Source: Arthrobacter sp. NicSoilB8 (GTDB lineage: Bacteria > Actinomycetota > Actinomycetes > Actinomycetales > Micrococcaceae). Taken from it: a stretch of DNA of 64,000 nucleotides. Position 1 is the first letter of the stretch. Each line of letters opens with the position of its first letter. The translations under genes were made by a program, and so were the position numbers. Under the pieces are notes generated by a model. That model was not told the DNA's origin and did not search any database. It was given only the letters and a program-made list of their open reading frames with translations. The stretch is from positions 2,046,001-2,110,000 of the forward strand of contig NZ_AP024655.1 of the NCBI RefSeq assembly GCF_019977355.1, read 5' to 3'. Positions 1 through 64,000 of the stretch are shown piece after piece.

Positions 1-40
1 ACGGCAGGCCGTGGGTGGGCACTGCAGTGCGGTGCTGTCA

Positions 41-1576
41 TTAGGACAGGGCCGTGACGGCCAGTTTCCGCACAATGGCCGTGCCGCCTTCCACGCGCAC
101 GTCGGTGCCGAGGTTCCCGGACAGGGGGAACACCAGATCGCTCAGGACCACCCTCCCGCCTTGGGCGAAGACCTCCACGGAGCACTGGTCGACGATTACA
201 CGTAGCCTTAGCACGCCGCCGTCGAGCTTCACTGGCGCCGACTCGGCCGATGCGAACTTTCCGTGGAAGGCGGTGTTTCCGGAGTTGCGGCGATCCAGGG
301 TGAGCCGGCTCGTATCGGCATCGAAGCTGAGAACCGTTGCGGCGCTCCCGCCCGATGCGCCGAGAAGCCTGAAGGCAACGGTCCGGGCCGTCCCGGGCAG
401 GATCTCGGCCTCGATCAGCTGGGCTGATCCGGGCATCGCGTCGGGCAGTTGCAACCGGGAGCCGTTAAGTTCCAGGTCGTGGATGGTGCGGGTCGGCTCC
501 CCACAGTCCAACGGCAGCACCGGGCGCTGCACCAGGCGCGGCAAGCCGTCCACTGTCGCGAGCTCGACCTCGCGGGCAAGGGACATCCCGGAGCGCCACG
601 GGGACGTGGGCAAGGTGTTGGCGTAGTCCCAGTTGTTCATCCAGCCGATCATGATGCGGCGGTTCTCCGGGGCGTTGCTGAAGGAGACGGCGGCGTAGTA
701 GTCACGTCCCCAGTCGAGCCACAGGCAGTGTCTGAGATCCGTGGTCCCGTCGGCACCCGCTGGAACGAGTGAATCAGAGTCGGCGGTGAACTGCACCCCG
801 TCGAAGTCGCCGACGAAGTACTGCCCTCCGGAGCCGCCGGCCACGGCACCCGGGTTGATATTGACCACTAGGACCCACTTGACGTTGTCTGGGTCTCCGT
901 CGACGGGGAGCGGGAACAGGTCGGGGCATTCCCATTCGCCGCCTGTGGCGTTTGCAGGGCCGAAGGTGCTCAGGTATTCCCAGTCCTTGAGGTTGGCGGA
1001 GCGGTACAGCACAACCTGCTGGTGCTGGGCCTCCACCGCCACCATGACCCAGCAGGTACCGGCCGGTCCCTCGTAGCGGAACACCTTGGGGTCCCGGAAA
1101 TGGGCCGAGCCGCGGCCAAGCACCGGGTTGGCTGCGTATTTGTTCCACGTCATGCCGGCGTCCGTGGAGAACGCGAGAGACTGGGCTTGTGTCCCTTGGT
1201 GCACCGAGCCTTCCTTGAAGGCGCTCGTGTAGATGGCCACCAAGGCCGGATCTTCCACTGTGCCGAATCCCGAGGTATTGCCGTGGTCCACCACGATGCT
1301 GCCGGAAAAGACGTCTTCTTCCTCGTCGCAGGCGATGGCAACCGGGTGTTCGGTCCAGTGCAGAAGGTCGGTTGAGGTGGCGTGTCCCCAGGACATGTTG
1401 CCCCAGACGTTGTCGAAGGGGTTGTTTTGGTAGAAGAGATGGTAGATGCCCTGGTGCCACACGAGTCCGTTGGGGTCGTTCAGCCACGTGTTCCTGGCTG
1501 TGTAGTGAAGTATCGGCCGGATGTTAAGGGCGGTGTCTTCGGCGGCGCCGGCCGGTGGCGTCGTTGTCTCAGTCAT
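41..1576 (-). CDS. GH32 beta-fructosidase (inulobiose/sucrose/levan-type hydrolase)
   Basis: Hydrolyses terminal beta-fructosyl bonds and is the last sugar-splitting step of this operon. The GH32 signatures are all present in a 511-residue protein: WLNDPNG at 31-37 with nucleophile D34, FRDPKV with the transition-state Asp D162, and WECPDLF with acid/base E216. A C-terminal beta-sandwich follows from about residue 360. No signal peptide is visible, so it should act in the cytoplasm on an imported short fructan. Its start overlaps the end of the upstream fructokinase gene by 8 bp, indicating translational coupling. Next to a GH91 hydrolase the likely substrate is inulobiose (inference). Sucrose or short fructo-oligosaccharides are alternatives the sequence cannot exclude. 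Confidence 0.93.
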   Translation of the reverse strand: MTETTTPPAGAAEDTALNIRPILHYTARNTWLNDPNGLVWHQGIYHLFYQNNPFDNVWGNMSWGHATSTDLLHWTEHPVAIACDEEEDVFSGSIVVDHGNTSGFGTVEDPALVAIYTSAFKEGSVHQGTQAQSLAFSTDAGMTWNKYAANPVLGRGSAHFRDPKVFRYEGPAGTCWVMVAVEAQHQQVVLYRSANLKDWEYLSTFGPANATGGEWECPDLFPLPVDGDPDNVKWVLVVNINPGAVAGGSGGQYFVGDFDGVQFTADSDSLVPAGADGTTDLRHCLWLDWGRDYYAAVSFSNAPENRRIMIGWMNNWDYANTLPTSPWRSGMSLAREVELATVDGLPRLVQRPVLPLDCGEPTRTIHDLELNGSRLQLPDAMPGSAQLIEAEILPGTARTVAFRLLGASGGSAATVLSFDADTSRLTLDRRNSGNTAFHGKFASAESAPVKLDGGVLRLRVIVDQCSVEVFAQGGRVVLSDLVFPLSGNLGTDVRVEGGTAIVRKLAVTALS

Positions 1577-2522
1577 CGGAGTTCTTTCGGGAAGTTTGGG
1601 CCAGTTCCAGAGATTGGATCAGTTCTGCCCGTGTTGGCGGGTTCGCCCCGTGCCGTCCGACCGTTATGGCCGCAGCGAGCGAGGCGGCTGTTCCCAGGCG
1701 CGTGAGTTTGCCGTAGCCGAAATCGTCCTCGGGCTCGTCGAGGAGGCCCGCGATGAGCGAGGACATGTAGGAGTCGCCTGCGCCGACAGTGTCTTTGACG
1801 GCTACTGGCGGTGCTGGCACTTCGATCTCGGCGGCATTCGAACGCAGATAGGATCCGGATCCGCCATCCGTGATGATTGCCAGTTCTGTCCCGAGATCAA
1901 GCAGCCGCCGCGCGACGTCGGGAGGGGACGTGCGGGGGTAGAGCCACTGGGCATCGTCGGTACTGAGCTTCACGACGGTAGCCAGGGCAACTGTGTCTTC
2001 GAAGGTCCTGAGTGCTTCAGTGTGGCTGTGGAGCAGTGTCGGGCGGATGTTGGGGTCGTACGTGATCAAGCAACGGCGGGAGAACAGTTCCAGCAAGGAC
2101 CGGACTTGGGTTGCTCCGGGTTCCATGAAGGAGGCCAGCGACCCCGTATGCAGCACCTTCGGGAGAAACGTGGGGCTGATTTGGGGGAGGTTCCATTCGA
2201 AGTCGAATTCGTACTCTGCGGAACCGCTGCTGTCGAGAAGCGCCCTGGCAGTGGATGTGCGGTCGAGGTGTTCGGCTCCCGGAAGCAGGCGTACCCCCGC
2301 GGTGCCCAGGTGCCGTTGGATGCTCTTGCTGCGTTCATCCCTGCCCAGCGCGGTGAGAAATGCGGTGCTGACACCTAGCCGACCGAGTCCGAACGCGACG
2401 TTCATCCCCGATCCGCCTGGGAACTCGACGGGTCCTGCGGCGGTATCAATGATGTCGATTATGGCCTCGCCGACGACGACGACGTCCGTTTCGGGGCATG
2501 GGGGAACTGGGGTGATGTGCAT
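1569..2522 (-). CDS. PfkB-family sugar kinase, probable fructokinase
   Basis: Ribokinase/PfkB-fold kinase of 317 residues that should phosphorylate the fructose released by the neighbouring GH32 enzyme. The N-terminal sugar-binding motif GGSGMNVA is at 36-43 and the C-terminal signature DTVGAGD at 244-250, where D250 is the catalytic base and the glycines form the anion hole. The gene lies between the lacI-type regulator and the GH32 gene on the same strand. A 49-bp gap separates it from the regulator and carries a short stem (arms 2544-2550 and 2559-2565). Fructose as substrate is inferred from context; the family also includes 2-keto-3-deoxygluconate kinases and ribokinases. Confidence 0.9.
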   Translation of the reverse strand: MHITPVPPCPETDVVVVGEAIIDIIDTAAGPVEFPGGSGMNVAFGLGRLGVSTAFLTALGRDERSKSIQRHLGTAGVRLLPGAEHLDRTSTARALLDSSGSAEYEFDFEWNLPQISPTFLPKVLHTGSLASFMEPGATQVRSLLELFSRRCLITYDPNIRPTLLHSHTEALRTFEDTVALATVVKLSTDDAQWLYPRTSPPDVARRLLDLGTELAIITDGGSGSYLRSNAAEIEVPAPPVAVKDTVGAGDSYMSSLIAGLLDEPEDDFGYGKLTRLGTAASLAAAITVGRHGANPPTRAELIQSLELAQTSRKNSDD

Positions 2523-2571
2523 TTGAGGTCCTTGGAGGGGTGGGCGCGTCTGTTACTGGACGCGCTCGAGG

Positions 2572-3663
2572 TCAGGTGTTGGCGTGTGTAGGAGAGTCCA
2601 GGGCCGCTCTACTGGAAGCGTCCTTATGTCTTGGGGAGGCGACGGAATCGCGAAGAACCATGGGACAGGGAAGAAGGGTCGGGTGAGCGGCGAACAGCTG
2701 CAGGTCGGTTTTGCCCTCGATGGCGTCGATCAGGTTTTCGGTTGCCCATGCGCCCATTTCGTAGTGGGGCAGGGCGACGGTTGTGAGTGCGGGGTAGAGG
2801 TTTTCGGCGATGAGTTGTTGGTTGTCGAAACCGACGAAGGAGATGTCATCCGGAATCCTAAGACCAAGTTCCCCGGCGGCCCGGTACGCGCCCATGGCCA
2901 TGCGGTCGTTGTAGCAGAAGACCGCCGTGGGCCGGCTTGGGGGTTTCAGGAGGCGCAGGGCCGCCTGGTAGCCGCCGGGCACCTCCGAATGCTCGGACTG
3001 GACCAGTTCTTCGTGGAAGGGCAGCCCGGCGTCCGCGAGTGTTTCTTTGAAGGCCCTGAGCCGGGAGTGGGTGGCCGGAACGTCGTCGGTGTTGTTGAGC
3101 ATGCCGATGCGGGTGTGTCCGGCGTCGATCAGGGTTTGCACGGCCGACCTCGCACCGGCGATTTCGTCGGGGATTACGGAGGAAACCGTCTGGCTGATGT
3201 CTTCGGAGTCCACCAGGACAGCGGGGAGTCCGACAAGGTTCTTGGGGACGGCCAGTTGGCGGTGATACATCGTGGCGTACAGGATGCCGTCTACCTGCCG
3301 GTCCAGCAGATCCGCCACATCACTTTCCCTGGAATCCTGGGAGCTGGTGCTGGTGGAGTTGATGATCATGATGCGGTACCCGCGGGCACGTGCCGTCTCC
3401 TCGGCCCCCAAAATGATCCGGCCAGCGTGCGGGGTGGTGGCGATTTCCTCGCTGATGAACCCGATCATGCCCGAGCGTTGGGTGCGCAGGGCCTGCGCCA
3501 GCCGGTTCGGGCCGTAGCCGAGACGCTGCGCCGCTTCGTGGACCCGTTCCCTCGTCTCCACCCCCACCCGGGCGTAGGCAACGTCATTGAGGACGTGGGA
3601 CACCGTCGTGACAGAGACGCCGGCTGCGGCTGCCACGTCCTTGATGCCAACTGACTTGTTCAT
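2572..3663 (-). CDS. LacI-family transcriptional repressor of the fructan operon
   Basis: A 363-residue LacI/GalR regulator. The N-terminal helix-turn-helix spans about residues 4-26 (IKDVAAAAGVSVTTVSHVL) with the hinge after it, and a periplasmic-binding-protein-like sensor domain fills residues 60-340. It is embedded in the transporter/hydrolase operon between the GH91 and kinase genes, so it probably controls its own operon. Three LacI-type 16-mers with a central CG occur around the operon promoter at 8500-8581 and are the expected binding sites. The inducer is presumably the imported disaccharide or fructose (inference). A C-terminal tail of about 20 residues after the sensor domain has no obvious function. 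Confidence 0.93.
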   Translation of the reverse strand: MNKSVGIKDVAAAAGVSVTTVSHVLNDVAYARVGVETRERVHEAAQRLGYGPNRLAQALRTQRSGMIGFISEEIATTPHAGRIILGAEETARARGYRIMIINSTSTSSQDSRESDVADLLDRQVDGILYATMYHRQLAVPKNLVGLPAVLVDSEDISQTVSSVIPDEIAGARSAVQTLIDAGHTRIGMLNNTDDVPATHSRLRAFKETLADAGLPFHEELVQSEHSEVPGGYQAALRLLKPPSRPTAVFCYNDRMAMGAYRAAGELGLRIPDDISFVGFDNQQLIAENLYPALTTVALPHYEMGAWATENLIDAIEGKTDLQLFAAHPTLLPCPMVLRDSVASPRHKDASSRAALDSPTHANT

Positions 3664-3781
3664 TGGTCTCCCACGTCCTTATGTTGATGCTGATTCTACG
3701 TTCGGGTAATGGCTGCGTGCGTTTTATTCGTCCCAGAGGCCCGATGGCGATCCCCGGGGGGTCTCGCCGGGTCTGAGCGGG

Positions 3782-5149
3782 TTACTGGGCCACAAGTGCC
3801 TGTGCCGTCTGGATACCGATCGTGGGTGTGGCCCTGAAGGCGTTAACAGCCCTGTCTGCGATAACTTGGGCGTCACTTCCGGAATCAAGGATCGTATTCC
3901 GGGCTGATTCGGAATCGACCATGACGGCCGTAACGGCGAGGGCGTCCGAAGCCTCGGTCGTCAACAGAGCGTCCACCTGGGCCGAGAAGCAGGAGTCACT
4001 TGACTTGGAGTGAACGTCCATCGCCACCATGTGGTTGTTGGAGACGAAGTTGCCAACTCCCGCCATCAGCCGGATGATGACAGGCGTCGCACCTGCCGGC
4101 CGGATGCTCTGGGAGTTGATGATCTCGGAGAAGTGGTTGCCGATGACAGAGTTGTTGCTGCCGCTGACGCAGAGAAGTCCGTGGAGGTCGTTCAGTCCGT
4201 TGTCGACTCCCAGGAAGGGCGTCCAGGGCTCGTGGTCACGCAGGAAGTGATTCGTGGCCACGAGGTTTTCCGAACTATTCGCTGCAAGCACCACCATCCC
4301 GGGGTAGAACGAATGCAAACGGTTGTTGGTGACGCTCGAACGCGTGACGCCGTCGAGATGGACGCTGCTCGCACCACGGGGGAAGACGTTGTTCGCGGTT
4401 ATCAGGAGCCCGCCATGGTTCTGGGCGTAGATCGAGTGTCCTTTGAAGCCTGCTCCGACCAAGTTGTCGGTGATCTTTGACGCCTGTCCCCACCCGCGCA
4501 GCTCGATGCAGCTTCCGCATTCAGCGATGAAGTTGTCGTGAACGGACAGCGCGTCCGCGTTGTAGATAGTGAGAGCGTTCTCAAGGTAGACGAACCCCAT
4601 GCCGGTTACGCGGAATGAGTCATTGGCGTTCGCGACATAGATACCGGTCTTGCCGTTGACGTAGGTGTTCTCCGGATGCATCCCCGAGCCGTCCGAGTTG
4701 AAGTGCAACCCGTCGATGCAGAAGTTGGAGAACTCGACCGAGCTGATCCGTGGGCTCCCGCTTCGCTCAACGTAGAAGGCGGCCCCCTTGGATTCCTCCC
4801 CGTCTCGGCCGAGGGGAATGTCGACCAGAATGCGGCTCCCCCCGGGCCACAGCTCATGCAAGTCGGGCCATTCGTCTTCGGGAACGTTGAACCGGATGCT
4901 CGATGATGTAAAGCCGTGTCCCGAGCCATAGATCCTGAGGAAACTGACGTCGATCACCACCTGCGTACGAAGGTGGTAGTCCCCGGGCGGAATGTAGATC
5001 ACCGCGCCTGGTTTTCCGCCATTGTTCGCATCGGTGACGGTCTGGCGGTCCTTGATGTCAGCGATGATGCTGTTGATTACTTCACCGACGTCCTCGGACG
5101 GATTGCCGACGGGCCACGTAGTGACGTCGTAGTAGTTGTTGCTTGACAT
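3782..5149 (-). CDS. GH91 difructose anhydride III hydrolase-type enzyme (intracellular)
   Basis: A 455-residue right-handed beta-helix protein recognised as the GH91 inulin fructotransferase/DFA III hydrolase family from its N-terminal YYDVTTWPVG segment and the parallel-helix repeat pattern. Asp205 and Glu216 (HDNFIAECGSCIEL) keep the 11-residue spacing of the Asp/Glu catalytic pair known in the family. Secreted inulin fructotransferases carry a signal peptide, but this protein starts directly with the conserved domain, which matches the cytoplasmic DFA III hydrolases of Arthrobacter that open DFA III to inulobiose. Its position downstream of an ABC importer and upstream of GH32 and fructokinase genes supports that. 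It could instead have residual fructotransferase activity. Confidence 0.85.
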   Translation of the reverse strand: MSSNNYYDVTTWPVGNPSEDVGEVINSIIADIKDRQTVTDANNGGKPGAVIYIPPGDYHLRTQVVIDVSFLRIYGSGHGFTSSSIRFNVPEDEWPDLHELWPGGSRILVDIPLGRDGEESKGAAFYVERSGSPRISSVEFSNFCIDGLHFNSDGSGMHPENTYVNGKTGIYVANANDSFRVTGMGFVYLENALTIYNADALSVHDNFIAECGSCIELRGWGQASKITDNLVGAGFKGHSIYAQNHGGLLITANNVFPRGASSVHLDGVTRSSVTNNRLHSFYPGMVVLAANSSENLVATNHFLRDHEPWTPFLGVDNGLNDLHGLLCVSGSNNSVIGNHFSEIINSQSIRPAGATPVIIRLMAGVGNFVSNNHMVAMDVHSKSSDSCFSAQVDALLTTEASDALAVTAVMVDSESARNTILDSGSDAQVIADRAVNAFRATPTIGIQTAQALVAQ

Positions 5150-5173
5150 AGGTTCTTCCCTTTGTGTTGTTTC

Positions 5174-6211
5174 TCAGCCCTTGACGGCGCCGAGCGTCAT
5201 GCCTGCGACGATCTTGCGCTGCAAGAGAAGCGTGAGGAGGATGACCGGGATCGAGAACACGGCCGCCAGCGCAGTCATGGATCCCCAGTCGAGTCCGAAC
5301 TGGGTCTGGAAGTTGGCGATGACCACCGGGGTGGTCTGGGACCGGACGGCGGTCATCAGCAGGGCGAACAGGAACTCATTCCAGGACGCGAGGAAGGCGA
5401 AGATGGCCGTGACGGCGATGCCTCCGGACACCACCGGAATGACCACCCGCCACAAGGCGCCCAGCCGGCTGCAGCCGTCCACCGTAGCCGCTTCCTCCAG
5501 GTCCTGCGGGACGGCTTCGAAGAAGCTGGACATCAGCCAGATGGAAAGCGGCAGGGAGATGGTGGTGTGCGCGATCGACAGTGCGATGGGGGTGTCGGCC
5601 AAACCAACACCGGCCATCATGGACGCGAGCGGGATGCCGATGGCGACGGGCGGGACCATCCTGGTGACCAGGGCAGCCATGATGAATACCCGGCCGCTGG
5701 GGGTCTTGTAGCGGGTGATCCCATACGCCGCGGGAACCGCCAGCACCAGGGACAGCACGGTGCTGATGATGGCCGTCTGGACGCTGTTGATGAACGACGG
5801 GAGGACCCCGCTGCGGCCAAGGGCGTTGGTGTAGTTCTCCAGCGTCCATTCCCGGGGCAGGATGGTGGGCGGTACCGCGATGGTGTCGATCGGCGTCTTG
5901 AAGGACGTGAACAGCAGGTACAGGAACGGAAAACTGTAGAGCACCATGGCCGCGGCCAGCAGGATCCAGAGCAGGGTCCGCGTGCTGCGCTTTCCGGCCT
6001 CGAGGCCTTCCGCGTTGTAGCGGCGGCGCCGCCGGGGGGTACTTGCGGGAGCCTCGGTGATAGGCAAGGGTGGGGCTGTTGCGGTAGCCAAAGGGATCTC
6101 GCTCCTGTCATGCGCTGCGGAGACGCGTGCTGCAAAGCCTGCGTGGCGTGGCCGGTAGGGGACGACGTGAGTCGGCAAGGCGCCGTCGTCTGGGGTCTGG
6201 GCGGTGCTCAT
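5174..6211 (-). CDS. ABC sugar transporter permease (MalG/CUT1 type)
   Basis: A 345-residue inner-membrane permease of the CUT1 carbohydrate importer family. A long basic N-terminal extension (about residues 1-65) precedes six hydrophobic segments. The cytoplasmic EAA loop reads EEAATVDGCSRLGALWRVV, the contact site for the ATPase. Its start codon shares one base with the stop of the other permease (TGATG), so the two are co-translated. No ATP-binding subunit is encoded in the window, so the importer must use a shared MsiK-type ATPase encoded elsewhere, as is common for actinobacterial CUT1 systems. Confidence 0.93.
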   Translation of the reverse strand: MSTAQTPDDGALPTHVVPYRPRHAGFAARVSAAHDRSEIPLATATAPPLPITEAPASTPRRRRRYNAEGLEAGKRSTRTLLWILLAAAMVLYSFPFLYLLFTSFKTPIDTIAVPPTILPREWTLENYTNALGRSGVLPSFINSVQTAIISTVLSLVLAVPAAYGITRYKTPSGRVFIMAALVTRMVPPVAIGIPLASMMAGVGLADTPIALSIAHTTISLPLSIWLMSSFFEAVPQDLEEAATVDGCSRLGALWRVVIPVVSGGIAVTAIFAFLASWNEFLFALLMTAVRSQTTPVVIANFQTQFGLDWGSMTALAAVFSIPVILLTLLLQRKIVAGMTLGAVKG

Positions 6212-7098
6212 CAGGTGTCCGTTCCGGGCCGCCAGATGGTTGCCACGGCGAAGAATGCGACGCCGAGCATCGCGAGCAGGTAGATGGTGCCCATGGCGCT
6301 GGCCAGGCCTGGATCGCCGAATCGGATCATGGTCCGGTAGATCAGCAGGCTCATGGTCTCCGAGGCGGAGTCGGGGCCGCCGTTGGTCTGGATGAGGATC
6401 GTGTCGAAGGCCCGGGCGGCATCGATGCCGCGGACCACCAGGGCGACAGCGATCACTGGCCGCATTAGGGGAAGGATGATGCGGAACAGCAGCGCCGGAG
6501 CCCGGGCCCCGTCCAACCGTGCTGCCTCAATGAGGTCTCCGGGGATGTTCTGGAGCCCGGCGAAGAGCACCAGGCACATGAACGAGGTTGTAAGCCAGAT
6601 ATCCGGAACGGCCACGGAAAACAGCACGATGTCCGGGTTGGAGAGCCAGCCGATCTGGTTCGGGTTCTCCAGGATGCCGGCCTGGTGCAGGAGGGTGCCG
6701 ATCAGACCGAAGTTGTCGATCATGAGGAACTTCCAGAGCAGGCCGGCCACGATCGGGGCGATCATCAGCGGGTACAGGAACACTGTCCGCCAAATCTGTG
6801 ACCGTTTGCCCAGCATGGTGAACAGCAGGGCCATGCCGAGCCCCAGGGTGAATTCGAGGGTGACGACGATGGTGGTGTAGGCGAGGGTCCGCCATCCGGC
6901 GCCGGTGAAGGCTTCGGAGCTGAAAGCTTCAATGTAGTTGGTCAGGCCAATGAATTCGCGGGTGCCGCCGACATTGGGGGAAATTTTGTAGAAGCTGTCG
7001 GTGATGAGCCGGATGAGCGGGTAGGCCACAAACACCGCGAGGAAAACGGCGGCAGGGGTCATCAGGAACAGCGCGAAACGGCGATCAGGGATACGCAC
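6211..7098 (-). CDS. ABC sugar transporter permease (MalF/CUT1 type)
   Basis: Membrane permease partner of the preceding entry, with six predicted transmembrane segments and an EAA loop (IEAARLDGARAPALLF). I chose the GTG at 7098 (protein starting MRIPDRRFALFL) because an AGAAGAG ribosome-binding sequence lies about 8 bases upstream. An in-frame GTG at 7137 would add 13 residues, but it lies inside a strong hairpin and has no Shine-Dalgarno. With the later start the hairpin is wholly intergenic between the binding-protein gene and this one. Together with the second permease it forms the channel for the fructose disaccharide. Confidence 0.9.
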   Translation of the reverse strand: MRIPDRRFALFLMTPAAVFLAVFVAYPLIRLITDSFYKISPNVGGTREFIGLTNYIEAFSSEAFTGAGWRTLAYTTIVVTLEFTLGLGMALLFTMLGKRSQIWRTVFLYPLMIAPIVAGLLWKFLMIDNFGLIGTLLHQAGILENPNQIGWLSNPDIVLFSVAVPDIWLTTSFMCLVLFAGLQNIPGDLIEAARLDGARAPALLFRIILPLMRPVIAVALVVRGIDAARAFDTILIQTNGGPDSASETMSLLIYRTMIRFGDPGLASAMGTIYLLAMLGVAFFAVATIWRPGTDT

Positions 7099-7122
7099 GG
7101 GAATCTCTTCTGTTTGGTGGAT

Positions 7123-7164
7123 CTTCGCGGCCGGCACCGCTGATTGCGGGTGCCGGCCGCGAAG
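7123..7164 (-). promoter_or_regulatory. Intergenic 16-bp hairpin between binding-protein and permease genes
   Basis: Perfect inverted repeat with 16-bp GC-rich arms (7123-7138 and 7149-7164) and a 10-base loop. There is no T-run, so it is not a classic terminator. Stems in this position, just after a solute-binding-protein gene, often protect the upstream mRNA segment or cause partial termination, so that the binding protein outnumbers the membrane subunits (established for malE-malF-type operons; inferred here). Confidence 0.7.
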
Positions 7165-7167
7165 GGC

Positions 7168-8445
7168 TTACTTGATCAGGTCCTGGACCTTTTTCTTGGC
7201 TTCGGACAGCAACGCTGTGGTGTCCCCGCCGGCCACGGCCTTCTGCAGGGTCGGCACCAGGACGGTGTCGACGATCTGCTGCCACTTGGTCGTCGCGGGG
7301 CGGGTTGCCGTGGCCGGTGCGTTGAGGGTGGCGATCAGCGGCTTGAAGCTTTCGTAGCCGGGCTGGTCCTGGTACTTTTCGAACGCGGAAATCCTTGAGG
7401 CCAGACCGAGCGAGGACTGGATGCCAAGGTCGTTGTGGTCATATGCGCATTTGATGAACTTTTTGGCGTTCTCGGCGTTCTTGCTTGCCTTCGGAACGGA
7501 CAGGTACCAGGGGCCCGGGACGCCGGCCACGCCGGCGGAGCCGCCGATCATGGCCGCGGTTCCGACCTTGCCGTAGACGGGAGAGTCTTTGGGGATCTGC
7601 CGGTAGGCGTGGGCCCAGAAGCGGGTCATGGCGGTCTTGCCCTGGTTGAAGAGGTTCTGGGCGGCGGCCCAGTCCACCTGTGCGGCGCCCGGGGGAGCGG
7701 ACTTGGTCATGCTGACGTAGAAGTCGAGGGCTTCCTTGTGGGCCGCGTTGTCGATCACGACGTTGTTGTTCGCATCGAGGACCATGGGTGAGCCCGCCTG
7801 CAGCACATGGGCCAGCCATTCCGTTTCCACAGCGCCCTTGACATCTGTGCCGTACATCCCGTCCTTGGTGAAGAACTCCGAAATGTCCTGGTACTGCTTC
7901 CAGGTCGTGGGGGCAGCGAGGTCATATCCGTACTTGGTCTTGAAGTCGGCCTTGTTCTGGGCGTTCTCGAAGAGGTCCTTGCGGTAGAGGATGATCTCGG
8001 CGTTGGTCCATGCCGGCATCCCGATGAAATGTCCGTCCACGTTGGCTTCCTTCACCAGCGAGGGAAAGATGTCCTTCTTGACATCGTCAGTGAAGAGCTC
8101 GTCGAGCGGCTGGACGGCGTCCTTGAAGTTGGGCAACCACACCGAGTCAAGGGCCGCGACATCAAAGGAGACGCTGCCGGAGGAAAACTCACTGGAGAGC
8201 CGGTTGAAGAGACCGTCGTAGGGCAGCTCGACAAAGTTGGCGCTGACCCCGGTTTCCTGCTTGCACTTCTCGGCCACCGCGGTCAGTTCGGCGTGGCCGC
8301 CGGCCTCCACGAGGACGTTGATGGAGCCGGCGGCCCCGCCGGACGCGGCCGGGCCGCCAGCTCCGCACGCGGTGGCGGCCAGCAGTACCGCGGCGGAGAC
8401 GCTGCCGACCACGGCGAGCCTGGAGATTGTTTTTCGAGAGGACAT
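7168..8445 (-). CDS. ABC sugar transporter substrate-binding lipoprotein
   Basis: Family 1 extracellular solute-binding protein of 425 residues, first gene of the fructan operon. I chose the ATG at 8445 because an AAAGGGAG ribosome-binding site lies 8-10 bases upstream and the product then begins with a normal lipoprotein signal (MSSRKTISRL, hydrophobic core, lipobox LAATAC). The longer in-frame start at 8610 would run through the promoter and operators. After the lipid-modified Cys comes a flexible Gly/Ala/Ser linker and a two-lobed binding domain rich in aromatic residues. It should capture the disaccharide outside the membrane and deliver it to the two permeases downstream. Confidence 0.93.
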   Translation of the reverse strand: MSSRKTISRLAVVGSVSAAVLLAATACGAGGPAASGGAAGSINVLVEAGGHAELTAVAEKCKQETGVSANFVELPYDGLFNRLSSEFSSGSVSFDVAALDSVWLPNFKDAVQPLDELFTDDVKKDIFPSLVKEANVDGHFIGMPAWTNAEIILYRKDLFENAQNKADFKTKYGYDLAAPTTWKQYQDISEFFTKDGMYGTDVKGAVETEWLAHVLQAGSPMVLDANNNVVIDNAAHKEALDFYVSMTKSAPPGAAQVDWAAAQNLFNQGKTAMTRFWAHAYRQIPKDSPVYGKVGTAAMIGGSAGVAGVPGPWYLSVPKASKNAENAKKFIKCAYDHNDLGIQSSLGLASRISAFEKYQDQPGYESFKPLIATLNAPATATRPATTKWQQIVDTVLVPTLQKAVAGGDTTALLSEAKKKVQDLIK

Positions 8446-8499
8446 CGCTGTCGACTCCCTTTCTCTGGGAACGGAGATACGAAAGATTGGATGATCATT

Positions 8500-8528
8500 G
8501 ACAAACCGTTTTGCCAAAACGACTTGGC
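8500..8528. promoter_or_regulatory. Two overlapping LacI-type operators downstream of the operon promoter
   Basis: Two 16-mers centred on CG, 13 bp apart. The first is at 8500-8515 (GACAAACCGTTTTGCC) and the second at 8513-8528 (GCCAAAACGACTTGGC, 5-bp perfect outer arms). They share the half-site GCCAAAACG/CGTTTTGCC and lie just downstream of the -10 box, where a repressor would block initiation. The LacI-family gene in the operon is the obvious candidate ligand (inference). Confidence 0.7.
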
Positions 8529-8531
8529 ACA

Positions 8532-8561
8532 AGATTATGCGCAGACTGCAGAGGGTGTCAA
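8532..8561 (-). promoter_or_regulatory. Promoter of the fructan operon (TTGACA-18-TAATCT)
   Basis: Reading leftwards, a perfect -35 hexamer TTGACA (8561-8556) and a -10 hexamer TAATCT (8537-8532) are separated by 18 bp. The start of the binding-protein gene lies about 87 bp further on. Both flanks carry LacI-type operators, as expected for a repressed catabolic promoter. Confidence 0.75.
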
Positions 8562-8565
8562 GGGT

Positions 8566-8581
8566 CACAAATCGTTTTGGC
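8566..8581. promoter_or_regulatory. Upstream LacI-type operator
   Basis: CACAAATCGTTTTGGC, centred on CG at 8573-8574. It shares CAAAnCGTTTTG with the operator at 8500-8515. It sits immediately upstream of the -35 box, about 53-66 bp from the downstream sites, a spacing that would permit looping. Confidence 0.65.
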
Positions 8582-8621
8582 ATCGGCCTGAGAGGTCGCC
8601 GGCGAAGCACCGTACGCGCTC

Positions 8622-9248
8622 ATGGATATCATCGCCGAGCGACCCGCCCAAGCTGTAGACTCCGCTCGGCCCGTCTGGGACGCTATGCACGGAGTGGTAG
8701 CACAGCGAAGGACGCTCACCGTGGCCGAGCTCTGCGAACCTCTGATCGCCTGGGAGCGTCTGTCAGAGCTTCTTGGCGCCTACGGGATCTCTGTGCCTGC
8801 CGGAAGTCTCACGGTCACCACTCAAGTGGGCCCTCGCCATGGAGATCTTCACCCAGGGAACGTCCTGATCGACAACGGACAGGCAGTGCTCAGTGATTTC
8901 GATAGCGAAGCCTTCGCGGCCGGCGTGCTAGACCCAATCACCATGTTCAACTCGACTCTGGTCCATCCAGCTTCGCCGATCCGTGGTGCAGCATGGCCGG
9001 TCATCTCCGAGATCGAATCGACCTTCGCGACAGGAGACTTCGGGCAAGGCCACCCTTGCGAACTTTGGTTCCGTGGCGTTCACGACTGGATCAGTGAGTG
9101 CCGGACCAGTGAACGCGAGTTATGGGCCTTGGTACTGGCGTACGCCGGTCGGCAAGTTCGCTACCAAGACGTGCTCGACGATCGGGAGATTGTCGACCGC
9201 GTCATCGCAATCGCCAAGCGTGCAGCGGAAGCTCTCGCGAGCTCCTGA
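8622..9248 (+). pseudogene. Phosphotransferase (APH/choline-kinase fold) C-lobe fragment
   Basis: The 208-residue frame carries the catalytic part of an aminoglycoside-phosphotransferase-fold enzyme: HGDLHPGNVLID (catalytic Asp and Asn) followed by the metal-binding LSDFDSE. The whole N-lobe with the ATP-binding lysine is missing, because intact members have about 100 more residues before this motif. The first residues look random and no ribosome-binding site precedes the start. It lies in a patch of decayed fragments next to a broken tRNA and a repeat. I read it as the 3' remnant of a kinase gene; a short active protein is unlikely. Confidence 0.6.
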
Positions 9249-9411
9249 CGAGGGGGACCAGAAGGGGACCAAAACCATGAAACCCGTGCAAGGCACGACC
9301 TGCGATATGGCAGTCTGCCCCCACATCCATGCGGAAGACGAGGCTGAGCAGCATCTTTGGACGCCTGATGGTTAAGTGGGTTTACCCCTGGCAGACCAGA
9401 AAATTGAATAG

Positions 9412-9488
9412 CGGGCTGTAGCGCAGCTTGGTAGCGCACCTGACTGGGGTCAAATGGGGCGCAGGTCCAAATACTGGCAGCTCGACCA
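9412..9488 (+). pseudogene. Degenerate tRNA-Pro copy
   Basis: A 77-nt stretch that aligns along its length with a bacterial tRNA-Pro, including an encoded CCA end. The acceptor stem (CGGGCTG with CAGCTCG, one G-T pair) and D arm are preserved. The anticodon arm is not: after CCTGA-CTGGGG the 3' strand reads TCAAAT and does not close, and the T stem (GCAGG/ACTGG) has two mismatches. It probably cannot fold into a functional tRNA. Adjacent gene remnants suggest a relic left by integration or duplication. Confidence 0.6.
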
Positions 9489-9730
9489 GCAGAATCCCTG
9501 ATGAGAATTTCTGGTCAGGGAATTTCTGTATTCTCTGGATTTACGGAATTGCTTGTCATTTGGCGCGCCGTATCGTGGGAGACGTGGGCGGGAATCGGCG
9601 TTGTACGGACCACCAGCTGATTGGGGCCGTTGCCGGATCGACCTCGTGGCGTGATGCGCCGCTAGTATCGACGTCGTCCGGAGCCATGAGGTCGGTGCGG
9701 GCCCGAGCGGGTTCAATAGTTATGAAATAT

Positions 9731-9886
9731 GGGGTGTTGACAATGTCAACGCTTTTCGCGTCGTACCGGGCGGTACATCGGCCGGACTGGCTCGGATTGC
9801 CGGTGTTTTCGCGGATTCCCAGTGTTTGCCAGGCTTGGAATGCAGTTCGAGTCCCACCTCGGGCACGTGTTTTCCCTGCTCAGGGG
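9731..9886 (+). repeat. Dispersed tRNA-Leu-tail/palindrome repeat, copy A
   Basis: It starts with GGGGT and a perfect palindrome GTTGACA-A-TGTCAAC (9736-9750). A GC-rich spacer, the box CCCAGTGTTTGC, and a piece identical to the 3' end of an actinobacterial tRNA-Leu (TTCGAGTCCCACCTCGGGCAC, split at 9846-9866) follow, then GTGTTTTCCCTGCTCAGGGG. The bases before the T loop (AATGCA) cannot form a T stem, so this is not a working tRNA. Matching copies lie near 24436-24787 and 63361-63548. A GTGTGTACA box follows at 9902. Confidence 0.75.
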
Positions 9887-9921
9887 CTTGTGGGCCGCTG
9901 AGTGTGTACAAATCTCCTTAT

Positions 9922-9947
9922 ATGGGCCCCTGCGGGGGCCCATTTTT
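9922..9947 (+). terminator. Rho-independent terminator downstream of repeat copy A
   Basis: Perfect 9-bp stem ATGGGCCCC (9922-9930) with GGGGCCCAT (9935-9943), a four-base loop, then TTTTT. No gene precedes it on this strand except the repeat and the tRNA relic, so it may end a repeat-derived transcript or be inherited from a former tRNA locus. Confidence 0.75.
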
Positions 9948-10046
9948 GTTGGTGATGGCTCCTTCTCTGGGCTTGGACAGCGGTGTTGCTGTGTACTCCT
10001 TCATGGCCGGGAGCGCCTGAACTGCATGACTTGCAGCGACATCGGA

Positions 10047-10295
10047 TCAAATTCTCGTGATCGTCCCGGTCGGCCGCTGGAACTCCTGGGAAATTCTCGT
10101 CATGCCCTCGATGATGTTCTCGAGCATCTGGTTGGGCCGGGCGGACCGATCGGGCTTGGTGACGACCGGGGCGATGCCGGCCCGGCCAGCCGCCAGGGCT
10201 TCGTTCGGTCCCGGCCGTTCGTTGTTCCTGCCGGTCAGGCCGTGGTCACCATTGATCAGGCCCTCGGGGCCCACCCCCGTAAGCGCCTGAGGCCC
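10047..10295 (-). pseudogene. Serine recombinase (resolvase/invertase) remnant
   Basis: Reading leftwards the frame contains QALTGVGPEGLINGDHGLTG, then NNERPGPNEALAAGRAG and VVTKPDRSARP. This is the middle of a resolvase/invertase catalytic domain (usual forms DHGLTG, RPGLREALAACRAGD, VVTKLDRLARS). The N-terminal segment with the catalytic serine and the C-terminal DNA-binding part are absent, and several conserved positions are changed (L to P in TKPD). It is a dead fragment of a mobile-element recombinase. Confidence 0.6.
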
Positions 10296-10306
10296 AACCG
10301 CAGTTT

Positions 10307-11068
10307 CTAGCAAGGCGTGGATTGTGCATGCCTGCTGGTCGCATTCGTGGACTCGTCGCACGAGGGATGCTGCGCTGATGACCAGCGGCGGTTATCCATG
10401 ATCAGTGGCAGAAGGGCCGCAGGGGAGGGAGCAACGGCGGCGGCCTGCGAGGCTTCCTCGGCCTCCCCGTATCCCCAGAGTGCGAATATTGTGGGGATTC
10501 CGTGTTTAGCTGCTCCCGCGACGTCGTAGCTTCGGTCTCCGACCATTGCGGGACTGGAGACGTCTACGCCTGTGGAATGGAGCCGAAGCAGCAATTCGGC
10601 GATGACGTCTGCCTTGCTCGCTCTTCCCTCGGTATCTGATGCTCCGCATACATTGATGAAGTGGCAATCAATTCCGAACATTCGTGCCAGTCTTATTGCT
10701 TGATCTTCAACCTTGGACGTGGCTACGGCCATCGGAACGCCGGCCGAATGTAGGCGTTCCAGTAGATCGATGATTCCGTCGTATGGGCTGGACTGTTCGG
10801 CGCCGTGCTCGGCGTATGCGTTGCGGTAGTGTTGGAGGGCCTTTTGGGCGGTTTTTTCGTCCAGTTGTGAGACGGTTCTGAAGGACTCGATCATCGGTGG
10901 TCCGACGAATCTGCGCAGTGTGTCCATCGATGGGACCGGTGCGCCTACAGCGGCCAAGGCCTGGGCAGCGCTTGCTGTAACGCCTGGTGCTGAGTCCAAA
11001 AGCGTTCCGTCCATGTCGAACAGGATGCAGCTTATGCCAGTGGACGGGGTTTGGTGCAGGTGTGTCAT
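10307..11068 (-). CDS. HAD-superfamily phosphatase (phosphoglycolate phosphatase-like)
   Basis: A 253-residue HAD hydrolase. Motif I is FDMDGTLLDS near residues 18-27, with the nucleophile and acid/base aspartates. A helical cap follows (about 30-90), motif II is AVATSK, and motif IV is MVGDRSYDV. It resembles Gph/PpaX-type phosphatases that remove phosphate from small metabolites. The last 30 residues (after LLPLIMDN) look unlike the family and abut a recombinase remnant, so the C-terminus may have been replaced by rearrangement. It is divergent from the Lrp regulator, with 78 bp between. The substrate cannot be told from sequence. Confidence 0.85.
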   Translation of the reverse strand: MTHLHQTPSTGISCILFDMDGTLLDSAPGVTASAAQALAAVGAPVPSMDTLRRFVGPPMIESFRTVSQLDEKTAQKALQHYRNAYAEHGAEQSSPYDGIIDLLERLHSAGVPMAVATSKVEDQAIRLARMFGIDCHFINVCGASDTEGRASKADVIAELLLRLHSTGVDVSSPAMVGDRSYDVAGAAKHGIPTIFALWGYGEAEEASQAAAVAPSPAALLPLIMDNRRWSSAQHPSCDESTNATSRHAQSTPC

Positions 11069-11146
11069 TCTTTTCGAGGTCTTTCGGTCTTGAAGTTTGG
11101 TTCCATTCCGGTTGTACCCGGGGGATTATCGCGGTGAAGGGTAGGC

Positions 11147-11614
11147 ATGGATCGAGTGAGTCTTGATCAGATAGATCAGAGGATTCTTGCGGAGCTCACG
11201 AAGAACGCCCGCATGAGCCACGCAGAACTGGCGACCAAAGTCCTCCTGTCGCGGAATGCTGTGCGCCAGCGGATCGAACGGATGGAGCGGCAGGGGTATA
11301 TCCAGGGGTACACGATTGTTGCCGGCCCACCGGGCCAGGGCCCGGTGTCCGCTTTCCTGATGGTTTACCGGAAGGACCGGGTGCGGGGGGCTGACGTCAT
11401 CTCCGTTTTACGGTCTATTCCCGAAGTGGTTCTGTGCGACGTCGTGAGCGGTGACTATGACCTCCTGGTGAGGGTCGAGGCCCGGTCGCTGGAGAGGGTT
11501 CAGGAGATCTGGGAGCAGATCGCGGCCATTCCCGGAGTCACGGACACGGTCACGGCCATGACGCTGTCCAGTTACATCAGGCGGGGCGCCAGTGGTGCCC
11601 GGGCCACGGAGTGA
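11147..11614 (+). CDS. Lrp/AsnC-family transcriptional regulator
   Basis: A 155-residue feast/famine regulator. It has an N-terminal winged helix-turn-helix (LDQIDQRILAELTKNARMS through LSRNAVRQRIERMERQGYI, about 5-50) followed by an alpha-beta RAM ligand-binding domain (about 70-145) of the type that senses amino acids. It is convergent with the aspartase gene (5 bp between stops) and divergent from the HAD gene. Its neighbours are all amino-acid catabolic genes, so it probably responds to an amino acid of that pathway (inference). No specific operator could be identified. Confidence 0.92.
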   Translation: MDRVSLDQIDQRILAELTKNARMSHAELATKVLLSRNAVRQRIERMERQGYIQGYTIVAGPPGQGPVSAFLMVYRKDRVRGADVISVLRSIPEVVLCDVVSGDYDLLVRVEARSLERVQEIWEQIAAIPGVTDTVTAMTLSSYIRRGASGARATE

Positions 11615-11619
11615 AGTGA

Positions 11620-13029
11620 TCAGACCCCGCATGTGTCCGTACTCCTGACTGGCAGCACGGCGGATTCAAGCAGCGACTGGGCAGCCTCCCGGCCCAAGAG
11701 CTTCCTTCTGGTGACGACGTTCAGAATGGTTGACCCGTCCTGAAGGGCTTCCTTTGCCACCGCTGCTGCTGCGGCATACCCGATGGCCGGTATTAGGGCC
11801 GTTGCGAGACCCACCGAGACTGACGTCTGGCGGGCGAGGTGTCCGGTGTTCGCTTCGATACCCTCCACGCAGTATCGACGAAGGGCGTGCGATCCGTTTT
11901 CGACCCATGAAATGCTTTGAAGAAGGAAATGGGCAATTACAGGTTCGAAGGCATTGAGTTGGAGTTGCCCATTGTCTGCAGCCATCGTGACTGTTGTGTC
12001 AGCTCCGGCGACTGCGAAGGCGATCTGATTCATGGCCTCCGGGATTACAGGGTTGACCTTTCCCGGCATGATTGATGACCCGGCCTGGCGCGGGGGCAGG
12101 ATAATGTCGCCGAAGCCATTCTGTGGACCGCTCGACAGCAGCCGTAGGTCGCTGCTGATTTTGGACAGCTTTATGGCTGTGCGCTTCAGCATGCCCGACA
12201 AGTGCATGAAAACACCGACGTCGGACGTCGCTTCGATGAGGTCGGCGGCGGGAACGACCGGGACGCCGGAGACCTCGGAGAGCGCCAGAAGCACGCGTTG
12301 CTGATACCCCGGCTCGGCGGTGATACCGGTCCCGATGGCGGTGGCGCCCAGGCTGCACTCGAGCAGCAGCGCTGTGGATTCCATCAGCCTGGAGCGGTCT
12401 TCTTCCAGCGTCGCGGCGAAGGCATTGAACTCCTGCCCAAGGGTCATCGGGACGGCGTCCTGAAGCTGTGTCCTGCCCATCTTCACCACGTCGGCGAATT
12501 CAGCACCTTTGCTGCGGGCGGATTCGGCGAGCTTGCCCAACTCGCGGTGGAGCTCTGCGGTGGCGAAAATCAGTGCCAGTTTGATCGCCGTCGGATAGGT
12601 GTCATTGGTAGATTGGCACCGGTTAACGTGATCAATGGGGTGCAGGTGCTGGTAGTCACCGCGGCGGTGGCCCAGTTTTTCCAGCGCAAGATTCGCGATC
12701 ACCTCGTTGGCATTCATGTTCGTGCTCGTTCCGGCACCGCCCTGAATGACGTCCACACAGAACTGTTCGTGGTGATGTCCGTCCTGGATTTCCTGGCACG
12801 CTTCGCGGATCGCTGTCGCCTCCCGCGGGTCAAGGATGCCCAGTTCGCAGTTGGCCTGCGCCGCAGCGTTCTTGATCATCGCCAGCGCACGCACCAGGTG
12901 CGGGTGGCGGGAGATGGGAATCCCGCTGATGGTGAAGTTTTCCAGAGCCCGGGCGGTGTGCGCTCCCCAGTAGGCTGTGGCCGGTACAGGAACGCTCCCG
13001 AGCGAATCCGTCTCGATGCGGCTGGTCAT
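11620..13029 (-). CDS. aspA: Aspartate ammonia-lyase
   Basis: Deaminates L-aspartate to fumarate and ammonia. The 469-residue protein has the aspartase/fumarase superfamily landmarks: GGAGTSTNMNANEV near 98-110, STNDTYPT near 140-147 and the catalytic serine loop GSSIMPGKVNP at 317-327. Length is normal for AspA. A GAGGA ribosome-binding site precedes the ATG at 13029. The gene is last in a same-strand series after homoserine dehydrogenase and aldehyde dehydrogenase genes, separated from the latter by 103 bp. That order gives a route homoserine, aspartate semialdehyde, aspartate, fumarate (inference). Class II fumarase is the main alternative, but the sequence looks closer to aspartase. Confidence 0.88.
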   Translation of the reverse strand: MTSRIETDSLGSVPVPATAYWGAHTARALENFTISGIPISRHPHLVRALAMIKNAAAQANCELGILDPREATAIREACQEIQDGHHHEQFCVDVIQGGAGTSTNMNANEVIANLALEKLGHRRGDYQHLHPIDHVNRCQSTNDTYPTAIKLALIFATAELHRELGKLAESARSKGAEFADVVKMGRTQLQDAVPMTLGQEFNAFAATLEEDRSRLMESTALLLECSLGATAIGTGITAEPGYQQRVLLALSEVSGVPVVPAADLIEATSDVGVFMHLSGMLKRTAIKLSKISSDLRLLSSGPQNGFGDIILPPRQAGSSIMPGKVNPVIPEAMNQIAFAVAGADTTVTMAADNGQLQLNAFEPVIAHFLLQSISWVENGSHALRRYCVEGIEANTGHLARQTSVSVGLATALIPAIGYAAAAAVAKEALQDGSTILNVVTRRKLLGREAAQSLLESAVLPVRSTDTCGV

Positions 13030-13132
13030 GGTTTTCCATCCTCTATGTGGAAGTGTGGGTGGTGGCGTTGTTGAGTGCCGCTTGCTCGGAGGAACCGGAG
13101 GGCGCAGGGCCCGGTCGCGCCCTCCAGCTCGA

Positions 13133-14545
13133 TCAGTTCTTGATGCAAATGACCTTTGGCTGCGTCATCTCCTCATACGCGAAATGGACGCCCTCCCGGC
13201 CCATGCTCCCGTACTTGGCCCCACCGAACGGCATGCCGTCGAACCGGTAGTCAGAGGAATCGTTAATCATGACGCCGCCTGCTTCGAGCTTGCGGGCCGC
13301 ATCCATGGCCCTGGCCAGGGAGTCGGTGAATATGCCCGCATGGAGACTGAACTCGATGGCGTTGGCGACGTCGATGGCCTCTTCGAAAGTGGTGAATTTA
13401 TGAAGCATCACCACCGGCCCGAAAACCTCCTCCTTCCACAGCCTGCTGTCCGCCGGGACGGCTTCCAGGACGGTCGGCTGAAGCACATTGCCGTCCTTGA
13501 CATTGCCTGAGAGCAGGACAGCGCCGGCACCGAGGGCCCCGTCCAGCTTCGTCTGGAGCTCCTGCATGGCGGCGGGGCTGATCATGGGCCCGACATCCGT
13601 CCGTTCATCCGATGGATCTCCGGCAACCAACCGCGCCGTTTCCTCCAGGAAGCGCTGGCGGAACGCGCTGTATACCGGGGCGGCTACGAGGATCCGCTGC
13701 ACTCCCACGCAGTTCTGTCCGGCGGCCCAAAACGCTCCGGAGACGCAGGATTCCACCGCGTTCTCGATGTCGGCATCGTCCAGGACGATCACGGGTGCGT
13801 TTCCACCGAGATCCATCGAAAGCTTCTTCAGACCTGCGGTGCGGGCGATACTCTCACCCGTGGAGAACCCCCCGGTGAAGGACACCATTCTTACGTCCCG
13901 GGACCTGATGATTGACTCGGCCACTTCCCGGTCGCCGTGAACAATCGTGAGGGTCTCCGGCGGGAGACCGGAGCTGACGAGGGCGTCCGTGAGCAGCTGG
14001 GCTGACAGCGGAGTCAGGGCCGAGGGTTTGAGGATCACGGCGTTTCCTCCGGCGATGGCCGGGCCGATCTTGTGAGCCACCAGGTTGAGGGGGTCGTTGA
14101 ACGGAGTGATCGCGGCAATGATGCCCAAGGGTTCGCGGGAGTACCACCCGGTCCGGTCCTCTGAGCCCTCGTACGAGTCAAAGGGGATGACTTCGCCTGC
14201 GTTTCGGCGCGCTTCGGCAGCGGAGAGGCGGAGCGTGTTGACCGCCCGCAGTACTTCCTTCCGGGCCTGGCGGATCGTTTTCCCGGCCTCAGACACAATG
14301 GTTTGCGCGAACTCCTCGTGGCGCTGCTCGATCTCTGTTGCGGCGCCGTCGAGTATCTTCCCGCGGGCATTGCGGGACAGCGCCCGTGCTTTCCGGGCGC
14401 CGATGCGGGCTGTTTCAATCACGGCTTCGCCGGCGGTGGCTTCGGTCAGCGAAACCGCGCCGACCACCCTGCCGTCGTAGGGGCTCCTGACGTCTCGGAA
14501 CTGCGGCAGCACGGTTTCCGTCGAATACAGTGTGGACTCAAGCAT
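13133..14545 (-). CDS. NAD(P)-dependent aldehyde dehydrogenase, possible aspartate-semialdehyde oxidase
   Basis: A 470-residue ALDH-superfamily enzyme. It has the Rossmann region ([17 protein letters not shown], near 147-163), SFTGG near 222-226, and catalytic Cys279 in [11 protein letters not shown]. The usual general-base glutamate of the LELGG box is aspartate here (MDLGGN, D245). The TPFNDPLN segment places it with the GapN/phosphonoacetaldehyde dehydrogenase-like branch acting on small charged aldehydes. Its start overlaps the end of the homoserine dehydrogenase gene by 8 bp, so the two are coupled. Aspartate 4-semialdehyde is the natural substrate by context (inference). Confidence 0.85.
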
Positions 14546-15590
14546 TTGCAGCTGCTCCCGTCCGGACGGCGTGCATGGCGATGATGTCGGAGAGCAGGGC
14601 GTATGCGGTTTCCACGCGGCCGGCTCCCGGTCCTGAGACAGTTACTGCCCCCAGAAGGTCGGTGTCGAAGGACACGGCATTGGTTGCGCCTGAAATGCCG
14701 GCCAGCCCGTGGTCGAGGGGGAGTGCTACGGGGGATACGCCTGCTGTCACTGACCCGTCCAGGTTCCGCCTTGCAGAACCGACGAGCTTCCATCGGCGGC
14801 CCTCGCGGGCTGCCTTCCGGATATTCTCCGGCGTCACAGCTGAAATCCCCTGCCGCTGAACGTCCTGGAGTTCCATGCCTGCGTCAAGCAGTTCGTTGGC
14901 GAGGATGAGGACCTTGAGCTGAACGTCGTAGCCCTCAATGTCTGCTGAGGGGTTTGCCTCGGCATAGCCGAGTTCCTGCGCCTCGCTGATGGCCGCTTCA
15001 AAGTCCAGTCCGGCTTCCATCCGCCCGAGCACATAGTTGCTGGTGCCGTTGAGAATGCCTTCGAAACCCTTCAACTTCAGCCCCGCGAACATCTTCTTGG
15101 CCAGGCGAATGACGGGAGTGCCGCTCATAACGGCACCCTCGAACTCGAAGTGCACGCCGTTCTGTTCGGCCAGGGAGGTCAGCTCAGCGCCACGGAGGGC
15201 AACGGGGCCTTTGTTCGTGGTGCAGACGCTCTTGCCGGATTCGAGCGCCCATCGCACGTGCGAGACTGCCGGCTCGCCGTCGTCGGGATTCGTGAACGTG
15301 GCCTCGCAGATGATGTCAGCGGTGCAGTTGCGGATAACGGATTCGTTATTGGTGTCCGCGGATCCGCCGTATTCGGCGAAGGTTTCGCCGCCACCACCCA
15401 GATTGAGGGGGATGGAAAGGTCGATGCCCTCAGCCTGGACCAGGGAGCCGAGGCGCAGGTCGGTGATGGCCACGACCCGCAGGCCGAAGCCCAGCTCGGT
15501 ATGAAGTGTCTCGCCGCGTGTTGCGATCAGTTCGGCCAGTGTCCGGTTGACGCCGCCGAAGCCGATCAGCGCAATGTCGTAGGTGGTCAT
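14538..15590 (-). CDS. Homoserine dehydrogenase, short form without ACT domain (probably catabolic)
   Basis: Interconverts L-homoserine and aspartate 4-semialdehyde. Features in the 350-residue protein are an N-terminal Rossmann motif ([10 protein letters not shown]), the conserved lysine in [10 protein letters not shown], and the signature [19 protein letters not shown]. The biosynthetic actinobacterial enzyme normally carries a C-terminal ACT feedback domain, which this one lacks. An AAGGAGCACC ribosome-binding site lies directly before the ATG. It is the first gene of a unit continuing into the aldehyde dehydrogenase and aspartase and is divergent from an amino-acid permease. That context argues for homoserine oxidation rather than synthesis. 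Confidence 0.88.
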
Positions 15591-15890
15591 GGTGCTCCTT
15601 CAATCAGTTACATCGGTCTTCCAATGCTCACCGCATTCCATGTCCGTCAGGGCATGTGATTGTGACCGAAAAACAGGGCGAAGTGACCATGTGCCTGCCG
15701 ATTCGACATCGACGCCCCGATGTAACCCAGTGCAACATAGGCATGGTGAAATGTTTTTAATGACCAGAAGCTAGTTTTCGTGTTACTTTCATCACTACCG
15801 CCATTGCACAGTTCGAGGCGGCCCGTCCTGCCCACCGGGACGATATGCGCACCTTTCGCATCAGACCTGTCCACTCACCTGGGAGAAACC
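15591..15890. promoter_or_regulatory. Divergent intergenic region between homoserine dehydrogenase and permease genes
   Basis: 300 bp expected to hold the two divergent promoters and the IclR/Lrp control sites. It is noticeably less GC-rich than its surroundings around 15740-15800. I see no convincing palindrome or unambiguous -35/-10 pair, so no operator is named. Confidence 0.35.
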
Positions 15891-17330
15891 ATGGAACCGT
15901 CAACACCTGTCCAGCTGGAACCACAGCCCATAATTCCCCCGTCGACCGATTCCGGGCTCCGGCGGTCTATGGGGGCACGGCATCTGGTCATGATCGCCAT
16001 GGGTGGGGTGATCGGTTCCGGGCTGTTCCTTAGCTCGGGCTACACCATTTCCCAAGCCGGGCCACTCGGGGCCGTCGTCGCTTATCTCATCGGTGCCTTC
16101 GTTGTGTACCTGGTAATGGCCTGCCTCGGCGAACTTGCCATCGCGTATCCGGTCTCAGGCGCCTTCCACATCTACGCTGCGAGGTCGATCGGGCCGGCCA
16201 CCGGCTTCGTCACGGCCTGGCTCTACTGGCTCTGTTGGGCAGTGGCCATCGGATCGGAGTTCACTGCCTCAGGCCTCCTGATGCAGCGCTGGTTCCCCGG
16301 GGTCGAGGTCTGGGTCTGGTGCGTCATCTTCGCCTCGGTCCTCTTCGGCTTCAACGCCATTTCCTCGAAGTTCTTCGGCGAGTCTGAATTCTGGTTTGCC
16401 ATCGTCAAGGTCGGCGCCATCGTGGTCCTCATCGTTCTCGGCGGCGCGGCGCTCTTCGGAGTTCACCCGCTTAGCGAGGGGGCCAACCACCCGTTCATGC
16501 TGGAGAACTTCAACACATCCGGCGGCCTCTTCCCGAACGGCTTCGCCGGCGTCCTCGTCACTGCTCTGGCCGTCTTCTACGCCTTCTCAGGCTCTGAACT
16601 CATCGGCGTGGCGGCAGGCGAAACAGCTGACCCTGCCACCAGCATCCCGAAAGCGATGCGCAGCACAGTCATCCGCCTGCTGATCTTCTTCGTCGGGGCG
16701 ATCGCCGTCATCGCCGCTACCATCCCGTTCGAGCAGGTCGGACTGGATGAAAGCCCGTTCGTGACGGTCTTCTCATCCATAGGCATTCCTTTTGCCGCCG
16801 ACATCATGAACTTCGTCATCATCACCGCCCTCCTCTCCGCCGGAAACAGCGGTCTCTTCTCCTGCGCACGGATGCTTTACTCCCTTGCCGACGAGGGGCA
16901 CGCGCCGCGGGCGCTAAAGAAACTGACCCGACGCGGGATCCCCATGATCGCGTTGTCAGTAAGCATGCTCGGAGGCCTGGCATCTCTCATCAGCAGCGTC
17001 GTCGCACCTGAAACGGTCTACCTGGCGCTCGTTTCGGTGGCAGGATTCGCCGTCGTCGGGGTCTGGATGTCTATCACCGCCTCGCACTTTTTCCACAGGA
17101 GGTCCTTCGTCAGGAAGGGCGGCGATGTTGCTGCCCTTCCGTACAAAGCGCCGCTGTTCCCGCTGGTGCCGATCCTGGCCTTCTCGCTCTGCCTTATTTC
17201 GCTCATCGGCATCGCCTACGACCCGAACCAGGTCGCAGCCCTCTATTTTGGAGTCTCTTTTGTTGGCGCCTGCTATGCCTACTTCTATTTCAAGTACGGA
17301 CGCAAGGCGCGCGAAAGCCAGTTGTCCTAA
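15891..17330 (+). CDS. APC-family amino-acid permease (MmuP/AAT-like)
   Basis: A 479-residue secondary transporter with about 12 membrane segments. The first helix has the APC signature GGVIGSGLFLSSGYT. Segments such as LGELAIAYPVSGAF and ISSKFFGESEFWFAIVK closely resemble the S-methylmethionine permease MmuP/YkfD of E. coli. The ATG at 15891 was chosen because GGGAG lies 5 bases upstream; a longer frame from 15780 lacks a ribosome-binding site. It probably imports the amino acid degraded by the divergent dehydrogenase genes, with homoserine or S-methylmethionine as candidates (inference). Confidence 0.9.
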   Translation: MEPSTPVQLEPQPIIPPSTDSGLRRSMGARHLVMIAMGGVIGSGLFLSSGYTISQAGPLGAVVAYLIGAFVVYLVMACLGELAIAYPVSGAFHIYAARSIGPATGFVTAWLYWLCWAVAIGSEFTASGLLMQRWFPGVEVWVWCVIFASVLFGFNAISSKFFGESEFWFAIVKVGAIVVLIVLGGAALFGVHPLSEGANHPFMLENFNTSGGLFPNGFAGVLVTALAVFYAFSGSELIGVAAGETADPATSIPKAMRSTVIRLLIFFVGAIAVIAATIPFEQVGLDESPFVTVFSSIGIPFAADIMNFVIITALLSAGNSGLFSCARMLYSLADEGHAPRALKKLTRRGIPMIALSVSMLGGLASLISSVVAPETVYLALVSVAGFAVVGVWMSITASHFFHRRSFVRKGGDVAALPYKAPLFPLVPILAFSLCLISLIGIAYDPNQVAALYFGVSFVGACYAYFYFKYGRKARESQLS

Positions 17331-17357
17331 GGCCGTCATCAACTACCGCCTACTCAG

Positions 17358-17392
17358 CTTCACGGCCGGGACTTTCGTTCCCGGCCGTGAAG
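17358..17392 (+). terminator. Strong hairpin between permease and racemase genes
   Basis: A 14-bp perfect stem (CTTCACGGCCGGGA, 17358-17371, with its complement 17379-17392) and a 7-base loop. No T-run follows. It lies 27 bp after the permease stop and 19 bp before the racemase start, so it may attenuate read-through or stabilise the permease message. Confidence 0.6.
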
Positions 17393-17411
17393 CAGTCCAA
17401 CGGATATAGCC

Positions 17412-18560
17412 ATGAGTTCACAAGACCTGATGCAACAAATGAGCAGTTCGGCCCAGGACGCCGGCAGCTGGCTGGAGATTGACGCCGCCGCTTTCGAGTC
17501 AAACGTCCGGAATCTCCTGTCCATGATCGATGGTCGGTCTCTCCTGTGTGCCGTGGTTAAGTCCCAGGCTTACGGACATGAAGCTGACCTCTTTCTCCCT
17601 TCCCTTGTTCGTCTCGGCGTCCCCTTCGTGGGAGTGGGAAGTAACGAAGAGGCGGCCATCGCACGCCGCTGCGGTTTTGAGGGCCGGATCCTGCGTGTCC
17701 GTGCCGCGGCGCCGCAGGAGATCAAGGCCGGCCTGCGTCACGACATCGAAGAGCTCGCTGCCGACCCGCAGAGCGCATGGGAGATGCACACGATCGCTGC
17801 CGAGGCCGGGAAAGTGGTGCGAATCCACCTCGATATCAACTCTTCCGGGATCGGCAGGCACAGCCTCGACGTCTCATCCGTACTTGGGCGGGCGTCCGCG
17901 GTAGCGATCGTGAGCCACCCGGGACTTCGACTGGCCGGGATCATGACGCACTTTCCCAAGGACGACAACAGTCACATCGAAACGGCTCTTGTGCGTTTTG
18001 AAAGCCAGGCGTTGGCGCTGCTCCAACTGACAGGAGTTCCCCGGGAGGAGGTGCCTATTCACTGCGCCAATTCGTACGCCGCGCTGAACATGCGCGGCTC
18101 GTGGCTGGACATGGTTCGTGCTGGGGCATTCCTCTACGGCGATTCAGAGCCTGCATCGGGGCAGTTCCGGCGGTGCGTGGCCTTCACAGCCCGAATCGCG
18201 TCTATTAACAGCTACGCAGCAGGAACGAAGGTCGGCTACGGGCTAGCCCACACCCTGGACCGCGACTCCAGGCTGGCGTCAGTGACAGCAGGGTACGGGG
18301 ACGGCTACCGGGGTGCGTTGGCCAGCCAGGGCGGCGTACTTGTCCGTGGCCGTCGCGCTGCCATTGTCGATGTTGGTTCGATGAATTCGATGGTTATCGA
18401 CGTCACCGATATAGCGAACGTCTCCCCGGGAGACGAAGTCGTGCTGTTCGGCCGGCAGGGAAGCGCCGAAATCGCTCCGGCAGAACTCGATGCAGCGAAT
18501 TTCAGCAATCCTCGCGGACCTCTACACTGTGTGGGCGCAAGGAAACCGCGTCCTCGTTAA
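17412..18560 (+). CDS. Alanine racemase-like PLP amino-acid racemase
   Basis: Fold-type III PLP enzyme of 382 residues that should interconvert D- and L-amino acids. The PLP lysine is K50 in CAVVKSQAYGHE (canonical AVVKADAYGHG). The second catalytic base is Tyr276 in KVGYGLAHT, and the C-terminal beta domain contains VDVGSMNSMVID, close to the family DMCMDQ region. The active-site strand departs from canonical Alr (SQAYGHE), which suggests a broader-specificity or specialised racemase. Lying after an amino-acid permease and before an IclR regulator, it may feed a D-amino acid such as D-homoserine into the catabolic genes (inference). Confidence 0.82.
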   Translation: MSSQDLMQQMSSSAQDAGSWLEIDAAAFESNVRNLLSMIDGRSLLCAVVKSQAYGHEADLFLPSLVRLGVPFVGVGSNEEAAIARRCGFEGRILRVRAAAPQEIKAGLRHDIEELAADPQSAWEMHTIAAEAGKVVRIHLDINSSGIGRHSLDVSSVLGRASAVAIVSHPGLRLAGIMTHFPKDDNSHIETALVRFESQALALLQLTGVPREEVPIHCANSYAALNMRGSWLDMVRAGAFLYGDSEPASGQFRRCVAFTARIASINSYAAGTKVGYGLAHTLDRDSRLASVTAGYGDGYRGALASQGGVLVRGRRAAIVDVGSMNSMVIDVTDIANVSPGDEVVLFGRQGSAEIAPAELDAANFSNPRGPLHCVGARKPRPR

Positions 18561-18613
18561 CAATGAGGACATGTGAGAATAGGCGTAGTTATCGGGCGGA
18601 AGGAGCACGGATC

Positions 18614-19414
18614 ATGGATTCTTCCTCGGAAGCGTCGTCCATGGCCCAAGGACTTCGAATAGTCCGGCTGGTCGCAGACCGGGAGAAGTGGGGCAGGCGG
18701 CTTCTCGGCGTTTCCCAGCTCGCATCCGAGCTGGATATGGAACAAAGCCGTGTCTCCCGGCTGACGCAGGAATTATGCGACCTGGGACTGCTGGAACGTG
18801 TCGAACGAGGACCTTTCCGAACCGGCCCACGTTTTTTCAGTCTGGCCGCAGCGCTGAATGCCGGATGGGTCCACGAATCAAGAGCTGAGCTTGAGGCTTT
18901 GGTGGCTTCGTTCGGCCTCAGGGCCAGAGTTTCCGTCCGCGAGGGCTACCGCGTCATTCTCCTGCGTGCCTCCAGTAACGACGCGGTACCCGGAAGCTTC
19001 GTGAAACCCGGCATGGTGACGCCCGTATGGTGTACCGGGTCCGGCCGGGCCCTGCTGTGGGACGACCAGCAGCCTGCCGTTCAAGCCCTCCTCCAGGACG
19101 TCAACTTCATCGGCGTAGGCGGCCCGGGAGCGGCCCATTCGCCACAAGAGGTCGCCGAACTGATGGACCGGGACCGGGCGCGGGGCTTCATCGTCGCGGA
19201 GGAAGAATTCGAGCATGGAGTCTACGAACTGGCCGTTCCCGTCCGCAGCGTTGAAGGATCCATTCTTGCTGCGCTGAGCGTCCTGGGCAGCCGGGCCGAG
19301 ATCACATCCAGCACCGATGACATTGCCGAGGCCCTCACGGCCGCAGCCGAACGGCTGGGGTCCTGCGAGGGCGGCAGCCGGGGCGACTCCGGCCGTAAGG
19401 GCCTTGCCAGCTAG
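18614..19414 (+). CDS. IclR-family transcriptional regulator (first of two)
   Basis: A 266-residue IclR-type regulator with a winged helix-turn-helix around residues 10-65 (LGVSQLASELDMEQSRVSRLTQELCDLGLL) and a C-terminal effector-binding domain with the late motif VYELAVPVRSVEGSILAALSV. The ATG at 18614 is preceded by AAGGAG at a normal distance. It follows the racemase gene by 53 bp on the same strand and is probably part of that unit. Its stop overlaps the stop of an opposing paralogue by 4 bp. The two paralogues share an unusual start, MxxxSxxxSMxxG, so they may be an old duplication. Confidence 0.85.
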   Translation: MDSSSEASSMAQGLRIVRLVADREKWGRRLLGVSQLASELDMEQSRVSRLTQELCDLGLLERVERGPFRTGPRFFSLAAALNAGWVHESRAELEALVASFGLRARVSVREGYRVILLRASSNDAVPGSFVKPGMVTPVWCTGSGRALLWDDQQPAVQALLQDVNFIGVGGPGAAHSPQEVAELMDRDRARGFIVAEEEFEHGVYELAVPVRSVEGSILAALSVLGSRAEITSSTDDIAEALTAAAERLGSCEGGSRGDSGRKGLAS

Positions 19415-20187
19415 AGCCCGTTCGGTGCCGACGTGTGGCCCAACGCCGATTCAAGCCACTTTCCCCAGGACAGGAGAGCCGTGGCGCAGACTTCCCGCCG
19501 CGGCCCCAGGCGGGTCTTGGTGCCTACAACCTGAAGCGCTGCGACCACGTCGCCCTTAAAGTCCCGAATCGGAACGGCCAGGGAATACAGTCCGGGCTCG
19601 GCTTCCTCATCGACAATGGAGTACCCCCGTGCCCGCGCCCCGCGCAGACGCGACAGGAAGTCCTCGACGTCGAGCGCGGTGTTGGGACCATGACGCACGA
19701 AGTCAACGCCGGAAAAAACGGTTCGGACCTCGGCATCCGACGCTTCCCACATCAGGGCCTGACCGGCGTCACTGCAGTAGGCCGGGTAGGGCCGGCCCAG
19801 CCAGGACCCGACCATGTTGCTGCTTGCCGGAACACGCTCGCCGATGGTGACAGTACTGTTTCCGCTCAGAATTCCAAGGAAGCATCCTTCATCAGTTTCA
19901 CCGGCCAAGCCTTCCAGTGCGGTCACGCCGTCGCTCTGCAGCCGCTGCTCTGTCAACAGCTGCGCGTCTGTCAGGAGTGACCAGTTCAGGGTGTAGGACC
20001 GATGTTCGCCGCGGGCCAAAAACCCCTCCTGCTCGGCGGTCCGGAGGCTGCGCGAAACCTGGCTGCGGTCTTTGCCCAGATCGGCGGCTATGTCAGCGAC
20101 CGTTCCGCCAGGAAGCCCTCCTGGCTTGCAGGAGCCCACCGCTAAGACAGCCATGATTCCCCGGCCCATGCTGGACGTCTTAGACAT
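19411..20187 (-). CDS. IclR-family transcriptional regulator (second of two)
   Basis: IclR-type regulator of 258 residues with a winged helix (TVADIAADLGKDRSQVSRSLRTAEQEGFL) and an effector domain ending LYSLAVPIRDFKGDVVAALQVVG. It is clearly paralogous to the convergent regulator. The start at 20187 (MSKTSSMGRG) was chosen by alignment with that paralogue; an ATG at 20214 is also in frame, and neither has a strong ribosome-binding site. It lies just downstream of the cyclase-family gene on the same strand and probably controls that operon (inference). Confidence 0.85.
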   Translation of the reverse strand: MSKTSSMGRGIMAVLAVGSCKPGGLPGGTVADIAADLGKDRSQVSRSLRTAEQEGFLARGEHRSYTLNWSLLTDAQLLTEQRLQSDGVTALEGLAGETDEGCFLGILSGNSTVTIGERVPASSNMVGSWLGRPYPAYCSDAGQALMWEASDAEVRTVFSGVDFVRHGPNTALDVEDFLSRLRGARARGYSIVDEEAEPGLYSLAVPIRDFKGDVVAALQVVGTKTRLGPRREVCATALLSWGKWLESALGHTSAPNGL

Positions 20188-20220
20188 GGAACCGATTCTA
20201 GTCACCTGGATCAACGTGTC

Positions 20221-20973
20221 TTAGTGGATGGCGAAGACCCGGGCTGGAAAACCGCTGCCGTGCAGGGGTTTCGGCCAGCTTGCAATGAGGATCGCGCCGG
20301 CTTCTGGAAGTCCGTTCAGGTTCGCCATCAGCTCGATCTGCCACCGGTTGCGCGCCAGAACATAGGTCTCCAAGCTGAAATCCTGGCGGGACGTAGCCAG
20401 CCCCGGGTCTGTGTCTGTCTGCTCGTGGCCGACGGCAGTTACCGACCGCTCCTCGATCAGGAAGGAGAGGACTTCCTGCGACCAGCCAGGCGTGTGGCTG
20501 ACCCCCTTATCGTCCCTGTTCGCCATGGCGTCGGAGTCGGGCCAACGATGGCTCCACCCTGTCCGCAACGCCACAAAGGACCCGGGGGCGATGGGGCCGT
20601 TGCGGCGCTCCCATGCCTGGACGTCCTCCATCGTGGGCGTGGCGTCCGTATTTGCGGTGACCCGCGCGGTGATGTCGAGGATGACCAGTGGAAGGACCAT
20701 ATCCTCCACAGGAATCTGGTCCAAGGTCCGTCCACCGCGGATGAAATGCGAGGGAGGGTCAACGTGCGTACCCCATTGGCCGATGATCGAATAGCGGTGA
20801 GCGGTGAAACCGTCGCCGTTCTCCAGATCGAACACCGCCTCCCTGATTTCGTCGGGGAATGCCGAGAAATGAGGCTGGCCGGGGTGGAAGGCGTGCGTCA
20901 GATCGGTGAACGACCTGCCCGCGAGCAACGCTTGCAGACCGTCCCAAAGTCCGGCAGTGGTGGCTTCAATCAT
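20221..20973 (-). CDS. Cyclase-family metal-dependent hydrolase (kynurenine formamidase-like)
   Basis: A 250-residue member of the cyclase family (PF04199) that includes kynurenine formamidase and isatin hydrolase. The metal-binding signature is QWGTHVDPPSHF, with the conserved His/Asp/His set, followed by DQIPVEDMVLPLVILDI. A later conserved segment is GSFVALRTGW. It should hydrolyse an amide or lactam-type bond. It overlaps the upstream 149-residue gene by 4 bp (ATGA) and is followed after 6 bp by the IclR gene, giving a compact three-gene operon. The substrate is unknown. Confidence 0.85.
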   Translation of the reverse strand: MIEATTAGLWDGLQALLAGRSFTDLTHAFHPGQPHFSAFPDEIREAVFDLENGDGFTAHRYSIIGQWGTHVDPPSHFIRGGRTLDQIPVEDMVLPLVILDITARVTANTDATPTMEDVQAWERRNGPIAPGSFVALRTGWSHRWPDSDAMANRDDKGVSHTPGWSQEVLSFLIEERSVTAVGHEQTDTDPGLATSRQDFSLETYVLARNRWQIELMANLNGLPEAGAILIASWPKPLHGSGFPARVFAIH

Positions 20974-21419
20974 GATGCGGCCTCGCTCTCAAAGACTGCC
21001 GGAAGGGTAGCGCTGGAGACGCTGACTGGGCCTGTCAGTTCGATGACCGGTACCTCCCAGGGATGGATATCCACGATGTGCTGCAAGAAGCGTTCCACGG
21101 CGGCGTCAGGGAGCGCCGCATCGAAATACGTCGTGAAGACAAAGGTAGGTGAAATTGTCCGCTGCCCCACCTGCCCCAACGTAGGGTTAGCGCCTTCACT
21201 GCAGGTGAACCCCTCGAAGCCCAGGCCGGATTCGAATACATGCCTGTAGTTGCCAAAATCCCCTAAGTCGGGGGATTCCGACGAAGCCTGGAGCAGGGCC
21301 GCGATGCCGGCCTCATCTTTGAATGCTTCTGCGTCGCCCCTGGCGAGCCGCGAGAAAGTTTCCGAAGCTATGGGCCAATGCACGCGCAGCTTGCGGACTG
21401 ATTTCATTGCAATTTTCAA
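20970..21419 (-). CDS. Small protein with a CutA/PII-like C-terminal half
   Basis: A 149-residue protein I cannot assign to a characterised family. The C-terminal part, FVFTTYFDAALPDAAVERFLQHIVDIHPWEVPVIEL, resembles the strand-helix-strand end of CutA/Nif3-type PII-like domains (HPxEVPVI). The first 60 residues are charged and helical. No signal peptide, membrane segment or obvious catalytic motif is seen. It is first in the operon with the cyclase-family hydrolase and overlaps it by 4 bp, so the two probably work together. Confidence 0.65.
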   Translation of the reverse strand: MKIAMKSVRKLRVHWPIASETFSRLARGDAEAFKDEAGIAALLQASSESPDLGDFGNYRHVFESGLGFEGFTCSEGANPTLGQVGQRTISPTFVFTTYFDAALPDAAVERFLQHIVDIHPWEVPVIELTGPVSVSSATLPAVFESEAAS

Positions 21420-21743
21420 GGGAAGCCTCTTCCTGGGCAGTTCTCAAAAGGTGTCTGAATGTCATGGTGGCATAGAGTGATGTTCATTACAAGCATGAAT
21501 AAATGCGTATTACGCACAATAGTGGAGGAGGGGTTTGTGTTCACTCGGCACATCCGCCAGACTTTCGGCGTGACTGGGCCGCGGAGCACCGGCTGCTGCA
21601 AGTGTCTGCTGACCGTCATCTGCAACCCCGGGCTGCACTGCGCTTTTTGGCACTGCACGTTGTGCTACTTTGCATTGCCGGGCCATAAGGGCCGCAACTG
21701 CCCGGCAGACAAGAACGAACCGAACCGCTTGGAGCCCTGAACG
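21420..21743. other. Divergent intergenic region upstream of the methyltransferase gene
   Basis: 324 bp between the CutA-like gene (leftward) and the homocysteine methyltransferase gene (rightward). It includes a locally AT-richer stretch around 21460-21535 that is the best place for promoters. I see no gene, RNA or palindrome that stands out. Confidence 0.4.
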
Positions 21744-22715
21744 ATGCCCAGTAACACCACGCTTTCCCGCATGCTCGACGCCGGAGCGAACCTGACCGTG
21801 GACGGTGCACTCGCCACCGAGCTTGAAGCGCTCGGCTGCGACCTGGAAGACCCTTTGTGGTCGGCTAAAGTCCTTCTGGAACAACCGCAACTGGTCAAGC
21901 GCGTACACCACGACTACTTCCGCGCCGGAGCCGCCGTCGCCATTACGGCGAGCTATCAAGCCACACCCCGGGGATTTGCGCGGCGCGGCATCGGCGAGCA
22001 AGAGGCCTTGGAGCGGGTGGCATTGAGTGTGCGCCTGGCCGACGAGGCGCGCCGCGAGTACCTGGCGGAAAACCCTGATGCGGGCCCCCTGCTGGTTGCA
22101 GGATCGGTCGGGCCCTACGGCGCGTACCTTGCCGATGGATCGGAATACCGGGGCGACTATGTCCTCAGCCGAAACGAGTTTTTGGAGTTCCACCGGCCTC
22201 GAATCGCAGCGCTGGTGGAGGCCGGAGCGGACTTTCTTGCCTGTGAGACGCTGCCTTCATTGCCGGAAGCCGAAGCCTTGTTAGCACTCATTAAAGAGTT
22301 CGACGTCGAAGCCTGGCTCTCCTTCACGCTACGGGACGGCGGCCACATCAGCGACGGTACGCCGCTGGCTCAGGCGGCAAAGCTTTTTGCGGCGGAGCCG
22401 CTCGTGGCGGCGATCGGCGTGAACTGCGTGCCGCTGGAGCTGGTCTCCCCATCGCTGGAAGCCCTGGGCAGAGCCACTGATACGCCCCTGATCGCATATC
22501 CGAATTCGGGCGAAAGCTATGACGCAGTCACCAAAACGTGGGGGCCGGCCGCGGCGAGCCCTTCGGGCCCCGATCTCAAACAGCCCGCAAGCCTTGCGGA
22601 GGGGACGCCAATCTGGCGTGAACTTGGTGCCCGGCTCGTTGGCGGGTGCTGTCGAACGACCCCCCAGGATATTGCCGCCGTGACGGCGCTGTCAGAAAAT
22701 CACAAATCTGGATAA
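21744..22715 (+). CDS. mmuM: Homocysteine S-methyltransferase
   Basis: A 323-residue zinc-dependent methyltransferase transferring a methyl group from S-methylmethionine (or SAM) to homocysteine. The three zinc-binding cysteines are visible: C228 in AIGVNCVP and C302/C303 in GGCCRTTPQDI. The N-terminal DGALATELEALG and the central ASYQATPRGF are typical of MmuM. GGAG lies 9 bases before the ATG. In E. coli mmuM pairs with the permease gene mmuP. Here an MmuP-like permease lies 4.4 kb away on the same strand, so the two may share a substrate, S-methylmethionine (inference). Confidence 0.9.
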   Translation: MPSNTTLSRMLDAGANLTVDGALATELEALGCDLEDPLWSAKVLLEQPQLVKRVHHDYFRAGAAVAITASYQATPRGFARRGIGEQEALERVALSVRLADEARREYLAENPDAGPLLVAGSVGPYGAYLADGSEYRGDYVLSRNEFLEFHRPRIAALVEAGADFLACETLPSLPEAEALLALIKEFDVEAWLSFTLRDGGHISDGTPLAQAAKLFAAEPLVAAIGVNCVPLELVSPSLEALGRATDTPLIAYPNSGESYDAVTKTWGPAAASPSGPDLKQPASLAEGTPIWRELGARLVGGCCRTTPQDIAAVTALSENHKSG

Positions 22716-22822
22716 CGACTGGTTGGTTCTGCTGGTGCAAGGAACTTGTGACGCGTCACGAACCTGGCCCATATGCAGTTAACCCATGTGGCGTTGGCCC
22801 CCTATTGAGTAACGATGCAACG

Positions 22823-22846
22823 GCATCTGTGCAGCAGCACAGATGC
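22823..22846 (+). terminator. Stem-loop downstream of mmuM
   Basis: Perfect 10-bp inverted repeat GCATCTGTGC/GCACAGATGC with an AGCA loop, 107 bp after the methyltransferase stop. It is followed by a weak T-containing run (TTCTCC), so it is probably a terminator of the unit. Confidence 0.5.
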
Positions 22847-22987
22847 TTCTCCACACGGGGCACCGAAACCGCCATCCCAACTGTGTATTAACCCGCCATT
22901 CTCAACCCACTGTCTGAGATGGGGCTGATGACTAGAATGCTCTGAAACGGCGAATTTGGGGGGTGTACATTGATGCTCCTATACACG

Positions 22988-24196
22988 TCAATGTTCTCTG
23001 AGCCAGGTTTCGTAGCGCTGGTGGAAGACATCATCCCGGCTGAGTCCGCGTTCCAGGCGGGACAGGGCGGTGGGCCAGACGTGGAGGGCGTCGGCGGCTT
23101 GCTGAAGGGTCAGGTGCTTAGCTGTGCGTGTTGTCCGGAGGGTTCCGGCGTCGGGTGCGGGGCGCGGGTGGCGGAGTTGGTCGTAGATTTCCCGGGCGAC
23201 GTAGCGTTTGAGGCAACGCATGATTTCTTTGGTGCTTTTGCCCTCCTGACGCCGTCTGGCTACGTAGGCCCTGGTTCTGCTGTCGTAGCGCATCCGCACA
23301 AGGACCACGTGGTGGATGGCTTTGTTGGCCTGCCGGTCGCCGGCGCGGCTGAGCCGGTGACGGGACGTCTTTCCCGATGATGCGGGGATCGGTGCGACGC
23401 CGACCAGGGCGGCGAACTTCGCCTCTGTGGTGATGCGTTCGGGGTTGTCGCCCGCGGTGACCAGCAGCTGACTGGCGACGTCGGTGCCGACGCCCTGAAG
23501 GTCGCGCAGCATCGGTGCGTGGAAGGCGAGGATGGCGTCGAGTTCGGCATCGATCTGTGCCAGCTCGTGGTGCAGGTGCCGGTAGCGGACGGCGAGCCGT
23601 TTCAGCACGGTCGCGGTGCTGGCCAGCGGCTCGGAGACCGGTCCGGCGGGCCGTGTCCTCTCCAGCGCGGCCATCAGGGCCGGGCTCGTCATGGCCCGGT
23701 ATTTGGCGCGGATGCTCTCCGGCGCGGTCACCAGGATCGCCCTGACCTGGGCCATCACGGCGACCCGGGCGCGCATGGCGGTGGCACGTTCCGCGCGCAG
23801 CACCCGCAACGATTCCACCGCTCCGTCGCGGGATTTCGGGGTGGTGGCGGCGCGGCCGGCGAGCACCGATTCGGCGGCCTGGTAGGCATCGAGCGGGTCG
23901 GATTTTCCCTGCAGCCGGCGCGCCTGCCGGTTCGGGCGCATCACCTCCACGACGTGAATGCCCTCGCGCACGAGCACGCGTGAGAGTTCGGCACCGTAGC
24001 TGCCGGTCCCTTCCACGCCCACGGCGAGGACGGGACCGAATCCGGTGATGAAGTCGATGATCCCCTGGTAGCCGGCACCCGCGGCCGGGAATTCCCTGTC
24101 GGCCATGTGCCGGCCGGTATCGGTGATGACGGCGACATGGTGGGTATCGGCGTGGGTGTCGATCCCGGCGATGACTTTCGTTTGTTCGTTTGCCAT
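22988..24196 (-). CDS. IS110-family transposase (DEDD/serine recombinase)
   Basis: A 402-residue IS110 transposase. The RuvC-like DEDD residues are visible as D13 (AGIDTHADTHH), E62 (VEGTGSYGAEL) and D100/D103 (KSDPLDAYQAAE). The C-terminal Tnp domain has LVGVAPIPASSGKTSRHRLSRAGDR, with the serine segment that makes the catalytic nucleophile. The last 45 residues form an extra helix-turn-helix-like tail (LQQAADALHVWPTALSRLERG) found only in some IS110 groups. The frame is intact and may be active. IS110 enzymes are guided by a bridge RNA made from their own noncoding end. Confidence 0.93.
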   Translation of the reverse strand: MANEQTKVIAGIDTHADTHHVAVITDTGRHMADREFPAAGAGYQGIIDFITGFGPVLAVGVEGTGSYGAELSRVLVREGIHVVEVMRPNRQARRLQGKSDPLDAYQAAESVLAGRAATTPKSRDGAVESLRVLRAERATAMRARVAVMAQVRAILVTAPESIRAKYRAMTSPALMAALERTRPAGPVSEPLASTATVLKRLAVRYRHLHHELAQIDAELDAILAFHAPMLRDLQGVGTDVASQLLVTAGDNPERITTEAKFAALVGVAPIPASSGKTSRHRLSRAGDRQANKAIHHVVLVRMRYDSRTRAYVARRRQEGKSTKEIMRCLKRYVAREIYDQLRHPRPAPDAGTLRTTRTAKHLTLQQAADALHVWPTALSRLERGLSRDDVFHQRYETWLREH

Positions 24197-24436
24197 GATG
24201 AAACTGCCCTGACCTTCCGTTGCGTGCGGTGGAACACGAAGGGCACGCCGGCCGGGTGGGCAGACAAGACAGTAATGGGACTCTTCGAACAGGCTCCTAT
24301 GAGGTCATGTCCACCTGGCCGCCGCGTCAACTGCAGGCTGTGGTGCGGCGGACAGATCAATGTCAAGACAAACCCTCACACGGGCGTCAGTCACACTTCG
24401 AGCCACGCCGCAACACAGGCCAATTCCATCATTACT
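24197..24436 (-). ncRNA. Candidate IS110 bridge RNA region
   Basis: The noncoding segment upstream of the transposase is about 240 nt, the position and size of the bridge RNA in IS621-type IS110 elements. It can form a stem with arms CCGCCGC (24319-24325) and GCGGCGG (24345-24351), with further pairing inside. Target- and donor-binding loops were not resolved by eye. The assignment rests on location and family knowledge. Confidence 0.35.
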
Positions 24437-24787
24437 GTTCACACTTTCAACTTCGGACTAGGTCGTACGGGGGCGGATCGGGCCGAATTCCGCATGTTTA
24501 TGCGCTTTCCCAGTGTTTGCAGGGCTGGAATGCAGTTCGAGTCCCACCTCGGGCACGTGTTTTCCCTCGTCAGAGGGGTTGTTGCTTTAACGTGTGTATA
24601 TTGACGCTGCTTGGGTCCCTCTGACTTCGGTCCGTGGCTGGTGCCAGGCCGCTGTGGTGGCCTCTTCGGTTGTGTGGGTGGCGGGATCAGGATCAGGGCT
24701 AGTGGGCCCTCCGCCTGCTGAGATGTGGGACCATTTACTTCTCCTTTCTGGCTTGTTCTGGTGGCGGTGGCTGGTCCTTTACTCATT
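24436..24787 (+). repeat. Dispersed tRNA-Leu-tail/palindrome repeat, copy B
   Basis: It begins with the right half-palindrome TGTTCACAC, then GCGGATCGGGCC and CCGCATG spacer boxes, CCCAGTGTTTGC, the tRNA-Leu 3' tail (24536-24556), and GTTTTCCCTCGTCAGAGGGG. A second module follows from CGTGTGTATATTGAC (24591) to about 24787, containing TTCGGTTGTGTGGGTGGCGGG and CCTCCGCCTGCTG. This second module recurs at 25319-25515 and, more diverged, after 63548. Its right end cuts into a HigB-type toxin gene. Confidence 0.75.
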
Positions 24788-24789
24788 CA

Positions 24790-24896
24790 TGCCGCGCAGT
24801 CCCATCCTGCTTGTCGCTGGGGATAAGGCGGGCAACTGGACCAAGTGGTACAAGACGAACATTCCGGTTGCCGATGACCTGTTGACGATCATCTGA
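24790..24896 (+). pseudogene. Truncated HigB-type toxin, C-terminal fragment
   Basis: The residues RSPILLVAGDKAGNWTKWY, then TNIPVADDL, are the C-terminal end of a HigB/RelE-superfamily toxin (DUF891/Gp49 group), ending just before a HigA-type antitoxin. The N-terminal two-thirds are replaced by the dispersed repeat, which joins in frame at about 24787 and supplies an unrelated hydrophobic stretch. The ribonuclease fold cannot be complete, so the toxin is inactivated. Confidence 0.75.
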
Positions 24897-24918
24897 GGAT
24901 TCTGAAAGGAGATGTGTA

Positions 24919-25224
24919 ATGGCGAAGTCCATTGAGGAACTGCTGGCACAGCGTCCGGTTGACCGGATTGCTGTGGACGCCAACAAGAAGCGCATGCTCG
25001 ATGAGGTCCGGGCCTACCGTCTTCGGGAGCTCCGCGAGGCTTCGGAGCTGACGCAGGTTGAGCTGGCCGGTCGTTTGCACGTCAGTCAGAACAGAGTGTC
25101 CCGCATCGAACACGGTGACATTGACCGTGCCCAGATCGACACCTTGCGAAAATACGTAGAGGCGCTCGGCGGGCGGCTTCGCGTCGAGGTCGAACTCGGC
25201 GACGAACGAATCCAGATCGCCTGA
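24919..25224 (+). CDS. HigA-type XRE antitoxin/regulator (toxin partner truncated)
   Basis: A 101-residue protein with a Cro/C1 helix-turn-helix at about 40-72 (LTQVELAGRLHVSQNRVSRIEHG) and the tail YVEALGGRLRVEVELGDERIQ typical of actinobacterial HigA partners. AAAGGAG precedes the ATG at a normal distance. It lies 22 bp after the remains of its toxin gene. With the toxin gone it may persist as a stand-alone repressor, or protect against a related toxin elsewhere (inference). The surrounding palindromes (GTGTACA type) are possible binding sites. Confidence 0.88.
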   Translation: MAKSIEELLAQRPVDRIAVDANKKRMLDEVRAYRLRELREASELTQVELAGRLHVSQNRVSRIEHGDIDRAQIDTLRKYVEALGGRLRVEVELGDERIQIA

Positions 25225-25296
25225 CGAAGCGGCTCGGAGCGATCCGCTAGGGCAGCCGTCTGCCCGGACAGCGGGGTCCAAAAGGTGGGAAAAAGG

Positions 25297-25515
25297 GGTG
25301 TGTACATTGTGCACTTAACGTGTGTACATTGACCCTGCTCGGGTCCCTCTGACGCTTGTCGCGGCTGGTGCCTGGCTGCCGCGTGGCCTATTCGGTTGTG
25401 TGGGTGGCGGGTTCAGAGCCCTGGCTGGTTGGTCCTCCGCCTGCTGGGATGTGAGGTTATTCGGGTCTCCTTTGTTTGTTGTTCTGGTGGGCGTGGTTGG
25501 CCTCCTACCTATTGA
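25297..25515 (+). repeat. Dispersed repeat copy B' (second module only)
   Basis: It starts with the imperfect palindrome GTGTACATTGTGCAC (25300-25314), then CGTGTGTACATTGACCCTGC. About 190 bp follow that align with 24591-24787, including GGTCCCTCTGAC, TATTCGGTTGTGTGGGTGGC and GGTCCTCCGCCTGCTG. The tRNA-Leu tail is absent. With copy B it brackets the HigA gene as direct repeats about 730 bp apart. Confidence 0.75.
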
Positions 25516-25813
25516 TGTCCTGAGGTTGTGGTGACGACATGACCTGAACGAAATTCTTTCCAGATTCTTGGCCCCGATTCGCTGCTTCCTGATGGCTTGG
25601 GGAGAGGCTGGTGGCCGTTTGTCCGGCCACGGGCGTGTACAGCGGCCGCACCCGTGTCAGCGTGATGCCGAGGCTCATCGGTACCCATTTTTCTTGCCTA
25701 TCCGAATACTCTGACACTACCCGCCATGGATTGCGTCGACAGTGCTGGAACCGTCCACGGCAGCATGGTGCGGGACCGACGCCTTCTTCCGCCGCCGGTC
25801 TTACTGTGGTTTA
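25516..25813. other. Noncoding stretch between repeat B' and the DUF4192 gene
   Basis: About 300 bp without a recognisable gene. A short leftward frame containing SLGITLTRVRPLYTPVAGQT (25505-25717) has no family I know. A few AT-rich patches occur near 25685-25720. Nothing further can be supported. Confidence 0.4.
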
Positions 25814-26524
25814 TCAGTCATACCTGTTCATACCCGCGTGGGCGGTTTTTGACATGACTGCCAGAGCGTGCTCTCTTATCTTGGTCGTCCTCGATTCTTC
25901 TGGCGCGTCATCAGGCAGCGACCTCAACGGCGACAGCCGGCGGGCGTGGCTGGCCGGAAGCGAAGGCGCCGGTCGCCGTCGCTGGGGATTCCCGGCGTCG
26001 GACGTGGTCGGTGATTGTCCACGGGGCTGGGTGGGGACAGCGACGGTAAATCTGTCCTCTACCTGGCTCGAACGAAAGACAATTTCGGCGTTGATGCAGC
26101 TCGACTGGACAGCCTCGAGGGGGACTTCCGGGCCGTAGGACGCTGTGTGTGGCTGGTACTCGGCGAATGAGGAAGGCCGTACGGTACAGCCTGCCCGGAT
26201 TGGCATTCCGGACTGTGCCAGCTGGTGTGCGACTTCGTGGATGATTCGACGGAGGAATTCCCGTCGTTGCGCTGTCCACGGTGCGTCCGTGACGATGGCG
26301 AATACTGTTGCTGTCGCATCTTCGTCGCTTCCGAGGTGGCCGGCGACGCACTTAGCGTAGGCCCTGGCATGTTCCGGGCTGGACGGAAGGTTCAGCCGCA
26401 GTGTGGCACCCATGCGGTTGCTTTGCAGCGAGATGCAGACCAAGCCTTCGTGTGGCCAATAGCCCAGGCTGTGCCCGATCAAGCTGATCAAGTCAGCCGC
26501 GGTGGTGATGTGAAGCGTTTCCAT
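25814..26524 (-). CDS. DUF4192-domain protein, short version
   Basis: A 236-residue actinobacterial protein of unknown function. The N-terminal LHITTAADLISLIGHSLGYWPHEGLVCISL matches the start of the DUF4192 family, and conserved blocks continue to about residue 150. The remainder (PRGQSPTTSDAGNPQRRRPAP onward) is low-complexity. Usual members are 350-400 residues, so the C-terminal half of the domain is missing or replaced. The ATG at 26524 follows an AGGAGAAG ribosome-binding site. It neighbours mobile remnants, and DUF4192 genes often occur on Arthrobacter plasmids and islands, which hints at transfer. Confidence 0.7.
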   Translation of the reverse strand: METLHITTAADLISLIGHSLGYWPHEGLVCISLQSNRMGATLRLNLPSSPEHARAYAKCVAGHLGSDEDATATVFAIVTDAPWTAQRREFLRRIIHEVAHQLAQSGMPIRAGCTVRPSSFAEYQPHTASYGPEVPLEAVQSSCINAEIVFRSSQVEDRFTVAVPTQPRGQSPTTSDAGNPQRRRPAPSLPASHARRLSPLRSLPDDAPEESRTTKIREHALAVMSKTAHAGMNRYD

Positions 26525-27169
26525 GGTGATCTTCTCCTGTTTTGCGTTGCCGGCGTGTTTGGCCGTCTGCTCTTGTGGAGCCTTCTGGTAGAGGAGATCA
26601 CCGCTGGGTATGAGGGACCGGAGGGCAATCCGGGGGACCGGCGGCAGGAGGAGAGAATTCTTGCGAGGAAATATGCGACGAATTAGGAGCGCCGAGGAAA
26701 AATTCTTAGAGGAATGCCCGGCGCGGAGCGCCCGGGTTGCGAGCAGTGACCGCCCAGCGATGATTGGGTACCAGAAGGCGTCGCCGCTGGGTGGGGTGAC
26801 TCCGATAGGTTGGTCATTTCTGAATCTCAGACAAGCGCCCGGCCGGGTCCTCGCGTAGCCGGTGCCCGTCTGGGTCATGCCTGTTCAGGGGCGCTTTGTA
26901 GTCAGCGGCCCTGTACGCGCGAGATGTCCGGCTCAGTACCTCATTCCTCTCTACCCAGACAACAAAGTCCGCGAGAGACATGAAGCTGTGGTAGTAGCAG
27001 TACCGAAATTGTTGATTCACATTCGGGTGGATACCAGTCTGCATCAGCTTCGTTCTATCGCTGCCGTTGTGCCTGGAGGCTCCCGATGCACGGTGCTGCT
27101 ATCGGTAACGGCCTGGGCTCGGGTGCGTGAGCCGAGGGTGTTGGTTTAGACAGTCCTGCGGGCGCGGGG
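26525..27169. other. Gene-poor stretch between DUF4192 and the potassium transporter
   Basis: About 640 bp. A leftward 76-codon frame at 26814-27044 has a coherent-looking sequence but no family I recognise and no clear ribosome-binding site. The rest shows no gene, RNA or repeat by eye. Base composition is less GC-rich than in flanking genes, in line with a degraded or acquired patch. Confidence 0.35.
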
Positions 27170-28606
27170 CTAGCCGATGATGGGTCGTTCTTCCGGGAGT
27201 TGGTAGAGGCGTGGGCGGGAGGACAGGGCGAGGGCGGAGGCGACAGTGATAGTGCCTATGCGGCCGGTGAACATGAGGGCCATGAGTACCCATTGGGCGT
27301 TGGCGGGAAGGTCATAGGTGATTCCGGTGCTTACGCCCACGGTGGCGAACGCGGAAATTGATTCGAAGAGGACTTTCTCGAGGCTGTAGTCGGTGAACAT
27401 CAGGAGCAGCAGCGTGCCGCTGACCACGGCGGCGACGCCAAGGAGTGCGACAGAGAGGGCCTGGCGTTGGGCGGGGGAGCTGATGGAGCGGTGGGCAATG
27501 GTGACGTGGTCGCGGCCCCGGATCTCGTTCCAGATCGCAAACCCAAGGACCAGGAACGTGGTGATCTTGATGCCGCCGGCGGTGCCTGCGCTGCCACCGC
27601 CGATAAACATCAGGATATTGGTGATCATGAGGGTCTCGGGCGAAGCGGAGGCGTAATCGATGCTGTTGAACCCTGCCGTGCGAGGGAAGACACTTCCGGC
27701 CAGGGTCGCCAGGAGTTTCCCGCCCACGGACATGGGACCAAGGGTCTCGTCCCGGTTCCATTCAAAGGCGCCGAAGAGAGCGAACCCGGCGGCGAGGAGG
27801 ACCAGGGTGCCGAAGACGGTCAGGCGAAGGTGGACGGTCCAGTCTTTCATCCTGACACCGCCCTTGAGCAGGGCGATGAGCACAGGGAAGCCGAGGCCGC
27901 CGGCGATCACTGCCAGGCAGACCGGGATGATGATCCATGGGTCATCGGCAAAGCTGATCAGGTTGTCGCTGTAGAGAGCGAAGCCGGCATTGTTGAACGC
28001 TGAAACAGCGTGGAACGTCCCGTGCCAGAGTGCTGTGCCCGGATTATCGTCGTAGGCGAACCAGAAGCGGATGGTGAGGGCGGCGGCCGTGACGGCTTCG
28101 AAGGCAATCATGATCCGGGCGACCCGGAAAAGGACGGAGCGGACGTCGCCGAAGTTCAGGGTTTGGGTTTCGGATTGCGCGACCAGTTGGCCTCGGAGTC
28201 CGATGCTTTTGCGCACGAGCAGCGCCAGCAAGGTCGCCAGCGTCATGATGCCGAATCCTCCGACTTGAATCAGCCCGAGGATCACAACCTGTCCAAAAGG
28301 AGTCCAGAACGTGGGGGTGTCGACCGTGATCAGGCCTGTGACGCAGACGGCCGAGACGGCTGTGAACAGTGCCGGGAGCACGGGGTCTGCCTCCGCGGCC
28401 ATCCGCGCGGCTGGCAGCATCAGGAGCCCGGAGCCCAGGAGGATCACGGCGAGGAAAGCCAGAGGCACCGACCGGACAGGATGCAGCAGCGCTCGTCCGA
28501 TCCCGTCGCCGTGGGCTCTGATCCGGGGCTGCCGCCGGCGGCCGCCATTCCGGGAAGCTGGATGAAGAATTTTCAGGTCCTTTTGCCTGCCGGCGCCGGT
28601 CCTCAC
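27170..28606 (-). CDS. TrkH/KtrB-family potassium uptake protein
   Basis: A 478-residue membrane channel subunit of the SKT superfamily. Four pore repeats are recognisable around SAVCVTGLI, SAFNNAGFAL, FPRTAGFNSI and SAFATVGVSTG, with the selectivity-filter glycines. I chose the GTG at 28606, which overlaps the TGA of the upstream gene (GTGA) and has GAGGAG 8 bases before it. A longer frame would run 66 bp into the neighbour. The ATP/NAD-binding TrkA/KtrA subunit is not encoded beside it. Pairing with an APC-type potassium transporter suggests a potassium-uptake unit. Confidence 0.9.
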   Translation of the reverse strand: MRTGAGRQKDLKILHPASRNGGRRRQPRIRAHGDGIGRALLHPVRSVPLAFLAVILLGSGLLMLPAARMAAEADPVLPALFTAVSAVCVTGLITVDTPTFWTPFGQVVILGLIQVGGFGIMTLATLLALLVRKSIGLRGQLVAQSETQTLNFGDVRSVLFRVARIMIAFEAVTAAALTIRFWFAYDDNPGTALWHGTFHAVSAFNNAGFALYSDNLISFADDPWIIIPVCLAVIAGGLGFPVLIALLKGGVRMKDWTVHLRLTVFGTLVLLAAGFALFGAFEWNRDETLGPMSVGGKLLATLAGSVFPRTAGFNSIDYASASPETLMITNILMFIGGGSAGTAGGIKITTFLVLGFAIWNEIRGRDHVTIAHRSISSPAQRQALSVALLGVAAVVSGTLLLLMFTDYSLEKVLFESISAFATVGVSTGITYDLPANAQWVLMALMFTGRIGTITVASALALSSRPRLYQLPEERPIIG

Positions 28607-30000
28607 TGGGCCATCTCCTCGGCTTCTGCCTCGACGTTGCGGATGCCGCGCGGCCGCCCGGCGCCGACCCATGCCACGTACAGGATGGCAGCAATGCCCA
28701 GGGCCGCGGCCAGACTGATAATCGGCAGGCCCCGGGAGAGATTGGCGATCAGGGTGAATGCCACCACCGCAGCGCCCGCGAGATTCATGATGAGATAGCC
28801 GCGCCGGCCGTCGCGGTGGGAGAAAAGGGCCATGGAAAGCAGACCGGCCAAGAAGCTCAGGAAGACGGACACAGCGTAGAAGAGCACAAGTTCCTGATCA
28901 TTGCCGCCGGCTGCGGCGGTGACTGCGCAGGCCAGAGCAATGAACAGCGCCACCCCCCAGTACGGCGTGTGGTGGGTGTTCGTATGTCCCAGGGAAGGAG
29001 GGAGGATGCCGACCGTAGCGCCTTGCCTGTTTGTGTGCCGGGCGAGGGCCTTGAGCAGCCCGGGTCCTGCCTGGAACGAGGAGCTGGCGGCCGAGAGCAA
29101 TAGTAGGGCGGTAACGAGCTGGAAGGCGGCGAACACCGGACCGGGAGCTGCCAGCCGGGCCAGCTCGGCGATCTGTGTGCTGTCCTCGGGCGGGATGCCG
29201 ACCTGCAGGTGCGCGGCTTCCAGCGTCAGGCCCAGGGTGATCGACCCGACAATGCCAAGGGTCAGCCACAGCGTGACCCTCCCGAAGCGGCTCCGGCCGG
29301 CATCATCGAGCTGGCCCAGCTGGGCGATCGCCGAAGACGGCGCTTCCACGCCCGTAGCGAGGGCCATGGCCACGGGGAAGGCCAGCACCACGGCCAGGAC
29401 CGGGGTGTGCCCCGGTGTGTCCGTGATCGTTCCTACCGGCTGCGGGGTGGCGCCCAGTCCGTAGAACAAGACGAGGGCGGAGACGATGATGAATCCCGCA
29501 GTCATGACGGCGAAGACCAGCCGGCCCAGATGCCCGAACCACGTCGCGGCGCCGACGAGGATGACCAGTGCCAGAGCGAGCAGCAGCCGCCAGGGCGCCA
29601 GGGAGGGAAAGTAGGCGATTGCCGCGGACGCGCCGGCAGAGACGCTGATGGCGATCGTGAGGACGAAATCGACGACCAGCGCGCCGATCGGTACGAACGA
29701 CCAGCGGTCACCGAAAGCCTCCCCGACTGCTGCCGACGCTCCGCCGCCCTGGGGGTAGCGGATGACCAGTTGCCGGTAATTGACGATCACCAGCGCGATG
29801 ATCGCCACGACGAGGACCATCGTGGGCACAAGCAAGGCCAGATCGCCGTTCAAAGCCCGGAGCGCTGCCTCAATCGCGTAGGCGACCGACGACACGGGGT
29901 CTGCCATCACGGCAAACGAGAATGCGAGCAGTAAGGCTGTCCGGGAACGGAGTGGTCCTGCGAGTCCGTGCCCGGGGGATACGTTCTCACGTGCAGGCAT
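28603..30000 (-). CDS. APC-superfamily transporter, KimA-like
   Basis: A 465-residue membrane protein with about 12 hydrophobic segments. The first, FAVMADPVSSVAYAIEAAL, has the SSxAYxxE arrangement of the KimA/YdaO potassium:proton symporters and related APC permeases. The ATG at 30000 is preceded by GGAAGGA at a normal spacing; a frame opening at 30249 adds 83 unsupported residues. Coupling by GTGA overlap with a KtrB-like gene strengthens a potassium role (inference). Generic amino-acid transport remains possible. I found no c-di-AMP riboswitch upstream. Confidence 0.8.
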   Translation of the reverse strand: MPARENVSPGHGLAGPLRSRTALLLAFSFAVMADPVSSVAYAIEAALRALNGDLALLVPTMVLVVAIIALVIVNYRQLVIRYPQGGGASAAVGEAFGDRWSFVPIGALVVDFVLTIAISVSAGASAAIAYFPSLAPWRLLLALALVILVGAATWFGHLGRLVFAVMTAGFIIVSALVLFYGLGATPQPVGTITDTPGHTPVLAVVLAFPVAMALATGVEAPSSAIAQLGQLDDAGRSRFGRVTLWLTLGIVGSITLGLTLEAAHLQVGIPPEDSTQIAELARLAAPGPVFAAFQLVTALLLLSAASSSFQAGPGLLKALARHTNRQGATVGILPPSLGHTNTHHTPYWGVALFIALACAVTAAAGGNDQELVLFYAVSVFLSFLAGLLSMALFSHRDGRRGYLIMNLAGAAVVAFTLIANLSRGLPIISLAAALGIAAILYVAWVGAGRPRGIRNVEAEAEEMAQ

Positions 30001-30294
30001 CGGATGATCCTTCCCCTCGTCGGCCCGCCCTGCTGATCCGGTCCGGGACCCGGCAATACTGTCGGCAACATCAGGGAGCCTATCACTGGAAATCCGGCGA
30101 ACTACCGGCCCCCGCGGCAGCCTTTGCGAATCCTTAACGCCAGATGCGTGTCCCGTCCCTCGTGGATTACTGGGCCTCGCCGCCGGGCTGAGGACGTCGT
30201 GAAGGTTAGGAGCGAGGGGTGATAGGGGGCGTATCTCCTGACGGGCCACGCGCAGCGTGGATCCGGGCAGGAACCGACGGGGCCGGGCATGCTC

Positions 30295-31626
30295 TCAAGC
30301 TGCGCCGGATCCCACGGCGTCAGCCAGGGCCAGGAGGTGTCGGCGTTCGACGCTGGTGTAGGCGTTTGCCGCGATTGTCTCCCGCGTCTGGTCCACTTGA
30401 GCCAGGATCCGACTTCGGTTCTGGGCGTGTTCGTCCCGCGAGGAGAGCTCCCTGAGTAGGACAAGAAGCCTTTCGGCGACAGCCGGGTCACCGGCCCCGT
30501 ACTGCCGCGACTGCGCCAGCGCCAGGTCTAGGAGGTCCTCGAACCGGGGCTGGGCAAGAATGACTCTGACCTCACCGCTATCGTCCGTGATCACCTCCGG
30601 TCCGGTGGTCCTGTTGGCAAGCCGGCACAACAGGTCCGAGAGGTGGCCGATCACGTGCACCGCTGTGGTCGGATCGTTGATGCCCGGGGAGAGGGCGCGT
30701 GCGGCGACATCGGAAAGTTGGCGGAAGCCAAAGCCGACGTCCTGGACGTTGGTGCGTTCAAAGCCGGTGTCGACGGCGGCGTTGATCTGTTCTGTCAACT
30801 GCTCCGCGGTTTCGGGGCTGAGGGCGGTCGCGGGAGGCAGGGGCCACGCGGTGGCGAAAGGAACTCCTTCCACCAGGGAACTGCCGGGCTCGCGATCGAT
30901 CCGGATTACGGCACCTGCCTCCCGGGCGGCCCGCAGGAGGGCGTTCTTGTTCCATCCGGTGAGGAATCCGGAGCGCGAGCGACGGATGTTCATACTGCCG
31001 GCGCCGGTGGCTGGTACGGGCTGCCGGGAGGGCCGGTGGGCCGGGAATACGCGGTCCATTGTGGCCCGGGTCTCGGCGTTGACCTTGCGCATCATGGTTT
31101 CAACGCGGATCTCACGGGTCAGATGGGCGAGGAAGAGGACGAGTCCCATGATGCTGGCGATCGTCAGGGCGTAGGCCACGGTGACGGAGATTTCAGGGAC
31201 GAAGGCGGGGCTCTGGCTGGTTTCTGTCCGGACGCTGCGCAGGACGGTCAACGCGAAGGCGAAGGTGGCCAGGAACAACGCAAGGGTCGCGTGCACGAAT
31301 CTGTCGCTGGAGAAGGTGCGCAGCAACCGGGGCGAAAACTGGCTGCTGGCGAGCTGGAGGGTCACCACGGTGAGGGAAAAGGTCAGCGAGGTGACTGTTA
31401 TCAGGGATCCCGCGATGGCCTGCAGCACGGCCCGGGCAGCTTCGGGACCGCCGCCAAAGAGCAGGGCGGCAACGCCCTGCGGCAGCCGGTCATCTACCGC
31501 GGCGTCGAGGGTCGGCAGGGCGATACCGAGGACAACGGCGACAACCACGGCCACAGCCGGCAATGGCCACAGCTGTGTCCGCACTGCGTCCGTGACCTGC
31601 GCTGCCCGGCGATCGATCATGATCAT
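30295..31626 (-). CDS. DUF2254-family membrane protein
   Basis: A 443-residue protein of the DUF2254 family, whose function is unknown. Four hydrophobic segments occupy the first 190 residues (for example PAVAVVVAVVLGIALP and SLITVTSLTFSLTVVTLQLA). A soluble domain follows with the conserved block GFGFRQLSDVAARALSPGINDPTTA. It lies 294 bp upstream of the KimA-like gene on the same strand, and the order suggests an envelope or ion-homeostasis role (inference). Confidence 0.85.
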   Translation of the reverse strand: MIMIDRRAAQVTDAVRTQLWPLPAVAVVVAVVLGIALPTLDAAVDDRLPQGVAALLFGGGPEAARAVLQAIAGSLITVTSLTFSLTVVTLQLASSQFSPRLLRTFSSDRFVHATLALFLATFAFALTVLRSVRTETSQSPAFVPEISVTVAYALTIASIMGLVLFLAHLTREIRVETMMRKVNAETRATMDRVFPAHRPSRQPVPATGAGSMNIRRSRSGFLTGWNKNALLRAAREAGAVIRIDREPGSSLVEGVPFATAWPLPPATALSPETAEQLTEQINAAVDTGFERTNVQDVGFGFRQLSDVAARALSPGINDPTTAVHVIGHLSDLLCRLANRTTGPEVITDDSGEVRVILAQPRFEDLLDLALAQSRQYGAGDPAVAERLLVLLRELSSRDEHAQNRSRILAQVDQTRETIAANAYTSVERRHLLALADAVGSGAA

Positions 31627-31832
31627 CCCCGTTCGTTACCGTGTGGTTCCAGCATTGCCGTCCTCCTGCCCCGTTCCCGCAGGTTGCGCGGTTCGGGGCC
31701 TCCTTTCTAACACAGGCCGGGCGATGGCGAGTGGCAGGATCCCCGGGAATGCCGCTGGGCAGCTGCTAGGGACTTTCTTCGTCCCGCTGTGTCGCTGCCA
31801 TTCCGAAGCCCGTGGTGCACTCGCTATTCGGA

Positions 31833-33062
31833 TCAGGAGGGGGCATTTTCGAGGGTGTGGAGGACGTACTCGAGTTGTTCCGCGCTGAAGGTTCCCGGGT
31901 GTCGGACTGCCAGGGTGCCGTCGGGAGCGATGATGGCGGTGAAGGGCAGCCCGGGGATCTGGTATGCCCCCGCCGTGGTGCCGTTGGCATCGGCCAGCAG
32001 CGGGTAGCTGGTGCCGTTCTTTGCGGCCAGGGCCGCCGCCGGTGCGGCGGGGTCGGCGACGTCGATTCCCAGGAATGCCACGGTGGAGCCGAGGTCGGTG
32101 TGGGCTTTCTGGAGTTCGGGCATTTCGCCGGCGCAGGCGGTGCAGGTGCTGGCCCAGAAGTTCACGACTGTGTACTTGCCCTTGGCCTCGGCGAGAGAGT
32201 GCGGGGTTCCGGGGTCGGCGAGTCCGGGCAGTGTGAAGGCCGGCGCCGGCTGGCCGAGTGCCGCGGGTCCGGCGGGGGCGTTGCCGGAGGGAGCCGGGCC
32301 GCCGACCGGACAGCCGGCGCGGCCGGGCAGTTGGTCCGCTGCTGTTTGCGCCATGGCCTGGGAGAACAGGGCCGTGTTTGCAGAGCCGGTGCCGAACTGC
32401 CCGATGGCCGCTTCCTTGCCGGCAGGGTCGATGAAGAATAGCTCGGACCCATGGAGCACTTCGCCGGTTTTCGGGTTGACGCTGACAGGAACGTGATAGC
32501 TGGCCGCGACGGTGGACAGCTGTGCGGGGGTTCCCGTGCCGAAGACCCAGTTGGGGGCTGATGCGAGGCCGTGGCCGTCGGTCCAGGCTTTGACGTCTTT
32601 GACGGCGGTATGTAGGGGGTTGGCGTTCACGGAGAGGAAGACGACGTCGGCGGCGGCCGCGCCCAGATCGGTGTTGGCGGCTGCGACGTCCTGGGCCAGG
32701 AGCGTGCACAGGTCCTCGCATTCGTCGTCGTTGAAGGACAGCACCACGGACTTCCCCCGGTACTGGGACAGGCTGACGTTTTTTCCGTTCTGGTCCGTGA
32801 GGGAGAAATCCGGGGCCTTATCCAGAGGGGCGGACAGGACGTCAAGCTGCAGCAGCTCGGCCGCAGCGGAACCCAGGGGCGGCTGTGCGGCGCCGGGGTC
32901 TGCGGGCCCGGTTGCCGATTCCGGCCGGAGGGCCGCAAGGAAAATTCCGGCGAGGGCTACGGCGATAGCCAGCCCGGCAGCGGCCCAGGCCACGGCAATG
33001 GCCCTCCGGTGTCTCCGGTGTCCCTGGTGGGTGGGCTCAGAGCTTGGCGGGCTGGTGCTCAT
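31833..33062 (-). CDS. Membrane-anchored Sco-TlpA double-thioredoxin fusion
   Basis: A 409-residue protein with one N-terminal membrane anchor (about 21-44) and two extracytoplasmic thioredoxin-fold domains. Domain 1 (about 84-240) is Sco/SenC-like: CEDLC puts C115 and C119 in the CxxxC copper site, with the third ligand His204 in LHGSELFF. Domain 2 (about 268-405) is TlpA/ResA-like with FWASTCTACAGEMPEL, redox pair C307/C310. The start at 33062 overlaps the CcdA stop (ATGA). Sco proteins metallate CuA of cytochrome oxidase and TlpA keeps such cysteines reduced, so the fusion probably couples both steps beside CtaG and CcdA (inference). Confidence 0.88.
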   Translation of the reverse strand: MSTSPPSSEPTHQGHRRHRRAIAVAWAAAGLAIAVALAGIFLAALRPESATGPADPGAAQPPLGSAAAELLQLDVLSAPLDKAPDFSLTDQNGKNVSLSQYRGKSVVLSFNDDECEDLCTLLAQDVAAANTDLGAAAADVVFLSVNANPLHTAVKDVKAWTDGHGLASAPNWVFGTGTPAQLSTVAASYHVPVSVNPKTGEVLHGSELFFIDPAGKEAAIGQFGTGSANTALFSQAMAQTAADQLPGRAGCPVGGPAPSGNAPAGPAALGQPAPAFTLPGLADPGTPHSLAEAKGKYTVVNFWASTCTACAGEMPELQKAHTDLGSTVAFLGIDVADPAAPAAALAAKNGTSYPLLADANGTTAGAYQIPGLPFTAIIAPDGTLAVRHPGTFSAEQLEYVLHTLENAPS

Positions 33063-33961
33063 AGGGTGGGGCTGCCTTTCGAGGGCTCGGGTCCGGTCGC
33101 GGGGGCCGGCGTTTCGGTGAGGGTCCGGTGGATGACGACGGCGATCGCGGTCAGCACGACAGTGGCGAGCAGTGTTGCCGAGAGGAGCGGTTGTGCTGCG
33201 ATGCCGGCGGCGAGGGCGGCCTGAGCTCCGGTTACCGTCGATGTCAGGGGCGATGCCCCTGCCGGGTCCAGCAGGTCCCGCACCCAGTAGTAGGCCAGAT
33301 AAGCGCCGGACGCGGCCAGGGTGATACCCGAGAGGGCCGGCAGCCATCTTCCCGCGGTTCGGATGTTGCGCACGGCGGCCGCACCAAGGGTGGTGGTGAT
33401 CAGGGCGGCGGTCGTCACGAACAGGGCCATTCCCAGGGCGTAGGCAAGGTAGGTGGCCAGTGCGGTCGGGAGGCTCTGGCCGGTGAAGGACCCGGCCACG
33501 GCGGCTAGGAAGAGCGGGAGGGAGCAGCTTAGTGACCCCACCGCGTAGGCTGCACCGTAGCCGGCCATGGCGAGTACGGACCGTCGCGCGCGGAACCGGG
33601 GAGCGGACAGGTTCAGCGCGGGGGCCCGGCCGAGGAGCGTGGAGATTCCGGCGCCGGCCATCATCACCCCGATGGCAGCCATGACCCAGGGCAGCCAATC
33701 GGTCGCGAGCCGGGCACCGCCTTCGAGAAGGAGACCGAGGACGCCGAAAACGGCTATGAATCCTGCACTGACGCAGGCGCCGGCCAACAGCCCCCGGGTG
33801 ATGCGCACCGCCTGTGAGTCCGCGCCGGTTCTGCCGGCGGTGGTGTCGGTGAAGATGGCCAGGTAGGCGGGGAGCATGGGGAAGCCGCAGGGGTTCAGGG
33901 CCGCGACGAGCCCGAGTGTGAAGGCATAGAGGACTGGTCCGGCGGAGATGGCGGGAGCCAT
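33059..33961 (-). CDS. CcdA/DsbD-type transmembrane thiol-disulfide transporter
   Basis: A 300-residue membrane protein with six to eight hydrophobic segments. The CcdA cysteine motifs are clear: NPCGFPMLPAYL near 23-34 and GSLSCSLPLF in the fourth helix. It carries reducing equivalents across the membrane to extracytoplasmic thioredoxin-like proteins. Its partner is evidently the Sco-TlpA fusion encoded directly downstream with a 4-bp overlap. It starts 1 bp after the CtaG stop. Confidence 0.9.
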   Translation of the reverse strand: MAPAISAGPVLYAFTLGLVAALNPCGFPMLPAYLAIFTDTTAGRTGADSQAVRITRGLLAGACVSAGFIAVFGVLGLLLEGGARLATDWLPWVMAAIGVMMAGAGISTLLGRAPALNLSAPRFRARRSVLAMAGYGAAYAVGSLSCSLPLFLAAVAGSFTGQSLPTALATYLAYALGMALFVTTAALITTTLGAAAVRNIRTAGRWLPALSGITLAASGAYLAYYWVRDLLDPAGASPLTSTVTGAQAALAAGIAAQPLLSATLLATVVLTAIAVVIHRTLTETPAPATGPEPSKGSPTL

Positions 33962-33962
33962 G

Positions 33963-35000
33963 TCAGTGCCTGGATCCGGGCTGGCGGTGAAGCGATTGCA
34001 GGTAGGCGTTGTAGTCCGACAGGTTCGTGTCGCCGCCGTCCCGGGCCGTGCGCCGCTCGGCGGCGCGGGTTGCGCGCTGGTCCGATTTCTGCCATTTCAC
34101 CACGAGCGCGCCGAGGACGAGCAGGGTTGGAAGCTCGGTGAATCCCCAGGCGATTCCGCCGCCGGCGGCCTGATCGGCCAGCGGGGAGATGTGCCAGCCG
34201 GGCACGGGCCGGGAGTAGAACTTGACCATCAGCGCGGTGGACATCATGACGACGACGCCGAAAAAGGCGTGGAACGGCGCGGTGGCGGCCAGTTCGAGCA
34301 CGGGCAGGACGGGGCCCGCGAGGCGCCGGAGTCCCCGGGCGGGGGTCCTGGGGGAGGGGTCGACGCCGAGGATTCCCCAGAAGTAGAGGAACCCGATGGC
34401 CAGGAAGTGCACGAGCATCAGGTTGTGCCCCCACCAGGTGCCCATGAGGTCGTCAAAGGCCGGGGTGAAATACAGGCCATACAGGCTCATGATGAACAGG
34501 CCAAAGGCCACCGCCGGATGCGCCAGGAATGCGGCCGGGTGCGACTGGATGACCCGCAGCACTGCTCGCCGCAGGCGGCCGCGGCGGCCGGTGCCGCTCG
34601 GCAGTGCGCGCAGCAGCAGTGTTATCGGCGCCCCGAGGACCAGGAATACCGGGGCGAGCATGTTCAGGACCATGTGCTGGATCATGTGGATGCTGAAGAG
34701 TTCCATGCCGTAGCCCTCGATCCCGGTCGCGGTGACGGCCAGGATGATGCCCAGGCCCAGAAGCCACCAGATGCTCCGGGATACGGGCCACCTGATGCCG
34801 CGGCGGTGGAGAACAACGACGCCGCAGCCGTACAACCCGAGCAGGACGAGGACAAGCACAGGCAGGAGCGGAACGGGCTGGGGGTGCCAGGCCAGGACAC
34901 GCGCCAGGGTCGGCGGCTGGACCGGCATCCACATCGGCCCGCTCATCATCACGCCAGGATCTCCGGCACCCGGGACCGGCAGGCTGGTGCCCGGCGCCAC
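33963..35000 (-). CDS. CtaG-type cytochrome c oxidase assembly membrane protein
   Basis: A 345-residue caa3-type CtaG family protein with seven to eight membrane segments and the conserved histidine motifs IHMIQHMVLNML, WGHNLMLVHFLAIGFLYFWG and APFHAFFGVVVM. It assists assembly of the haem-copper oxidase, probably in copper delivery. The reading frame opens at a GTG 2 bp past the MarR stop. An in-frame GTG/ATG 16 codons later (MMSGPMWMP) has GGAGAT upstream and may be the real start. Confidence 0.88.
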   Translation of the reverse strand: MAPGTSLPVPGAGDPGVMMSGPMWMPVQPPTLARVLAWHPQPVPLLPVLVLVLLGLYGCGVVVLHRRGIRWPVSRSIWWLLGLGIILAVTATGIEGYGMELFSIHMIQHMVLNMLAPVFLVLGAPITLLLRALPSGTGRRGRLRRAVLRVIQSHPAAFLAHPAVAFGLFIMSLYGLYFTPAFDDLMGTWWGHNLMLVHFLAIGFLYFWGILGVDPSPRTPARGLRRLAGPVLPVLELAATAPFHAFFGVVVMMSTALMVKFYSRPVPGWHISPLADQAAGGGIAWGFTELPTLLVLGALVVKWQKSDQRATRAAERRTARDGGDTNLSDYNAYLQSLHRQPGSRH

Positions 35001-35002
35001 CC

Positions 35003-35479
35003 CTAGATCCCCAGGATGAGGGTCTCGTCCGCGGACGGTTCGCCCGCGGCCCTGGCAAAAACTTCAAAACCGGTCCGGACCGCGTCAAGATCCGGTCCCG
35101 ACAACGTCTCCAGTACCCGGGAAATCTCGCGCCTGCGCGCGTCCGTGACCTCGGTGTAGACCCGGGAGCCCTCCTCGGTCAGTGAGACGATGACTTCTCG
35201 CCGGCTGCCGGGACTGGCCGAGCGCGCGATCAGGCCGCCGGCGACCATCCTGTCCGCGAAGCGGCTGAAACTGGACTGGTTCGCTCCCAGGCGTTGGGCC
35301 ACTTCACCCATGCGCAGCGGCCCGAAATTGGAGAGCACCACGAGGACCCGGAACTGGGGCAGCGTGACGGTGTCCATCACCGGAGCCAGCGACCTGGCTA
35401 TTACGCCCAGAAGGGCGCGCGAGGCGGTGAGGGTGCCCTCGATGGCAGCGTCGCGGCGGTGGACGGTTCTAGCGTCCAC
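35003..35479 (-). CDS. MarR-family transcriptional regulator
   Basis: A 158-residue MarR regulator with the winged helix at about 40-100 (LPQFRVLVVLSNFGPLRMGEVAQRL and the wing SRREVIVSLTEEG) and flanking dimerisation helices. It heads the CtaG-CcdA-Sco/TlpA operon, and the gap to the next gene is only 2 bp. It probably controls respiration or copper genes in response to a redox or small-molecule signal (inference). It begins with GTG. An AT-rich intergenic stretch lies upstream, shared with the opposing penicillin-binding-protein gene. Confidence 0.9.
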   Translation of the reverse strand: MDARTVHRRDAAIEGTLTASRALLGVIARSLAPVMDTVTLPQFRVLVVLSNFGPLRMGEVAQRLGANQSSFSRFADRMVAGGLIARSASPGSRREVIVSLTEEGSRVYTEVTDARRREISRVLETLSGPDLDAVRTGFEVFARAAGEPSADETLILGI

Positions 35480-35522
35480 GCCGCGACCGCCCGGGAATGA
35501 AGGAACTTACAGAATTCATACT

Positions 35523-35531
35523 TGCTATAAT
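35523..35531 (+). promoter_or_regulatory. Extended -10 promoter upstream of the penicillin-binding protein gene
   Basis: TGCTATAAT, a perfect extended -10 element, lies in a short AT-rich island (about 35505-35545) in otherwise GC-rich DNA between the divergent MarR and PBP genes. No good -35 precedes it, as extended -10 promoters allow. The island could also hold the MarR site. Confidence 0.5.
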
Positions 35532-35660
35532 ACATATATTGCGTGAGGGCATACATCGCGGGTCTCCTGCGCTGACGCTCTAAATTACTGTTCCCGCCGG
35601 CGCACCGGCGGGCGCCGACAGCACTCAAGATAATGTCCCCGACAGTGAAGGATCATCTCA

Positions 35661-37784
35661 ATGGCTCATCCCGGGACTGCCGTGGGACGGTTGCTCCTCC
35701 TTCTCTTCGTCGGGGCGGTGTGCGGGGTCATGGTGGCGGGGCTGATGATTCCCGCCGCCGCGGTGGCCGGTTCGGCGGCAGGGTTCTCAGCCGGATTTAT
35801 CAGAAAACTCCCCGACGAGCTGAAAATCGACACTCCCGCCCAGGCCACCACGGTCCTGGCCAGCGACGGATCCGTCATCGCCACCTTCTTCAGCCAGAAC
35901 CGGGACAGCGTGGCACTGGATCAGATGTCGCCGTCCATCCGGAATGGCATCGTCGCGATCGAGGACGCCCGGTTCTACGAGCACGGCGGCATCGACCCGA
36001 CCGGAATCCTCAGGGCGCTGGCGGCCACCGCGGGCGGCGGACGCCAGGGCGCCTCGACGATCACCCAGCAGTACGTGAACAACGTCATCATCCAGTCCCA
36101 CATCGCCGCCGGGCACCCGGACCAGGTCAAACTCGGAGCCGCCAAAACGGTCGGGGACAAAATCAGGGAGATGAAACTCGCCATCGCCCTGGAAAAGACG
36201 TATTCCAAAGACCAGATCCTCCAGGGCTACCTGAACATCATCTACTTCAACCACAACGTCTACGGGATCGAGGCGGCCGCGGAGTATTACTTTGGCGTCC
36301 ATGCCAAGGACCTGAGCCTGCCCCAGGCCGCCACCCTCGCCGGCGTCATCAACAACCCGGCCTACTTCGACCCCGTGACCGAGCCCGCGCATGCCATCGG
36401 GCGGCGCAATATCGTGCTGCACAAAATGCTCGAGCAGGGAAAAATCACGGCCGCAGCGCATGACAGCGCGATCAAGAGCCCGATCGGGCTAAACGTTCAT
36501 CCGGCCCGGCAAGGCTGCATGGCCGCCGTCACGGCCCCGTACTTCTGCGACTATGTCCAACGGCTGATCCTCAACGATCCGGCCTACGGCGCCGATGAGG
36601 ATGCGCGGCGCAACGTCCTCTACCGCGGCGGCCTGACCATCAGGACCACCCTGGACCCAGGGCTGCAGCGGGTCGCCCAGGATCAGGTCAACGCCACCAT
36701 CGCGGGTACCGACCCGCTGCAGCGCGGGGCGGCACTGGTCAGCATCGAACCCGGCACCGGCAAAATCCTGACCATAGCGCAGAACACTGCCTACAACCCG
36801 GCGCCCGCGCCGGGGAACTACATGGGCAACTTCGCGCTCCCCGCCACCGACGCCAACGGCCATCCGCTGGACGGAGCCGGCGGGTTCCAGATCGGGTCCA
36901 CCATCAAACCGTTCATTTTCGCCCAATGGCTCAACGCCGGAAAATCCATGAACACCGTCCTGAACGGGGCCGTCCGGGACTACCCGCCGGGTTTCCCCTG
37001 GACGAACTCCTGCGGCACCACCACGGGCGCCTATGACCCGGCGACCGGAACTCACCTACTGCCCAACGACGACCCCAACCACTACTACCCGATGAGCGTC
37101 CTGCAGGGGCTGTACCAGTCCATCAACACCATTACGTTCCAGTCCGCCAGCCTCCTGGACCTCTGCGATGTCCAGAAAATGACGACGGCGGCCGGCATTA
37201 CGGATGGACACACGAACAAGCCCTACGACTTCTCCAACATCTCCAACCTCATCGGCTCCGTCGATGTCGCCCCGGTGACCATGGCCAACGCCTTCGCGAC
37301 CTTTGCCAGCGGAGGAACCTACTGCGCACCCAGGGCGCTCGTTTCCATCACCGACAGCCACGGAAGCGCGCTCCCGGTCCCCGGGCCGGACTGCCACCAA
37401 AGCATTGACCCCGGCGTCGCCGCAGGGGTGACCTACGCGCTCAAAAACGTCCTGACACGTGGATCCGGCTACAACATCCCGGTCAACAAAACCGGCTACG
37501 ACATCTTCGCCAAAACCGGTACCACCGACGGAAACACCATGACCTGGACCGTGGGCGCCACCGCCGGGATCGCCACCGCATCCTGGTTCGGCAGCTACAA
37601 AGGCACCGGCCCGCAATGGGTCAACCAAAACATCACCATCAACGGGCGTTACTACGCCGGCGTCGACGGCGCCGACCTCGCCGGCGGCCAATGGGGACGT
37701 TTCATGGACGCAGCCGCACCCCGATTCAAAACAAGCGCCTTCGGCCGTCCGCCGGCACCGACGCTCGAAACGCCAGCCCGATGA
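35661..37784 (+). CDS. Class A bifunctional penicillin-binding protein
   Basis: A 707-residue cell-wall synthase with a short cytoplasmic start and one membrane anchor (about 10-45). The GT51 glycosyltransferase domain (about 70-260) has catalytic Glu101 in EDARFYEHGGID and QGASTITQQYVNN. The transpeptidase domain (about 350-690) has the SxxK motif S413-T-I-K416, SxN as S487-I-N489, and KTGT at 618-621. It polymerises and crosslinks peptidoglycan. The C-terminus lacks the long PASTA or proline-rich tails of some paralogues. It stands alone with its own promoter region. Confidence 0.93.
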   Translation: MAHPGTAVGRLLLLLFVGAVCGVMVAGLMIPAAAVAGSAAGFSAGFIRKLPDELKIDTPAQATTVLASDGSVIATFFSQNRDSVALDQMSPSIRNGIVAIEDARFYEHGGIDPTGILRALAATAGGGRQGASTITQQYVNNVIIQSHIAAGHPDQVKLGAAKTVGDKIREMKLAIALEKTYSKDQILQGYLNIIYFNHNVYGIEAAAEYYFGVHAKDLSLPQAATLAGVINNPAYFDPVTEPAHAIGRRNIVLHKMLEQGKITAAAHDSAIKSPIGLNVHPARQGCMAAVTAPYFCDYVQRLILNDPAYGADEDARRNVLYRGGLTIRTTLDPGLQRVAQDQVNATIAGTDPLQRGAALVSIEPGTGKILTIAQNTAYNPAPAPGNYMGNFALPATDANGHPLDGAGGFQIGSTIKPFIFAQWLNAGKSMNTVLNGAVRDYPPGFPWTNSCGTTTGAYDPATGTHLLPNDDPNHYYPMSVLQGLYQSINTITFQSASLLDLCDVQKMTTAAGITDGHTNKPYDFSNISNLIGSVDVAPVTMANAFATFASGGTYCAPRALVSITDSHGSALPVPGPDCHQSIDPGVAAGVTYALKNVLTRGSGYNIPVNKTGYDIFAKTGTTDGNTMTWTVGATAGIATASWFGSYKGTGPQWVNQNITINGRYYAGVDGADLAGGQWGRFMDAAAPRFKTSAFGRPPAPTLETPAR

Positions 37785-38028
37785 CAAATGGCCGAGTAGA
37801 CATAAAACGTCAGGATTGTGCTGCTATCCCTGCCACCAAACACATGGCCTTGGCCCAGCGTTATCGGGTGTTCTCCAGGAAACAGAATTCCAGGCGTCCG
37901 ACGGGGAGTGGTGAGCGCTGGACAGCCAGCGAGGAATGCGCCGGGAATGAGCCGGCGGGTGCCGCCAGGACTCCTGCACTCCCGGCAGGGTTCCGGCGGC
38001 CCGCCGATCTGATCGGTGGAGGCAGGAC

Positions 38029-39216
38029 ATGAAGGCAGTGGTTGTCGGGGCAGGCATCGCGGGCCTTGTCGCGGCCCGCCAGCTGGGCTTGGCCGGCTGG
38101 GACGTTGAACTCCTGGAGAAATCTCCTGCTCCGCGCCCCGAGGGTTACATGATGGACTTCTTTGGTCCCGGAGTGGAGGCCGCGGAGCGGATCGGCCTCT
38201 ACCCGCGGCTCGCAGCAGTGGCGTACCACGTCGAGGCAGCCGAGTACGTCGATGCAACAGGACACCCCACCTCCAGCCTCGACTACGACCGGTTCGCCAG
38301 GCTTGCCGGCGGGAAGGTCCTGAGTCTGCTGCGCCCGGACATGGAGCGCGCCGCCCTCGCTGCGCTCGACGACGTGCCCCCCGGCCGGGTGCAAGTCAGC
38401 TACGGGGCGTCGGTGTCCCGGGTATGGAGTGATGAGGACGGCGTGCGGGTCACCGTCGGCGGCCCACCGGACATGACGGTCGCCGCGGATGTACTGGTTG
38501 GCGCTGATGGCATCCATTCCGGGGTGCGAGCCCAGGTGTTCGGCCCCGAGGAGGAGTACCTGCGCCCTTTGGGCATGCGTGCCGCCGCCTTCATCGTGAC
38601 CGAACCGCTCCTGAATGCCCGCTTCCGGAACCGGTTCGTCCTCACCGACAGCATCAACCGGATGGCCGGGCTCTACAGCCTCCGTTCGGACGAGGTCGCG
38701 ACGTTCATGGTCTACCGGGATTCCACCGGCTCCCCAGGACACCAGCGTTCCGGGAGCCCGCGGGAACGGCTGCGCCGCGAGTTCGCCGGGCTCGGCCACG
38801 CGATCGACCGGCTGCTGGAACTGTGCCCCGAGCATCCGTACGACGATGTCGTCGCACAAATCGTCATGCCCGGCTGGCAGCGGGGGCGCACCGTCCTCGT
38901 GGGGGACGCCTGCGGCGCCGTGTCGCTCCTCGCCGGCCAAGGCGGCTCGCTCGCCATCGCCGGCGCCGCTCTGCTCGGGGACTTCCTGGGACCCGTGGCC
39001 TCACCTGGGGGAATCAGTCCTGCCCTCGCCGAATATGAGCGCCGCTGGAGACCCCTCGTCGAGGAGGCCCAGGCAGCCGGGAGGCGCACCGCATCTTCCT
39101 TCCTCCCCGCCAACCGGGCCCAGCGCCTCCTGCGCCGGTGGATCATCCGGGCCACCCACCTGCCGGGAATCGACCGGCTCGTGGCCCGCCAGATCCTGGG
39201 CAGAATCGCAAAGTAA
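38029..39216 (+). CDS. FAD-dependent monooxygenase, class A flavoprotein
   Basis: A 395-residue flavoprotein hydroxylase-fold enzyme related to TetX and PHBH-type monooxygenases. It has an N-terminal FAD dinucleotide motif VVGAGIAGLVAARQL, the second FAD/NAD(P)H motif VLVGADGIHSGVR near 157-169, and the GD motif GRTVLVGDACGAVSLLAGQG near 286-305. The substrate is unknown. It starts 244 bp after the PBP gene and has no operon partners, so its role cannot be inferred from context. Antibiotic or aromatic hydroxylation are both possible for this family. Confidence 0.88.
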   Translation: MKAVVVGAGIAGLVAARQLGLAGWDVELLEKSPAPRPEGYMMDFFGPGVEAAERIGLYPRLAAVAYHVEAAEYVDATGHPTSSLDYDRFARLAGGKVLSLLRPDMERAALAALDDVPPGRVQVSYGASVSRVWSDEDGVRVTVGGPPDMTVAADVLVGADGIHSGVRAQVFGPEEEYLRPLGMRAAAFIVTEPLLNARFRNRFVLTDSINRMAGLYSLRSDEVATFMVYRDSTGSPGHQRSGSPRERLRREFAGLGHAIDRLLELCPEHPYDDVVAQIVMPGWQRGRTVLVGDACGAVSLLAGQGGSLAIAGAALLGDFLGPVASPGGISPALAEYERRWRPLVEEAQAAGRRTASSFLPANRAQRLLRRWIIRATHLPGIDRLVARQILGRIAK

Positions 39217-39409
39217 ACCCGACTGTCAAGTAGCGGTGGAGGACCGCCGGCAAACGAACGGCTCAACATCCGCCGGGAGCTTGCCGCTCAGAAGGTCGCG
39301 AAATGCTGCGTCGGCGCCGGCGCCGGGCCGCCGGGCGAAACTGCGGGCAAGCCTGCGCGGCCTGGCCGTCCAGACCCGCCCGCCCCCGGATCTCGTGAAC
39401 CATGGCAGG

Positions 39410-40591
39410 CTACTGCGGCGTACGGGGTCCCGGATTCTCGAACTGCCGGGCGACGAGGACGTCGGTCGAGGAATGGGCCAGGATGGAGAGCACAATGACC
39501 AGGGCCACGAGATGAAAAAGCTCATCGGAGCGCTCCACGCCTGATTCGAGGACGAGAAGCCCATAAACCACGGACGCGAACCCTTTGGGACCGAACCACA
39601 TGGCCGCGAGCTGTTCCTTGACGGGCAGCCGCGTGCCGAGGAATGACACCAGCAGGGCCAGCGGCCGGGCGATGACGATGGCCAGTACTGCGAAGACCCA
39701 CCCCGACCAGGCGATTTCACCGAACAGGAAGGTGGGCGTGATCAAAGCACCAAAGACCAGGATGGCGGCGAGCTTGAGCAGTTCGGAGACCAGTTCCCCG
39801 AACTGCTCGAATTCGTCCCGAAAGCCCGGTCCTGCGGTAGCGACCGTGATGCCTGCCGCGAACGCTGCGAGGAAGAGGTTGGCCCCGGTCACCAGGCAGA
39901 TGGCAAGGACGAGCAGGCCGATGGAGACAGCCACCAGCGGTTGCAGCCCTTTCGTTGCCATCAAAAAGGGAAGCCGCTCCAGCCAGATGACAATCAGCGG
40001 GACCAGGACACCGATCAGCAGGCCAAGGAAGATTTCTCCGGCCAGAACCCCAAGGCCGACGTCCGTTCCACCCCCAACGGCCAGTAGCACGAGAACTACA
40101 GGCAGGGCCAGCCCGTCGTTGAGTCCAGACTCCACGTTCAGGAGGTGGCGCAACCGGCCCGGGACTTCCTTACGCCCCACAATGGCGGCCGCGAACACGG
40201 GATCGGTCGGGGCCAGCACGGCACCGATCAGGAAGCACTGAAGCCAGGGAAGCCCCACCACGTAATGGGCCAGCAGCGCGGTGACCAGCAGTGTCAGGGG
40301 CAGGCCGAGCAGCAGCGCCCGGCCGGGCAAACGCCACGCCTTCCTAAGGTCGGACAGCCCCACTTTCATGCCGTCCGTATACAGGACCGAGAACAGTGCC
40401 AGCTGGGCCAGAACCCCGACGACCGGATCGCCGGGCGCTATGGGGACAACCCCAAGGACGCCCTGGCCCAGGACGAAGCCGCCGAGAAGAAACAACACTG
40501 CGGTGGAAAGTACCGTCCGGCTGGCGCGTTCGGAGATGAGGACGCCCAGCAGAAGCAGTACCGCAAAGGCGAGCGTGAGCATCGGAATCAT
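39410..40591 (-). CDS. CPA1-type Na+(K+)/H+ antiporter
   Basis: A 393-residue cation:proton antiporter with about 12 membrane segments. The ion-binding core is recognisable: GAVLAPTDPVFAAAI (TDP) and NVESGLNDGLALP (ND). There is no long cytoplasmic regulatory tail. I prefer the ATG at 40591 (MIPMLTLAF), since an in-frame ATG at 40615 has no ribosome-binding site. It follows a universal stress protein gene by about 65 bp on the same strand, and such pairs are common in pH or salt stress. Confidence 0.9.
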   Translation of the reverse strand: MIPMLTLAFAVLLLLGVLISERASRTVLSTAVLFLLGGFVLGQGVLGVVPIAPGDPVVGVLAQLALFSVLYTDGMKVGLSDLRKAWRLPGRALLLGLPLTLLVTALLAHYVVGLPWLQCFLIGAVLAPTDPVFAAAIVGRKEVPGRLRHLLNVESGLNDGLALPVVLVLLAVGGGTDVGLGVLAGEIFLGLLIGVLVPLIVIWLERLPFLMATKGLQPLVAVSIGLLVLAICLVTGANLFLAAFAAGITVATAGPGFRDEFEQFGELVSELLKLAAILVFGALITPTFLFGEIAWSGWVFAVLAIVIARPLALLVSFLGTRLPVKEQLAAMWFGPKGFASVVYGLLVLESGVERSDELFHLVALVIVLSILAHSSTDVLVARQFENPGPRTPQ

Positions 40592-40656
40592 CCGCGTTCC
40601 CCCGGAGGGTTGCATGCGTCAGAATTCGGGATCGGAACGGGGGGCGGCGTCAGGAC

Positions 40657-41091
40657 TCAGGTACCGTTCCTGGGACGGACAACCAGAACGGGACAGGGGG
40701 CGTGGTGCACGACCTGGCTCGAGACTGATCCGAGTCGCAGCCCGGCGAACCCTCCGTGGCCCCGGGATCCGACGACAAGGAGGTCCGCATCTTTGGCTGC
40801 ATCCAGCAAAGCGGTGGCGGCGGTATCCCTAACGAGCGTTCCCTCGATGTCCACGCCCTCAGCAGCGACGGCCGTCAGCGCGTCGGCCTGGACACGTTCA
40901 GCGGCGTGAAAGGAGTCGTTGCTGCCGCTGTCCTCCAGCGTTGACGGCACAGGAGGGTAGTGCCAGGCAGTGACGGCCCGCACATTGCCGTGCCGAAGAC
41001 GCGCCTCATCCACAGCCCAGCGAAGAGCCGCCAGGGAGTGTTCGGAACCGTCCACACCGGCGACGATCAAGAACCTGCTGGTTGCGTTCAT
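40657..41091 (-). CDS. Universal stress protein (UspA family)
   Basis: A 144-residue single-domain USP. The N-terminal strand IVAGVDGSEHSLAALRWAVDEA and the ATP-binding loop GSRGHGGFAGLRLGSVS (Gx2Gx9GS) are complete, so it is of the nucleotide-binding type. It ends with the usual CPVLVVR strand. It is upstream of and probably co-transcribed with the antiporter gene. Confidence 0.93.
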   Translation of the reverse strand: MNATSRFLIVAGVDGSEHSLAALRWAVDEARLRHGNVRAVTAWHYPPVPSTLEDSGSNDSFHAAERVQADALTAVAAEGVDIEGTLVRDTAATALLDAAKDADLLVVGSRGHGGFAGLRLGSVSSQVVHHAPCPVLVVRPRNGT

Positions 41092-41221
41092 GTCTTCCGT
41101 CCTTTCACGTGCGGCCTCGGCCCACCGCCCCGGGCAGTGTCAGTCTGTGCCGTCAGCCGGAAGCGGTCAAGGCCCTCATCAAGCAGCCCGGAGAGGTGAT
41201 GTACGTGACGAATTAACCTTG

Positions 41222-41412
41222 ATGGCACCGCCGTGAAGGGATCACCACGGCCCCGTTGTCGGTGAGCAGTTTTTGCGGCACCCCGTGCGCGGTGGTGATG
41301 CCCTGCGTTACCACCGGGAGTGGTGATCGATGAGCTGGAAGATCACGCATTTACGGCCACCGGTGAGGACGTACTCGGTGGCGTCCAGCTGCCACAAATG
41401 CCTCAACGGTTG
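41222..41412 (-). pseudogene. Integrase-core transposase remnant (IS481/IS3-like)
   Basis: Read leftward, one frame gives LRHLWQLDATEYVLTGGRKC then VIFQLIDHHSRW before a stop. A second frame resumes with GITTAHGVPQKLLTDNGAVV. These are the first (WQLDAT) and second (LLTDNGA) catalytic aspartate regions of an rve-type transposase, with about 20 residues deleted between them and both ends missing. It is a relic of a former insertion. Confidence 0.75.
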
Positions 41413-41817
41413 ATGATTGCGAATGCCTCATCCAGCAGGGCCTGGACCGGAGTGGAACCATCCCGTCGCATACATTCAGCCAGAGCGACATCCGGTCAGG
41501 AGAGGGCGGAATGAATCAGTGTCCGTGCGCGGAACTGCCGGGTGTCCTCGGGGCCGCCTGACTTTCGGATTGTTTTTTGGGCTTCTGCAACTTCCCCATC
41601 TACCGAGTCAAATGCATACGCGCCGCCGGAGGACATCGCCCCGAACGGAACAAACCAGCCAAAATTGCCTGCATTCGAACGGCCGGTTAGTGACGCTGCT
41701 GGCCGGTGTCTGCAGGAGAAAACGCGGCCAGCCGCTTCCGCTGACGAACCGGCACGGTCGCATCAGCCCGGGGTCCACGGTCCCTGCGAGGACGACGGCG
41801 AGCAGTGGTTGCTTAGG
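41413..41817. other. Noncoding stretch after the transposase remnant
   Basis: About 400 bp with no supported gene. Open frames here lack family resemblance and ribosome-binding sites, and they disagree with the codon bias of neighbours. It is probably residual DNA of the decayed insertion. Confidence 0.4.
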
Positions 41818-42252
41818 CTATGCGGCTTCGAGAATGCTCTTGAGGTTGGTCAGTTGCGCGACCTCGGTCTGCATCGCGCGGGCGATCATCGGCCCTGCGA
41901 TCTTCATGAGTCCTTTGGGTTGCAGGTCCAGGGTGAACCGGACCTTCGTTCCACCGGGCGCCGCGCTGAGGTGGTACTCGCCGGACGGCCTGGCCGGCCC
42001 CGCTACCACCTGGAAGCTTAGGCGTTGTCCCGGGTTCGCGGTGGTGATTTCGTAGTCACCGGCGATGGGCCGGCCGCCGGGGCCGGCGAGGGTCTGGCTG
42101 TAGACGGCCCCCAATGCCCCGGGTGTTCCGCTCTTCAGGGCGATGTCCTGAATCCCTGAACGCCATTTGGGGTTATTCAGTCCGTCCGCGAGGAACGCGT
42201 AGACGTCCTCCGGTGAACGGCTGATGGTCGTCTCGTTCTCGGCGTGGGCCAT
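41818..42252 (-). CDS. SRPBCC (START-like) family protein
   Basis: A 144-residue helix-grip protein of the polyketide-cyclase/dehydrase-like group: EDVYAFLADGLNNPKWRSG at the start, then strands around LSFQVVAG and VRFTLDLQP, and the long C-terminal helix ending VAQLTNLKSILEAA. These small hydrophobic-ligand binders have no diagnosable activity. It is divergent from the ArsR operon, which encodes a second SRPBCC protein with the same C-terminal ending (KLKQILEAA), so the two are paralogues probably under shared control. Confidence 0.85.
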   Translation of the reverse strand: MAHAENETTISRSPEDVYAFLADGLNNPKWRSGIQDIALKSGTPGALGAVYSQTLAGPGGRPIAGDYEITTANPGQRLSFQVVAGPARPSGEYHLSAAPGGTKVRFTLDLQPKGLMKIAGPMIARAMQTEVAQLTNLKSILEAA

Positions 42253-42519
42253 GGCTTACCCTTCAATGGTTCCCTGTGCCCGCCGATTTCGGCGGTTGAT
42301 GATGTCCACACAGTACGTCGGGCCGGAGCTTGTGCCCACCACCCCGACCCGTCCGATGCGGAGCAGGTTAGGGCCGCCCCGCTGCAGTGGGTTTCGGGGC
42401 CTCCACCAGCGGGCCTCAAGCACCCTTCAAAGCCGTGCCGCCAAGACCATCGAGGTTGGCCCCTGCGGCGTCGGCGTTCACGCGCCTGTTACCGAGAGCG
42501 CCCGGGAAGACCGCTTGCA

Positions 42520-42547
42520 TAATACGTTAGTGCCGACTAACGTATTA
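42520..42547. promoter_or_regulatory. Perfect palindromic operator of the ArsR-family gene
   Basis: TAATACGTTAGT (42520-42531), GCCG, ACTAACGTATTA (42536-42547): 12-bp arms without a mismatch. It ends 3 bp before the GTG start of the ArsR-type gene, so regulator binding would block its own expression directly. The AT-rich arms contrast sharply with flanking GC-rich DNA. Confidence 0.85.
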
Positions 42548-42550
42548 GTT

Positions 42551-42871
42551 GTGCCTGATCTTCTGGAAGTTGCCGCGGAACCAAACAGGCGGGCACTGCT
42601 TCGGCTCCTGGCTGAGGGAGAGAGGACCGTGACGGAGCTGTCCGGGCATTTCGCGGTCAGCCGGTCGGCAATTTCCCAGCATCTGCTGCTGCTGTCCGAA
42701 GTGGGGCTGGTGTCGGCCCGGAAGGACGGCAGGAACAGGTACTACAGCCTGGACGCGGCAGGAATGGTCCGGCTGCGTGAAGAATTTGACTCCTTCTGGA
42801 CCAACGAACTGGATCTGCTGGTGGCTGACGCCGGCCGGCTCCACCCACCCACATCGCAAGGGAAAATCTGA
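42551..42871 (+). CDS. ArsR-family transcriptional repressor
   Basis: A 106-residue winged-helix regulator (VPDLLEVAAEPNRRALLRLL, then VTELSGHFAVSRSAISQHLLLLSEVGLV). No CxC metal motif is seen, so it belongs with the non-metal ArsR proteins that often precede AHSA1 genes. The GTG at 42551 follows the palindromic operator almost immediately, leaving no room for a Shine-Dalgarno; translation is probably from a leaderless mRNA. A GTG at 42530 inside the operator is a less likely start. Its stop and the next start share one base (TGATG). Confidence 0.87.
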   Translation: MPDLLEVAAEPNRRALLRLLAEGERTVTELSGHFAVSRSAISQHLLLLSEVGLVSARKDGRNRYYSLDAAGMVRLREEFDSFWTNELDLLVADAGRLHPPTSQGKI

Positions 42872-43848
42872 TGTCATTCAACAAAACTGTCTTCCTCCCG
42901 GTCGATCCGGACGCGGCCTTCGCGCTCATCACCGAGCCCGAGAGGCTCCGCCGCTGGAAAACCGTGGCGGCCAGGGTGGACCTGCGCGTCGGCGGTGACT
43001 ACCGCTGGACCATCACCCCCGGGCATGCGGCGAGGGGGACTTTCACGGAAATCGAGCCCGGAAAGCGAGTCGTCTACACCTGGGGCTGGGAAGGTGACGC
43101 CCAGTTACCGCCCGGTGCCTCCACCGTGACCGTGAACCTGGAAGCTGTCGACGGCGGAACGACCGTCCAGCTGATCCACGAAGGGCTGACAACGGAGCAG
43201 GAAGTCGGCCACGCCGAGGGCTGGAACCACTTCCTGGAGCGCCTCGTGCTGCTGGCCACGACCGGCGATGCCGGCCCCGACGAATGGTCGGCAGCACCGG
43301 ACCCCATCGACGAACTCGCCAGCGCCGAAGCCTCCCTCGCCGTGGCCCAACGCGTCCTGCAAGGACTCAAGGACTCGGACATGGACGCCCGCACGCCCTG
43401 CGAGGACTTCACCGTTGACGGTCTGCTGGACCATCTCTTCGGATCGATTGCATCGATCGGCACGGCGCTTGGCGTTACCGTTCCGGACAGGCCGACGGCG
43501 TCGCCGGAAGTCCGGATCGCCGTGGCCTCGCAGATCACCCTGGAGGCCTTCCGTGCCCGCGGCCTCGAAGGAAGCCTGGACATGGGCTTCGCGGAGCTCC
43601 CCGCGACGCTGGTCGCAAACATCCTGAACCTGGAACTGCTGGTGCACGCCTGGGACTTTGCCGCGGCCACCGGGCAGGAACTCGCGGTCTCGCCGGTACT
43701 CTCGGACTACGTGCTGGGCCTCGCCCGGAACACCATCAGTCCCCGGATGCGCGGGGCCACCTTCGCGGAGGAGGCGCTGGTCGATGAGTCGGCGGCGAGC
43801 ATGGAGCGTCTCATCGCGTTCACCGGCCGCGAAGTCGCCGGGATCTGA
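42871..43848 (+). CDS. Fusion of AHSA1-type SRPBCC domain and TIGR03086 metal-binding domain
   Basis: A 325-residue two-domain protein. Residues 1-135 are an AHSA1/SRPBCC domain (PVDPDAAFALITEPERLRRW, then RVVYTWGWEGD). Residues 150-325 are a TIGR03086/mycothiol-dependent maleylpyruvate isomerase-like helical-bundle domain (DARTPCEDFTVDGLLDHLFG, then LLVHAWDFAAATGQ), whose DinB-like fold binds a metal. Such proteins may use mycothiol as a cofactor. It is coupled to the ArsR gene by a one-base overlap, an arrangement often seen for ArsR-AHSA1 pairs. The substrate is unknown. Confidence 0.85.
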   Translation: MSFNKTVFLPVDPDAAFALITEPERLRRWKTVAARVDLRVGGDYRWTITPGHAARGTFTEIEPGKRVVYTWGWEGDAQLPPGASTVTVNLEAVDGGTTVQLIHEGLTTEQEVGHAEGWNHFLERLVLLATTGDAGPDEWSAAPDPIDELASAEASLAVAQRVLQGLKDSDMDARTPCEDFTVDGLLDHLFGSIASIGTALGVTVPDRPTASPEVRIAVASQITLEAFRARGLEGSLDMGFAELPATLVANILNLELLVHAWDFAAATGQELAVSPVLSDYVLGLARNTISPRMRGATFAEEALVDESAASMERLIAFTGREVAGI

Positions 43849-43880
43849 TGCTTCGCCTTCCCCGGCAGAAGGAGAAGACA

Positions 43881-44318
43881 ATGGTTGACGTACTGACAGA
43901 GATTGTCATCCACCGGCCGCGCGCGGTTGTGGCCAGCTATGCCTCCGACCCCGAGAATGCCCCCGAGTGGTATACCAACATCAAGGCGGTCGACTGGGAA
44001 ACCGCGCGGCCCCTGACGGTCGGATCCCGGGTGGCTTTCCGGGCCCACTTCCTGGGCCGGGACCTGGACTACGTGTACGAATTCACGGAGCTGGACCCGG
44101 GCGCGAGGCTGGTCATGCAGACAGCCCAGGGCCCGTTCCCCATGCAGACCACCTACACCTGGGCGGACGCGGACCGCTCCTCTACCCGCATGGCACTGCG
44201 CAACACCGGCAAGCCGGCGGGATTCTCCGCCGTCGTGAACCTCGTCATGGCACCGGTGATGCGCCGCGCGATGCAGAAAGACCTCGCCAAGCTGAAACAG
44301 ATCCTGGAGGCTGCCTGA
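43881..44318 (+). CDS. SRPBCC family protein (second copy)
   Basis: A 145-residue helix-grip protein (VLTEIVIHRPRAVVASYASD, then YEFTELDPGARLVMQTAQG), ending in RAMQKDLAKLKQILEAA, the same terminal helix as the divergent SRPBCC gene. The ATG at 43881 has AAGGAGAAG just upstream. It is third in the ArsR operon, 32 bp after the fusion gene. Confidence 0.87.
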   Translation: MVDVLTEIVIHRPRAVVASYASDPENAPEWYTNIKAVDWETARPLTVGSRVAFRAHFLGRDLDYVYEFTELDPGARLVMQTAQGPFPMQTTYTWADADRSSTRMALRNTGKPAGFSAVVNLVMAPVMRRAMQKDLAKLKQILEAA

Positions 44319-44447
44319 CCGCCGTGCGTGCGCGCACGGCACGGCCCGCCCCGAGGAAGCCCTGCCCGGTTTGATTCACGCCGGCAGGGCAGGCCGAAGC
44401 CCAGCGCCAGGCCTTACGAACAGCGAACAACGATGAAAGGACATGTC

Positions 44448-44774
44448 ATGAGCAAGTTCATCTATCTCTACAAGGGTCCGGCCACACCGGTGGACCAGTT
44501 CACCTCGGAGCAGTCGGCGGCGCAGATGGCCGCCTGGGGCGCCTGGATGGAGAAAATCGGTCCGGCCCTGCTCGAGGCGGGTGCGCCGTTCGCGCCGTCC
44601 CGCACCGCTCTGGTGGACGACGGCGCCGTGGTGGAAGCCTCGGACCTGAACGGCTACTCGATCGTGGAAGCAGAAAGCCTCGCGGGGGCCAAGGCACTGG
44701 CCGACGGCCATCCGTTCCTGTCCGACGGGAACGGAAAGTTCACCCTGGAGATCTTCGAGCTCGGCGAGATGTAG
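44448..44774 (+). CDS. YCII/DGPF-domain protein
   Basis: A 108-residue YCII-related ferredoxin-like-fold protein (MSKFIYLYKGPATP, then MAAWGAWMEKIG and NGYSIVEAESLAGAKALADGH). Family members sit beside ECF sigma factors and SRPBCC genes in Actinobacteria, but their activity is mostly unknown. The ATG at 44448 is preceded by AAAGGA. It is the last gene of the ArsR unit, 129 bp after the SRPBCC gene. Confidence 0.85.
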   Translation: MSKFIYLYKGPATPVDQFTSEQSAAQMAAWGAWMEKIGPALLEAGAPFAPSRTALVDDGAVVEASDLNGYSIVEAESLAGAKALADGHPFLSDGNGKFTLEIFELGEM

Positions 44775-44997
44775 TCTCACAGCCGACCTGCCGCGCCGTC
44801 CGGGCGAATGCGGGAGCCGGCGTCCCCGACGGCGATCAGGGGAAGCCTCACGCTGGATCCCGGCCCGGACCCCTCAACTGCGGCCGGGTGTATCCACATC
44901 GCTAATGGCGCCGCACCAACAGCCTCACAGAGTCTGAAAGTGCCTCGTCAGTCGAGGTTGGGCCCCCTGAAGCGGCATATCGCGACACAGGCACGTG

Positions 44998-46059
44998 TCA
45001 GCCGGGTTCGCCGCGCAGGGGAGCTGTGGCAAATTCACGCATGCCTGATTCAAAGCCAACGGTCGGTTCCCATCCGAGTTCGGCCTTGATCCGCTCCGAG
45101 GACGCGGTGATGTGGCGGACGTCCCCCAGCCTGTATTCGCCGGTCACGATCGGGGCAGGTCCGGCACTGAACTTACTTAGAGCCGCGGCAACATCGCCGA
45201 TGGTGTGCACCTCGGAGGCGCCGACGTTGTAGGCCCGGAATGCGGCAACGCCACCCGCGGACAGCGCCAGGGCGGCGGCGATGTTCGCGGTGGCGACGTC
45301 CCTGACGTGTATGAAGCTGCGGCGCTGGGCGCCGTCTTCGAAGACCCGGGGTGCCTCACCGCGGGCCAGGGCGGAGCGGAACAGCGAGGCGACGCCGGCG
45401 TAGGGTGTGTCGCGGGGCATCCGGGGACCGTAGACGTTGTGGTAGCGCAGGGCGATCGCCGCGCCGCCGGTGCTGCGCGCCCATGCGGCGGCGAGATGCT
45501 CCTGGCTGACTTTTGATGCCGCGTAGACGTTCCGCGGATCCAGGGGCGCGTCCTCGGTGACCATGGCCGGATTGAGAATCGCGCCGGACACCGGGTTGCG
45601 GGGGTCGTAGATCCCGGTGCGCAGATCGGCCTCGGCGCGCGGTCCTGGTCTGACCGCGACGCCGGTTTCAGAGTCGGTGTAGGCCCCCTCGCCGTAGACC
45701 ACCATCGAGGAAGCAAGGACCAGCCGGGGGATGCCAAGACGTTCCATGGAGGCGAGCAGGACAGCGGTGGCGTAGTCGTTGTTTCGGATGTAGTCCGGCG
45801 CGTCGGCGAAGCTGACGCCGAGCCCGACCTTCGCCGCCTGGTGGCAGACGGTGTCGATCCCCTCGAGTGCACGGTCCGCCGTGTCCGGGTCCGTGAGATC
45901 GCCGGTCAGCAGTTCCACCCGCGGGTCAAGGGCCGGCGGCCCCGGGTGGAGGCCCGGGTCCAGGGAGTCCAGGACCCGGACCGACCATCCCCTGGCAAGG
46001 GCGGCGTCGACGATATGCGAACCGATGAACCCGGCACCGCCGGTGACGAGGAGCCTCAC
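44998..46059 (-). CDS. NAD-dependent nucleotide-sugar epimerase/dehydratase
   Basis: A 353-residue extended short-chain dehydrogenase (UDP-glucose 4-epimerase group). It has an N-terminal GGAGFIGSHIV, LTGDLTD, a catalytic YxxxK as YAASK preceded by the serine region ASSMVVYGEG, and RYHNVYGPRMP. It starts at a GTG overlapping the TGA of the phosphorylase gene (GTGA); a longer frame in that gene is an artefact. It may make an activated sugar for the neighbouring glycosyltransferases (inference). Confidence 0.88.
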   Translation of the reverse strand: MRLLVTGGAGFIGSHIVDAALARGWSVRVLDSLDPGLHPGPPALDPRVELLTGDLTDPDTADRALEGIDTVCHQAAKVGLGVSFADAPDYIRNNDYATAVLLASMERLGIPRLVLASSMVVYGEGAYTDSETGVAVRPGPRAEADLRTGIYDPRNPVSGAILNPAMVTEDAPLDPRNVYAASKVSQEHLAAAWARSTGGAAIALRYHNVYGPRMPRDTPYAGVASLFRSALARGEAPRVFEDGAQRRSFIHVRDVATANIAAALALSAGGVAAFRAYNVGASEVHTIGDVAAALSKFSAGPAPIVTGEYRLGDVRHITASSERIKAELGWEPTVGFESGMREFATAPLRGEPG

Positions 46060-46937
46060 CGGGCGGACACGGACTCGCGTGCGGCCGGGAGTGCCATGAT
46101 CCTGGCGACGGCGGTTCGATCCATCAGCCGGCGGGGGGCGTAGTCCTCGCTGATCGCCGCGATGGTGTCCTCCAGCACGGCCAGGATGCCGCGCTGGGCC
46201 TTCTTCAGCCGGGCAAAGACGGCCTCGGCGGTCACCGGGTCCGAGCCGTCGTGACCGGTGTCCGAATCCGTGACGAAGGCCAGATTGGCAAAGCCCATGT
46301 TCAACTCCGCGGCCAGCACGGGTTCGGGGTATTGGGTCATGCTGATGATGTCGGCACCGCCGCTGACGTACCACTGCGACTCGGCCTTCGTGGAAAAACG
46401 GGGTCCGTTGATCACCACCACCGTTCCTTGCGGGGCGTAGGGGAGACCCCGTGCCGCTAGCGCTGCCTCCAGATGCGAACGCAGTGTCGGGCAGAACGGT
46501 TCCGAGGCCGGCAGATGCTGAACGCCGGCCGGGGGGACGCCGTCGGCCACCGTGCCGTCGTAAAAGGTATCGGCGCGTCCCCAGGTGCGGTCGATCAACT
46601 GGTCGGTCACGACGAAGCTCTCAGGACCAAAGCCTTCCCGCAGCCCGCCCACCGCCGAGGAGGAAAGCACTGCCCGGACGCCGAGGCTCTTGAGCGCCCA
46701 GAGGTTGGCCCGGTAGTTGATCTTCTGCGGCGGAAGGGAGTGGTCGCCGCCGTGACGGGGAAGGAACGCCACGGTTCGCCCGCCCACGTCGGCCAGGGTC
46801 ACAGGACCCGACGGCGGCCCGTAGGGGGTCCGGACGTCGAGGGTCGCGCGCACAACCGCCCCAGGGAGCTGGTAGGTGCCCGAACCGCCGATGATGCCGA
46901 TGCGTGCGTGCGCGGTCCAAGGAAGTGGTGTGTCCAT
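46056..46937 (-). CDS. S-methyl-5'-thioadenosine phosphorylase-type purine nucleoside phosphorylase
   Basis: A 293-residue PNP/MTAP family enzyme that cleaves a 5'-modified adenosine with phosphate. Landmarks are IGIIGGSGTYQLPG, RHGGDH, NYRANLWALKSLG, the SSSAVGGLRE loop, INGPRFSTKAES, and FVTDSDTGHDG. In that last motif the two aspartates correspond to those recognising the 6-amino group of adenine, favouring methylthioadenosine over inosine or guanosine. No mtn salvage genes adjoin it. Coupled to an epimerase and downstream of a membrane glycosyltransferase, it may recycle or process an adenosine by-product of a biosynthetic pathway (inference). Confidence 0.88.
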   Translation of the reverse strand: MDTPLPWTAHARIGIIGGSGTYQLPGAVVRATLDVRTPYGPPSGPVTLADVGGRTVAFLPRHGGDHSLPPQKINYRANLWALKSLGVRAVLSSSAVGGLREGFGPESFVVTDQLIDRTWGRADTFYDGTVADGVPPAGVQHLPASEPFCPTLRSHLEAALAARGLPYAPQGTVVVINGPRFSTKAESQWYVSGGADIISMTQYPEPVLAAELNMGFANLAFVTDSDTGHDGSDPVTAEAVFARLKKAQRGILAVLEDTIAAISEDYAPRRLMDRTAVARIMALPAARESVSAR

Positions 46938-46988
46938 GGTGCAATCCTGCCATTTCGTCGGTTTCGATAGATGCAGGCCTTGTGCCCG

Positions 46989-48455
46989 TCACAAGGCCGC
47001 GGGGTCCGGCGCCCCGGTCATGAGTCCGGTGAGGGCAGCCAGCCGCAGCTCGTCGCGGCGCCGCAGCCAGGTGCCTCCGGCGATGGCCGCGGCAGCCAGG
47101 AGCAGGGCGCACTGGTTGAGTAGCTCGCTCCAGGGGCCGGCAGGGACCATGTAGATGACGTCGAGGGCGAGGATCACCCCCACGTACTCCCACCGCCGGC
47201 TCAGAACGATGAACGGCAGCAGCATGAGCCCGTACCAGGGGTAATTGGGGCTGACAATGAGCAACGTCAGCCCGATCATGACGGTCTGCTGTTCCCAGAC
47301 GTTCGCCGCACGGGTGTGCCGCAGCACGGCCAGGGCGACGACGGCCAGGGCCGCGGCGCTGAGCACCGGAGGCCAGGGGCCTGCGGAAACTAGCTGTGCC
47401 AGGCCGAAGCGGATGCCGCCGCTCTGGCTGTAGTTCTCCTCCTTGAGATAGCCGGGCAAAAAGCCCAGGACACCGGCCCCCGCGATCGCCACGTAGGGAA
47501 CGTAGAGCAACACGAACGTGGCCAGCGCCGCCGTGATGAAGCTGGCCGGGCGCCGCCACAGCAGCGCGGGGGCGGCAACGACCGGAATGAGTTTCGTTGC
47601 AACCGCGGCACCGAAGGACGCCCCCGAGCGGATCGGCTTGCCGCCCAGAAGCAGCATCCCGGCGGCAAGGATCAACGCTCCGCCCAGCACATCGACGTGC
47701 GCGTTGTTGACCGCTTCGAGCTGCACGAACGGGCTCCACGCCCACACGGCGGCCAGGTGCGGGGGTGATCCGCGGCTGGCCAGCGAGCAGCGGAGCAGCA
47801 TCAGGGAAACCGCGACACTGATCAGCAGGCCGCCCAGCTGCAGCGGCAGATATCCGACCGTGTCCGGGACGGTGGCGCGGACGCCCAGAAAGTACAGTTC
47901 GGCCGTGGGCGGGTAGATCGTGGGCACGTGCGGACGGTTGATCGCCGTGCACAGCGGGTCCCCGGAAGGATAACCGGATGCGGCGACGGATTCCGTTCCG
48001 AACAGGTCCCTGGCACACACGGGCTTGCCGTCGGGGCCCGTGGAACCCGGGGCGAACAACCAGCCGGGGCGAAGCCTGCTGAGCGTTTCATCGATGGGCA
48101 CATAGGAGTAGGGGGAGATTCCGGCTTTTTGGACGATACCGTCCCACGCATACCTGGCCGAATCGTTGCTGGTCCGGGGCGGGGCGCTCACGGCAACGAG
48201 GCCGAGCAGGACCGTTCCGGCGATGATGACGGCACCCACCTGACGCCGCGGAACGTGCCGCAGCAGGCCGACAGCCGCGATGAGGGCCAGCCATGACAGG
48301 CAGGTGGCGATAATCTGCGCCGTTTCGAGCGGGTTTCCGGGGACCACCATCCACCACAGCAGGGCCGCACTGGTGAGGAACACGAGCGGAAGGAGCACGA
48401 AGACCTTGATGGTGGTGCCGGTTGTCCGGTTGGGTTCTATTGCACTGACGCTCAC
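46989..48455 (-). CDS. GT87/DUF2029-like membrane glycosyltransferase
   Basis: A 488-residue polytopic membrane protein of the GT-C type (about 11 hydrophobic segments). Between helices 2 and 3 it has the acidic loop SNDSARYAWDGIVQKAGISPY typical of polyprenol-phosphate-sugar-dependent transferases, followed by YPPTAELYF. The GTG at 48455 is preferred, with AGGA 7 bases upstream; an ATG 18 bp earlier has GGAG directly abutting it. It is the first of three genes (with phosphorylase and epimerase) and divergent from a molybdopterin oxidoreductase gene. Confidence 0.82.
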   Translation of the reverse strand: MSVSAIEPNRTTGTTIKVFVLLPLVFLTSAALLWWMVVPGNPLETAQIIATCLSWLALIAAVGLLRHVPRRQVGAVIIAGTVLLGLVAVSAPPRTSNDSARYAWDGIVQKAGISPYSYVPIDETLSRLRPGWLFAPGSTGPDGKPVCARDLFGTESVAASGYPSGDPLCTAINRPHVPTIYPPTAELYFLGVRATVPDTVGYLPLQLGGLLISVAVSLMLLRCSLASRGSPPHLAAVWAWSPFVQLEAVNNAHVDVLGGALILAAGMLLLGGKPIRSGASFGAAVATKLIPVVAAPALLWRRPASFITAALATFVLLYVPYVAIAGAGVLGFLPGYLKEENYSQSGGIRFGLAQLVSAGPWPPVLSAAALAVVALAVLRHTRAANVWEQQTVMIGLTLLIVSPNYPWYGLMLLPFIVLSRRWEYVGVILALDVIYMVPAGPWSELLNQCALLLAAAAIAGGTWLRRRDELRLAALTGLMTGAPDPAAL

Positions 48456-48567
48456 TCTCCGATCCTGCCCCATCTCCGGCGCCGCACTTGCATCCGACAG
48501 GAGGTCTTCCGCGAATCGTAAGGTCTGACGGCACCTCAGGGGGCTGAAAAGGTGGTGTGATCGAGCT

Positions 48568-49746
48568 ATGGAAAAGCTCACCAACGCTTTGGCCGCCAGG
48601 TTCGCCTCGCCCACGCGCAGCACCCGGCTCACCGTGGTCCTGGGGCGCTGGTTGGGGCTCAGCTTCACCATCTGTTTCCTGACCGGGCTCTTCAGTCACG
48701 GGCTGCAGGAGCCGCCGTCCTGGATGTTCTTCCCCACCAGCCCCGTCTGGATCTATCAGCTGACGCAGGGAATCCACGTCACCACGGGCATCGCTGCCAT
48801 TCCGTTGCTGCTGGCAAAACTGTGGTCGGTCTATCCCGAACTGCTGAAGTGGCCGCCGGTGAAATCCGCGGCGCACGGCCTGGAGCGGGCATCCATTGCC
48901 TTGTTCATCGCCTCTTCGCTGCTGCAGCTGACAACGGGCCTGATTAACACCTATAAGTGGTACCCGTGGCCTTTCCCCTTCCGTCAAACCCACTACTGGC
49001 TGGCCTGGGTGATCTGGGGGTCGCTGCTGCTCCACATCGCCGTGAAACTTCCATTGATCATCGAGCATTGGCGTGCCCGGTCGGGGACCGGGGCCGGTGC
49101 CGGTTCCCCGGCACCGGTGACCGACGACGGCGGGGCACCCCCGGAGCCTGGCCGCTGGTCCCGGCGGGCCTTCCTGGCCGCCGTCGGCGTCACCACGGGC
49201 GCCGTCGTGCTCACGACGGCCGGACAGTCCTTCTCCTGGCTGGACCCGTTCAACCTCTTTGCACCGCGGAAGATGGGAACCGGCCCGCAGTCCGTCCCGG
49301 TGAACCGCACCGCCGCCGACGCCAAGGTCGCCGACCTGGCCGGGGCAAAGGACTGGACGCTCACCGTGAGCCATCAGGACACCCACCGCAGCCTGAGCCT
49401 CGCGGAGCTCCAGGCTCTGCCCCAGTATGAGCACGAACTTCCCATCGCCTGTGTTGAGGGCTGGAGCCAGACGGCCACCTGGCGGGGCGTGCGTATCCGG
49501 GACCTGGTCGCCTTAGTCGGCGCGCCGCCGTCCTCCTCGCTCCGGGTCACAAGCCTCGAACCGGAGGGCGCGTACCGGACGATGGACATGCACGCAACGT
49601 ACGCACAGGACGAACGGACCCTGGTGGCCCTGGAACTGAACGGACAGACGCTCGATCTGGACCACGGGTATCCGGCCCGCATCATCGCCCCCGGACGCCC
49701 CGGCGTCCTGCAAACAAAGTGGCTGCACACCGTGGAGGTCCTGTGA
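48568..49746 (+). CDS. Membrane-bound molybdopterin oxidoreductase (cytochrome b plus SUOX-like domain)
   Basis: A 392-residue fusion. Residues 20-165 form four membrane helices with histidines suited to haem b (H44, H70, H142, H156). A proline/glycine-rich linker is followed by an internal twin-arginine-like segment (SRRAFLAAVGV, 198-208). Residues 255-392 are an oxidoreductase molybdopterin-binding domain with the Mo-ligating cysteine C295 in LPIACVEGWS. The Moco domain should therefore face outside and pass electrons through haem. The substrate is unknown; sulfite- or methionine-sulfoxide-type chemistry is possible. The next gene overlaps by 4 bp (GTGA). Confidence 0.85.
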   Translation: MEKLTNALAARFASPTRSTRLTVVLGRWLGLSFTICFLTGLFSHGLQEPPSWMFFPTSPVWIYQLTQGIHVTTGIAAIPLLLAKLWSVYPELLKWPPVKSAAHGLERASIALFIASSLLQLTTGLINTYKWYPWPFPFRQTHYWLAWVIWGSLLLHIAVKLPLIIEHWRARSGTGAGAGSPAPVTDDGGAPPEPGRWSRRAFLAAVGVTTGAVVLTTAGQSFSWLDPFNLFAPRKMGTGPQSVPVNRTAADAKVADLAGAKDWTLTVSHQDTHRSLSLAELQALPQYEHELPIACVEGWSQTATWRGVRIRDLVALVGAPPSSSLRVTSLEPEGAYRTMDMHATYAQDERTLVALELNGQTLDLDHGYPARIIAPGRPGVLQTKWLHTVEVL

Positions 49747-50243
49747 AACCCGAGATGCCGGCGAAAGCCGCAAAACCCGCAGGGGCCGGAAATGCTGTGA
49801 AGATCTGGAGAATCGTCCTGGGCGCCGCGGGTGCGGCGCTGGCCGGATACGGGCTCCTGGGCCTGCCGACCCAGCTTGGACCCCCGCAGCTGCTCGGGCT
49901 CCTGGTGTGGATGGCGGTGGCCGTCCTTTTGCACGACGGCGTCATCGTGCCGGTGTCCACCGCGGCCGGCGGGGGCCTCACCCGGCTGGGGTCGGGGCTT
50001 CGTCCGGCGTCTGCCGCGGTGCTGCGCGGCGCCCTGATGACCGGGGTCGTGGTGACCGTGATCGCGGGGATTTTGCTGAAGGCCCAGTCCGTGGCCCGCA
50101 ATACCAGCGCCCTGGAAGGGGACTACGCCGCCCACCTGCTCTGGTTCTGGGTGGTTCTGGCCGGCCTGGCCGCCGTCCTTGTTTACGGGATCGAACGGGC
50201 CGGGCCCGGCAGGGGCGAGAGGGAACAAAAAACGCGGCCCTGA
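49743..50243 (+). CDS. Four-helix membrane protein, unknown function
   Basis: A 166-residue protein starting at a GTG that overlaps the stop of the molybdopterin oxidoreductase. Four hydrophobic helices are clear (WRIVLGAAGAALAGYGLL, LLGLLVWMAVAVLLHDGVIV, GALMTGVVVTVIAGILL, LLWFWVVLAGLAAVLVYGI) with a charged C-terminus. I do not recognise a family. Coupling suggests it anchors or serves the oxidoreductase. Its 3' end overlaps the opposing methyltransferase gene by 61 bp. Confidence 0.75.
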   Translation: MKPEMPAKAAKPAGAGNAVKIWRIVLGAAGAALAGYGLLGLPTQLGPPQLLGLLVWMAVAVLLHDGVIVPVSTAAGGGLTRLGSGLRPASAAVLRGALMTGVVVTVIAGILLKAQSVARNTSALEGDYAAHLLWFWVVLAGLAAVLVYGIERAGPGRGEREQKTRP

Positions 50244-50890
50244 AGGCGCCGGATGGCGGTGACAGCCCAGCCGCCGGCCTGCGCCCGGGATACCAGGCCG
50301 GCCGTGCCGGTCCGCGCCCAGGCGAACGCCTCGCTGCGGTTTCCCCGCTCGTCTTCGAGCACGGCCGAGTAGGCGGTGTCGATGTATTCGTCGGCTTCCA
50401 CTTCGACCAGCAGCGTGCCGGTCGGGGCAATGAGTTGCCGGCACCGGCCGAGCAGGGCCGTGACGCTTCCTCCGATTCCGATGTTGCCGTCGAGCAGGAT
50501 GACGGACTGCCACTGCCCGGACTGCGGTACCGGGGCGAAAATTGACTGTTCGAGGGCGCGGGTACCGCGGCCGCGGGCCAGCCGGACCGCTTCGGCGCTG
50601 GTGTCGATGCCCAGGGCGGCCAGGCCGAGCGGCCGGGCGGCAGCCAGGAGCCGTCCCGGGCCGCACCCAACGTCGAGGACCGGGCCCCGAAGGCTCTGCA
50701 GCAGCGACAGCTCCGCCGTGCTGGCATCCTCGCACCAGGTGCTGACATCGAAGTTCACCGGCTCGGCAGGATGGTAATCGCTTTCCGGACGGAGGGTGAG
50801 GGTTCCGGTGCCGGTCTGCAGGGCACGGGTGTAGGGCTCGCTTTCGCCCTGGCCGAAAGAGGCGGCGGGTGCCACGGCAGTGGACATCAC
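50183..50890 (-). CDS. SAM-dependent methyltransferase (class I)
   Basis: A 235-residue Rossmann methyltransferase with motif I VLDVGCGPGRLLAA near 70-83, the acidic end of strand 2 in ALGIDTSAEAV, and the motif IV region VILLDGNIGIGG. The target is not evident. The GTG start at 50890 overlaps the stop of the upstream glycosyltransferase-like gene, making it third in the unit with the DUF2064 and GT2 genes. Convergent overlap of 61 bp with the membrane-protein gene may create antisense effects. Confidence 0.85.
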   Translation of the reverse strand: MMSTAVAPAASFGQGESEPYTRALQTGTGTLTLRPESDYHPAEPVNFDVSTWCEDASTAELSLLQSLRGPVLDVGCGPGRLLAAARPLGLAALGIDTSAEAVRLARGRGTRALEQSIFAPVPQSGQWQSVILLDGNIGIGGSVTALLGRCRQLIAPTGTLLVEVEADEYIDTAYSAVLEDERGNRSEAFAWARTGTAGLVSRAQAGGWAVTAIRRLQGRVFCSLSPLPGPARSIP

Positions 50891-51555
50891 AGGAGTGCCT
50901 CCGCTTCTTGCCGGGGGCGCGGCACCCGGGCGGCGGTTTCGGCCACCGCTTCGGCGAACGCGCTGTCCGGAATCTCGGCCGCGATCTGCAGGGCGTCACT
51001 GAAGTGGTCCATATCGCGCAGTTCCGGGAGCATTCCGACGTTGAGCCCGGCCGCGGTGAGCCGGGCGAGCTGCGAGGCCCCGGTTGTCGTCGTGGACATT
51101 GGAACGCCCCGGATCAGGTTTCCGTCCGGCCGGCGCAGCGCCAGTGCCCAGAAACCGCCATCGGTTGCCGGGCCGATCCAGGCTTGGTGCCGGGCGTGCG
51201 CAGCTGACCAGTCATTGAGCAGTGGCGCCAGATGGTCCGCGGAGAATTGCGGGGTGTCCATGCCGATGATGAGCAGTGGACCGCTGACGGCGTCGCAGAT
51301 GGCGGCCAGCCGCTCATCCAGGCCTCCGGATGCCTGCGGCAGAACCGTGAATCCGGCGGCGTCCCACGCGGTGGGCGTGCCGTCGATCACCAGCAGCCGG
51401 CGGCCGGCCGGGAGGCTGCGCACCGAACCCAGGGTGCGGCTGAGGCTCAACTGCGCCAGTTGAGCCGCGCCTTCGGGTGGCAGCGGCGGACTGAGCCGGG
51501 TCTTGACCCGTCCCGGCACGCACTCTTTGGCGATGACCGCCACTGTCAGGTCCAT
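50887..51555 (-). CDS. DUF2064/TIGR04282-type nucleotidyl/glycosyltransferase-like protein
   Basis: A 222-residue GT-A-fold protein. The N-terminal VAVIAKECVPGRVKTRLSPP matches the TIGR04282/DUF2064 family (K-x-P-x-P-G-x-V-K-T-R-L), followed by LLIIGMDTPQF and IGPATDGGFWAL. Family members accompany GT2 proteins and have been named for arsenosugar loci, but function is largely untested. The ATG at 51555 has AGGA upstream; an ATG 12 bp earlier overlaps the GT2 stop. It is second in a three-gene unit. Confidence 0.85.
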   Translation of the reverse strand: MDLTVAVIAKECVPGRVKTRLSPPLPPEGAAQLAQLSLSRTLGSVRSLPAGRRLLVIDGTPTAWDAAGFTVLPQASGGLDERLAAICDAVSGPLLIIGMDTPQFSADHLAPLLNDWSAAHARHQAWIGPATDGGFWALALRRPDGNLIRGVPMSTTTTGASQLARLTAAGLNVGMLPELRDMDHFSDALQIAAEIPDSAFAEAVAETAARVPRPRQEAEALL

Positions 51556-51563
51556 GCTTGTCC

Positions 51564-52289
51564 TCATATACGTTCTTCGCGGCGGCCGGTCATCCGGACC
51601 GGTCCCGACGGCAGCAACGACTTTGCCGCCCTGAGCTGGGCAGACATGTCGTTCACCGCGGTAATCGTTCCGCGGATGGTCCCGGTGACTTTCGATTTGC
51701 CGGTACGCGGGGCATACGGCACGGGGATCTCCGCGATCCGCCAACGGCGAAGGCTCGCTTTGAGGAACATTTCCAGGGGGTAGCCGCTGCGCCGGTCCGC
51801 CAGGCCCAGGGAAACCAGCCCTTCGCGGCGTGCTGCCCGCATCGGTCCAAGGTCGGTCACGTGTTCCCCGGTCAGGCGGCGGATCCGCGATGCCAGCACG
51901 CGGTTGGCGATGCGGGCGTGCAGGGGCCACGAGCCGGGCTGCGGCTGGCGGCTGCCCAGCACCAGATCCGCGCTTCCGTCCATCACGGGGGCGAGGAGCG
52001 CCGGGAGCTGCGCCGGATCCAGTGAACCGTCGCAGTCACAGAAGGCCACGAATTCCGCCGTCGCAGCGAGCAGCCCGGCATGGGCGGCCGCCCCGAAACC
52101 CCGCCGGTCCTCCCGGACCACGGTCGCCCCGAGGCTCTGCGCGAGCTCGCCGGACCCGTCCGTGGAACCGTTGTCCACGACGATGGCCCGGTACCCGTCC
52201 GGCAGGCGCGACAGAACCCAGGGCAGGGCGCCCCGTTCGTTCAGGCACGGCAACACTACATCAACCATGGATCCGGTCATTTCAAACAC
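51564..52289 (-). CDS. Family 2 glycosyltransferase
   Basis: A 241-residue GT2 enzyme of the dolichyl-phosphate-mannose-synthase-like kind. It has VDVVLPCLNERGALPWVL at the start, VVDNGSTDGS, the metal-binding FCDCDGSLDP (DxD) and late RRSGYPLEMFLKA. No C-terminal membrane segment is present, so it is cytosolic. It probably transfers a sugar to a lipid carrier that the membrane glycosyltransferase in the facing unit could use (inference). Confidence 0.88.
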   Translation of the reverse strand: MFEMTGSMVDVVLPCLNERGALPWVLSRLPDGYRAIVVDNGSTDGSGELAQSLGATVVREDRRGFGAAAHAGLLAATAEFVAFCDCDGSLDPAQLPALLAPVMDGSADLVLGSRQPQPGSWPLHARIANRVLASRIRRLTGEHVTDLGPMRAARREGLVSLGLADRRSGYPLEMFLKASLRRWRIAEIPVPYAPRTGKSKVTGTIRGTITAVNDMSAQLRAAKSLLPSGPVRMTGRREERI

Positions 52290-52349
52290 CCTTCAAGGCT
52301 ACGGATCCGGCAGCGCCGCCGCGCCCCGAAATCCTTACGGTATGCGGAC

Positions 52350-52391
52350 GGAAAAGTGCCGCGGACCCCCAAGGGAGGAGCCGCGGCACTT
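52350..52391 (-). terminator. Rho-independent terminator of the lipoprotein gene
   Basis: Reading leftward, an 11-bp perfect stem AAGTGCCGCGG/CCGCGGCACTT (52354-52364 and 52381-52391) is followed by TTTTCC. It lies 46 bp past the lipoprotein stop and separates that gene from the GT2 unit. Confidence 0.8.
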
Positions 52392-52436
52392 CCCGCCGGT
52401 GCAGAACAATCCATCCGGCAGGTTATTTCGGAGGAA

Positions 52437-53114
52437 TTACTTGGTGTTGACGGTGATCTTGGCGATGCCAACGAGCATGTCGGCCTTCACGGCGTCGGTC
52501 TTGAAGGTCTTGTTCAGCAGGCCAGCAGCGGTGTCAGAGACCAGGACGCGGGTGCCTTCAAGGATGGCGGTGTCCCCGGACTTTGCCAGCGGCTTCAGGG
52601 TGGAGCCGTCCAGGTTGAAGATGTAGGCCTGCTTTGCGGCAACCGTGCCGTTGACCGCGACGTCGCCGTAGAGCTTGGAGGTGCCAGGGTCGATCGTGAA
52701 GTTGGTCAGATCAACCTTGGTGTCCCCGGAGGTCAGGGAGAAGCCGGAGCCGGCGTGGTTGATCAGGCCCTGGACGTAGGGGCGGTAGTCCTTGGCGGGG
52801 TCGTAGTAATCGACCTTGCCGCCGGTGATCGGGAACACGAGCGACCCGTCGGTCAGCTGCGCGGTGCCGATCACGCCGGGGGTGAGCTTCAGGGTCTTCA
52901 AAGCCTCGGCGAAGGAGGAGTCCAGCTTCACCGCGGTGGACGTCCCGGTCAGCGCCGGGATGGAGGCCAGCGGCTTGGGCATCTCGGCCGCCGCCGAAGC
53001 GGATGAGGAGGCCGGCGCACTGGAGGCATTGTTGGCCGGGCCGCACGCGGCGAGGGAGAACATGAGCGAACCGGCAGCCGCGACGCCCAGGAAAGTCTTG
53101 ATTGATGTACGCAT
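52437..53114 (-). CDS. Secreted lipoprotein of unknown function
   Basis: A 225-residue lipoprotein with a basic start (MRTSIKTFLG), a hydrophobic core and lipobox FSLAAC, then a Ser/Ala-rich linker to about residue 45. The mature domain is strand-rich (TDGSLVFPITGGKVDYYD, then TKVDLTNFTIDPGTSKLYGD, then AYIFNLDGSTLKPL). This loosely recalls HtaA-type haem-binding or adhesin-like beta domains, but I cannot assign it. AGGAG lies 8 bases before the ATG at 53114. It is monocistronic, with its own terminator. Confidence 0.8.
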   Translation of the reverse strand: MRTSIKTFLGVAAAGSLMFSLAACGPANNASSAPASSSASAAAEMPKPLASIPALTGTSTAVKLDSSFAEALKTLKLTPGVIGTAQLTDGSLVFPITGGKVDYYDPAKDYRPYVQGLINHAGSGFSLTSGDTKVDLTNFTIDPGTSKLYGDVAVNGTVAAKQAYIFNLDGSTLKPLAKSGDTAILEGTRVLVSDTAAGLLNKTFKTDAVKADMLVGIAKITVNTK

Positions 53115-53539
53115 GGGAGTACTCCTATAACTTGTGGATCGATGTGGGCCAGCCCTCGCGACCGTGGATCGGGCAATGCATTTCTGCGTGGGCCGGAGGC
53201 TGTCTGTCAGGAGTACTTCGACATCGACCACCCCTCCGGATGGGTAGCTCGGGGAATGATGTCATTCTGTTACATGAAGCACGCCCGTCGTGGCGTGCCT
53301 CAACGCAGCGCCACGAGCAGCAGGAGTGACTCGCAGGCGGATATCCCCGCGGACGGCGGCCCCATCTGACCGGAAACATGCGCCGTGGCCATCGCGCATC
53401 CTTGGACGCGCAATCGAAGAATGTCCATTACATCGGACGCGTCCGGGGCTGCCCCGAAAAGTCTGGCAACCCGACTCACCGCGGGGACCTCGGCCTGACA
53501 GCGGCCCGTCTCAGCGGCCTGATCCTTCATTGCGCTGCG
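53115..53539. other. Upstream region of the lipoprotein gene
   Basis: About 425 bp without a supported gene. It should contain the lipoprotein promoter, but no confident -35/-10 pair or operator stands out. Confidence 0.4.
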
Positions 53540-53870
53540 ATGTTCATCGAACCGCTCGTCAGCATCATTCCGGGGAGCACGGCCGTGATCACCCAGATCA
53601 ACGCGATGGGCCCGGCCAGCGTGGCCTGGTACGCCGTTCCGTCACTGCTGCTTCTTGCCGGCCATCGGCGACAAAAGGCTGCCGTCACAGCGCTCCTGGA
53701 CGCGGCGCTGCTGAACGTCCGTGTGACCATGTACAACGGCACTGCGCTCTGAATCCACCTGACCGCCGACTTCGCGGCCGTTGTAGTGACGTCGGCGATC
53801 CTGGCCCTCCTCACCCGGCCGCCCCGCTATCTCAGGACGACTGAAGGGAAGCCTTCCAAGAGGTACGCGC
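53540..53870 (+). pseudogene. Small membrane protein interrupted by an in-frame stop
   Basis: From an ATG at 53540 the frame reads FIEPLVSIIPGSTAVITQIN, then VAWYAVPSLLLLAGHRRQKA and VTMYNGTAL, stops at TGA (53750-53752), and continues in the same frame with IHLTADFAAVVVTSAILALL. The sense continues across the stop, and hydrophobic segments lie on both sides. A TGG (Trp) to TGA change in a three-helix membrane protein fits. No ribosome-binding site is clear and the family is unknown. Confidence 0.4.
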
Positions 53871-54217
53871 TAGCGCTCCCGGTCGATCTGCAGATAGCTG
53901 AGTCCGCTGACATCGAGCCAATATTTAGTGGGAGTCTCTACGAGTCGCAGCAGGACGCCGTCACAGGAACTGCAGCGTACAACGATTCCCGGGGCGTCGG
54001 CATAGACCGTTGCTTCCCCGAAGACCCGGACGGCTCCACAGTTCTTGCACCGACCGATTGCTGCAACGATGTCAATGCGGAACAGTTCCCACAGCGGTCC
54101 CGCAACCGCGTTTCCGTCAAGATGAGGTATTGGATTGCCAGCGGTTCCGGCGATGTCCTGGTCCTCGAGGCGCGGGTCCTCAGGGCCAGGGGAAGCCGAG
54201 CCGTTGTTGCCAGTCAC
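53870..54217 (-). CDS. DUF6510-family zinc-ribbon protein
   Basis: A 115-residue protein. The conserved part LDGNAVAGPLWELFRIDIVA, GRCKNCGAVRVF, VVRCSSCDGVLLRLVETP and SGLSYLQI fits DUF6510, with two CxxC pairs forming a zinc ribbon. It starts at a GTG overlapping the stop of the flavin reductase gene and is the third gene of the molybdopterin oxidoreductase-reductase-DUF6510 operon, a recurring actinobacterial trio. The zinc ribbon may aid electron transfer or assembly (inference). Confidence 0.8.
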   Translation of the reverse strand: MTGNNGSASPGPEDPRLEDQDIAGTAGNPIPHLDGNAVAGPLWELFRIDIVAAIGRCKNCGAVRVFGEATVYADAPGIVVRCSSCDGVLLRLVETPTKYWLDVSGLSYLQIDRER

Positions 54218-54951
54218 CGGATTCCTCCTGTTCCGCCGAAGCGTTCGGTTTTGATGGAGGCGGCCGGATAGCCCGCCTCCACCAGCCATTCGGTGACCGT
54301 TTCGACAAATACTGTCTGACCACAGATGAAGATGTCGGGGGCAGCGTCCGTTGGCAGGATGCTTGCCAGCAGCGTTTCAGCGGTGAGCCGTTTCGGAGTG
54401 GTGGGCCAGCCCTCGGGCACTTTGCGTGTGTAGAAATAGTCGACGGCGAGCTTGGGGGATTCCTGGCCCAAGGTGAGCAGTTCCTCCCGATAAAACCCCG
54501 ACTCCGGGGATTTGAGCGAGTACAGCAATCGGAAGGGTGAAGGATTCTCGGAGGCCTCATGGGCACGGATCATGGACATGAGCGGGACGATGCCGGATCC
54601 TCCGGCGATCAACTGAACCGGGTTCGGGTCCGTCGGCCGCCAGACGAACCAGCCGCCGACGGGGCCGCGGATCTCCAACTGGTCTCCGACCATCAGGTCT
54701 CTGACCAGATAAGGGGAGACCTCTCCGTTGGCCAATTCGTCGACCGTGATTTCCAGGATTTCGTCCATGCCGGCTGTTGCCACGGAGTAGGACCGAACTG
54801 CGGTGTAGCCGTCGTCCGCCGTGAGCCGGATATCGATGTGCTGGCCGGCAAGATTGCCGTTCAGACCGTCCACGCGCAACCCGATGGTTCGGGATGATTC
54901 CGTTTCGGGAACGCCACTGACGACGTCGGCGACACGCCACAGGGTGCTCAT
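54214..54951 (-). CDS. Ferredoxin reductase-type FAD/NAD(P)-binding oxidoreductase
   Basis: A 245-residue flavin reductase: an FAD-binding barrel with RSYSVAT (RxYS) near 54-60, PVGGWFVW, and an NAD(P)-binding lobe with IAGGSGIVPLMSMIR and FICGQTVFVETV. There is no iron-sulfur domain. It lies between the cytosolic molybdopterin oxidoreductase and DUF6510 genes (10-bp gap on one side, GTGA overlap on the other) and should supply electrons to the molybdoenzyme. Confidence 0.88.
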   Translation of the reverse strand: MSTLWRVADVVSGVPETESSRTIGLRVDGLNGNLAGQHIDIRLTADDGYTAVRSYSVATAGMDEILEITVDELANGEVSPYLVRDLMVGDQLEIRGPVGGWFVWRPTDPNPVQLIAGGSGIVPLMSMIRAHEASENPSPFRLLYSLKSPESGFYREELLTLGQESPKLAVDYFYTRKVPEGWPTTPKRLTAETLLASILPTDAAPDIFICGQTVFVETVTEWLVEAGYPAASIKTERFGGTGGIR

Positions 54952-54961
54952 ATGTCCTGCC

Positions 54962-55555
54962 TCATGAGTAGCGCTCCTCGCGCCACGGGTCGCCGTAGAT
55001 GTGGTACCCGTTGGATTCCCAGAAGCCGGGAACATCGTGCGGCATCAGTTCGAGGCCATTGATCCACTTTGCACTCTTCCAGAAGTACAAGTGGGGTATC
55101 AGCAGGCGCGCAGGTCCGCCGTGGGCCCGTTCCAGAGGTTCGCCGTCGAATTCCCAGGCCACCCATGCCTGGCCGTCGAGAAGGTCCTGTAGCGGTACGT
55201 TGGTCGTGTAGCCGCCGTAGGAGTGGGCCGTCGTGAACTCAGACGTTGTCTCCACATCCTCGAACAAGGTGTCCAGGGACACCCCGCGCCACGAGGTGCC
55301 CAGCTTGGACCAACTGGTCACGCAGTGAATGTCCGAGCGGATATCAGCCTGCGGGAGCGCCATAAGATCATCCCAGGACCAAGTGCGGTGCTGCCCCGTC
55401 TCGGTTGTAATGAAGAATTCCCAGTCCGCCGGGGAGACATAAGGTGCCGGGCCTGCTGTCAGCACGGGAAAGCTTCCCGTCTCGTATTGCCCGGGGGGTA
55501 GCGCTGGATTGCCGGTCCGCCTTTTTCCATGAAATCCAGACGAGATGATTCCCAT
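54962..55555 (-). CDS. Cytosolic sulfite oxidase-like molybdopterin oxidoreductase
   Basis: A 197-residue SUOX-fold protein with the Mo-ligating cysteine C78 in IRSDIHCVTSWSKLG and the conserved WEFDGEPLERAHGGPARLL. There is no signal peptide or membrane segment, so unlike YedY/MsrP relatives it should be cytoplasmic. Two adjacent ATGs (55558, 55555) follow GGAGGT; the second gives the better spacing. It forms an operon with a flavin reductase and a zinc-ribbon protein. The substrate is unknown. Confidence 0.87.
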   Translation of the reverse strand: MGIISSGFHGKRRTGNPALPPGQYETGSFPVLTAGPAPYVSPADWEFFITTETGQHRTWSWDDLMALPQADIRSDIHCVTSWSKLGTSWRGVSLDTLFEDVETTSEFTTAHSYGGYTTNVPLQDLLDGQAWVAWEFDGEPLERAHGGPARLLIPHLYFWKSAKWINGLELMPHDVPGFWESNGYHIYGDPWREERYS

Positions 55556-55756
55556 CATGTACCTCCGATACGGAGCTCCGCCGGTCAACTTTGCTCGGTT
55601 CCCCAACGATATGGCAACGGCACGGCAGGGTCCAGACTGCGAACACTCCCGGTCCCGTCAGGAGCCTCCGCGAAACCCGCCATCAAGACTCAAGGGGACG
55701 AAGCACGTCCCTAGACGAGTCGCAGCCGGTGGCGTCCACACCCGGGCTGTCGATGG

Positions 55757-56353
55757 TTAGTCCTGCGGGGTGGTCTGGCGGATGCGGTGGTAGTGGCGTG
55801 CGGCGCGGGCACGATTCCCGCAGGCGATGGAGCACCACTCACGGCGGTGGTGGGTCTTGACGAAGTAGAGGACACAGCCGGGGGCCTGGCACGCACGAAG
55901 TTTTTGTGCGTCCGGGCCGCCGAACAGGTTGACGGCTTCGGTTGCGATGCCAGCCAGGGCGGCGGGCACGGCGGTGGTCGCGGTGCTGGTTCGACGGAAC
56001 GCGTTGTTTTGGATTTGGAGCTGTGGAATAGGCAGACGCCTGGCGGCAGTGTTGAGAACATCGACCGCCCGAGAGGCGTCTGTCATGTGGGAGACGGCGG
56101 TGGGACGAGTGTCCTCGGTTTGGATGGCGGCGAGCCGCCGGAGGGAGTCACGGAGTGCGCGGGCTTCTGCCAGCTCATTGGATGTGGCGGAGGCCGTTCC
56201 CTGGTCGACGCCAACGGCTTTCATCCAAGCATCGAGGCCGGATGCCGTCTCGAGGTCATCGTGGAGGCCGTCAGTGTCGGCCCAGATCGTTCCCATCAAG
56301 CGGACAGAGACGGGTTCCTCCGGGAGGACCCACGTACGCGCTGATCTAGTCAT
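55757..56353 (-). CDS. CGNR zinc-finger (ABATE-type) regulator
   Basis: A 198-residue actinobacterial stress-type regulator. The N-terminal ABATE-like domain (about 1-140) precedes a CGNR zinc finger: CQAPGCVLYFVKTHHRREWC, then SIACGNRARAARHYHR, with four cysteines and the CGNR signature. It is divergent from the hydrolase-glycosylase operon, with 104 bp between and an inverted repeat there, so it is the likely local regulator. Confidence 0.9.
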   Translation of the reverse strand: MTRSARTWVLPEEPVSVRLMGTIWADTDGLHDDLETASGLDAWMKAVGVDQGTASATSNELAEARALRDSLRRLAAIQTEDTRPTAVSHMTDASRAVDVLNTAARRLPIPQLQIQNNAFRRTSTATTAVPAALAGIATEAVNLFGGPDAQKLRACQAPGCVLYFVKTHHRREWCSIACGNRARAARHYHRIRQTTPQD

Positions 56354-56385
56354 GCCACCAACTTATCACGGGTAATTTCTATTGC

Positions 56386-56421
56386 ATCCGTTAGGTGGAT
56401 GTGATAGAACTTCTAACGGAT
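56386..56421. promoter_or_regulatory. Inverted repeat between CGNR regulator and hydrolase operon
   Basis: Perfect 9-bp arms ATCCGTTAG (56386-56394) and CTAACGGAT (56413-56421) separated by 18 bp, in an AT-rich gap between divergent genes. The gap also contains a third GTTAG near 56438. It is a plausible operator for the CGNR protein and probably overlaps both promoters. Confidence 0.65.
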
Positions 56422-56457
56422 TATTCATGTATTACGCGTTAGAGATGAGGAGTCATC

Positions 56458-57327
56458 ATGACTGTGAGGTACCGTTCGGCCAACATTGACGGCCACAACG
56501 TGTTCTACAGGGAGGCCGGGGAACCTGGCGCCCCCAAGATCGTGCTGTTCGGCGGGTTCCCGTCGTCCTCCCACCAGTGGCGGGATCTCATCCCTGGCCT
56601 CGCCGCCCGTGGCTTCCACGTCGTCTCTCCGGACTATCCCGGATTCGGAAACACCACGTCCCCGGCCGGATTCGACTACACCTTCGAGAACCTGTCCGAG
56701 GTGATCGAGAAGTGGCTGATCCAGATCGGATTCACTTCCTTCGGCCTCTACCACCAGGACTACGGCGGACCGATCGGCAACCGCATCGTCGGCCGTCACC
56801 CCGAGTGGCTGCAGTGGCAGATCGTGCAGAACAGCAACGCCTATGACGAGGGCTTCACCGAGGTCTGGGACGGCATCCGGTTCAAGCTCTGGACAGACCG
56901 CAACACCGAGACCGAGGACGCGCTGCGCCCCTTCCTGACCACCGAGGGCATCAAGTCCATCTACCTCGGCGGCCACCCCGACCCGGAACTCATCTCCCCG
57001 GATAACTGGACCGTGGACGTTGCGTTCCTCGACCTGCCCGGTCGCCGGGAGGCTCAGCTCGACCTGCTGGAGGACTACAAAACCAACCCGCCGCTGTACC
57101 CGACGTGGCAGAAGGCGCTGCGCGACAACCAGCCGCGCACGATTATCTTCTGGGGCCAAGGTGACGTGTTCTTCACCCCCGCGGGAGGAGAGGCTTACCT
57201 TCGCGATCTGCCCGACGCCGAACTGCACCGCCTCGACGCCGGCCACTTCGCCGTTGAGGACCACGTCGAGTACATCGCCGACAACATCACCCGCTTCTTC
57301 CACGAACGCGTCGAGCAATCGGCGTAA
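56458..57327 (+). CDS. Alpha/beta hydrolase with Asp nucleophile (haloalkane dehalogenase/epoxide hydrolase type)
   Basis: A 289-residue alpha/beta hydrolase. The nucleophile elbow is HQDYGG with Asp101, as in haloalkane dehalogenases and epoxide hydrolases, not the Ser of esterases. The catalytic His lies in AGHFAVEDH near the C-terminus. The usual oxyanion HGFP reads GGFP (VLFGGFPSSSHQW), a change of the normally conserved His. It is first in a five-gene operon that also encodes a DNA-alkylation glycosylase, which suggests defence against electrophiles (inference). The real substrate is unknown. Confidence 0.88.
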   Translation: MTVRYRSANIDGHNVFYREAGEPGAPKIVLFGGFPSSSHQWRDLIPGLAARGFHVVSPDYPGFGNTTSPAGFDYTFENLSEVIEKWLIQIGFTSFGLYHQDYGGPIGNRIVGRHPEWLQWQIVQNSNAYDEGFTEVWDGIRFKLWTDRNTETEDALRPFLTTEGIKSIYLGGHPDPELISPDNWTVDVAFLDLPGRREAQLDLLEDYKTNPPLYPTWQKALRDNQPRTIIFWGQGDVFFTPAGGEAYLRDLPDAELHRLDAGHFAVEDHVEYIADNITRFFHERVEQSA

Positions 57328-57342
57328 CCGCAGGAGAATCAG

Positions 57343-58275
57343 ATGAACATGCAGAATGGTCAGCTCGCCGACTGGGGATTCCACGACGGTGAGCTGACCG
57401 TGCAGCGACGAGCGGGTGTTCGGGCGGATGCCGAACGTCTGACAGGGATGCTTGCACCCGTCGGGCTGCGCGGCGGAGTCGCCGGGTTCCTCGCCGACCG
57501 AACCTTCGCGGTCATCACCGCACGAGATGATGCCGGGAGCCTGTGGAGCTCGCCCCTGATCGGGGAACCCGGGTTCCTGACGGTCACCTCCCCGACGACA
57601 CTGCGCATCCGAACGAACGTGGCACACGGTGACCCGCTGGACGCGGCACCCGCAGGTCAACCGGTGGGCTTGGTGGTGATGGAATTCGCGGCCGGGCGCC
57701 GCTTGCGCATCAACGGCACCCTCACCGGCTCCGACAATGACGGCCTGACCGTGGAGGTTGAACAGGCGTACGGCAACTGCCCGCAATACATCCAACAACG
57801 CAACCTTGCCCCTAACCCGGGGAGTCGACCGGACTTGGAAGAGCCGCGCAGCGATGTAGAACTCTCGGGAGAGGATGCTGCCCAGATCAGATCGGCCGAC
57901 ACCTTCTTCCTCGGCACCGCCCATCCGACCCGCGGAAAGGACGCCTCACACCGCGGCGGACCTGCTGGGTTCGTCCGCCTGGAAAGCAACGACGTGTGGT
58001 GGCCGGACTACCCCGGCAACAATATGTTCAACAGCTTCGGGAACCTCACTATCGACCCCACGGCAGCGCTCCTGTTCGTGGACTTTGACAGCGGCCGGAC
58101 ACTGCAACTGTCCGGGATTGCCAGCATCGAGTGGGATCACCGCGGCGAAGCCGGTGATGACGGGCACACCGGGCGTCGAGCCCACTTCCACACCGAACGT
58201 CTCGTGGCCGGTCACCTGCCCGGCATCAGGCAAACCGAACACCACTTCTATCCTCGCAACCCCGCAATCACCTGA
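57343..58275 (+). CDS. Pyridoxamine 5'-phosphate oxidase-fold protein
   Basis: A 310-residue flavin-reductase/PNPOx split-barrel protein (FAVITARDDAGSLWSSPLIG, then GFLTVTSPTTLRI, and GFVRLESNDVWWPDYPGNNM with FNSFGNLTIDP). Two half-barrels are apparent, as in the longer PNPOx-like proteins that bind FMN or FAD. It lies 15 bp after the hydrolase and 12 bp before the DUF1348 gene. A redox step on a xenobiotic or cofactor is plausible; nothing more specific can be said. Confidence 0.82.
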   Translation: MNMQNGQLADWGFHDGELTVQRRAGVRADAERLTGMLAPVGLRGGVAGFLADRTFAVITARDDAGSLWSSPLIGEPGFLTVTSPTTLRIRTNVAHGDPLDAAPAGQPVGLVVMEFAAGRRLRINGTLTGSDNDGLTVEVEQAYGNCPQYIQQRNLAPNPGSRPDLEEPRSDVELSGEDAAQIRSADTFFLGTAHPTRGKDASHRGGPAGFVRLESNDVWWPDYPGNNMFNSFGNLTIDPTAALLFVDFDSGRTLQLSGIASIEWDHRGEAGDDGHTGRRAHFHTERLVAGHLPGIRQTEHHFYPRNPAIT

Positions 58276-58287
58276 AAGCAGAATCAG

Positions 58288-58674
58288 ATGACCGAGACAC
58301 GCCCACCGCTCCCACCGTTCGAGACGGACACCGCGCTGCAAAAGGTGCGGGCCGCCGAAGACGCATGGAACACCGGCGACCGGGAAGAGGTCGCCCTCGC
58401 ATACACCCCCGATTCGGTGTGGCGGAACCGTGACACCTTCGTGACCGGTCGGGAGCAGATAGTCGAGTTCTGGGGTTTCCGCGACAACCGCATCGCCGTC
58501 CGATTCCAGTACGAGTGGCACGACACTGCAGGGCAGTGGTGGCGCAGCTACGGCAACGAGCTGTGGGAATTCACCCCGTTGGGGCTGATGAGCCGCCGGG
58601 AGGCGTCGATTAATGACCACGCGATCGCCGCCGACGAACGCCGCGGACCCCGCCCCGAAGCCGAGCTCTGGTGA
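58288..58674 (+). CDS. DUF1348 NTF2-fold protein with internal deletions
   Basis: A 128-residue SnoaL/NTF2-like protein of the DUF1348 group: [20 protein letters not shown], then [20 protein letters not shown] and [13 protein letters not shown]. Family members are about 150 residues and carry a helix (FLTRKWARELDYRLIKELW-like) between TGREQIVEF and WxFxxNRIAVRF. Here that block of about 20 residues is missing in frame, and the C-terminal GPRP region is also shortened. The fold may be compromised. Its stop overlaps the glycosylase start (GTGA). Confidence 0.8.
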
Positions 58675-59336
58675 CCACAATGACTGGCACAGACGGAAAC
58701 GAGAAGCGGGTGGCCGCGTATTCCGCCCTCGCCGCCAACGACCCGGTGCTGGCGGCGATGATCGAAACCCACGGCACCCCGGACCCCTTCGTGTGGAACG
58801 ACGGAGGACGCACGGGCACCAGCAACTTCGCCGCAATGACGCTCCACATCGTCGGCCAGCAAATCTCCATCACCGTCGCCTATACCCTCTACGACCGGAT
58901 CGCCGCCGCCACCGGTGGAATCCCTGACCCGGACACCGTCATCGCACTCGGTCCCGAGCGGCTCAGAGGCTTCGGGCTTTCCACCGCCAAAGCCCGCTAC
59001 ATCCTCGACCTCGCAGGCCGGGTACGATCAGGACAACTCGAGATCCAGCACATGGACGACCTCAGCGACGCGGAAGCAGTCACAGCCCTGACCGCCGTCA
59101 CCGGGGTTGGCCTCTGGTCGGCGGAAATGTTCCTGATCCACCAGTTGCATCGGCAGGACATCCTGCCTGCCGGCGACATCGGCGTTCGCCGTGCAATCGC
59201 CCGCGCCTGGACCCTCAACGAGGCACCGACCATTGACGAGGTTCGTCAGCGCGGACAAGGATGGGCACCGGACCGCAGCTACGCCACCGCATTGCTCCGG
59301 CGCTCACTCACCATGACCGAAGGAACCCCAGCATGA
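58671..59336 (+). CDS. HhH-GPD DNA glycosylase (3-methyladenine/AlkA type)
   Basis: A 221-residue base-excision glycosylase removing alkylated bases. It has the HIVGQQIS segment (59-66), the helix-hairpin-helix [18 protein letters not shown] (140-157) and catalytic Asp169 in [12 protein letters not shown]. There is no iron-sulfur cluster and no Lys glycosylase/lyase residue, matching monofunctional AlkA/Mag. It starts at a GTG in overlap with the previous stop (an ATG at 58680 is an alternative). Its placement in an operon with an Asp-nucleophile hydrolase is unusual and suggests an alkylation or electrophile response. Confidence 0.88.
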
Positions 59337-59743
59337 CCGACAGTGCCACTGATGACTACAACGGAGCCACCCGCGTCGAATACCTCCTCGGCGCTCCCCT
59401 CCATGAGAACGCCGTCCGCCAATGGCCGCAGATGCGCGAAATCGTCCGGGGCCGCCAACTCATCGCAGACGTCGAAGGCAACTTCCCCGAACTCACCCTG
59501 GAAATCGGCCGCCGCCACCGAATGGGCACCACCATCGTCGTCGAATGGACCTGCAACTACGGCGACGGACGCCTCTACCGCAACGTCACGATTGGAGAAC
59601 TCGTCGACGGGACGGTCACCCACATCACGGACTACTGGGGGGAACCGGTTGAGACCCCGGAATGGCGGAAGGGTATGACCGATCGGCTCGAAATGCCGGC
59701 AGATGGTGTCTGGAAAGACGCAGCCCACCTCGGCCGGCACTGA
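59333..59743 (+). CDS. SnoaL-like NTF2-fold protein, shortened N-terminus
   Basis: A 136-residue protein coupled to the glycosylase gene by ATGA overlap. The segment HENAVRQWPQMREIVRGRQL, then VEWTCNYGDGRLYRNVTIGE and HITDYWGEPVETPEWR, is typical SnoaL-like sequence. The N-terminal helices that usually precede it (about 25-30 residues) are condensed to a few residues, so the cone-shaped fold may lack its lid. It is last in the operon. Confidence 0.75.
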   Translation: MTDSATDDYNGATRVEYLLGAPLHENAVRQWPQMREIVRGRQLIADVEGNFPELTLEIGRRHRMGTTIVVEWTCNYGDGRLYRNVTIGELVDGTVTHITDYWGEPVETPEWRKGMTDRLEMPADGVWKDAAHLGRH

Positions 59744-59753
59744 CTCGAGAGGA

Positions 59754-60041
59754 TCACCGGCAACCACGCCAGGTGGCGGGCGGAAGGTGTCGCGGTGGGG
59801 GACCGGCTTGAGGGCAGATGAGCGCCTCGCCGTCGATCACGCACCCGGTCGGGACCTGCTTCGTAAGGACAGCAGCCAGGTCAGCGAACCACCCGTTCAG
59901 GTCTTTGCCCTGACAGGACCACAGCGTCAGGCCCGTCTCCGTGACCACCGCCGATACCCGAAAGCCGTCCCACTCGGGCCCGTACCAGGAGCCGCCGGGA
60001 AGCAGGTCCGGGCCGGGGACTCGGTTCACGGGTTTGGCCAT
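59754..60041 (-). pseudogene. ATP-dependent DNA ligase N-terminal fragment, catalytic Lys lost
   Basis: The frame reads MAKPVNRVPGPDLLPGGSWY, then GPEWDGFRVSAVV and GCVIDGEALI, the adenylation-domain start of an ATP-dependent DNA ligase (LigC/LigD type). In the nucleotidyl motif ExKxDGxR the adenylated lysine should precede WDGFR, but the residue is Glu (PEWDGFR). Only about 95 residues are present, and downstream motifs are gone. It is inactive, convergent with the glycosylase operon and next to IS debris. Confidence 0.75.
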
Positions 60042-60274
60042 GGTCAGGGATGGCACGCGAAGGTCCGTCGGCAGAAGCTCTGGCATGGCGGGCCGGAGAG
60101 ATCAGTAGGGGCTCGAGAAGACCGGGGCCTGGGCGGCACCCCGAGTGTCAGTGTCGCGCACCGCTGTCGCCGTCGCGGCGTCGGGGTCCGAGAAGACCAC
60201 ACGGTGGGTTTGAGCGGTCGCCGGTTCGTCTGTCGCGCCAAAGGCCGGCGCTTCGGTCATGGTCGTCATAGCCA

Positions 60275-61704
60275 TCATTTGTAAGGCATGACCGGCCGAA
60301 GGTGCCAGTCGACGCGCCTGTCCGCGTGCCGCTGAGCATCTACGTCCGCGGCATAAGGGTGAAGAACGGCTTCGGGCCCAGGCATCGTGAAATACGAGGA
60401 ATCGCCCATCTTCAAGGTCTCCCCGGGTCCCTGTGCCTGCCTCTGGGCCTGCTCACCGGCGTGCGCACCTTCACCATTGAACCCGTGAGCGGCATGACGC
60501 ACCTGCGCGTAAGAGAAGAGTTCACTGGCCCGCTCTGCGGGCTCCTGCTCTGGGAGTTCGCGTCCGACACAAAACAGACTTTTACCGATTGCGCCGGGTT
60601 TGATCCGTGTGAAGGCGGCATTCATGGTGATGACCGGGCGTTTGTGCATCGCCTCGTGCCGGACCGCGCGCTGGTGCGGGGTGGCCGGCGCGTCGTGCTT
60701 CTTGGTGACTTTGGCCCCGCGCCGGTGCTTCTCGAGGAGTTTTTGCTGGTGCAGCAGGTAGTTGGTGAAAGTCCCGTCCAGGTCACAGATTGCGTTGAGC
60801 TTGTCCAGTTCGGCGGCCGTGTCGTAGCGGAGGTAGCCGACGAGTTCGCGGACCCTGGCCCAGTTCTTCTGTTCGACGTGGCGCCGTCATTCTTGTTGCC
60901 GGGCCGGGACCGTGTGAACGTGATCCGGCGGGCATGGCAGTAGGCGAGCAGGTGTTCGTTGATGAACTCCGATCCGTTGTCCGAATCGATGCCGATGATG
61001 GGGAAGGGGAACACGGCGGTGACGTGCTCGAGGGCCTCGAAGACCCATTTGGCCGCTTTGTTCCGCACGGAGCGGTTCACCGTCCAGCCGGTCGCAATGT
61101 CGGTCACCGTGAGGGTGAAGCAGAACTCGCCGAAGCTGTTGCCGCCCTCGTGGCCGACCAGGTCGATCTCCACAAAGCCCGGGACCGCGTCGTCCCATTC
61201 GGCCCAGGTGCGGATCGGGATCTGGGACTTCAGCAAGGTCCCCGGCTTGGTGTGGGCCCGTCCGCGGGGGATCAGTTTCGCCCGCTCGGGCGCGAGTTTG
61301 CGGTCGATCGTCGCGGCACTCATGCGTATCAGCAGGGCGGCCTGTTCGTCGGTGAGCTCCAGGTCGCCGTCGCGGCGCAGCAACGGCACCAGGACCGGCA
61401 GCATCGGTGCCAGCAGCCGGCCGGCCGGGGCCCGCAGCACCGCCCAGCACCTGATCAGGGCAGGCAGCAGATCAGGGCCGTAGACCGGTGCCCTGCCTGG
61501 CCGGGGCTTGATGAGCTTCAGGACCAGGGCATCCCGCAGGGCCGCCCGGGCGTGGTCACGATGCCAGCCGGTCAGCTCCACCAGCTCATCAAGGATCCGG
61601 GACTTCGCCTTTCGCGACGCGTCCCGATACGCGAGGGCCTTCTTCTTCGTCACAGCCTGCCGCTGGGCCATCGTGAGCTCCATGAAAACGGGCATATCCG
61701 GCAA
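60275..61704 (-). pseudogene. Integrase-core (DDE) transposase disrupted by a 1-bp deletion
   Basis: The first 270 residues form a good rve-type transposase: an N-terminal HTH region (ILDELVELTGWHRDHARAAL), then VEIDLVGHEGG and IIGIDSDNGSEFINEHLLAY as two catalytic Asp regions. At NDGA the frame breaks: GCGCCACGTC near 60880 should read GCGCCCACGTC to continue AHVEQKNW. The shifted frame then continues with sensible transposase sequence (LLHQQKLLEKHRRGAKVTKK) to a MHKRPVITMNAAFTRIKPGA C-terminus. One C is therefore missing and the enzyme is inactivated. Confidence 0.85.
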
Positions 61705-61730
61705 CCGGAGCCAACACTCTCAACCACGCC

Positions 61731-61795
61731 GCTACGCGGAGGTTTTCAAATGAGGCAACGTATCCGGCTACGCGGAGGTTTTCAATGAGTCAACG
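61731..61795. repeat. Tandem 30-bp repeat at the transposase 5' side (likely IS end)
   Basis: GCTACGCGGAGGTTTTCAA(A)TGAG(G/T)CAACG occurs at 61731-61760 and again at 61767-61795, a 36-bp period. The sequence looks like an IS terminus present twice, as if a second insertion or an incomplete excision left a duplicated end. No matching inverted copy was seen near the other side of the transposase. Confidence 0.65.
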
Positions 61796-61828
61796 CGGAC
61801 TGTTCCGGACGGCCGCGCTGGGGCATAA

Positions 61829-62230
61829 CATTCCCGCAGGGACGCCAAGCTCTTCGCCTATCTCAGCTACAGCGACGCGCCCGCGGCCCTGGACTGGCTC
61901 CAGGCAGTGGGATTTAACGTCATTCACCGGCAAGACGGCCCCGCCGGGGCGGTGCTGCACGCCGAAATTCGCATGGGGGAGGCGGTCCTAATGGTGTCAA
62001 CTAACGATGCCTCCTACCAGCGGCCGCCCCTGATCGGTCAGTCAACCGGCCAGGGACTATATCTTCTGGTCGAGGATGTCGACGCATTTCACCGGAAGGC
62101 CCTCGCCGCGGGCGGTACTTCCGTGATCGAGCCCGAAGACACCCCATGGGGTACCCGGCGCAGCCGAGTGCTCGATCCCCAAGGACAGGAATGGAGCGCC
62201 GGCACCTACCAGCCCGGAACCAACTCGTGA
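61829..62230 (+). pseudogene. Glyoxalase/VOC-family gene, 5' end missing
   Basis: The frame carries KLFAYLSYSDAPAALDWLQA, then VGFNVIHRQD, GLYLLVEDVDAFHRKALAAG and TRRSRVLDPQGQEW, a nearly complete glyoxalase/bleomycin-resistance (VOC) domain. Upstream it runs into a stop (TAA at 61826) with no start codon before the first conserved strand, and only 30-100 bp away are the IS ends. The start was probably lost by the insertion. The first in-frame GTG (61907) would delete the first beta-alpha unit. Confidence 0.7.
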
Positions 62231-62472
62231 ATCACTTTGCTCCGGACGCAAGCCCGGGCCAACGGCGATCAGACCTGACGCAATCTCCGCTATCAGTTCT
62301 CGGCAGAGCCAAGTGTTGGTACGCCCGGGGTGACGTGCATGGGAGTGGGGTCGGGCGTTCTTGCCCAACTTCGATGTGAGGCCTTCGATGCGTTCGTCGG
62401 GATGGAAGCGTTTCTCCGGCAGGCAGACCATAGTTCAGTTCTTCGCAGAGTGACTTGATCGCCAGGGCCGGG

Positions 62473-62491
62473 TGGTACTGGTTTGGTACCA
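62473..62491. promoter_or_regulatory. Palindrome upstream of the RHH-Doc module
   Basis: TGGTAC (62473-62478) and GTACCA (62486-62491) form 6-bp arms with a 7-base spacer, ending 7 bp before the antitoxin ATG. This is the usual place for autoregulation by a ribbon-helix-helix antitoxin. Confidence 0.6.
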
Positions 62492-62498
62492 TGAAGTC

Positions 62499-62705
62499 AT
62501 GGCTATGAATCTGCGTGTTCCCGAAGAGCTGGATCGGCGTCTGGATCAGCTTGCGGCCGAAGAGCATACATCGAAGTCCGCATTACTGCTCCAGGGCGCG
62601 GAGCTTGTGCTGCAGCGTCACCGGCGCAGCCGTGACATCGGCGAGGGCCTGGATTTCGTGATGAGCCATGACGCCGAGCTCCTGACGCGCCTTGAGGATG
62701 CGTGA
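62499..62705 (+). CDS. Ribbon-helix-helix antitoxin of a Doc toxin
   Basis: A 68-residue protein with an N-terminal RHH fold (MNLRVPEELDRRLDQLAAEEHTS, in two parts at residues 3-25, then KSALLLQGAELVLQRH) and a C-terminal tail (VMSHDAELLTRLEDA) that would wrap the toxin. RHH antitoxins replace the more usual Phd protein in many actinobacterial Doc modules. The stop overlaps the toxin start (GTGA), typical of toxin-antitoxin pairs. Confidence 0.87.
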   Translation: MAMNLRVPEELDRRLDQLAAEEHTSKSALLLQGAELVLQRHRRSRDIGEGLDFVMSHDAELLTRLEDA

Positions 62706-63070
62706 CCGCGTACCTCGAGATAGAGGACGCATTGCAGGTCGTTGACCGGTACGGGTTCCATATCCGCGACATCGGTCTTCTGGCCTCGGCACTGGCCCGT
62801 CCGGCAACAACGGTGATGGGTGTGGAGGCGTATCCGCAGTTATCCACGAAGGCGGCGACTCTCATGGAGTCGGTGGCGCGGTTCCACCCGCTGATCGACG
62901 GCAACAAGCGCACGGCGTGGACGCTGATGGTTCTGATGCTCTGGATCAACGGCTACCGGCATGACCTCAGCACGGATGCGGCGTTTGATCTCGTCGTGGG
63001 GGTGGCGGCCGGCGGCGTTTCGCTGGAGGACAGCGCCGGGATGATTGCCACGCATCTCGTCAGGCGCTAG
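62702..63070 (+). CDS. doc: Doc-family (Fic fold) toxin
   Basis: A 122-residue Fic/Doc protein with the signature HPLIDGNKRTAW, residues 62-73 (His62, Asp66, Gly67, Asn68, Lys69, Arg70). This form (HxxxDGNKR) is Doc-like. Doc phosphorylates elongation factor Tu and stops translation (known for phage P1 Doc). The frame is intact and preceded by its antitoxin with a 4-bp overlap. The locus lies among IS debris and repeats, as expected for a mobile or stabilising module. Confidence 0.9.
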   Translation: MTAYLEIEDALQVVDRYGFHIRDIGLLASALARPATTVMGVEAYPQLSTKAATLMESVARFHPLIDGNKRTAWTLMVLMLWINGYRHDLSTDAAFDLVVGVAAGGVSLEDSAGMIATHLVRR

Positions 63071-63360
63071 ACGCCGGGGTCGTGGGCTCTGCGCTTGGGC
63101 TACTTTCTGACCCGTCATGTGGGTCTGTGCCGGTCAGGTCATGACGTGACTGACAGGAGGTGGCAACGACCATGAGGATCGGGGAAGCTGGCCAGGATGC
63201 TGGTCAAGCGTCTGGCTCTCTTGCGGCGTCCCGTCGGCCTCGGATTTTGAAACCGCAGAACTGCCTCAAGCTGAGCAAAATCTGTCAGGACAAAGAAGGA
63301 CCGCCTCCCTTTGTTGCGGGGTGCGGTCGTTGGTCTGCGAGCATTGACACGGTCAAGTTG

Positions 63361-63548
63361 GGGTGTGTACAAAGTACACATTTCGGCTGCGGATCGGGCC
63401 GTACTGGTGCCGGACTGGGCCGGATTCCGCATGTTTCCTCGGGAGCCCAGTGTTTGCAAGGGCTGGAATGCATTCGAGTCCCACCTCGGGCACGTGTTTT
63501 CCCTGTTCAGGGGCTTTTGGTGTTTCTTCGTGTGGACAGTGTCCACAC
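63361..63548 (+). repeat. Dispersed tRNA-Leu-tail/palindrome repeat, copy C
   Basis: It opens with a perfect palindrome TGTGTAC-AAA-GTACACA (63364-63380). The spacer boxes GCGGATCGGGCC and GGATTCCGCATG, CCCAGTGTTTGC, the tRNA-Leu tail (63473-63493) and GTTTTCCCTGTTCAGGGG follow, and it closes with a second perfect palindrome GTGTGGACA-G-TGTCCACAC (63530-63548). Weak similarity to the second module (CCTATTCGGTTGTATGGGG) continues to about 63720. A further small inverted repeat TTGAC/GTCAA lies at 63344-63356. Confidence 0.75.
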
Positions 63549-63720
63549 TCCCCAGCCTCTGATCTGATGTTCCGGGTGTGTGGGGTCCCGGATAGACCTA
63601 TTCGGTTGTATGGGGAGTTGCCGGCTACGGCGGACCGCGGACCGCCCTGTGGGGCCTCTGCCGGGAGTTCATCTTTGTTCGTCCTTCCGTTGGGATTCCG
63701 CGTTCACCACTTCATGGTGG

Positions 63721-64000
63721 CTAGGGCCGCTCACAACATGACTTGCTGATTGTTCTTTCGATCGGGCTCGTGTTGGGGCCGGTCCGGAATTTCCGCTCAG
63801 GTACCTGTCATTCAGGAAGGCGGGCGGAACGGCATGACATGGCAATGGATCCGGAGCTAATCATGAGCTCGCTGACCCTGGCCAGTCTGTAGACGGGGCC
63901 GGCGTCGAGGGCGATTTCAGGAGCCGGTGGGCCTTGCTGCCATCGCCTTCCCGTCAGTTAACCCGCCGCCCGGTCCGTCTGCTCGTGTTGATTGGCACAA
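63721..64000. other. Window end, no gene recognised
   Basis: About 280 bp after repeat copy C. Short frames only, no conserved motif, RNA or terminator seen. The sequence may continue into a gene beyond the window. Confidence 0.3.

Follow-up and report, generated by a model that had tools for sequence, protein, structure and literature searches.

Two gene modules around homoserine oxidation in Arthrobacter sp. NicSoilB8 that probably share an operator, with a possible link to S-methylmethionine

S-Methylmethionine is a common plant sulfonium compound, and Escherichia coli has an S-methylmethionine operon, mmuP-mmuM. For homoserine, the closest described systems are the catabolic locus on plasmid pRL8 of Rhizobium leguminosarum/johnstonii 3841 (Vanderlinde et al. 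2014, cited in PMC10228743) and canavanine degradation via a gamma-lyase (Hauth et al. 2022, cited in PMC10018355). A homoserine dehydrogenase of Arthrobacter nicotinovorans that is strongly one-way toward homoserine oxidation is also cited in PMC10228743 (Liang et al. 2022, Process Biochem.); an earlier note on the DNA analysed here, which knew of no characterised actinobacterial version of homoserine use, had overlooked it, although the report as cited concerns the enzyme and not a gene cluster. Phage SAM lyases, Svi3-3 and T3, are described in PMC7877911.

The window is a 64,000-nucleotide stretch of the 5.17-Mb genome of Arthrobacter sp. NicSoilB8, in which all open reading frames named in the earlier note were found again in the same places. 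It was compared with 80 genome loci, the best of at least 567 confirmed relatives, a sample biased to close kin in which genes were called by simple open-reading-frame picking with no annotation used. On the reverse strand, a homoserine dehydrogenase of catabolic type (HSD, 14538..15590; 449 bits with NF004912, cut-off 373) overlaps by 8 bp an aldehyde dehydrogenase (ALDH, 13133..14545), and an aspartase follows (11620..13029; 676 bits with NF008909, cut-off 510); a regulator assigned to the Lrp/AsnC type by family searches is encoded on the forward strand (11147..11614). The Pfam hits of HSD include no ACT domain, and a second HSD of 438 amino acids is encoded elsewhere in the genome. ALDH scores 462 bits with its Pfam family and falls below the cut-off of each of the 25 families listed, out of 45 NCBIfam families. 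The GFGGVN motif of HSD is present in all 80 loci, LIGFGGVN being one of the two patterns used to fetch them. ALDH adjoins HSD in 77, the other three having a contig end close by, so the arrangement is not due to chance. The Lrp gene is found in 71 of the 80 loci, with 58-59% identity to two rhizobial homologues, and the aspartase gene in 28, of which 25 encode a GSSIMPGKVNP-type motif. Judged by the families to which these enzymes belong, it is very probable that this set of genes, hereafter module A, with its Lrp regulator, would oxidise L-homoserine to aspartate semialdehyde (HSD) and then to aspartate (ALDH), from which aspartase would release ammonia and fumarate. The same line of reactions had been proposed in the earlier note and is upheld by the retention of HSD, ALDH and Lrp across Arthrobacter, Streptomyces and rhizobia, including pRL8; this part of the cluster is of a kind already known.

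Part of the system lies outside the limits previously drawn for the cluster (11147-18560), and not named before were a second, convergent IclR gene, two genes here called CYC and SML, an mmuM homologue and a HAD hydrolase gene. What we call module B consists of an MmuP-like amino-acid permease (15780..17330, forward strand), a broad-specificity-racemase-like enzyme (17412..18560, forward), two IclR-type regulators recognised by family searches (regulator 1, 18563..19414, forward; regulator 2, 19411..20214, reverse), CYC (20221..20973, reverse), SML (20970..21419, reverse, overlapping CYC by 4 bp) and an MmuM-type homocysteine S-methyltransferase (21744..22715, forward). The GTG start of the permease at 15780 is probably too early, as an in-frame ATG at 15891 agrees with the starts of its relatives. 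Its best family is that of S-methylmethionine permease (NF008484), with 619 bits, below the cut-off of 716 and 242 bits above the next best family (377); two Streptomyces orthologues score 608 and 619 bits. The mmuM homologue scores 401 bits with NF007020 (cut-off 215); it is missing from five of eleven Arthrobacter-group loci that have the racemase (L018, L023, L024, L026, L034; one more, L009, is truncated at its contig end) and from all seven Streptomyces and Sinomonas loci that have SML and CYC. The gene for IclR regulator 1 is present in 43 of the 80 loci. The HAD gene (10307..11068, reverse; Pfam HAD_2) is present in 38 and adjoins the permease and CYC genes in Streptomyces and Sinomonas; its assignment as an azetidine-2-carboxylate hydrolase was rejected because the window gene and 33 of the 38 homologues have a phosphatase-type DxDGT motif. 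Neither Rfam, at its gathering scores, nor ARAGORN gave a riboswitch or tRNA in the window.

SML and CYC occur in exactly the same 38 of the 80 loci. In two genomes of the same class (loci L126 and L127), they are found with no permease within 20 kb and without this HSD, and IclR regulator 2, which in the window lies downstream of CYC, adjoins them there as well. CYC is a homologue of PF04199 hydrolases (135.8 bits, cut-off 23.1), and its closest PDB entries are a cyclase-family protein and isatin hydrolases. The motif GQWGTHVDPP[SV]HF is present in all 38 loci with CYC, and in every one the first histidine of the metal motif of its PDB relatives, HxGTHxDxPxH, is replaced by glutamine. SML is an orphan of 149 amino acids, named only as a hypothetical or uncharacterized protein among the listed matches that bear a name. 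It appears to be related to proteins of the NIF3-insert/CutA type and may belong to the GlnB/CutA/NIF3-insert fold class (hhalign probability 96.5% with NIF3-like relatives; PDB 2gx8, E 0.0038). Its invariant residues are G56, Y58, E63 and E69, and Gly-x-Tyr with a glutamate 11 residues past the tyrosine is found in all 39 SML proteins (38 loci and the window), versus none of three NIF3-like relatives. SML was also considered as a detectable SAM-lyase homologue and rejected: no such match was found in Pfam, PHROGs or PDB sequences, and hhalign gave a probability of 0.1%, that is, no profile similarity, with the T3 SAM lyase family.

The two modules are linked by a bipartite palindrome, found in the gap between HSD and the permease (site 1, 15730..15763, reverse) and again between SML and the mmuM homologue (site 2, 21484..21517, forward). 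When the genome was scanned at up to three mismatches with a pattern built from these same two sites, they were the only matches. With up to five mismatches, the operator is present in 34 of 35 HSD/permease regions of the Arthrobacter group and in all 32 of the regions that precede SML (the window included in both counts), and it never fell below six mismatches in 1,340 randomised sequences. The gap between the Lrp and HAD genes has no operator, with at least nine mismatches in 27 of 27 gaps of sufficient length. Five separate HSD loci that were scanned are also devoid of it, and shared control is therefore not universal; in the window genome, HSD/permease and SML/mmuM are probably under common regulation. 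Among 101 genomes of the genus, in counts not corrected for descent, CYC is present in all 39 that have HSD and in 8 of the 62 that do not. These eight possess module B alone, with the mmuM homologue adjacent in seven. Both modules are present more than 2 Mb apart in four near-complete genomes (G157, G184, G185, G198), and in a sample of 120 genomes of the family, one of the four with HSD (G006) yielded no SML match. Since the operator occurs only twice in the genome and every HSD-bearing genome of the genus has CYC, the modules may be regarded as coupled.

The best explanation for the observed module content, conservation, co-occurrence and shared operator, to which we assign a probability of roughly 0.45, is a single regulon of two modules in which the C4 skeleton of a compound of S-methylmethionine type would pass through homoserine to fumarate. 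Module B would import the compound, the mmuM homologue would use one portion as a source of methyl groups, and from the rest the C4 skeleton would be freed as homoserine, most likely via SML and CYC, a source of homoserine that we put forward as a hypothesis only. An IclR protein, most likely regulator 2, would govern both modules through the common operator. An S-methylmethionine-type input is favoured because the permease is nearest to MmuP and the mmuM homologue exceeds its cut-off; homoserine chemistry is favoured because HSD-ALDH homologues are found on pRL8 and in Rhizobium sp. CB3060 and the HSD family is reported to be one-way, as cited in PMC10228743. Whether S-methylmethionine itself is the substrate stands at about even odds. 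The two-module explanation as a whole has against it the low permease score, the patchy mmuM homologue, the loci with SML-CYC but neither permease nor this HSD, genome G006, the HSD loci devoid of the operator, the lack of a SAM-lyase profile match for SML and the glutamine of CYC. It is doubtful that SML and CYC are a lyase and a lactonase. More doubtful still is the full candidate scheme, in which SML would be a cellular GlnB-like S-methylmethionine lyase producing dimethyl sulfide and homoserine lactone, CYC would hydrolyse the lactone, and together with HSD, ALDH and aspartase they would turn S-methylmethionine into fumarate, ammonia and dimethyl sulfide, all controlled by a single IclR operator.

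The strongest alternative is a rather unlikely one: the permease would bring in L-homoserine in free form as fuel for HSD, ALDH and aspartase, D-homoserine would be recovered through the racemase, and SML, CYC and mmuM would be neighbours by accident. The racemase bears upon this reading. In the PDB it is closest to alanine, broad-specificity and lysine racemases (4bf5, 4dyj, 4dza); the PLP lysine motif AVxKxxxYGH, which reads AVVKSQAYGH in the window, is present in 10 of 13 cluster racemases. All 16 racemase-bearing genomes among the 101 also have CYC and HSD; in 15 of them no more than about 3 kb separates the racemase from CYC (in the other, CYC is on another contig), and in three near-complete assemblies (G157, G185, G198), HSD is about 2.3-2.5 Mb from racemase and CYC. 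The racemase thus goes with the permease/CYC module, and the earlier note's reading of it as a racemase proper to homoserine use is not supported. The match of module A to genes of the pRL8 homoserine locus agrees with free homoserine, as does the persistence of permease, racemase and HSD without SML-CYC in Microbacterium and Leifsonia. The eight genomes with module B but without this HSD argue against it together with the racemase, and the affinity of the permease, the mmuM homologue and the operator shared with SML/mmuM point instead to S-methylmethionine, so that free homoserine as the substrate is not supported.

A second alternative, somewhat less likely, is that homoserine lactone from acyl-homoserine-lactone (AHL) turnover is opened by CYC and burned by module A, with the racemase handling D-homoserine from racemised lactone. 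According to PMC5474475, Arthrobacter HSL-1 to HSL-3 use homoserine lactone as sole carbon and nitrogen source and Arthrobacter VAI-A uses it as a nitrogen source, and the AHL metabolism pathway of Variovorax is still unknown; the PDB neighbours of CYC also count in its favour. On the other hand, the mmuM homologue and SML are left without a role, no acylase is among the Pfam-annotated open reading frames of the cluster, and the strains of PMC5474475, as described there, are not tied to the genomes compared here.

Canavanine, as permease substrate and homoserine source with SML-CYC an alternative to the PLP gamma-lyase, is improbable. In its favour, module A homologues, aspartase included, lie beside a canavanine-type front end in Rhizobium sp. 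CB3060, and the Microbacterium and Leifsonia loci encode a PLP enzyme of Cys/Met type, which shares 61-62% identity with its counterpart at the canavanine locus of CB3060; a related enzyme is encoded in Saccharopolyspora loci. In the 39 loci without an SML-CYC-type module B (691,103 bases), operator-like sites of up to six mismatches were found only just upstream of the Microbacterium and Leifsonia PLP genes, one per locus, with 5 and 6 mismatches. This exchange of front ends speaks for the two-module regulon and agrees equally well with canavanine and S-methylmethionine. Against canavanine, the PLP enzyme has no match in 34 Arthrobacter-group loci, no B3/4-type editing gene is among the Pfam-annotated open reading frames of the cluster, and the mmuM homologue is left unexplained. 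Least likely of all is that the main substrate of HSD and ALDH is a different C4 hydroxy-amino acid, homoserine being a side substrate, as might be suggested by some Streptomyces and Lentzea loci in which they lie in the same 21 kb as a DoeB-like deacetylase-family gene (below cut-off), an FAD amino-acid oxidase gene, or PdxA and four-carbon-sugar-kinase genes. Against it, these families were not found in the Arthrobacter-group loci, and a related HSD is reported to oxidise homoserine (cited in PMC10228743).

The new part of the system is the second module and its operator link, beyond the limits drawn before. If the two-module regulon is real, a single operator would link homoserine oxidation in a soil actinobacterium to one specific input from plants, and if the full scheme with SML as a lyase holds, genes would be at hand for the formation of dimethyl sulfide from S-methylmethionine on land. 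The cluster supplies named candidate genes for a trait described in PMC5474475, the use of homoserine lactone for growth by soil Arthrobacter, and a first testable role is offered for SML and for the PF04199 proteins whose metal motif is altered.

Among known systems, the window HSD is probably a close relative of the oxidation-directed A. nicotinovorans enzyme, two P. nicotinovorans HSDs being 87% (P0017) and 80% (L024) identical to it. On pRL8, HSD likewise overlaps a same-family ALDH (both are 61% identical to their window counterparts), with Lrp downstream and a partial aspartase between. Amino-acid ABC transporter and homoserine kinase genes are found on pRL8 only, neither function being present among the window cluster genes by Pfam and NCBIfam; conversely, the annotated stretch of pRL8 names no permease, racemase, IclR or SML and contains no CYC match. 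CYC was rejected as an orthologue of the cyclase-family gene elsewhere on pRL8 (in all likelihood pRL80036, which PMC3333776 gives as induced by pea), there being no BLAST match at 1e-3. The canavanine route, as cited, shares the homoserine intermediate and, at CB3060, module A, and differs in its PLP gamma-lyase. Phage SAM lyases may have a fold class in common with SML (five of seven T3-family proteins have G-x-Y-x10-E, the other two G-x-F), but SML is a gene of a bacterial operon. Finally, members of both families of E. coli mmuP-mmuM are present in the window cluster; its permease differs in scoring below the equivalog cut-off, and it adds a racemase, a pair of IclR regulators, SML-CYC and homoserine oxidation.

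The earlier note had proposed a homoserine-to-fumarate catabolic cluster with its own racemase at 11147-18560; every gene that it named is present and correctly placed, and its line from homoserine to fumarate through homoserine dehydrogenase (HSD), aldehyde dehydrogenase (ALDH) and aspartase is right. These genes, with an Lrp regulator, constitute module A, which is of an already known kind. The HSD and ALDH genes overlap by 8 bp. The ALDH protein reaches the cut-off of none of the 25 NCBIfam families shown out of 45, and so its substrate is assigned from context. Among the best 80 of 567 confirmed relatives, ALDH adjoins HSD in 77 loci, and a contig end is close by in the other three (L051, L071, L074); Lrp is present in 71 and aspartase in 28. 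All 80 loci have the HSD motif GFGGVN, which was partly a criterion for fetching them, and the ALDH motif is MDLGGN in 70 of the 75 loci that have the motif and likewise in two rhizobial homologues. An HSD of A. nicotinovorans is cited, in the available text of PMC10228743, as strongly one-way toward homoserine oxidation; two HSDs of P. nicotinovorans have 87% and 80% identity to that of the window, and one of them may be the cited enzyme. The closest named relatives, among the matches listed, are Arthrobacter, and the 5.17-Mb genome encodes a second HSD of 438 aa.

Within L036-L082 (Streptomyces, Lentzea and others), loci with HSD-ALDH but without the permease module often have other neighbours, possibly further feeders of aspartate semialdehyde: an FAD amino-acid oxidase in 16 loci, a DoeB-like deacetylase-family gene in 12, or four-carbon-sugar-kinase and PdxA genes in 7 and 6. 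In the window, 41-8610 holds a fructan-type cluster with a GH32 enzyme, a PfkB kinase, a beta-helix protein (inulin-fructotransferase repeat domain) and, labelled by eye from sequence, a LacI-like regulator and sugar-ABC-transporter-like ORFs. GC content rises from about 0.60-0.64 to 0.65-0.68 near 28 kb.

Module B consists in Arthrobacter of an MmuP-like permease, sometimes a racemase, and IclR1, followed by convergent IclR2, CYC and SML and then often a divergent mmuM homologue (20 of the 80 loci), directly past which the window has an IS110-family transposase (22988-24196). The set of loci with CYC is identical to the set with SML, 38 of the 80, and every one of these also has the permease; in Streptomyces (six loci) and Sinomonas (one), the same core genes stand in a different order. 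CYC matches PF04199 and isatin hydrolases, with the motif QWGTHVDPP[SV]HF where relatives have HTGTHxDxPxH. SML, an orphan of 149 aa, has no meaningful match in Pfam; its profile finds, at E 0.0038, the domain inserted in NIF3 (2gx8), which is GlnB/CutA-like, and reaches 96.5% by hhalign against NIF3-like relatives. The active site of the phage SAM lyase Svi3-3 contains Tyr58 and Glu69, the latter thought to orient the substrate (available text of PMC7877911). G56, Y58 and E69 are kept in all 39 SML sequences, and residue 69 is Gly in three NIF3-like relatives. Profile comparison of SML with seven T3-type proteins was flatly negative, and therefore the resemblance goes no further than a motif in common, if that. 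The reading of SML as a putative sulfonium lyase and CYC as a putative homoserine lactonase is bold and unproven.

The two modules share a palindromic operator, TCATTANAANCAT-N6-ATGCNTAT-N3-GCAC, located before HSD and the permease (15730-15763) and before SML and the mmuM homologue (21484-21517). A search of the whole genome that allowed 3 mismatches found these two sites alone, and the reversed pattern, as a control, gave none. Zero mismatches at both sites prove nothing, because the pattern was derived from those regions; the evidence is uniqueness and conservation, not the mismatch count in the window. The operator is found with at most 5 mismatches in 34 of 35 HSD/permease regions (10 mismatches in the remaining one) and in every one of the 32 regions that precede SML; all 1,340 random control sequences, generated by a first-order model of these regions, have at least 6. 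Among the SML loci of Streptomyces, Sinomonas and further genomes, all nine scanned have a site with 3-5 mismatches between SML and IclR2. Five separate HSD loci (L103, L105, L107, L109, L110) have no operator at up to 6 mismatches. In the 39 of 80 loci without an SML-CYC-type module B (691,103 bases), sites occur only in L046 (5 mismatches) and L056 (6), both immediately upstream of a PLP enzyme gene; thus, where a locus is without SML-CYC, the operator-like site stands at a different enzyme that is a candidate for releasing homoserine.

Of 101 genomes in the genus, 39 carry HSD, 47 carry CYC and 16 carry the racemase. CYC accompanies HSD in all 39 (Fisher p about 2e-20, shared descent ignored); the eight genomes with CYC but not this HSD have module B alone, and in seven of them the mmuM homologue adjoins it. 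In four near-complete assemblies (G157, G184, G185, G198), a distance of over 2 Mb separates HSD from CYC. Of 120 genomes of the family, four have HSD, three of these with SML at high identity and one (G006) with no SML match; seven further genomes have only weak, partial-length SML matches (29-37%). Among 296 genomes of the phylum, SML is present in four, always adjoining CYC, CYC in five and HSD in two; G238 and G408, with SML but not this HSD, have no permease within 20 kb. Counting against the two-module reading, the Microbacterium and Leifsonia loci have no SML-CYC at the locus, though the permease, racemase and both IclR genes are present.

Three compounds are candidates for the one fed in: S-methylmethionine, to which the permease and mmuM homologue point; homoserine lactone, to which reported Arthrobacter physiology points (available text of PMC5474475); and canavanine, to which the PLP enzyme points. 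Titles and abstract starts among the matches listed gave no description of this cluster; for a bacterial S-methylmethionine lyase the listing covered 25 of 441 papers, so that one may already have been described.

In Rhizobium johnstonii pRL8, HSD and ALDH overlap as in the window, with an Lrp gene downstream, near a cluster cited for homoserine catabolism in the available text of PMC10228743; the front end at module A is a set of amino-acid ABC transporter genes. Between ALDH and homoserine kinase, tblastn recovers no more than about half of an aspartase there (L083 17682-18326), which reflects either an annotation gap or a decayed gene. In Rhizobium CB3060, module A including aspartase adjoins a B3/4 protein and a Cys/Met-type PLP enzyme, a canavanine-type front end. 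A Cys/Met-type PLP enzyme also adjoins Lrp in the Microbacterium and Leifsonia homoserine loci (L046:12936-14218, L056:2989-4297), with 61-62% identity to that of CB3060; with the operator-like site upstream, it may indicate actinobacterial canavanine degradation. In Arthrobacter and some Streptomyces, the front end is SML-CYC. This exchange of front ends and the operator together give the strongest hint that homoserine comes from SML-CYC. What is new here, as a variant, is the regulon that probably couples modules A and B.
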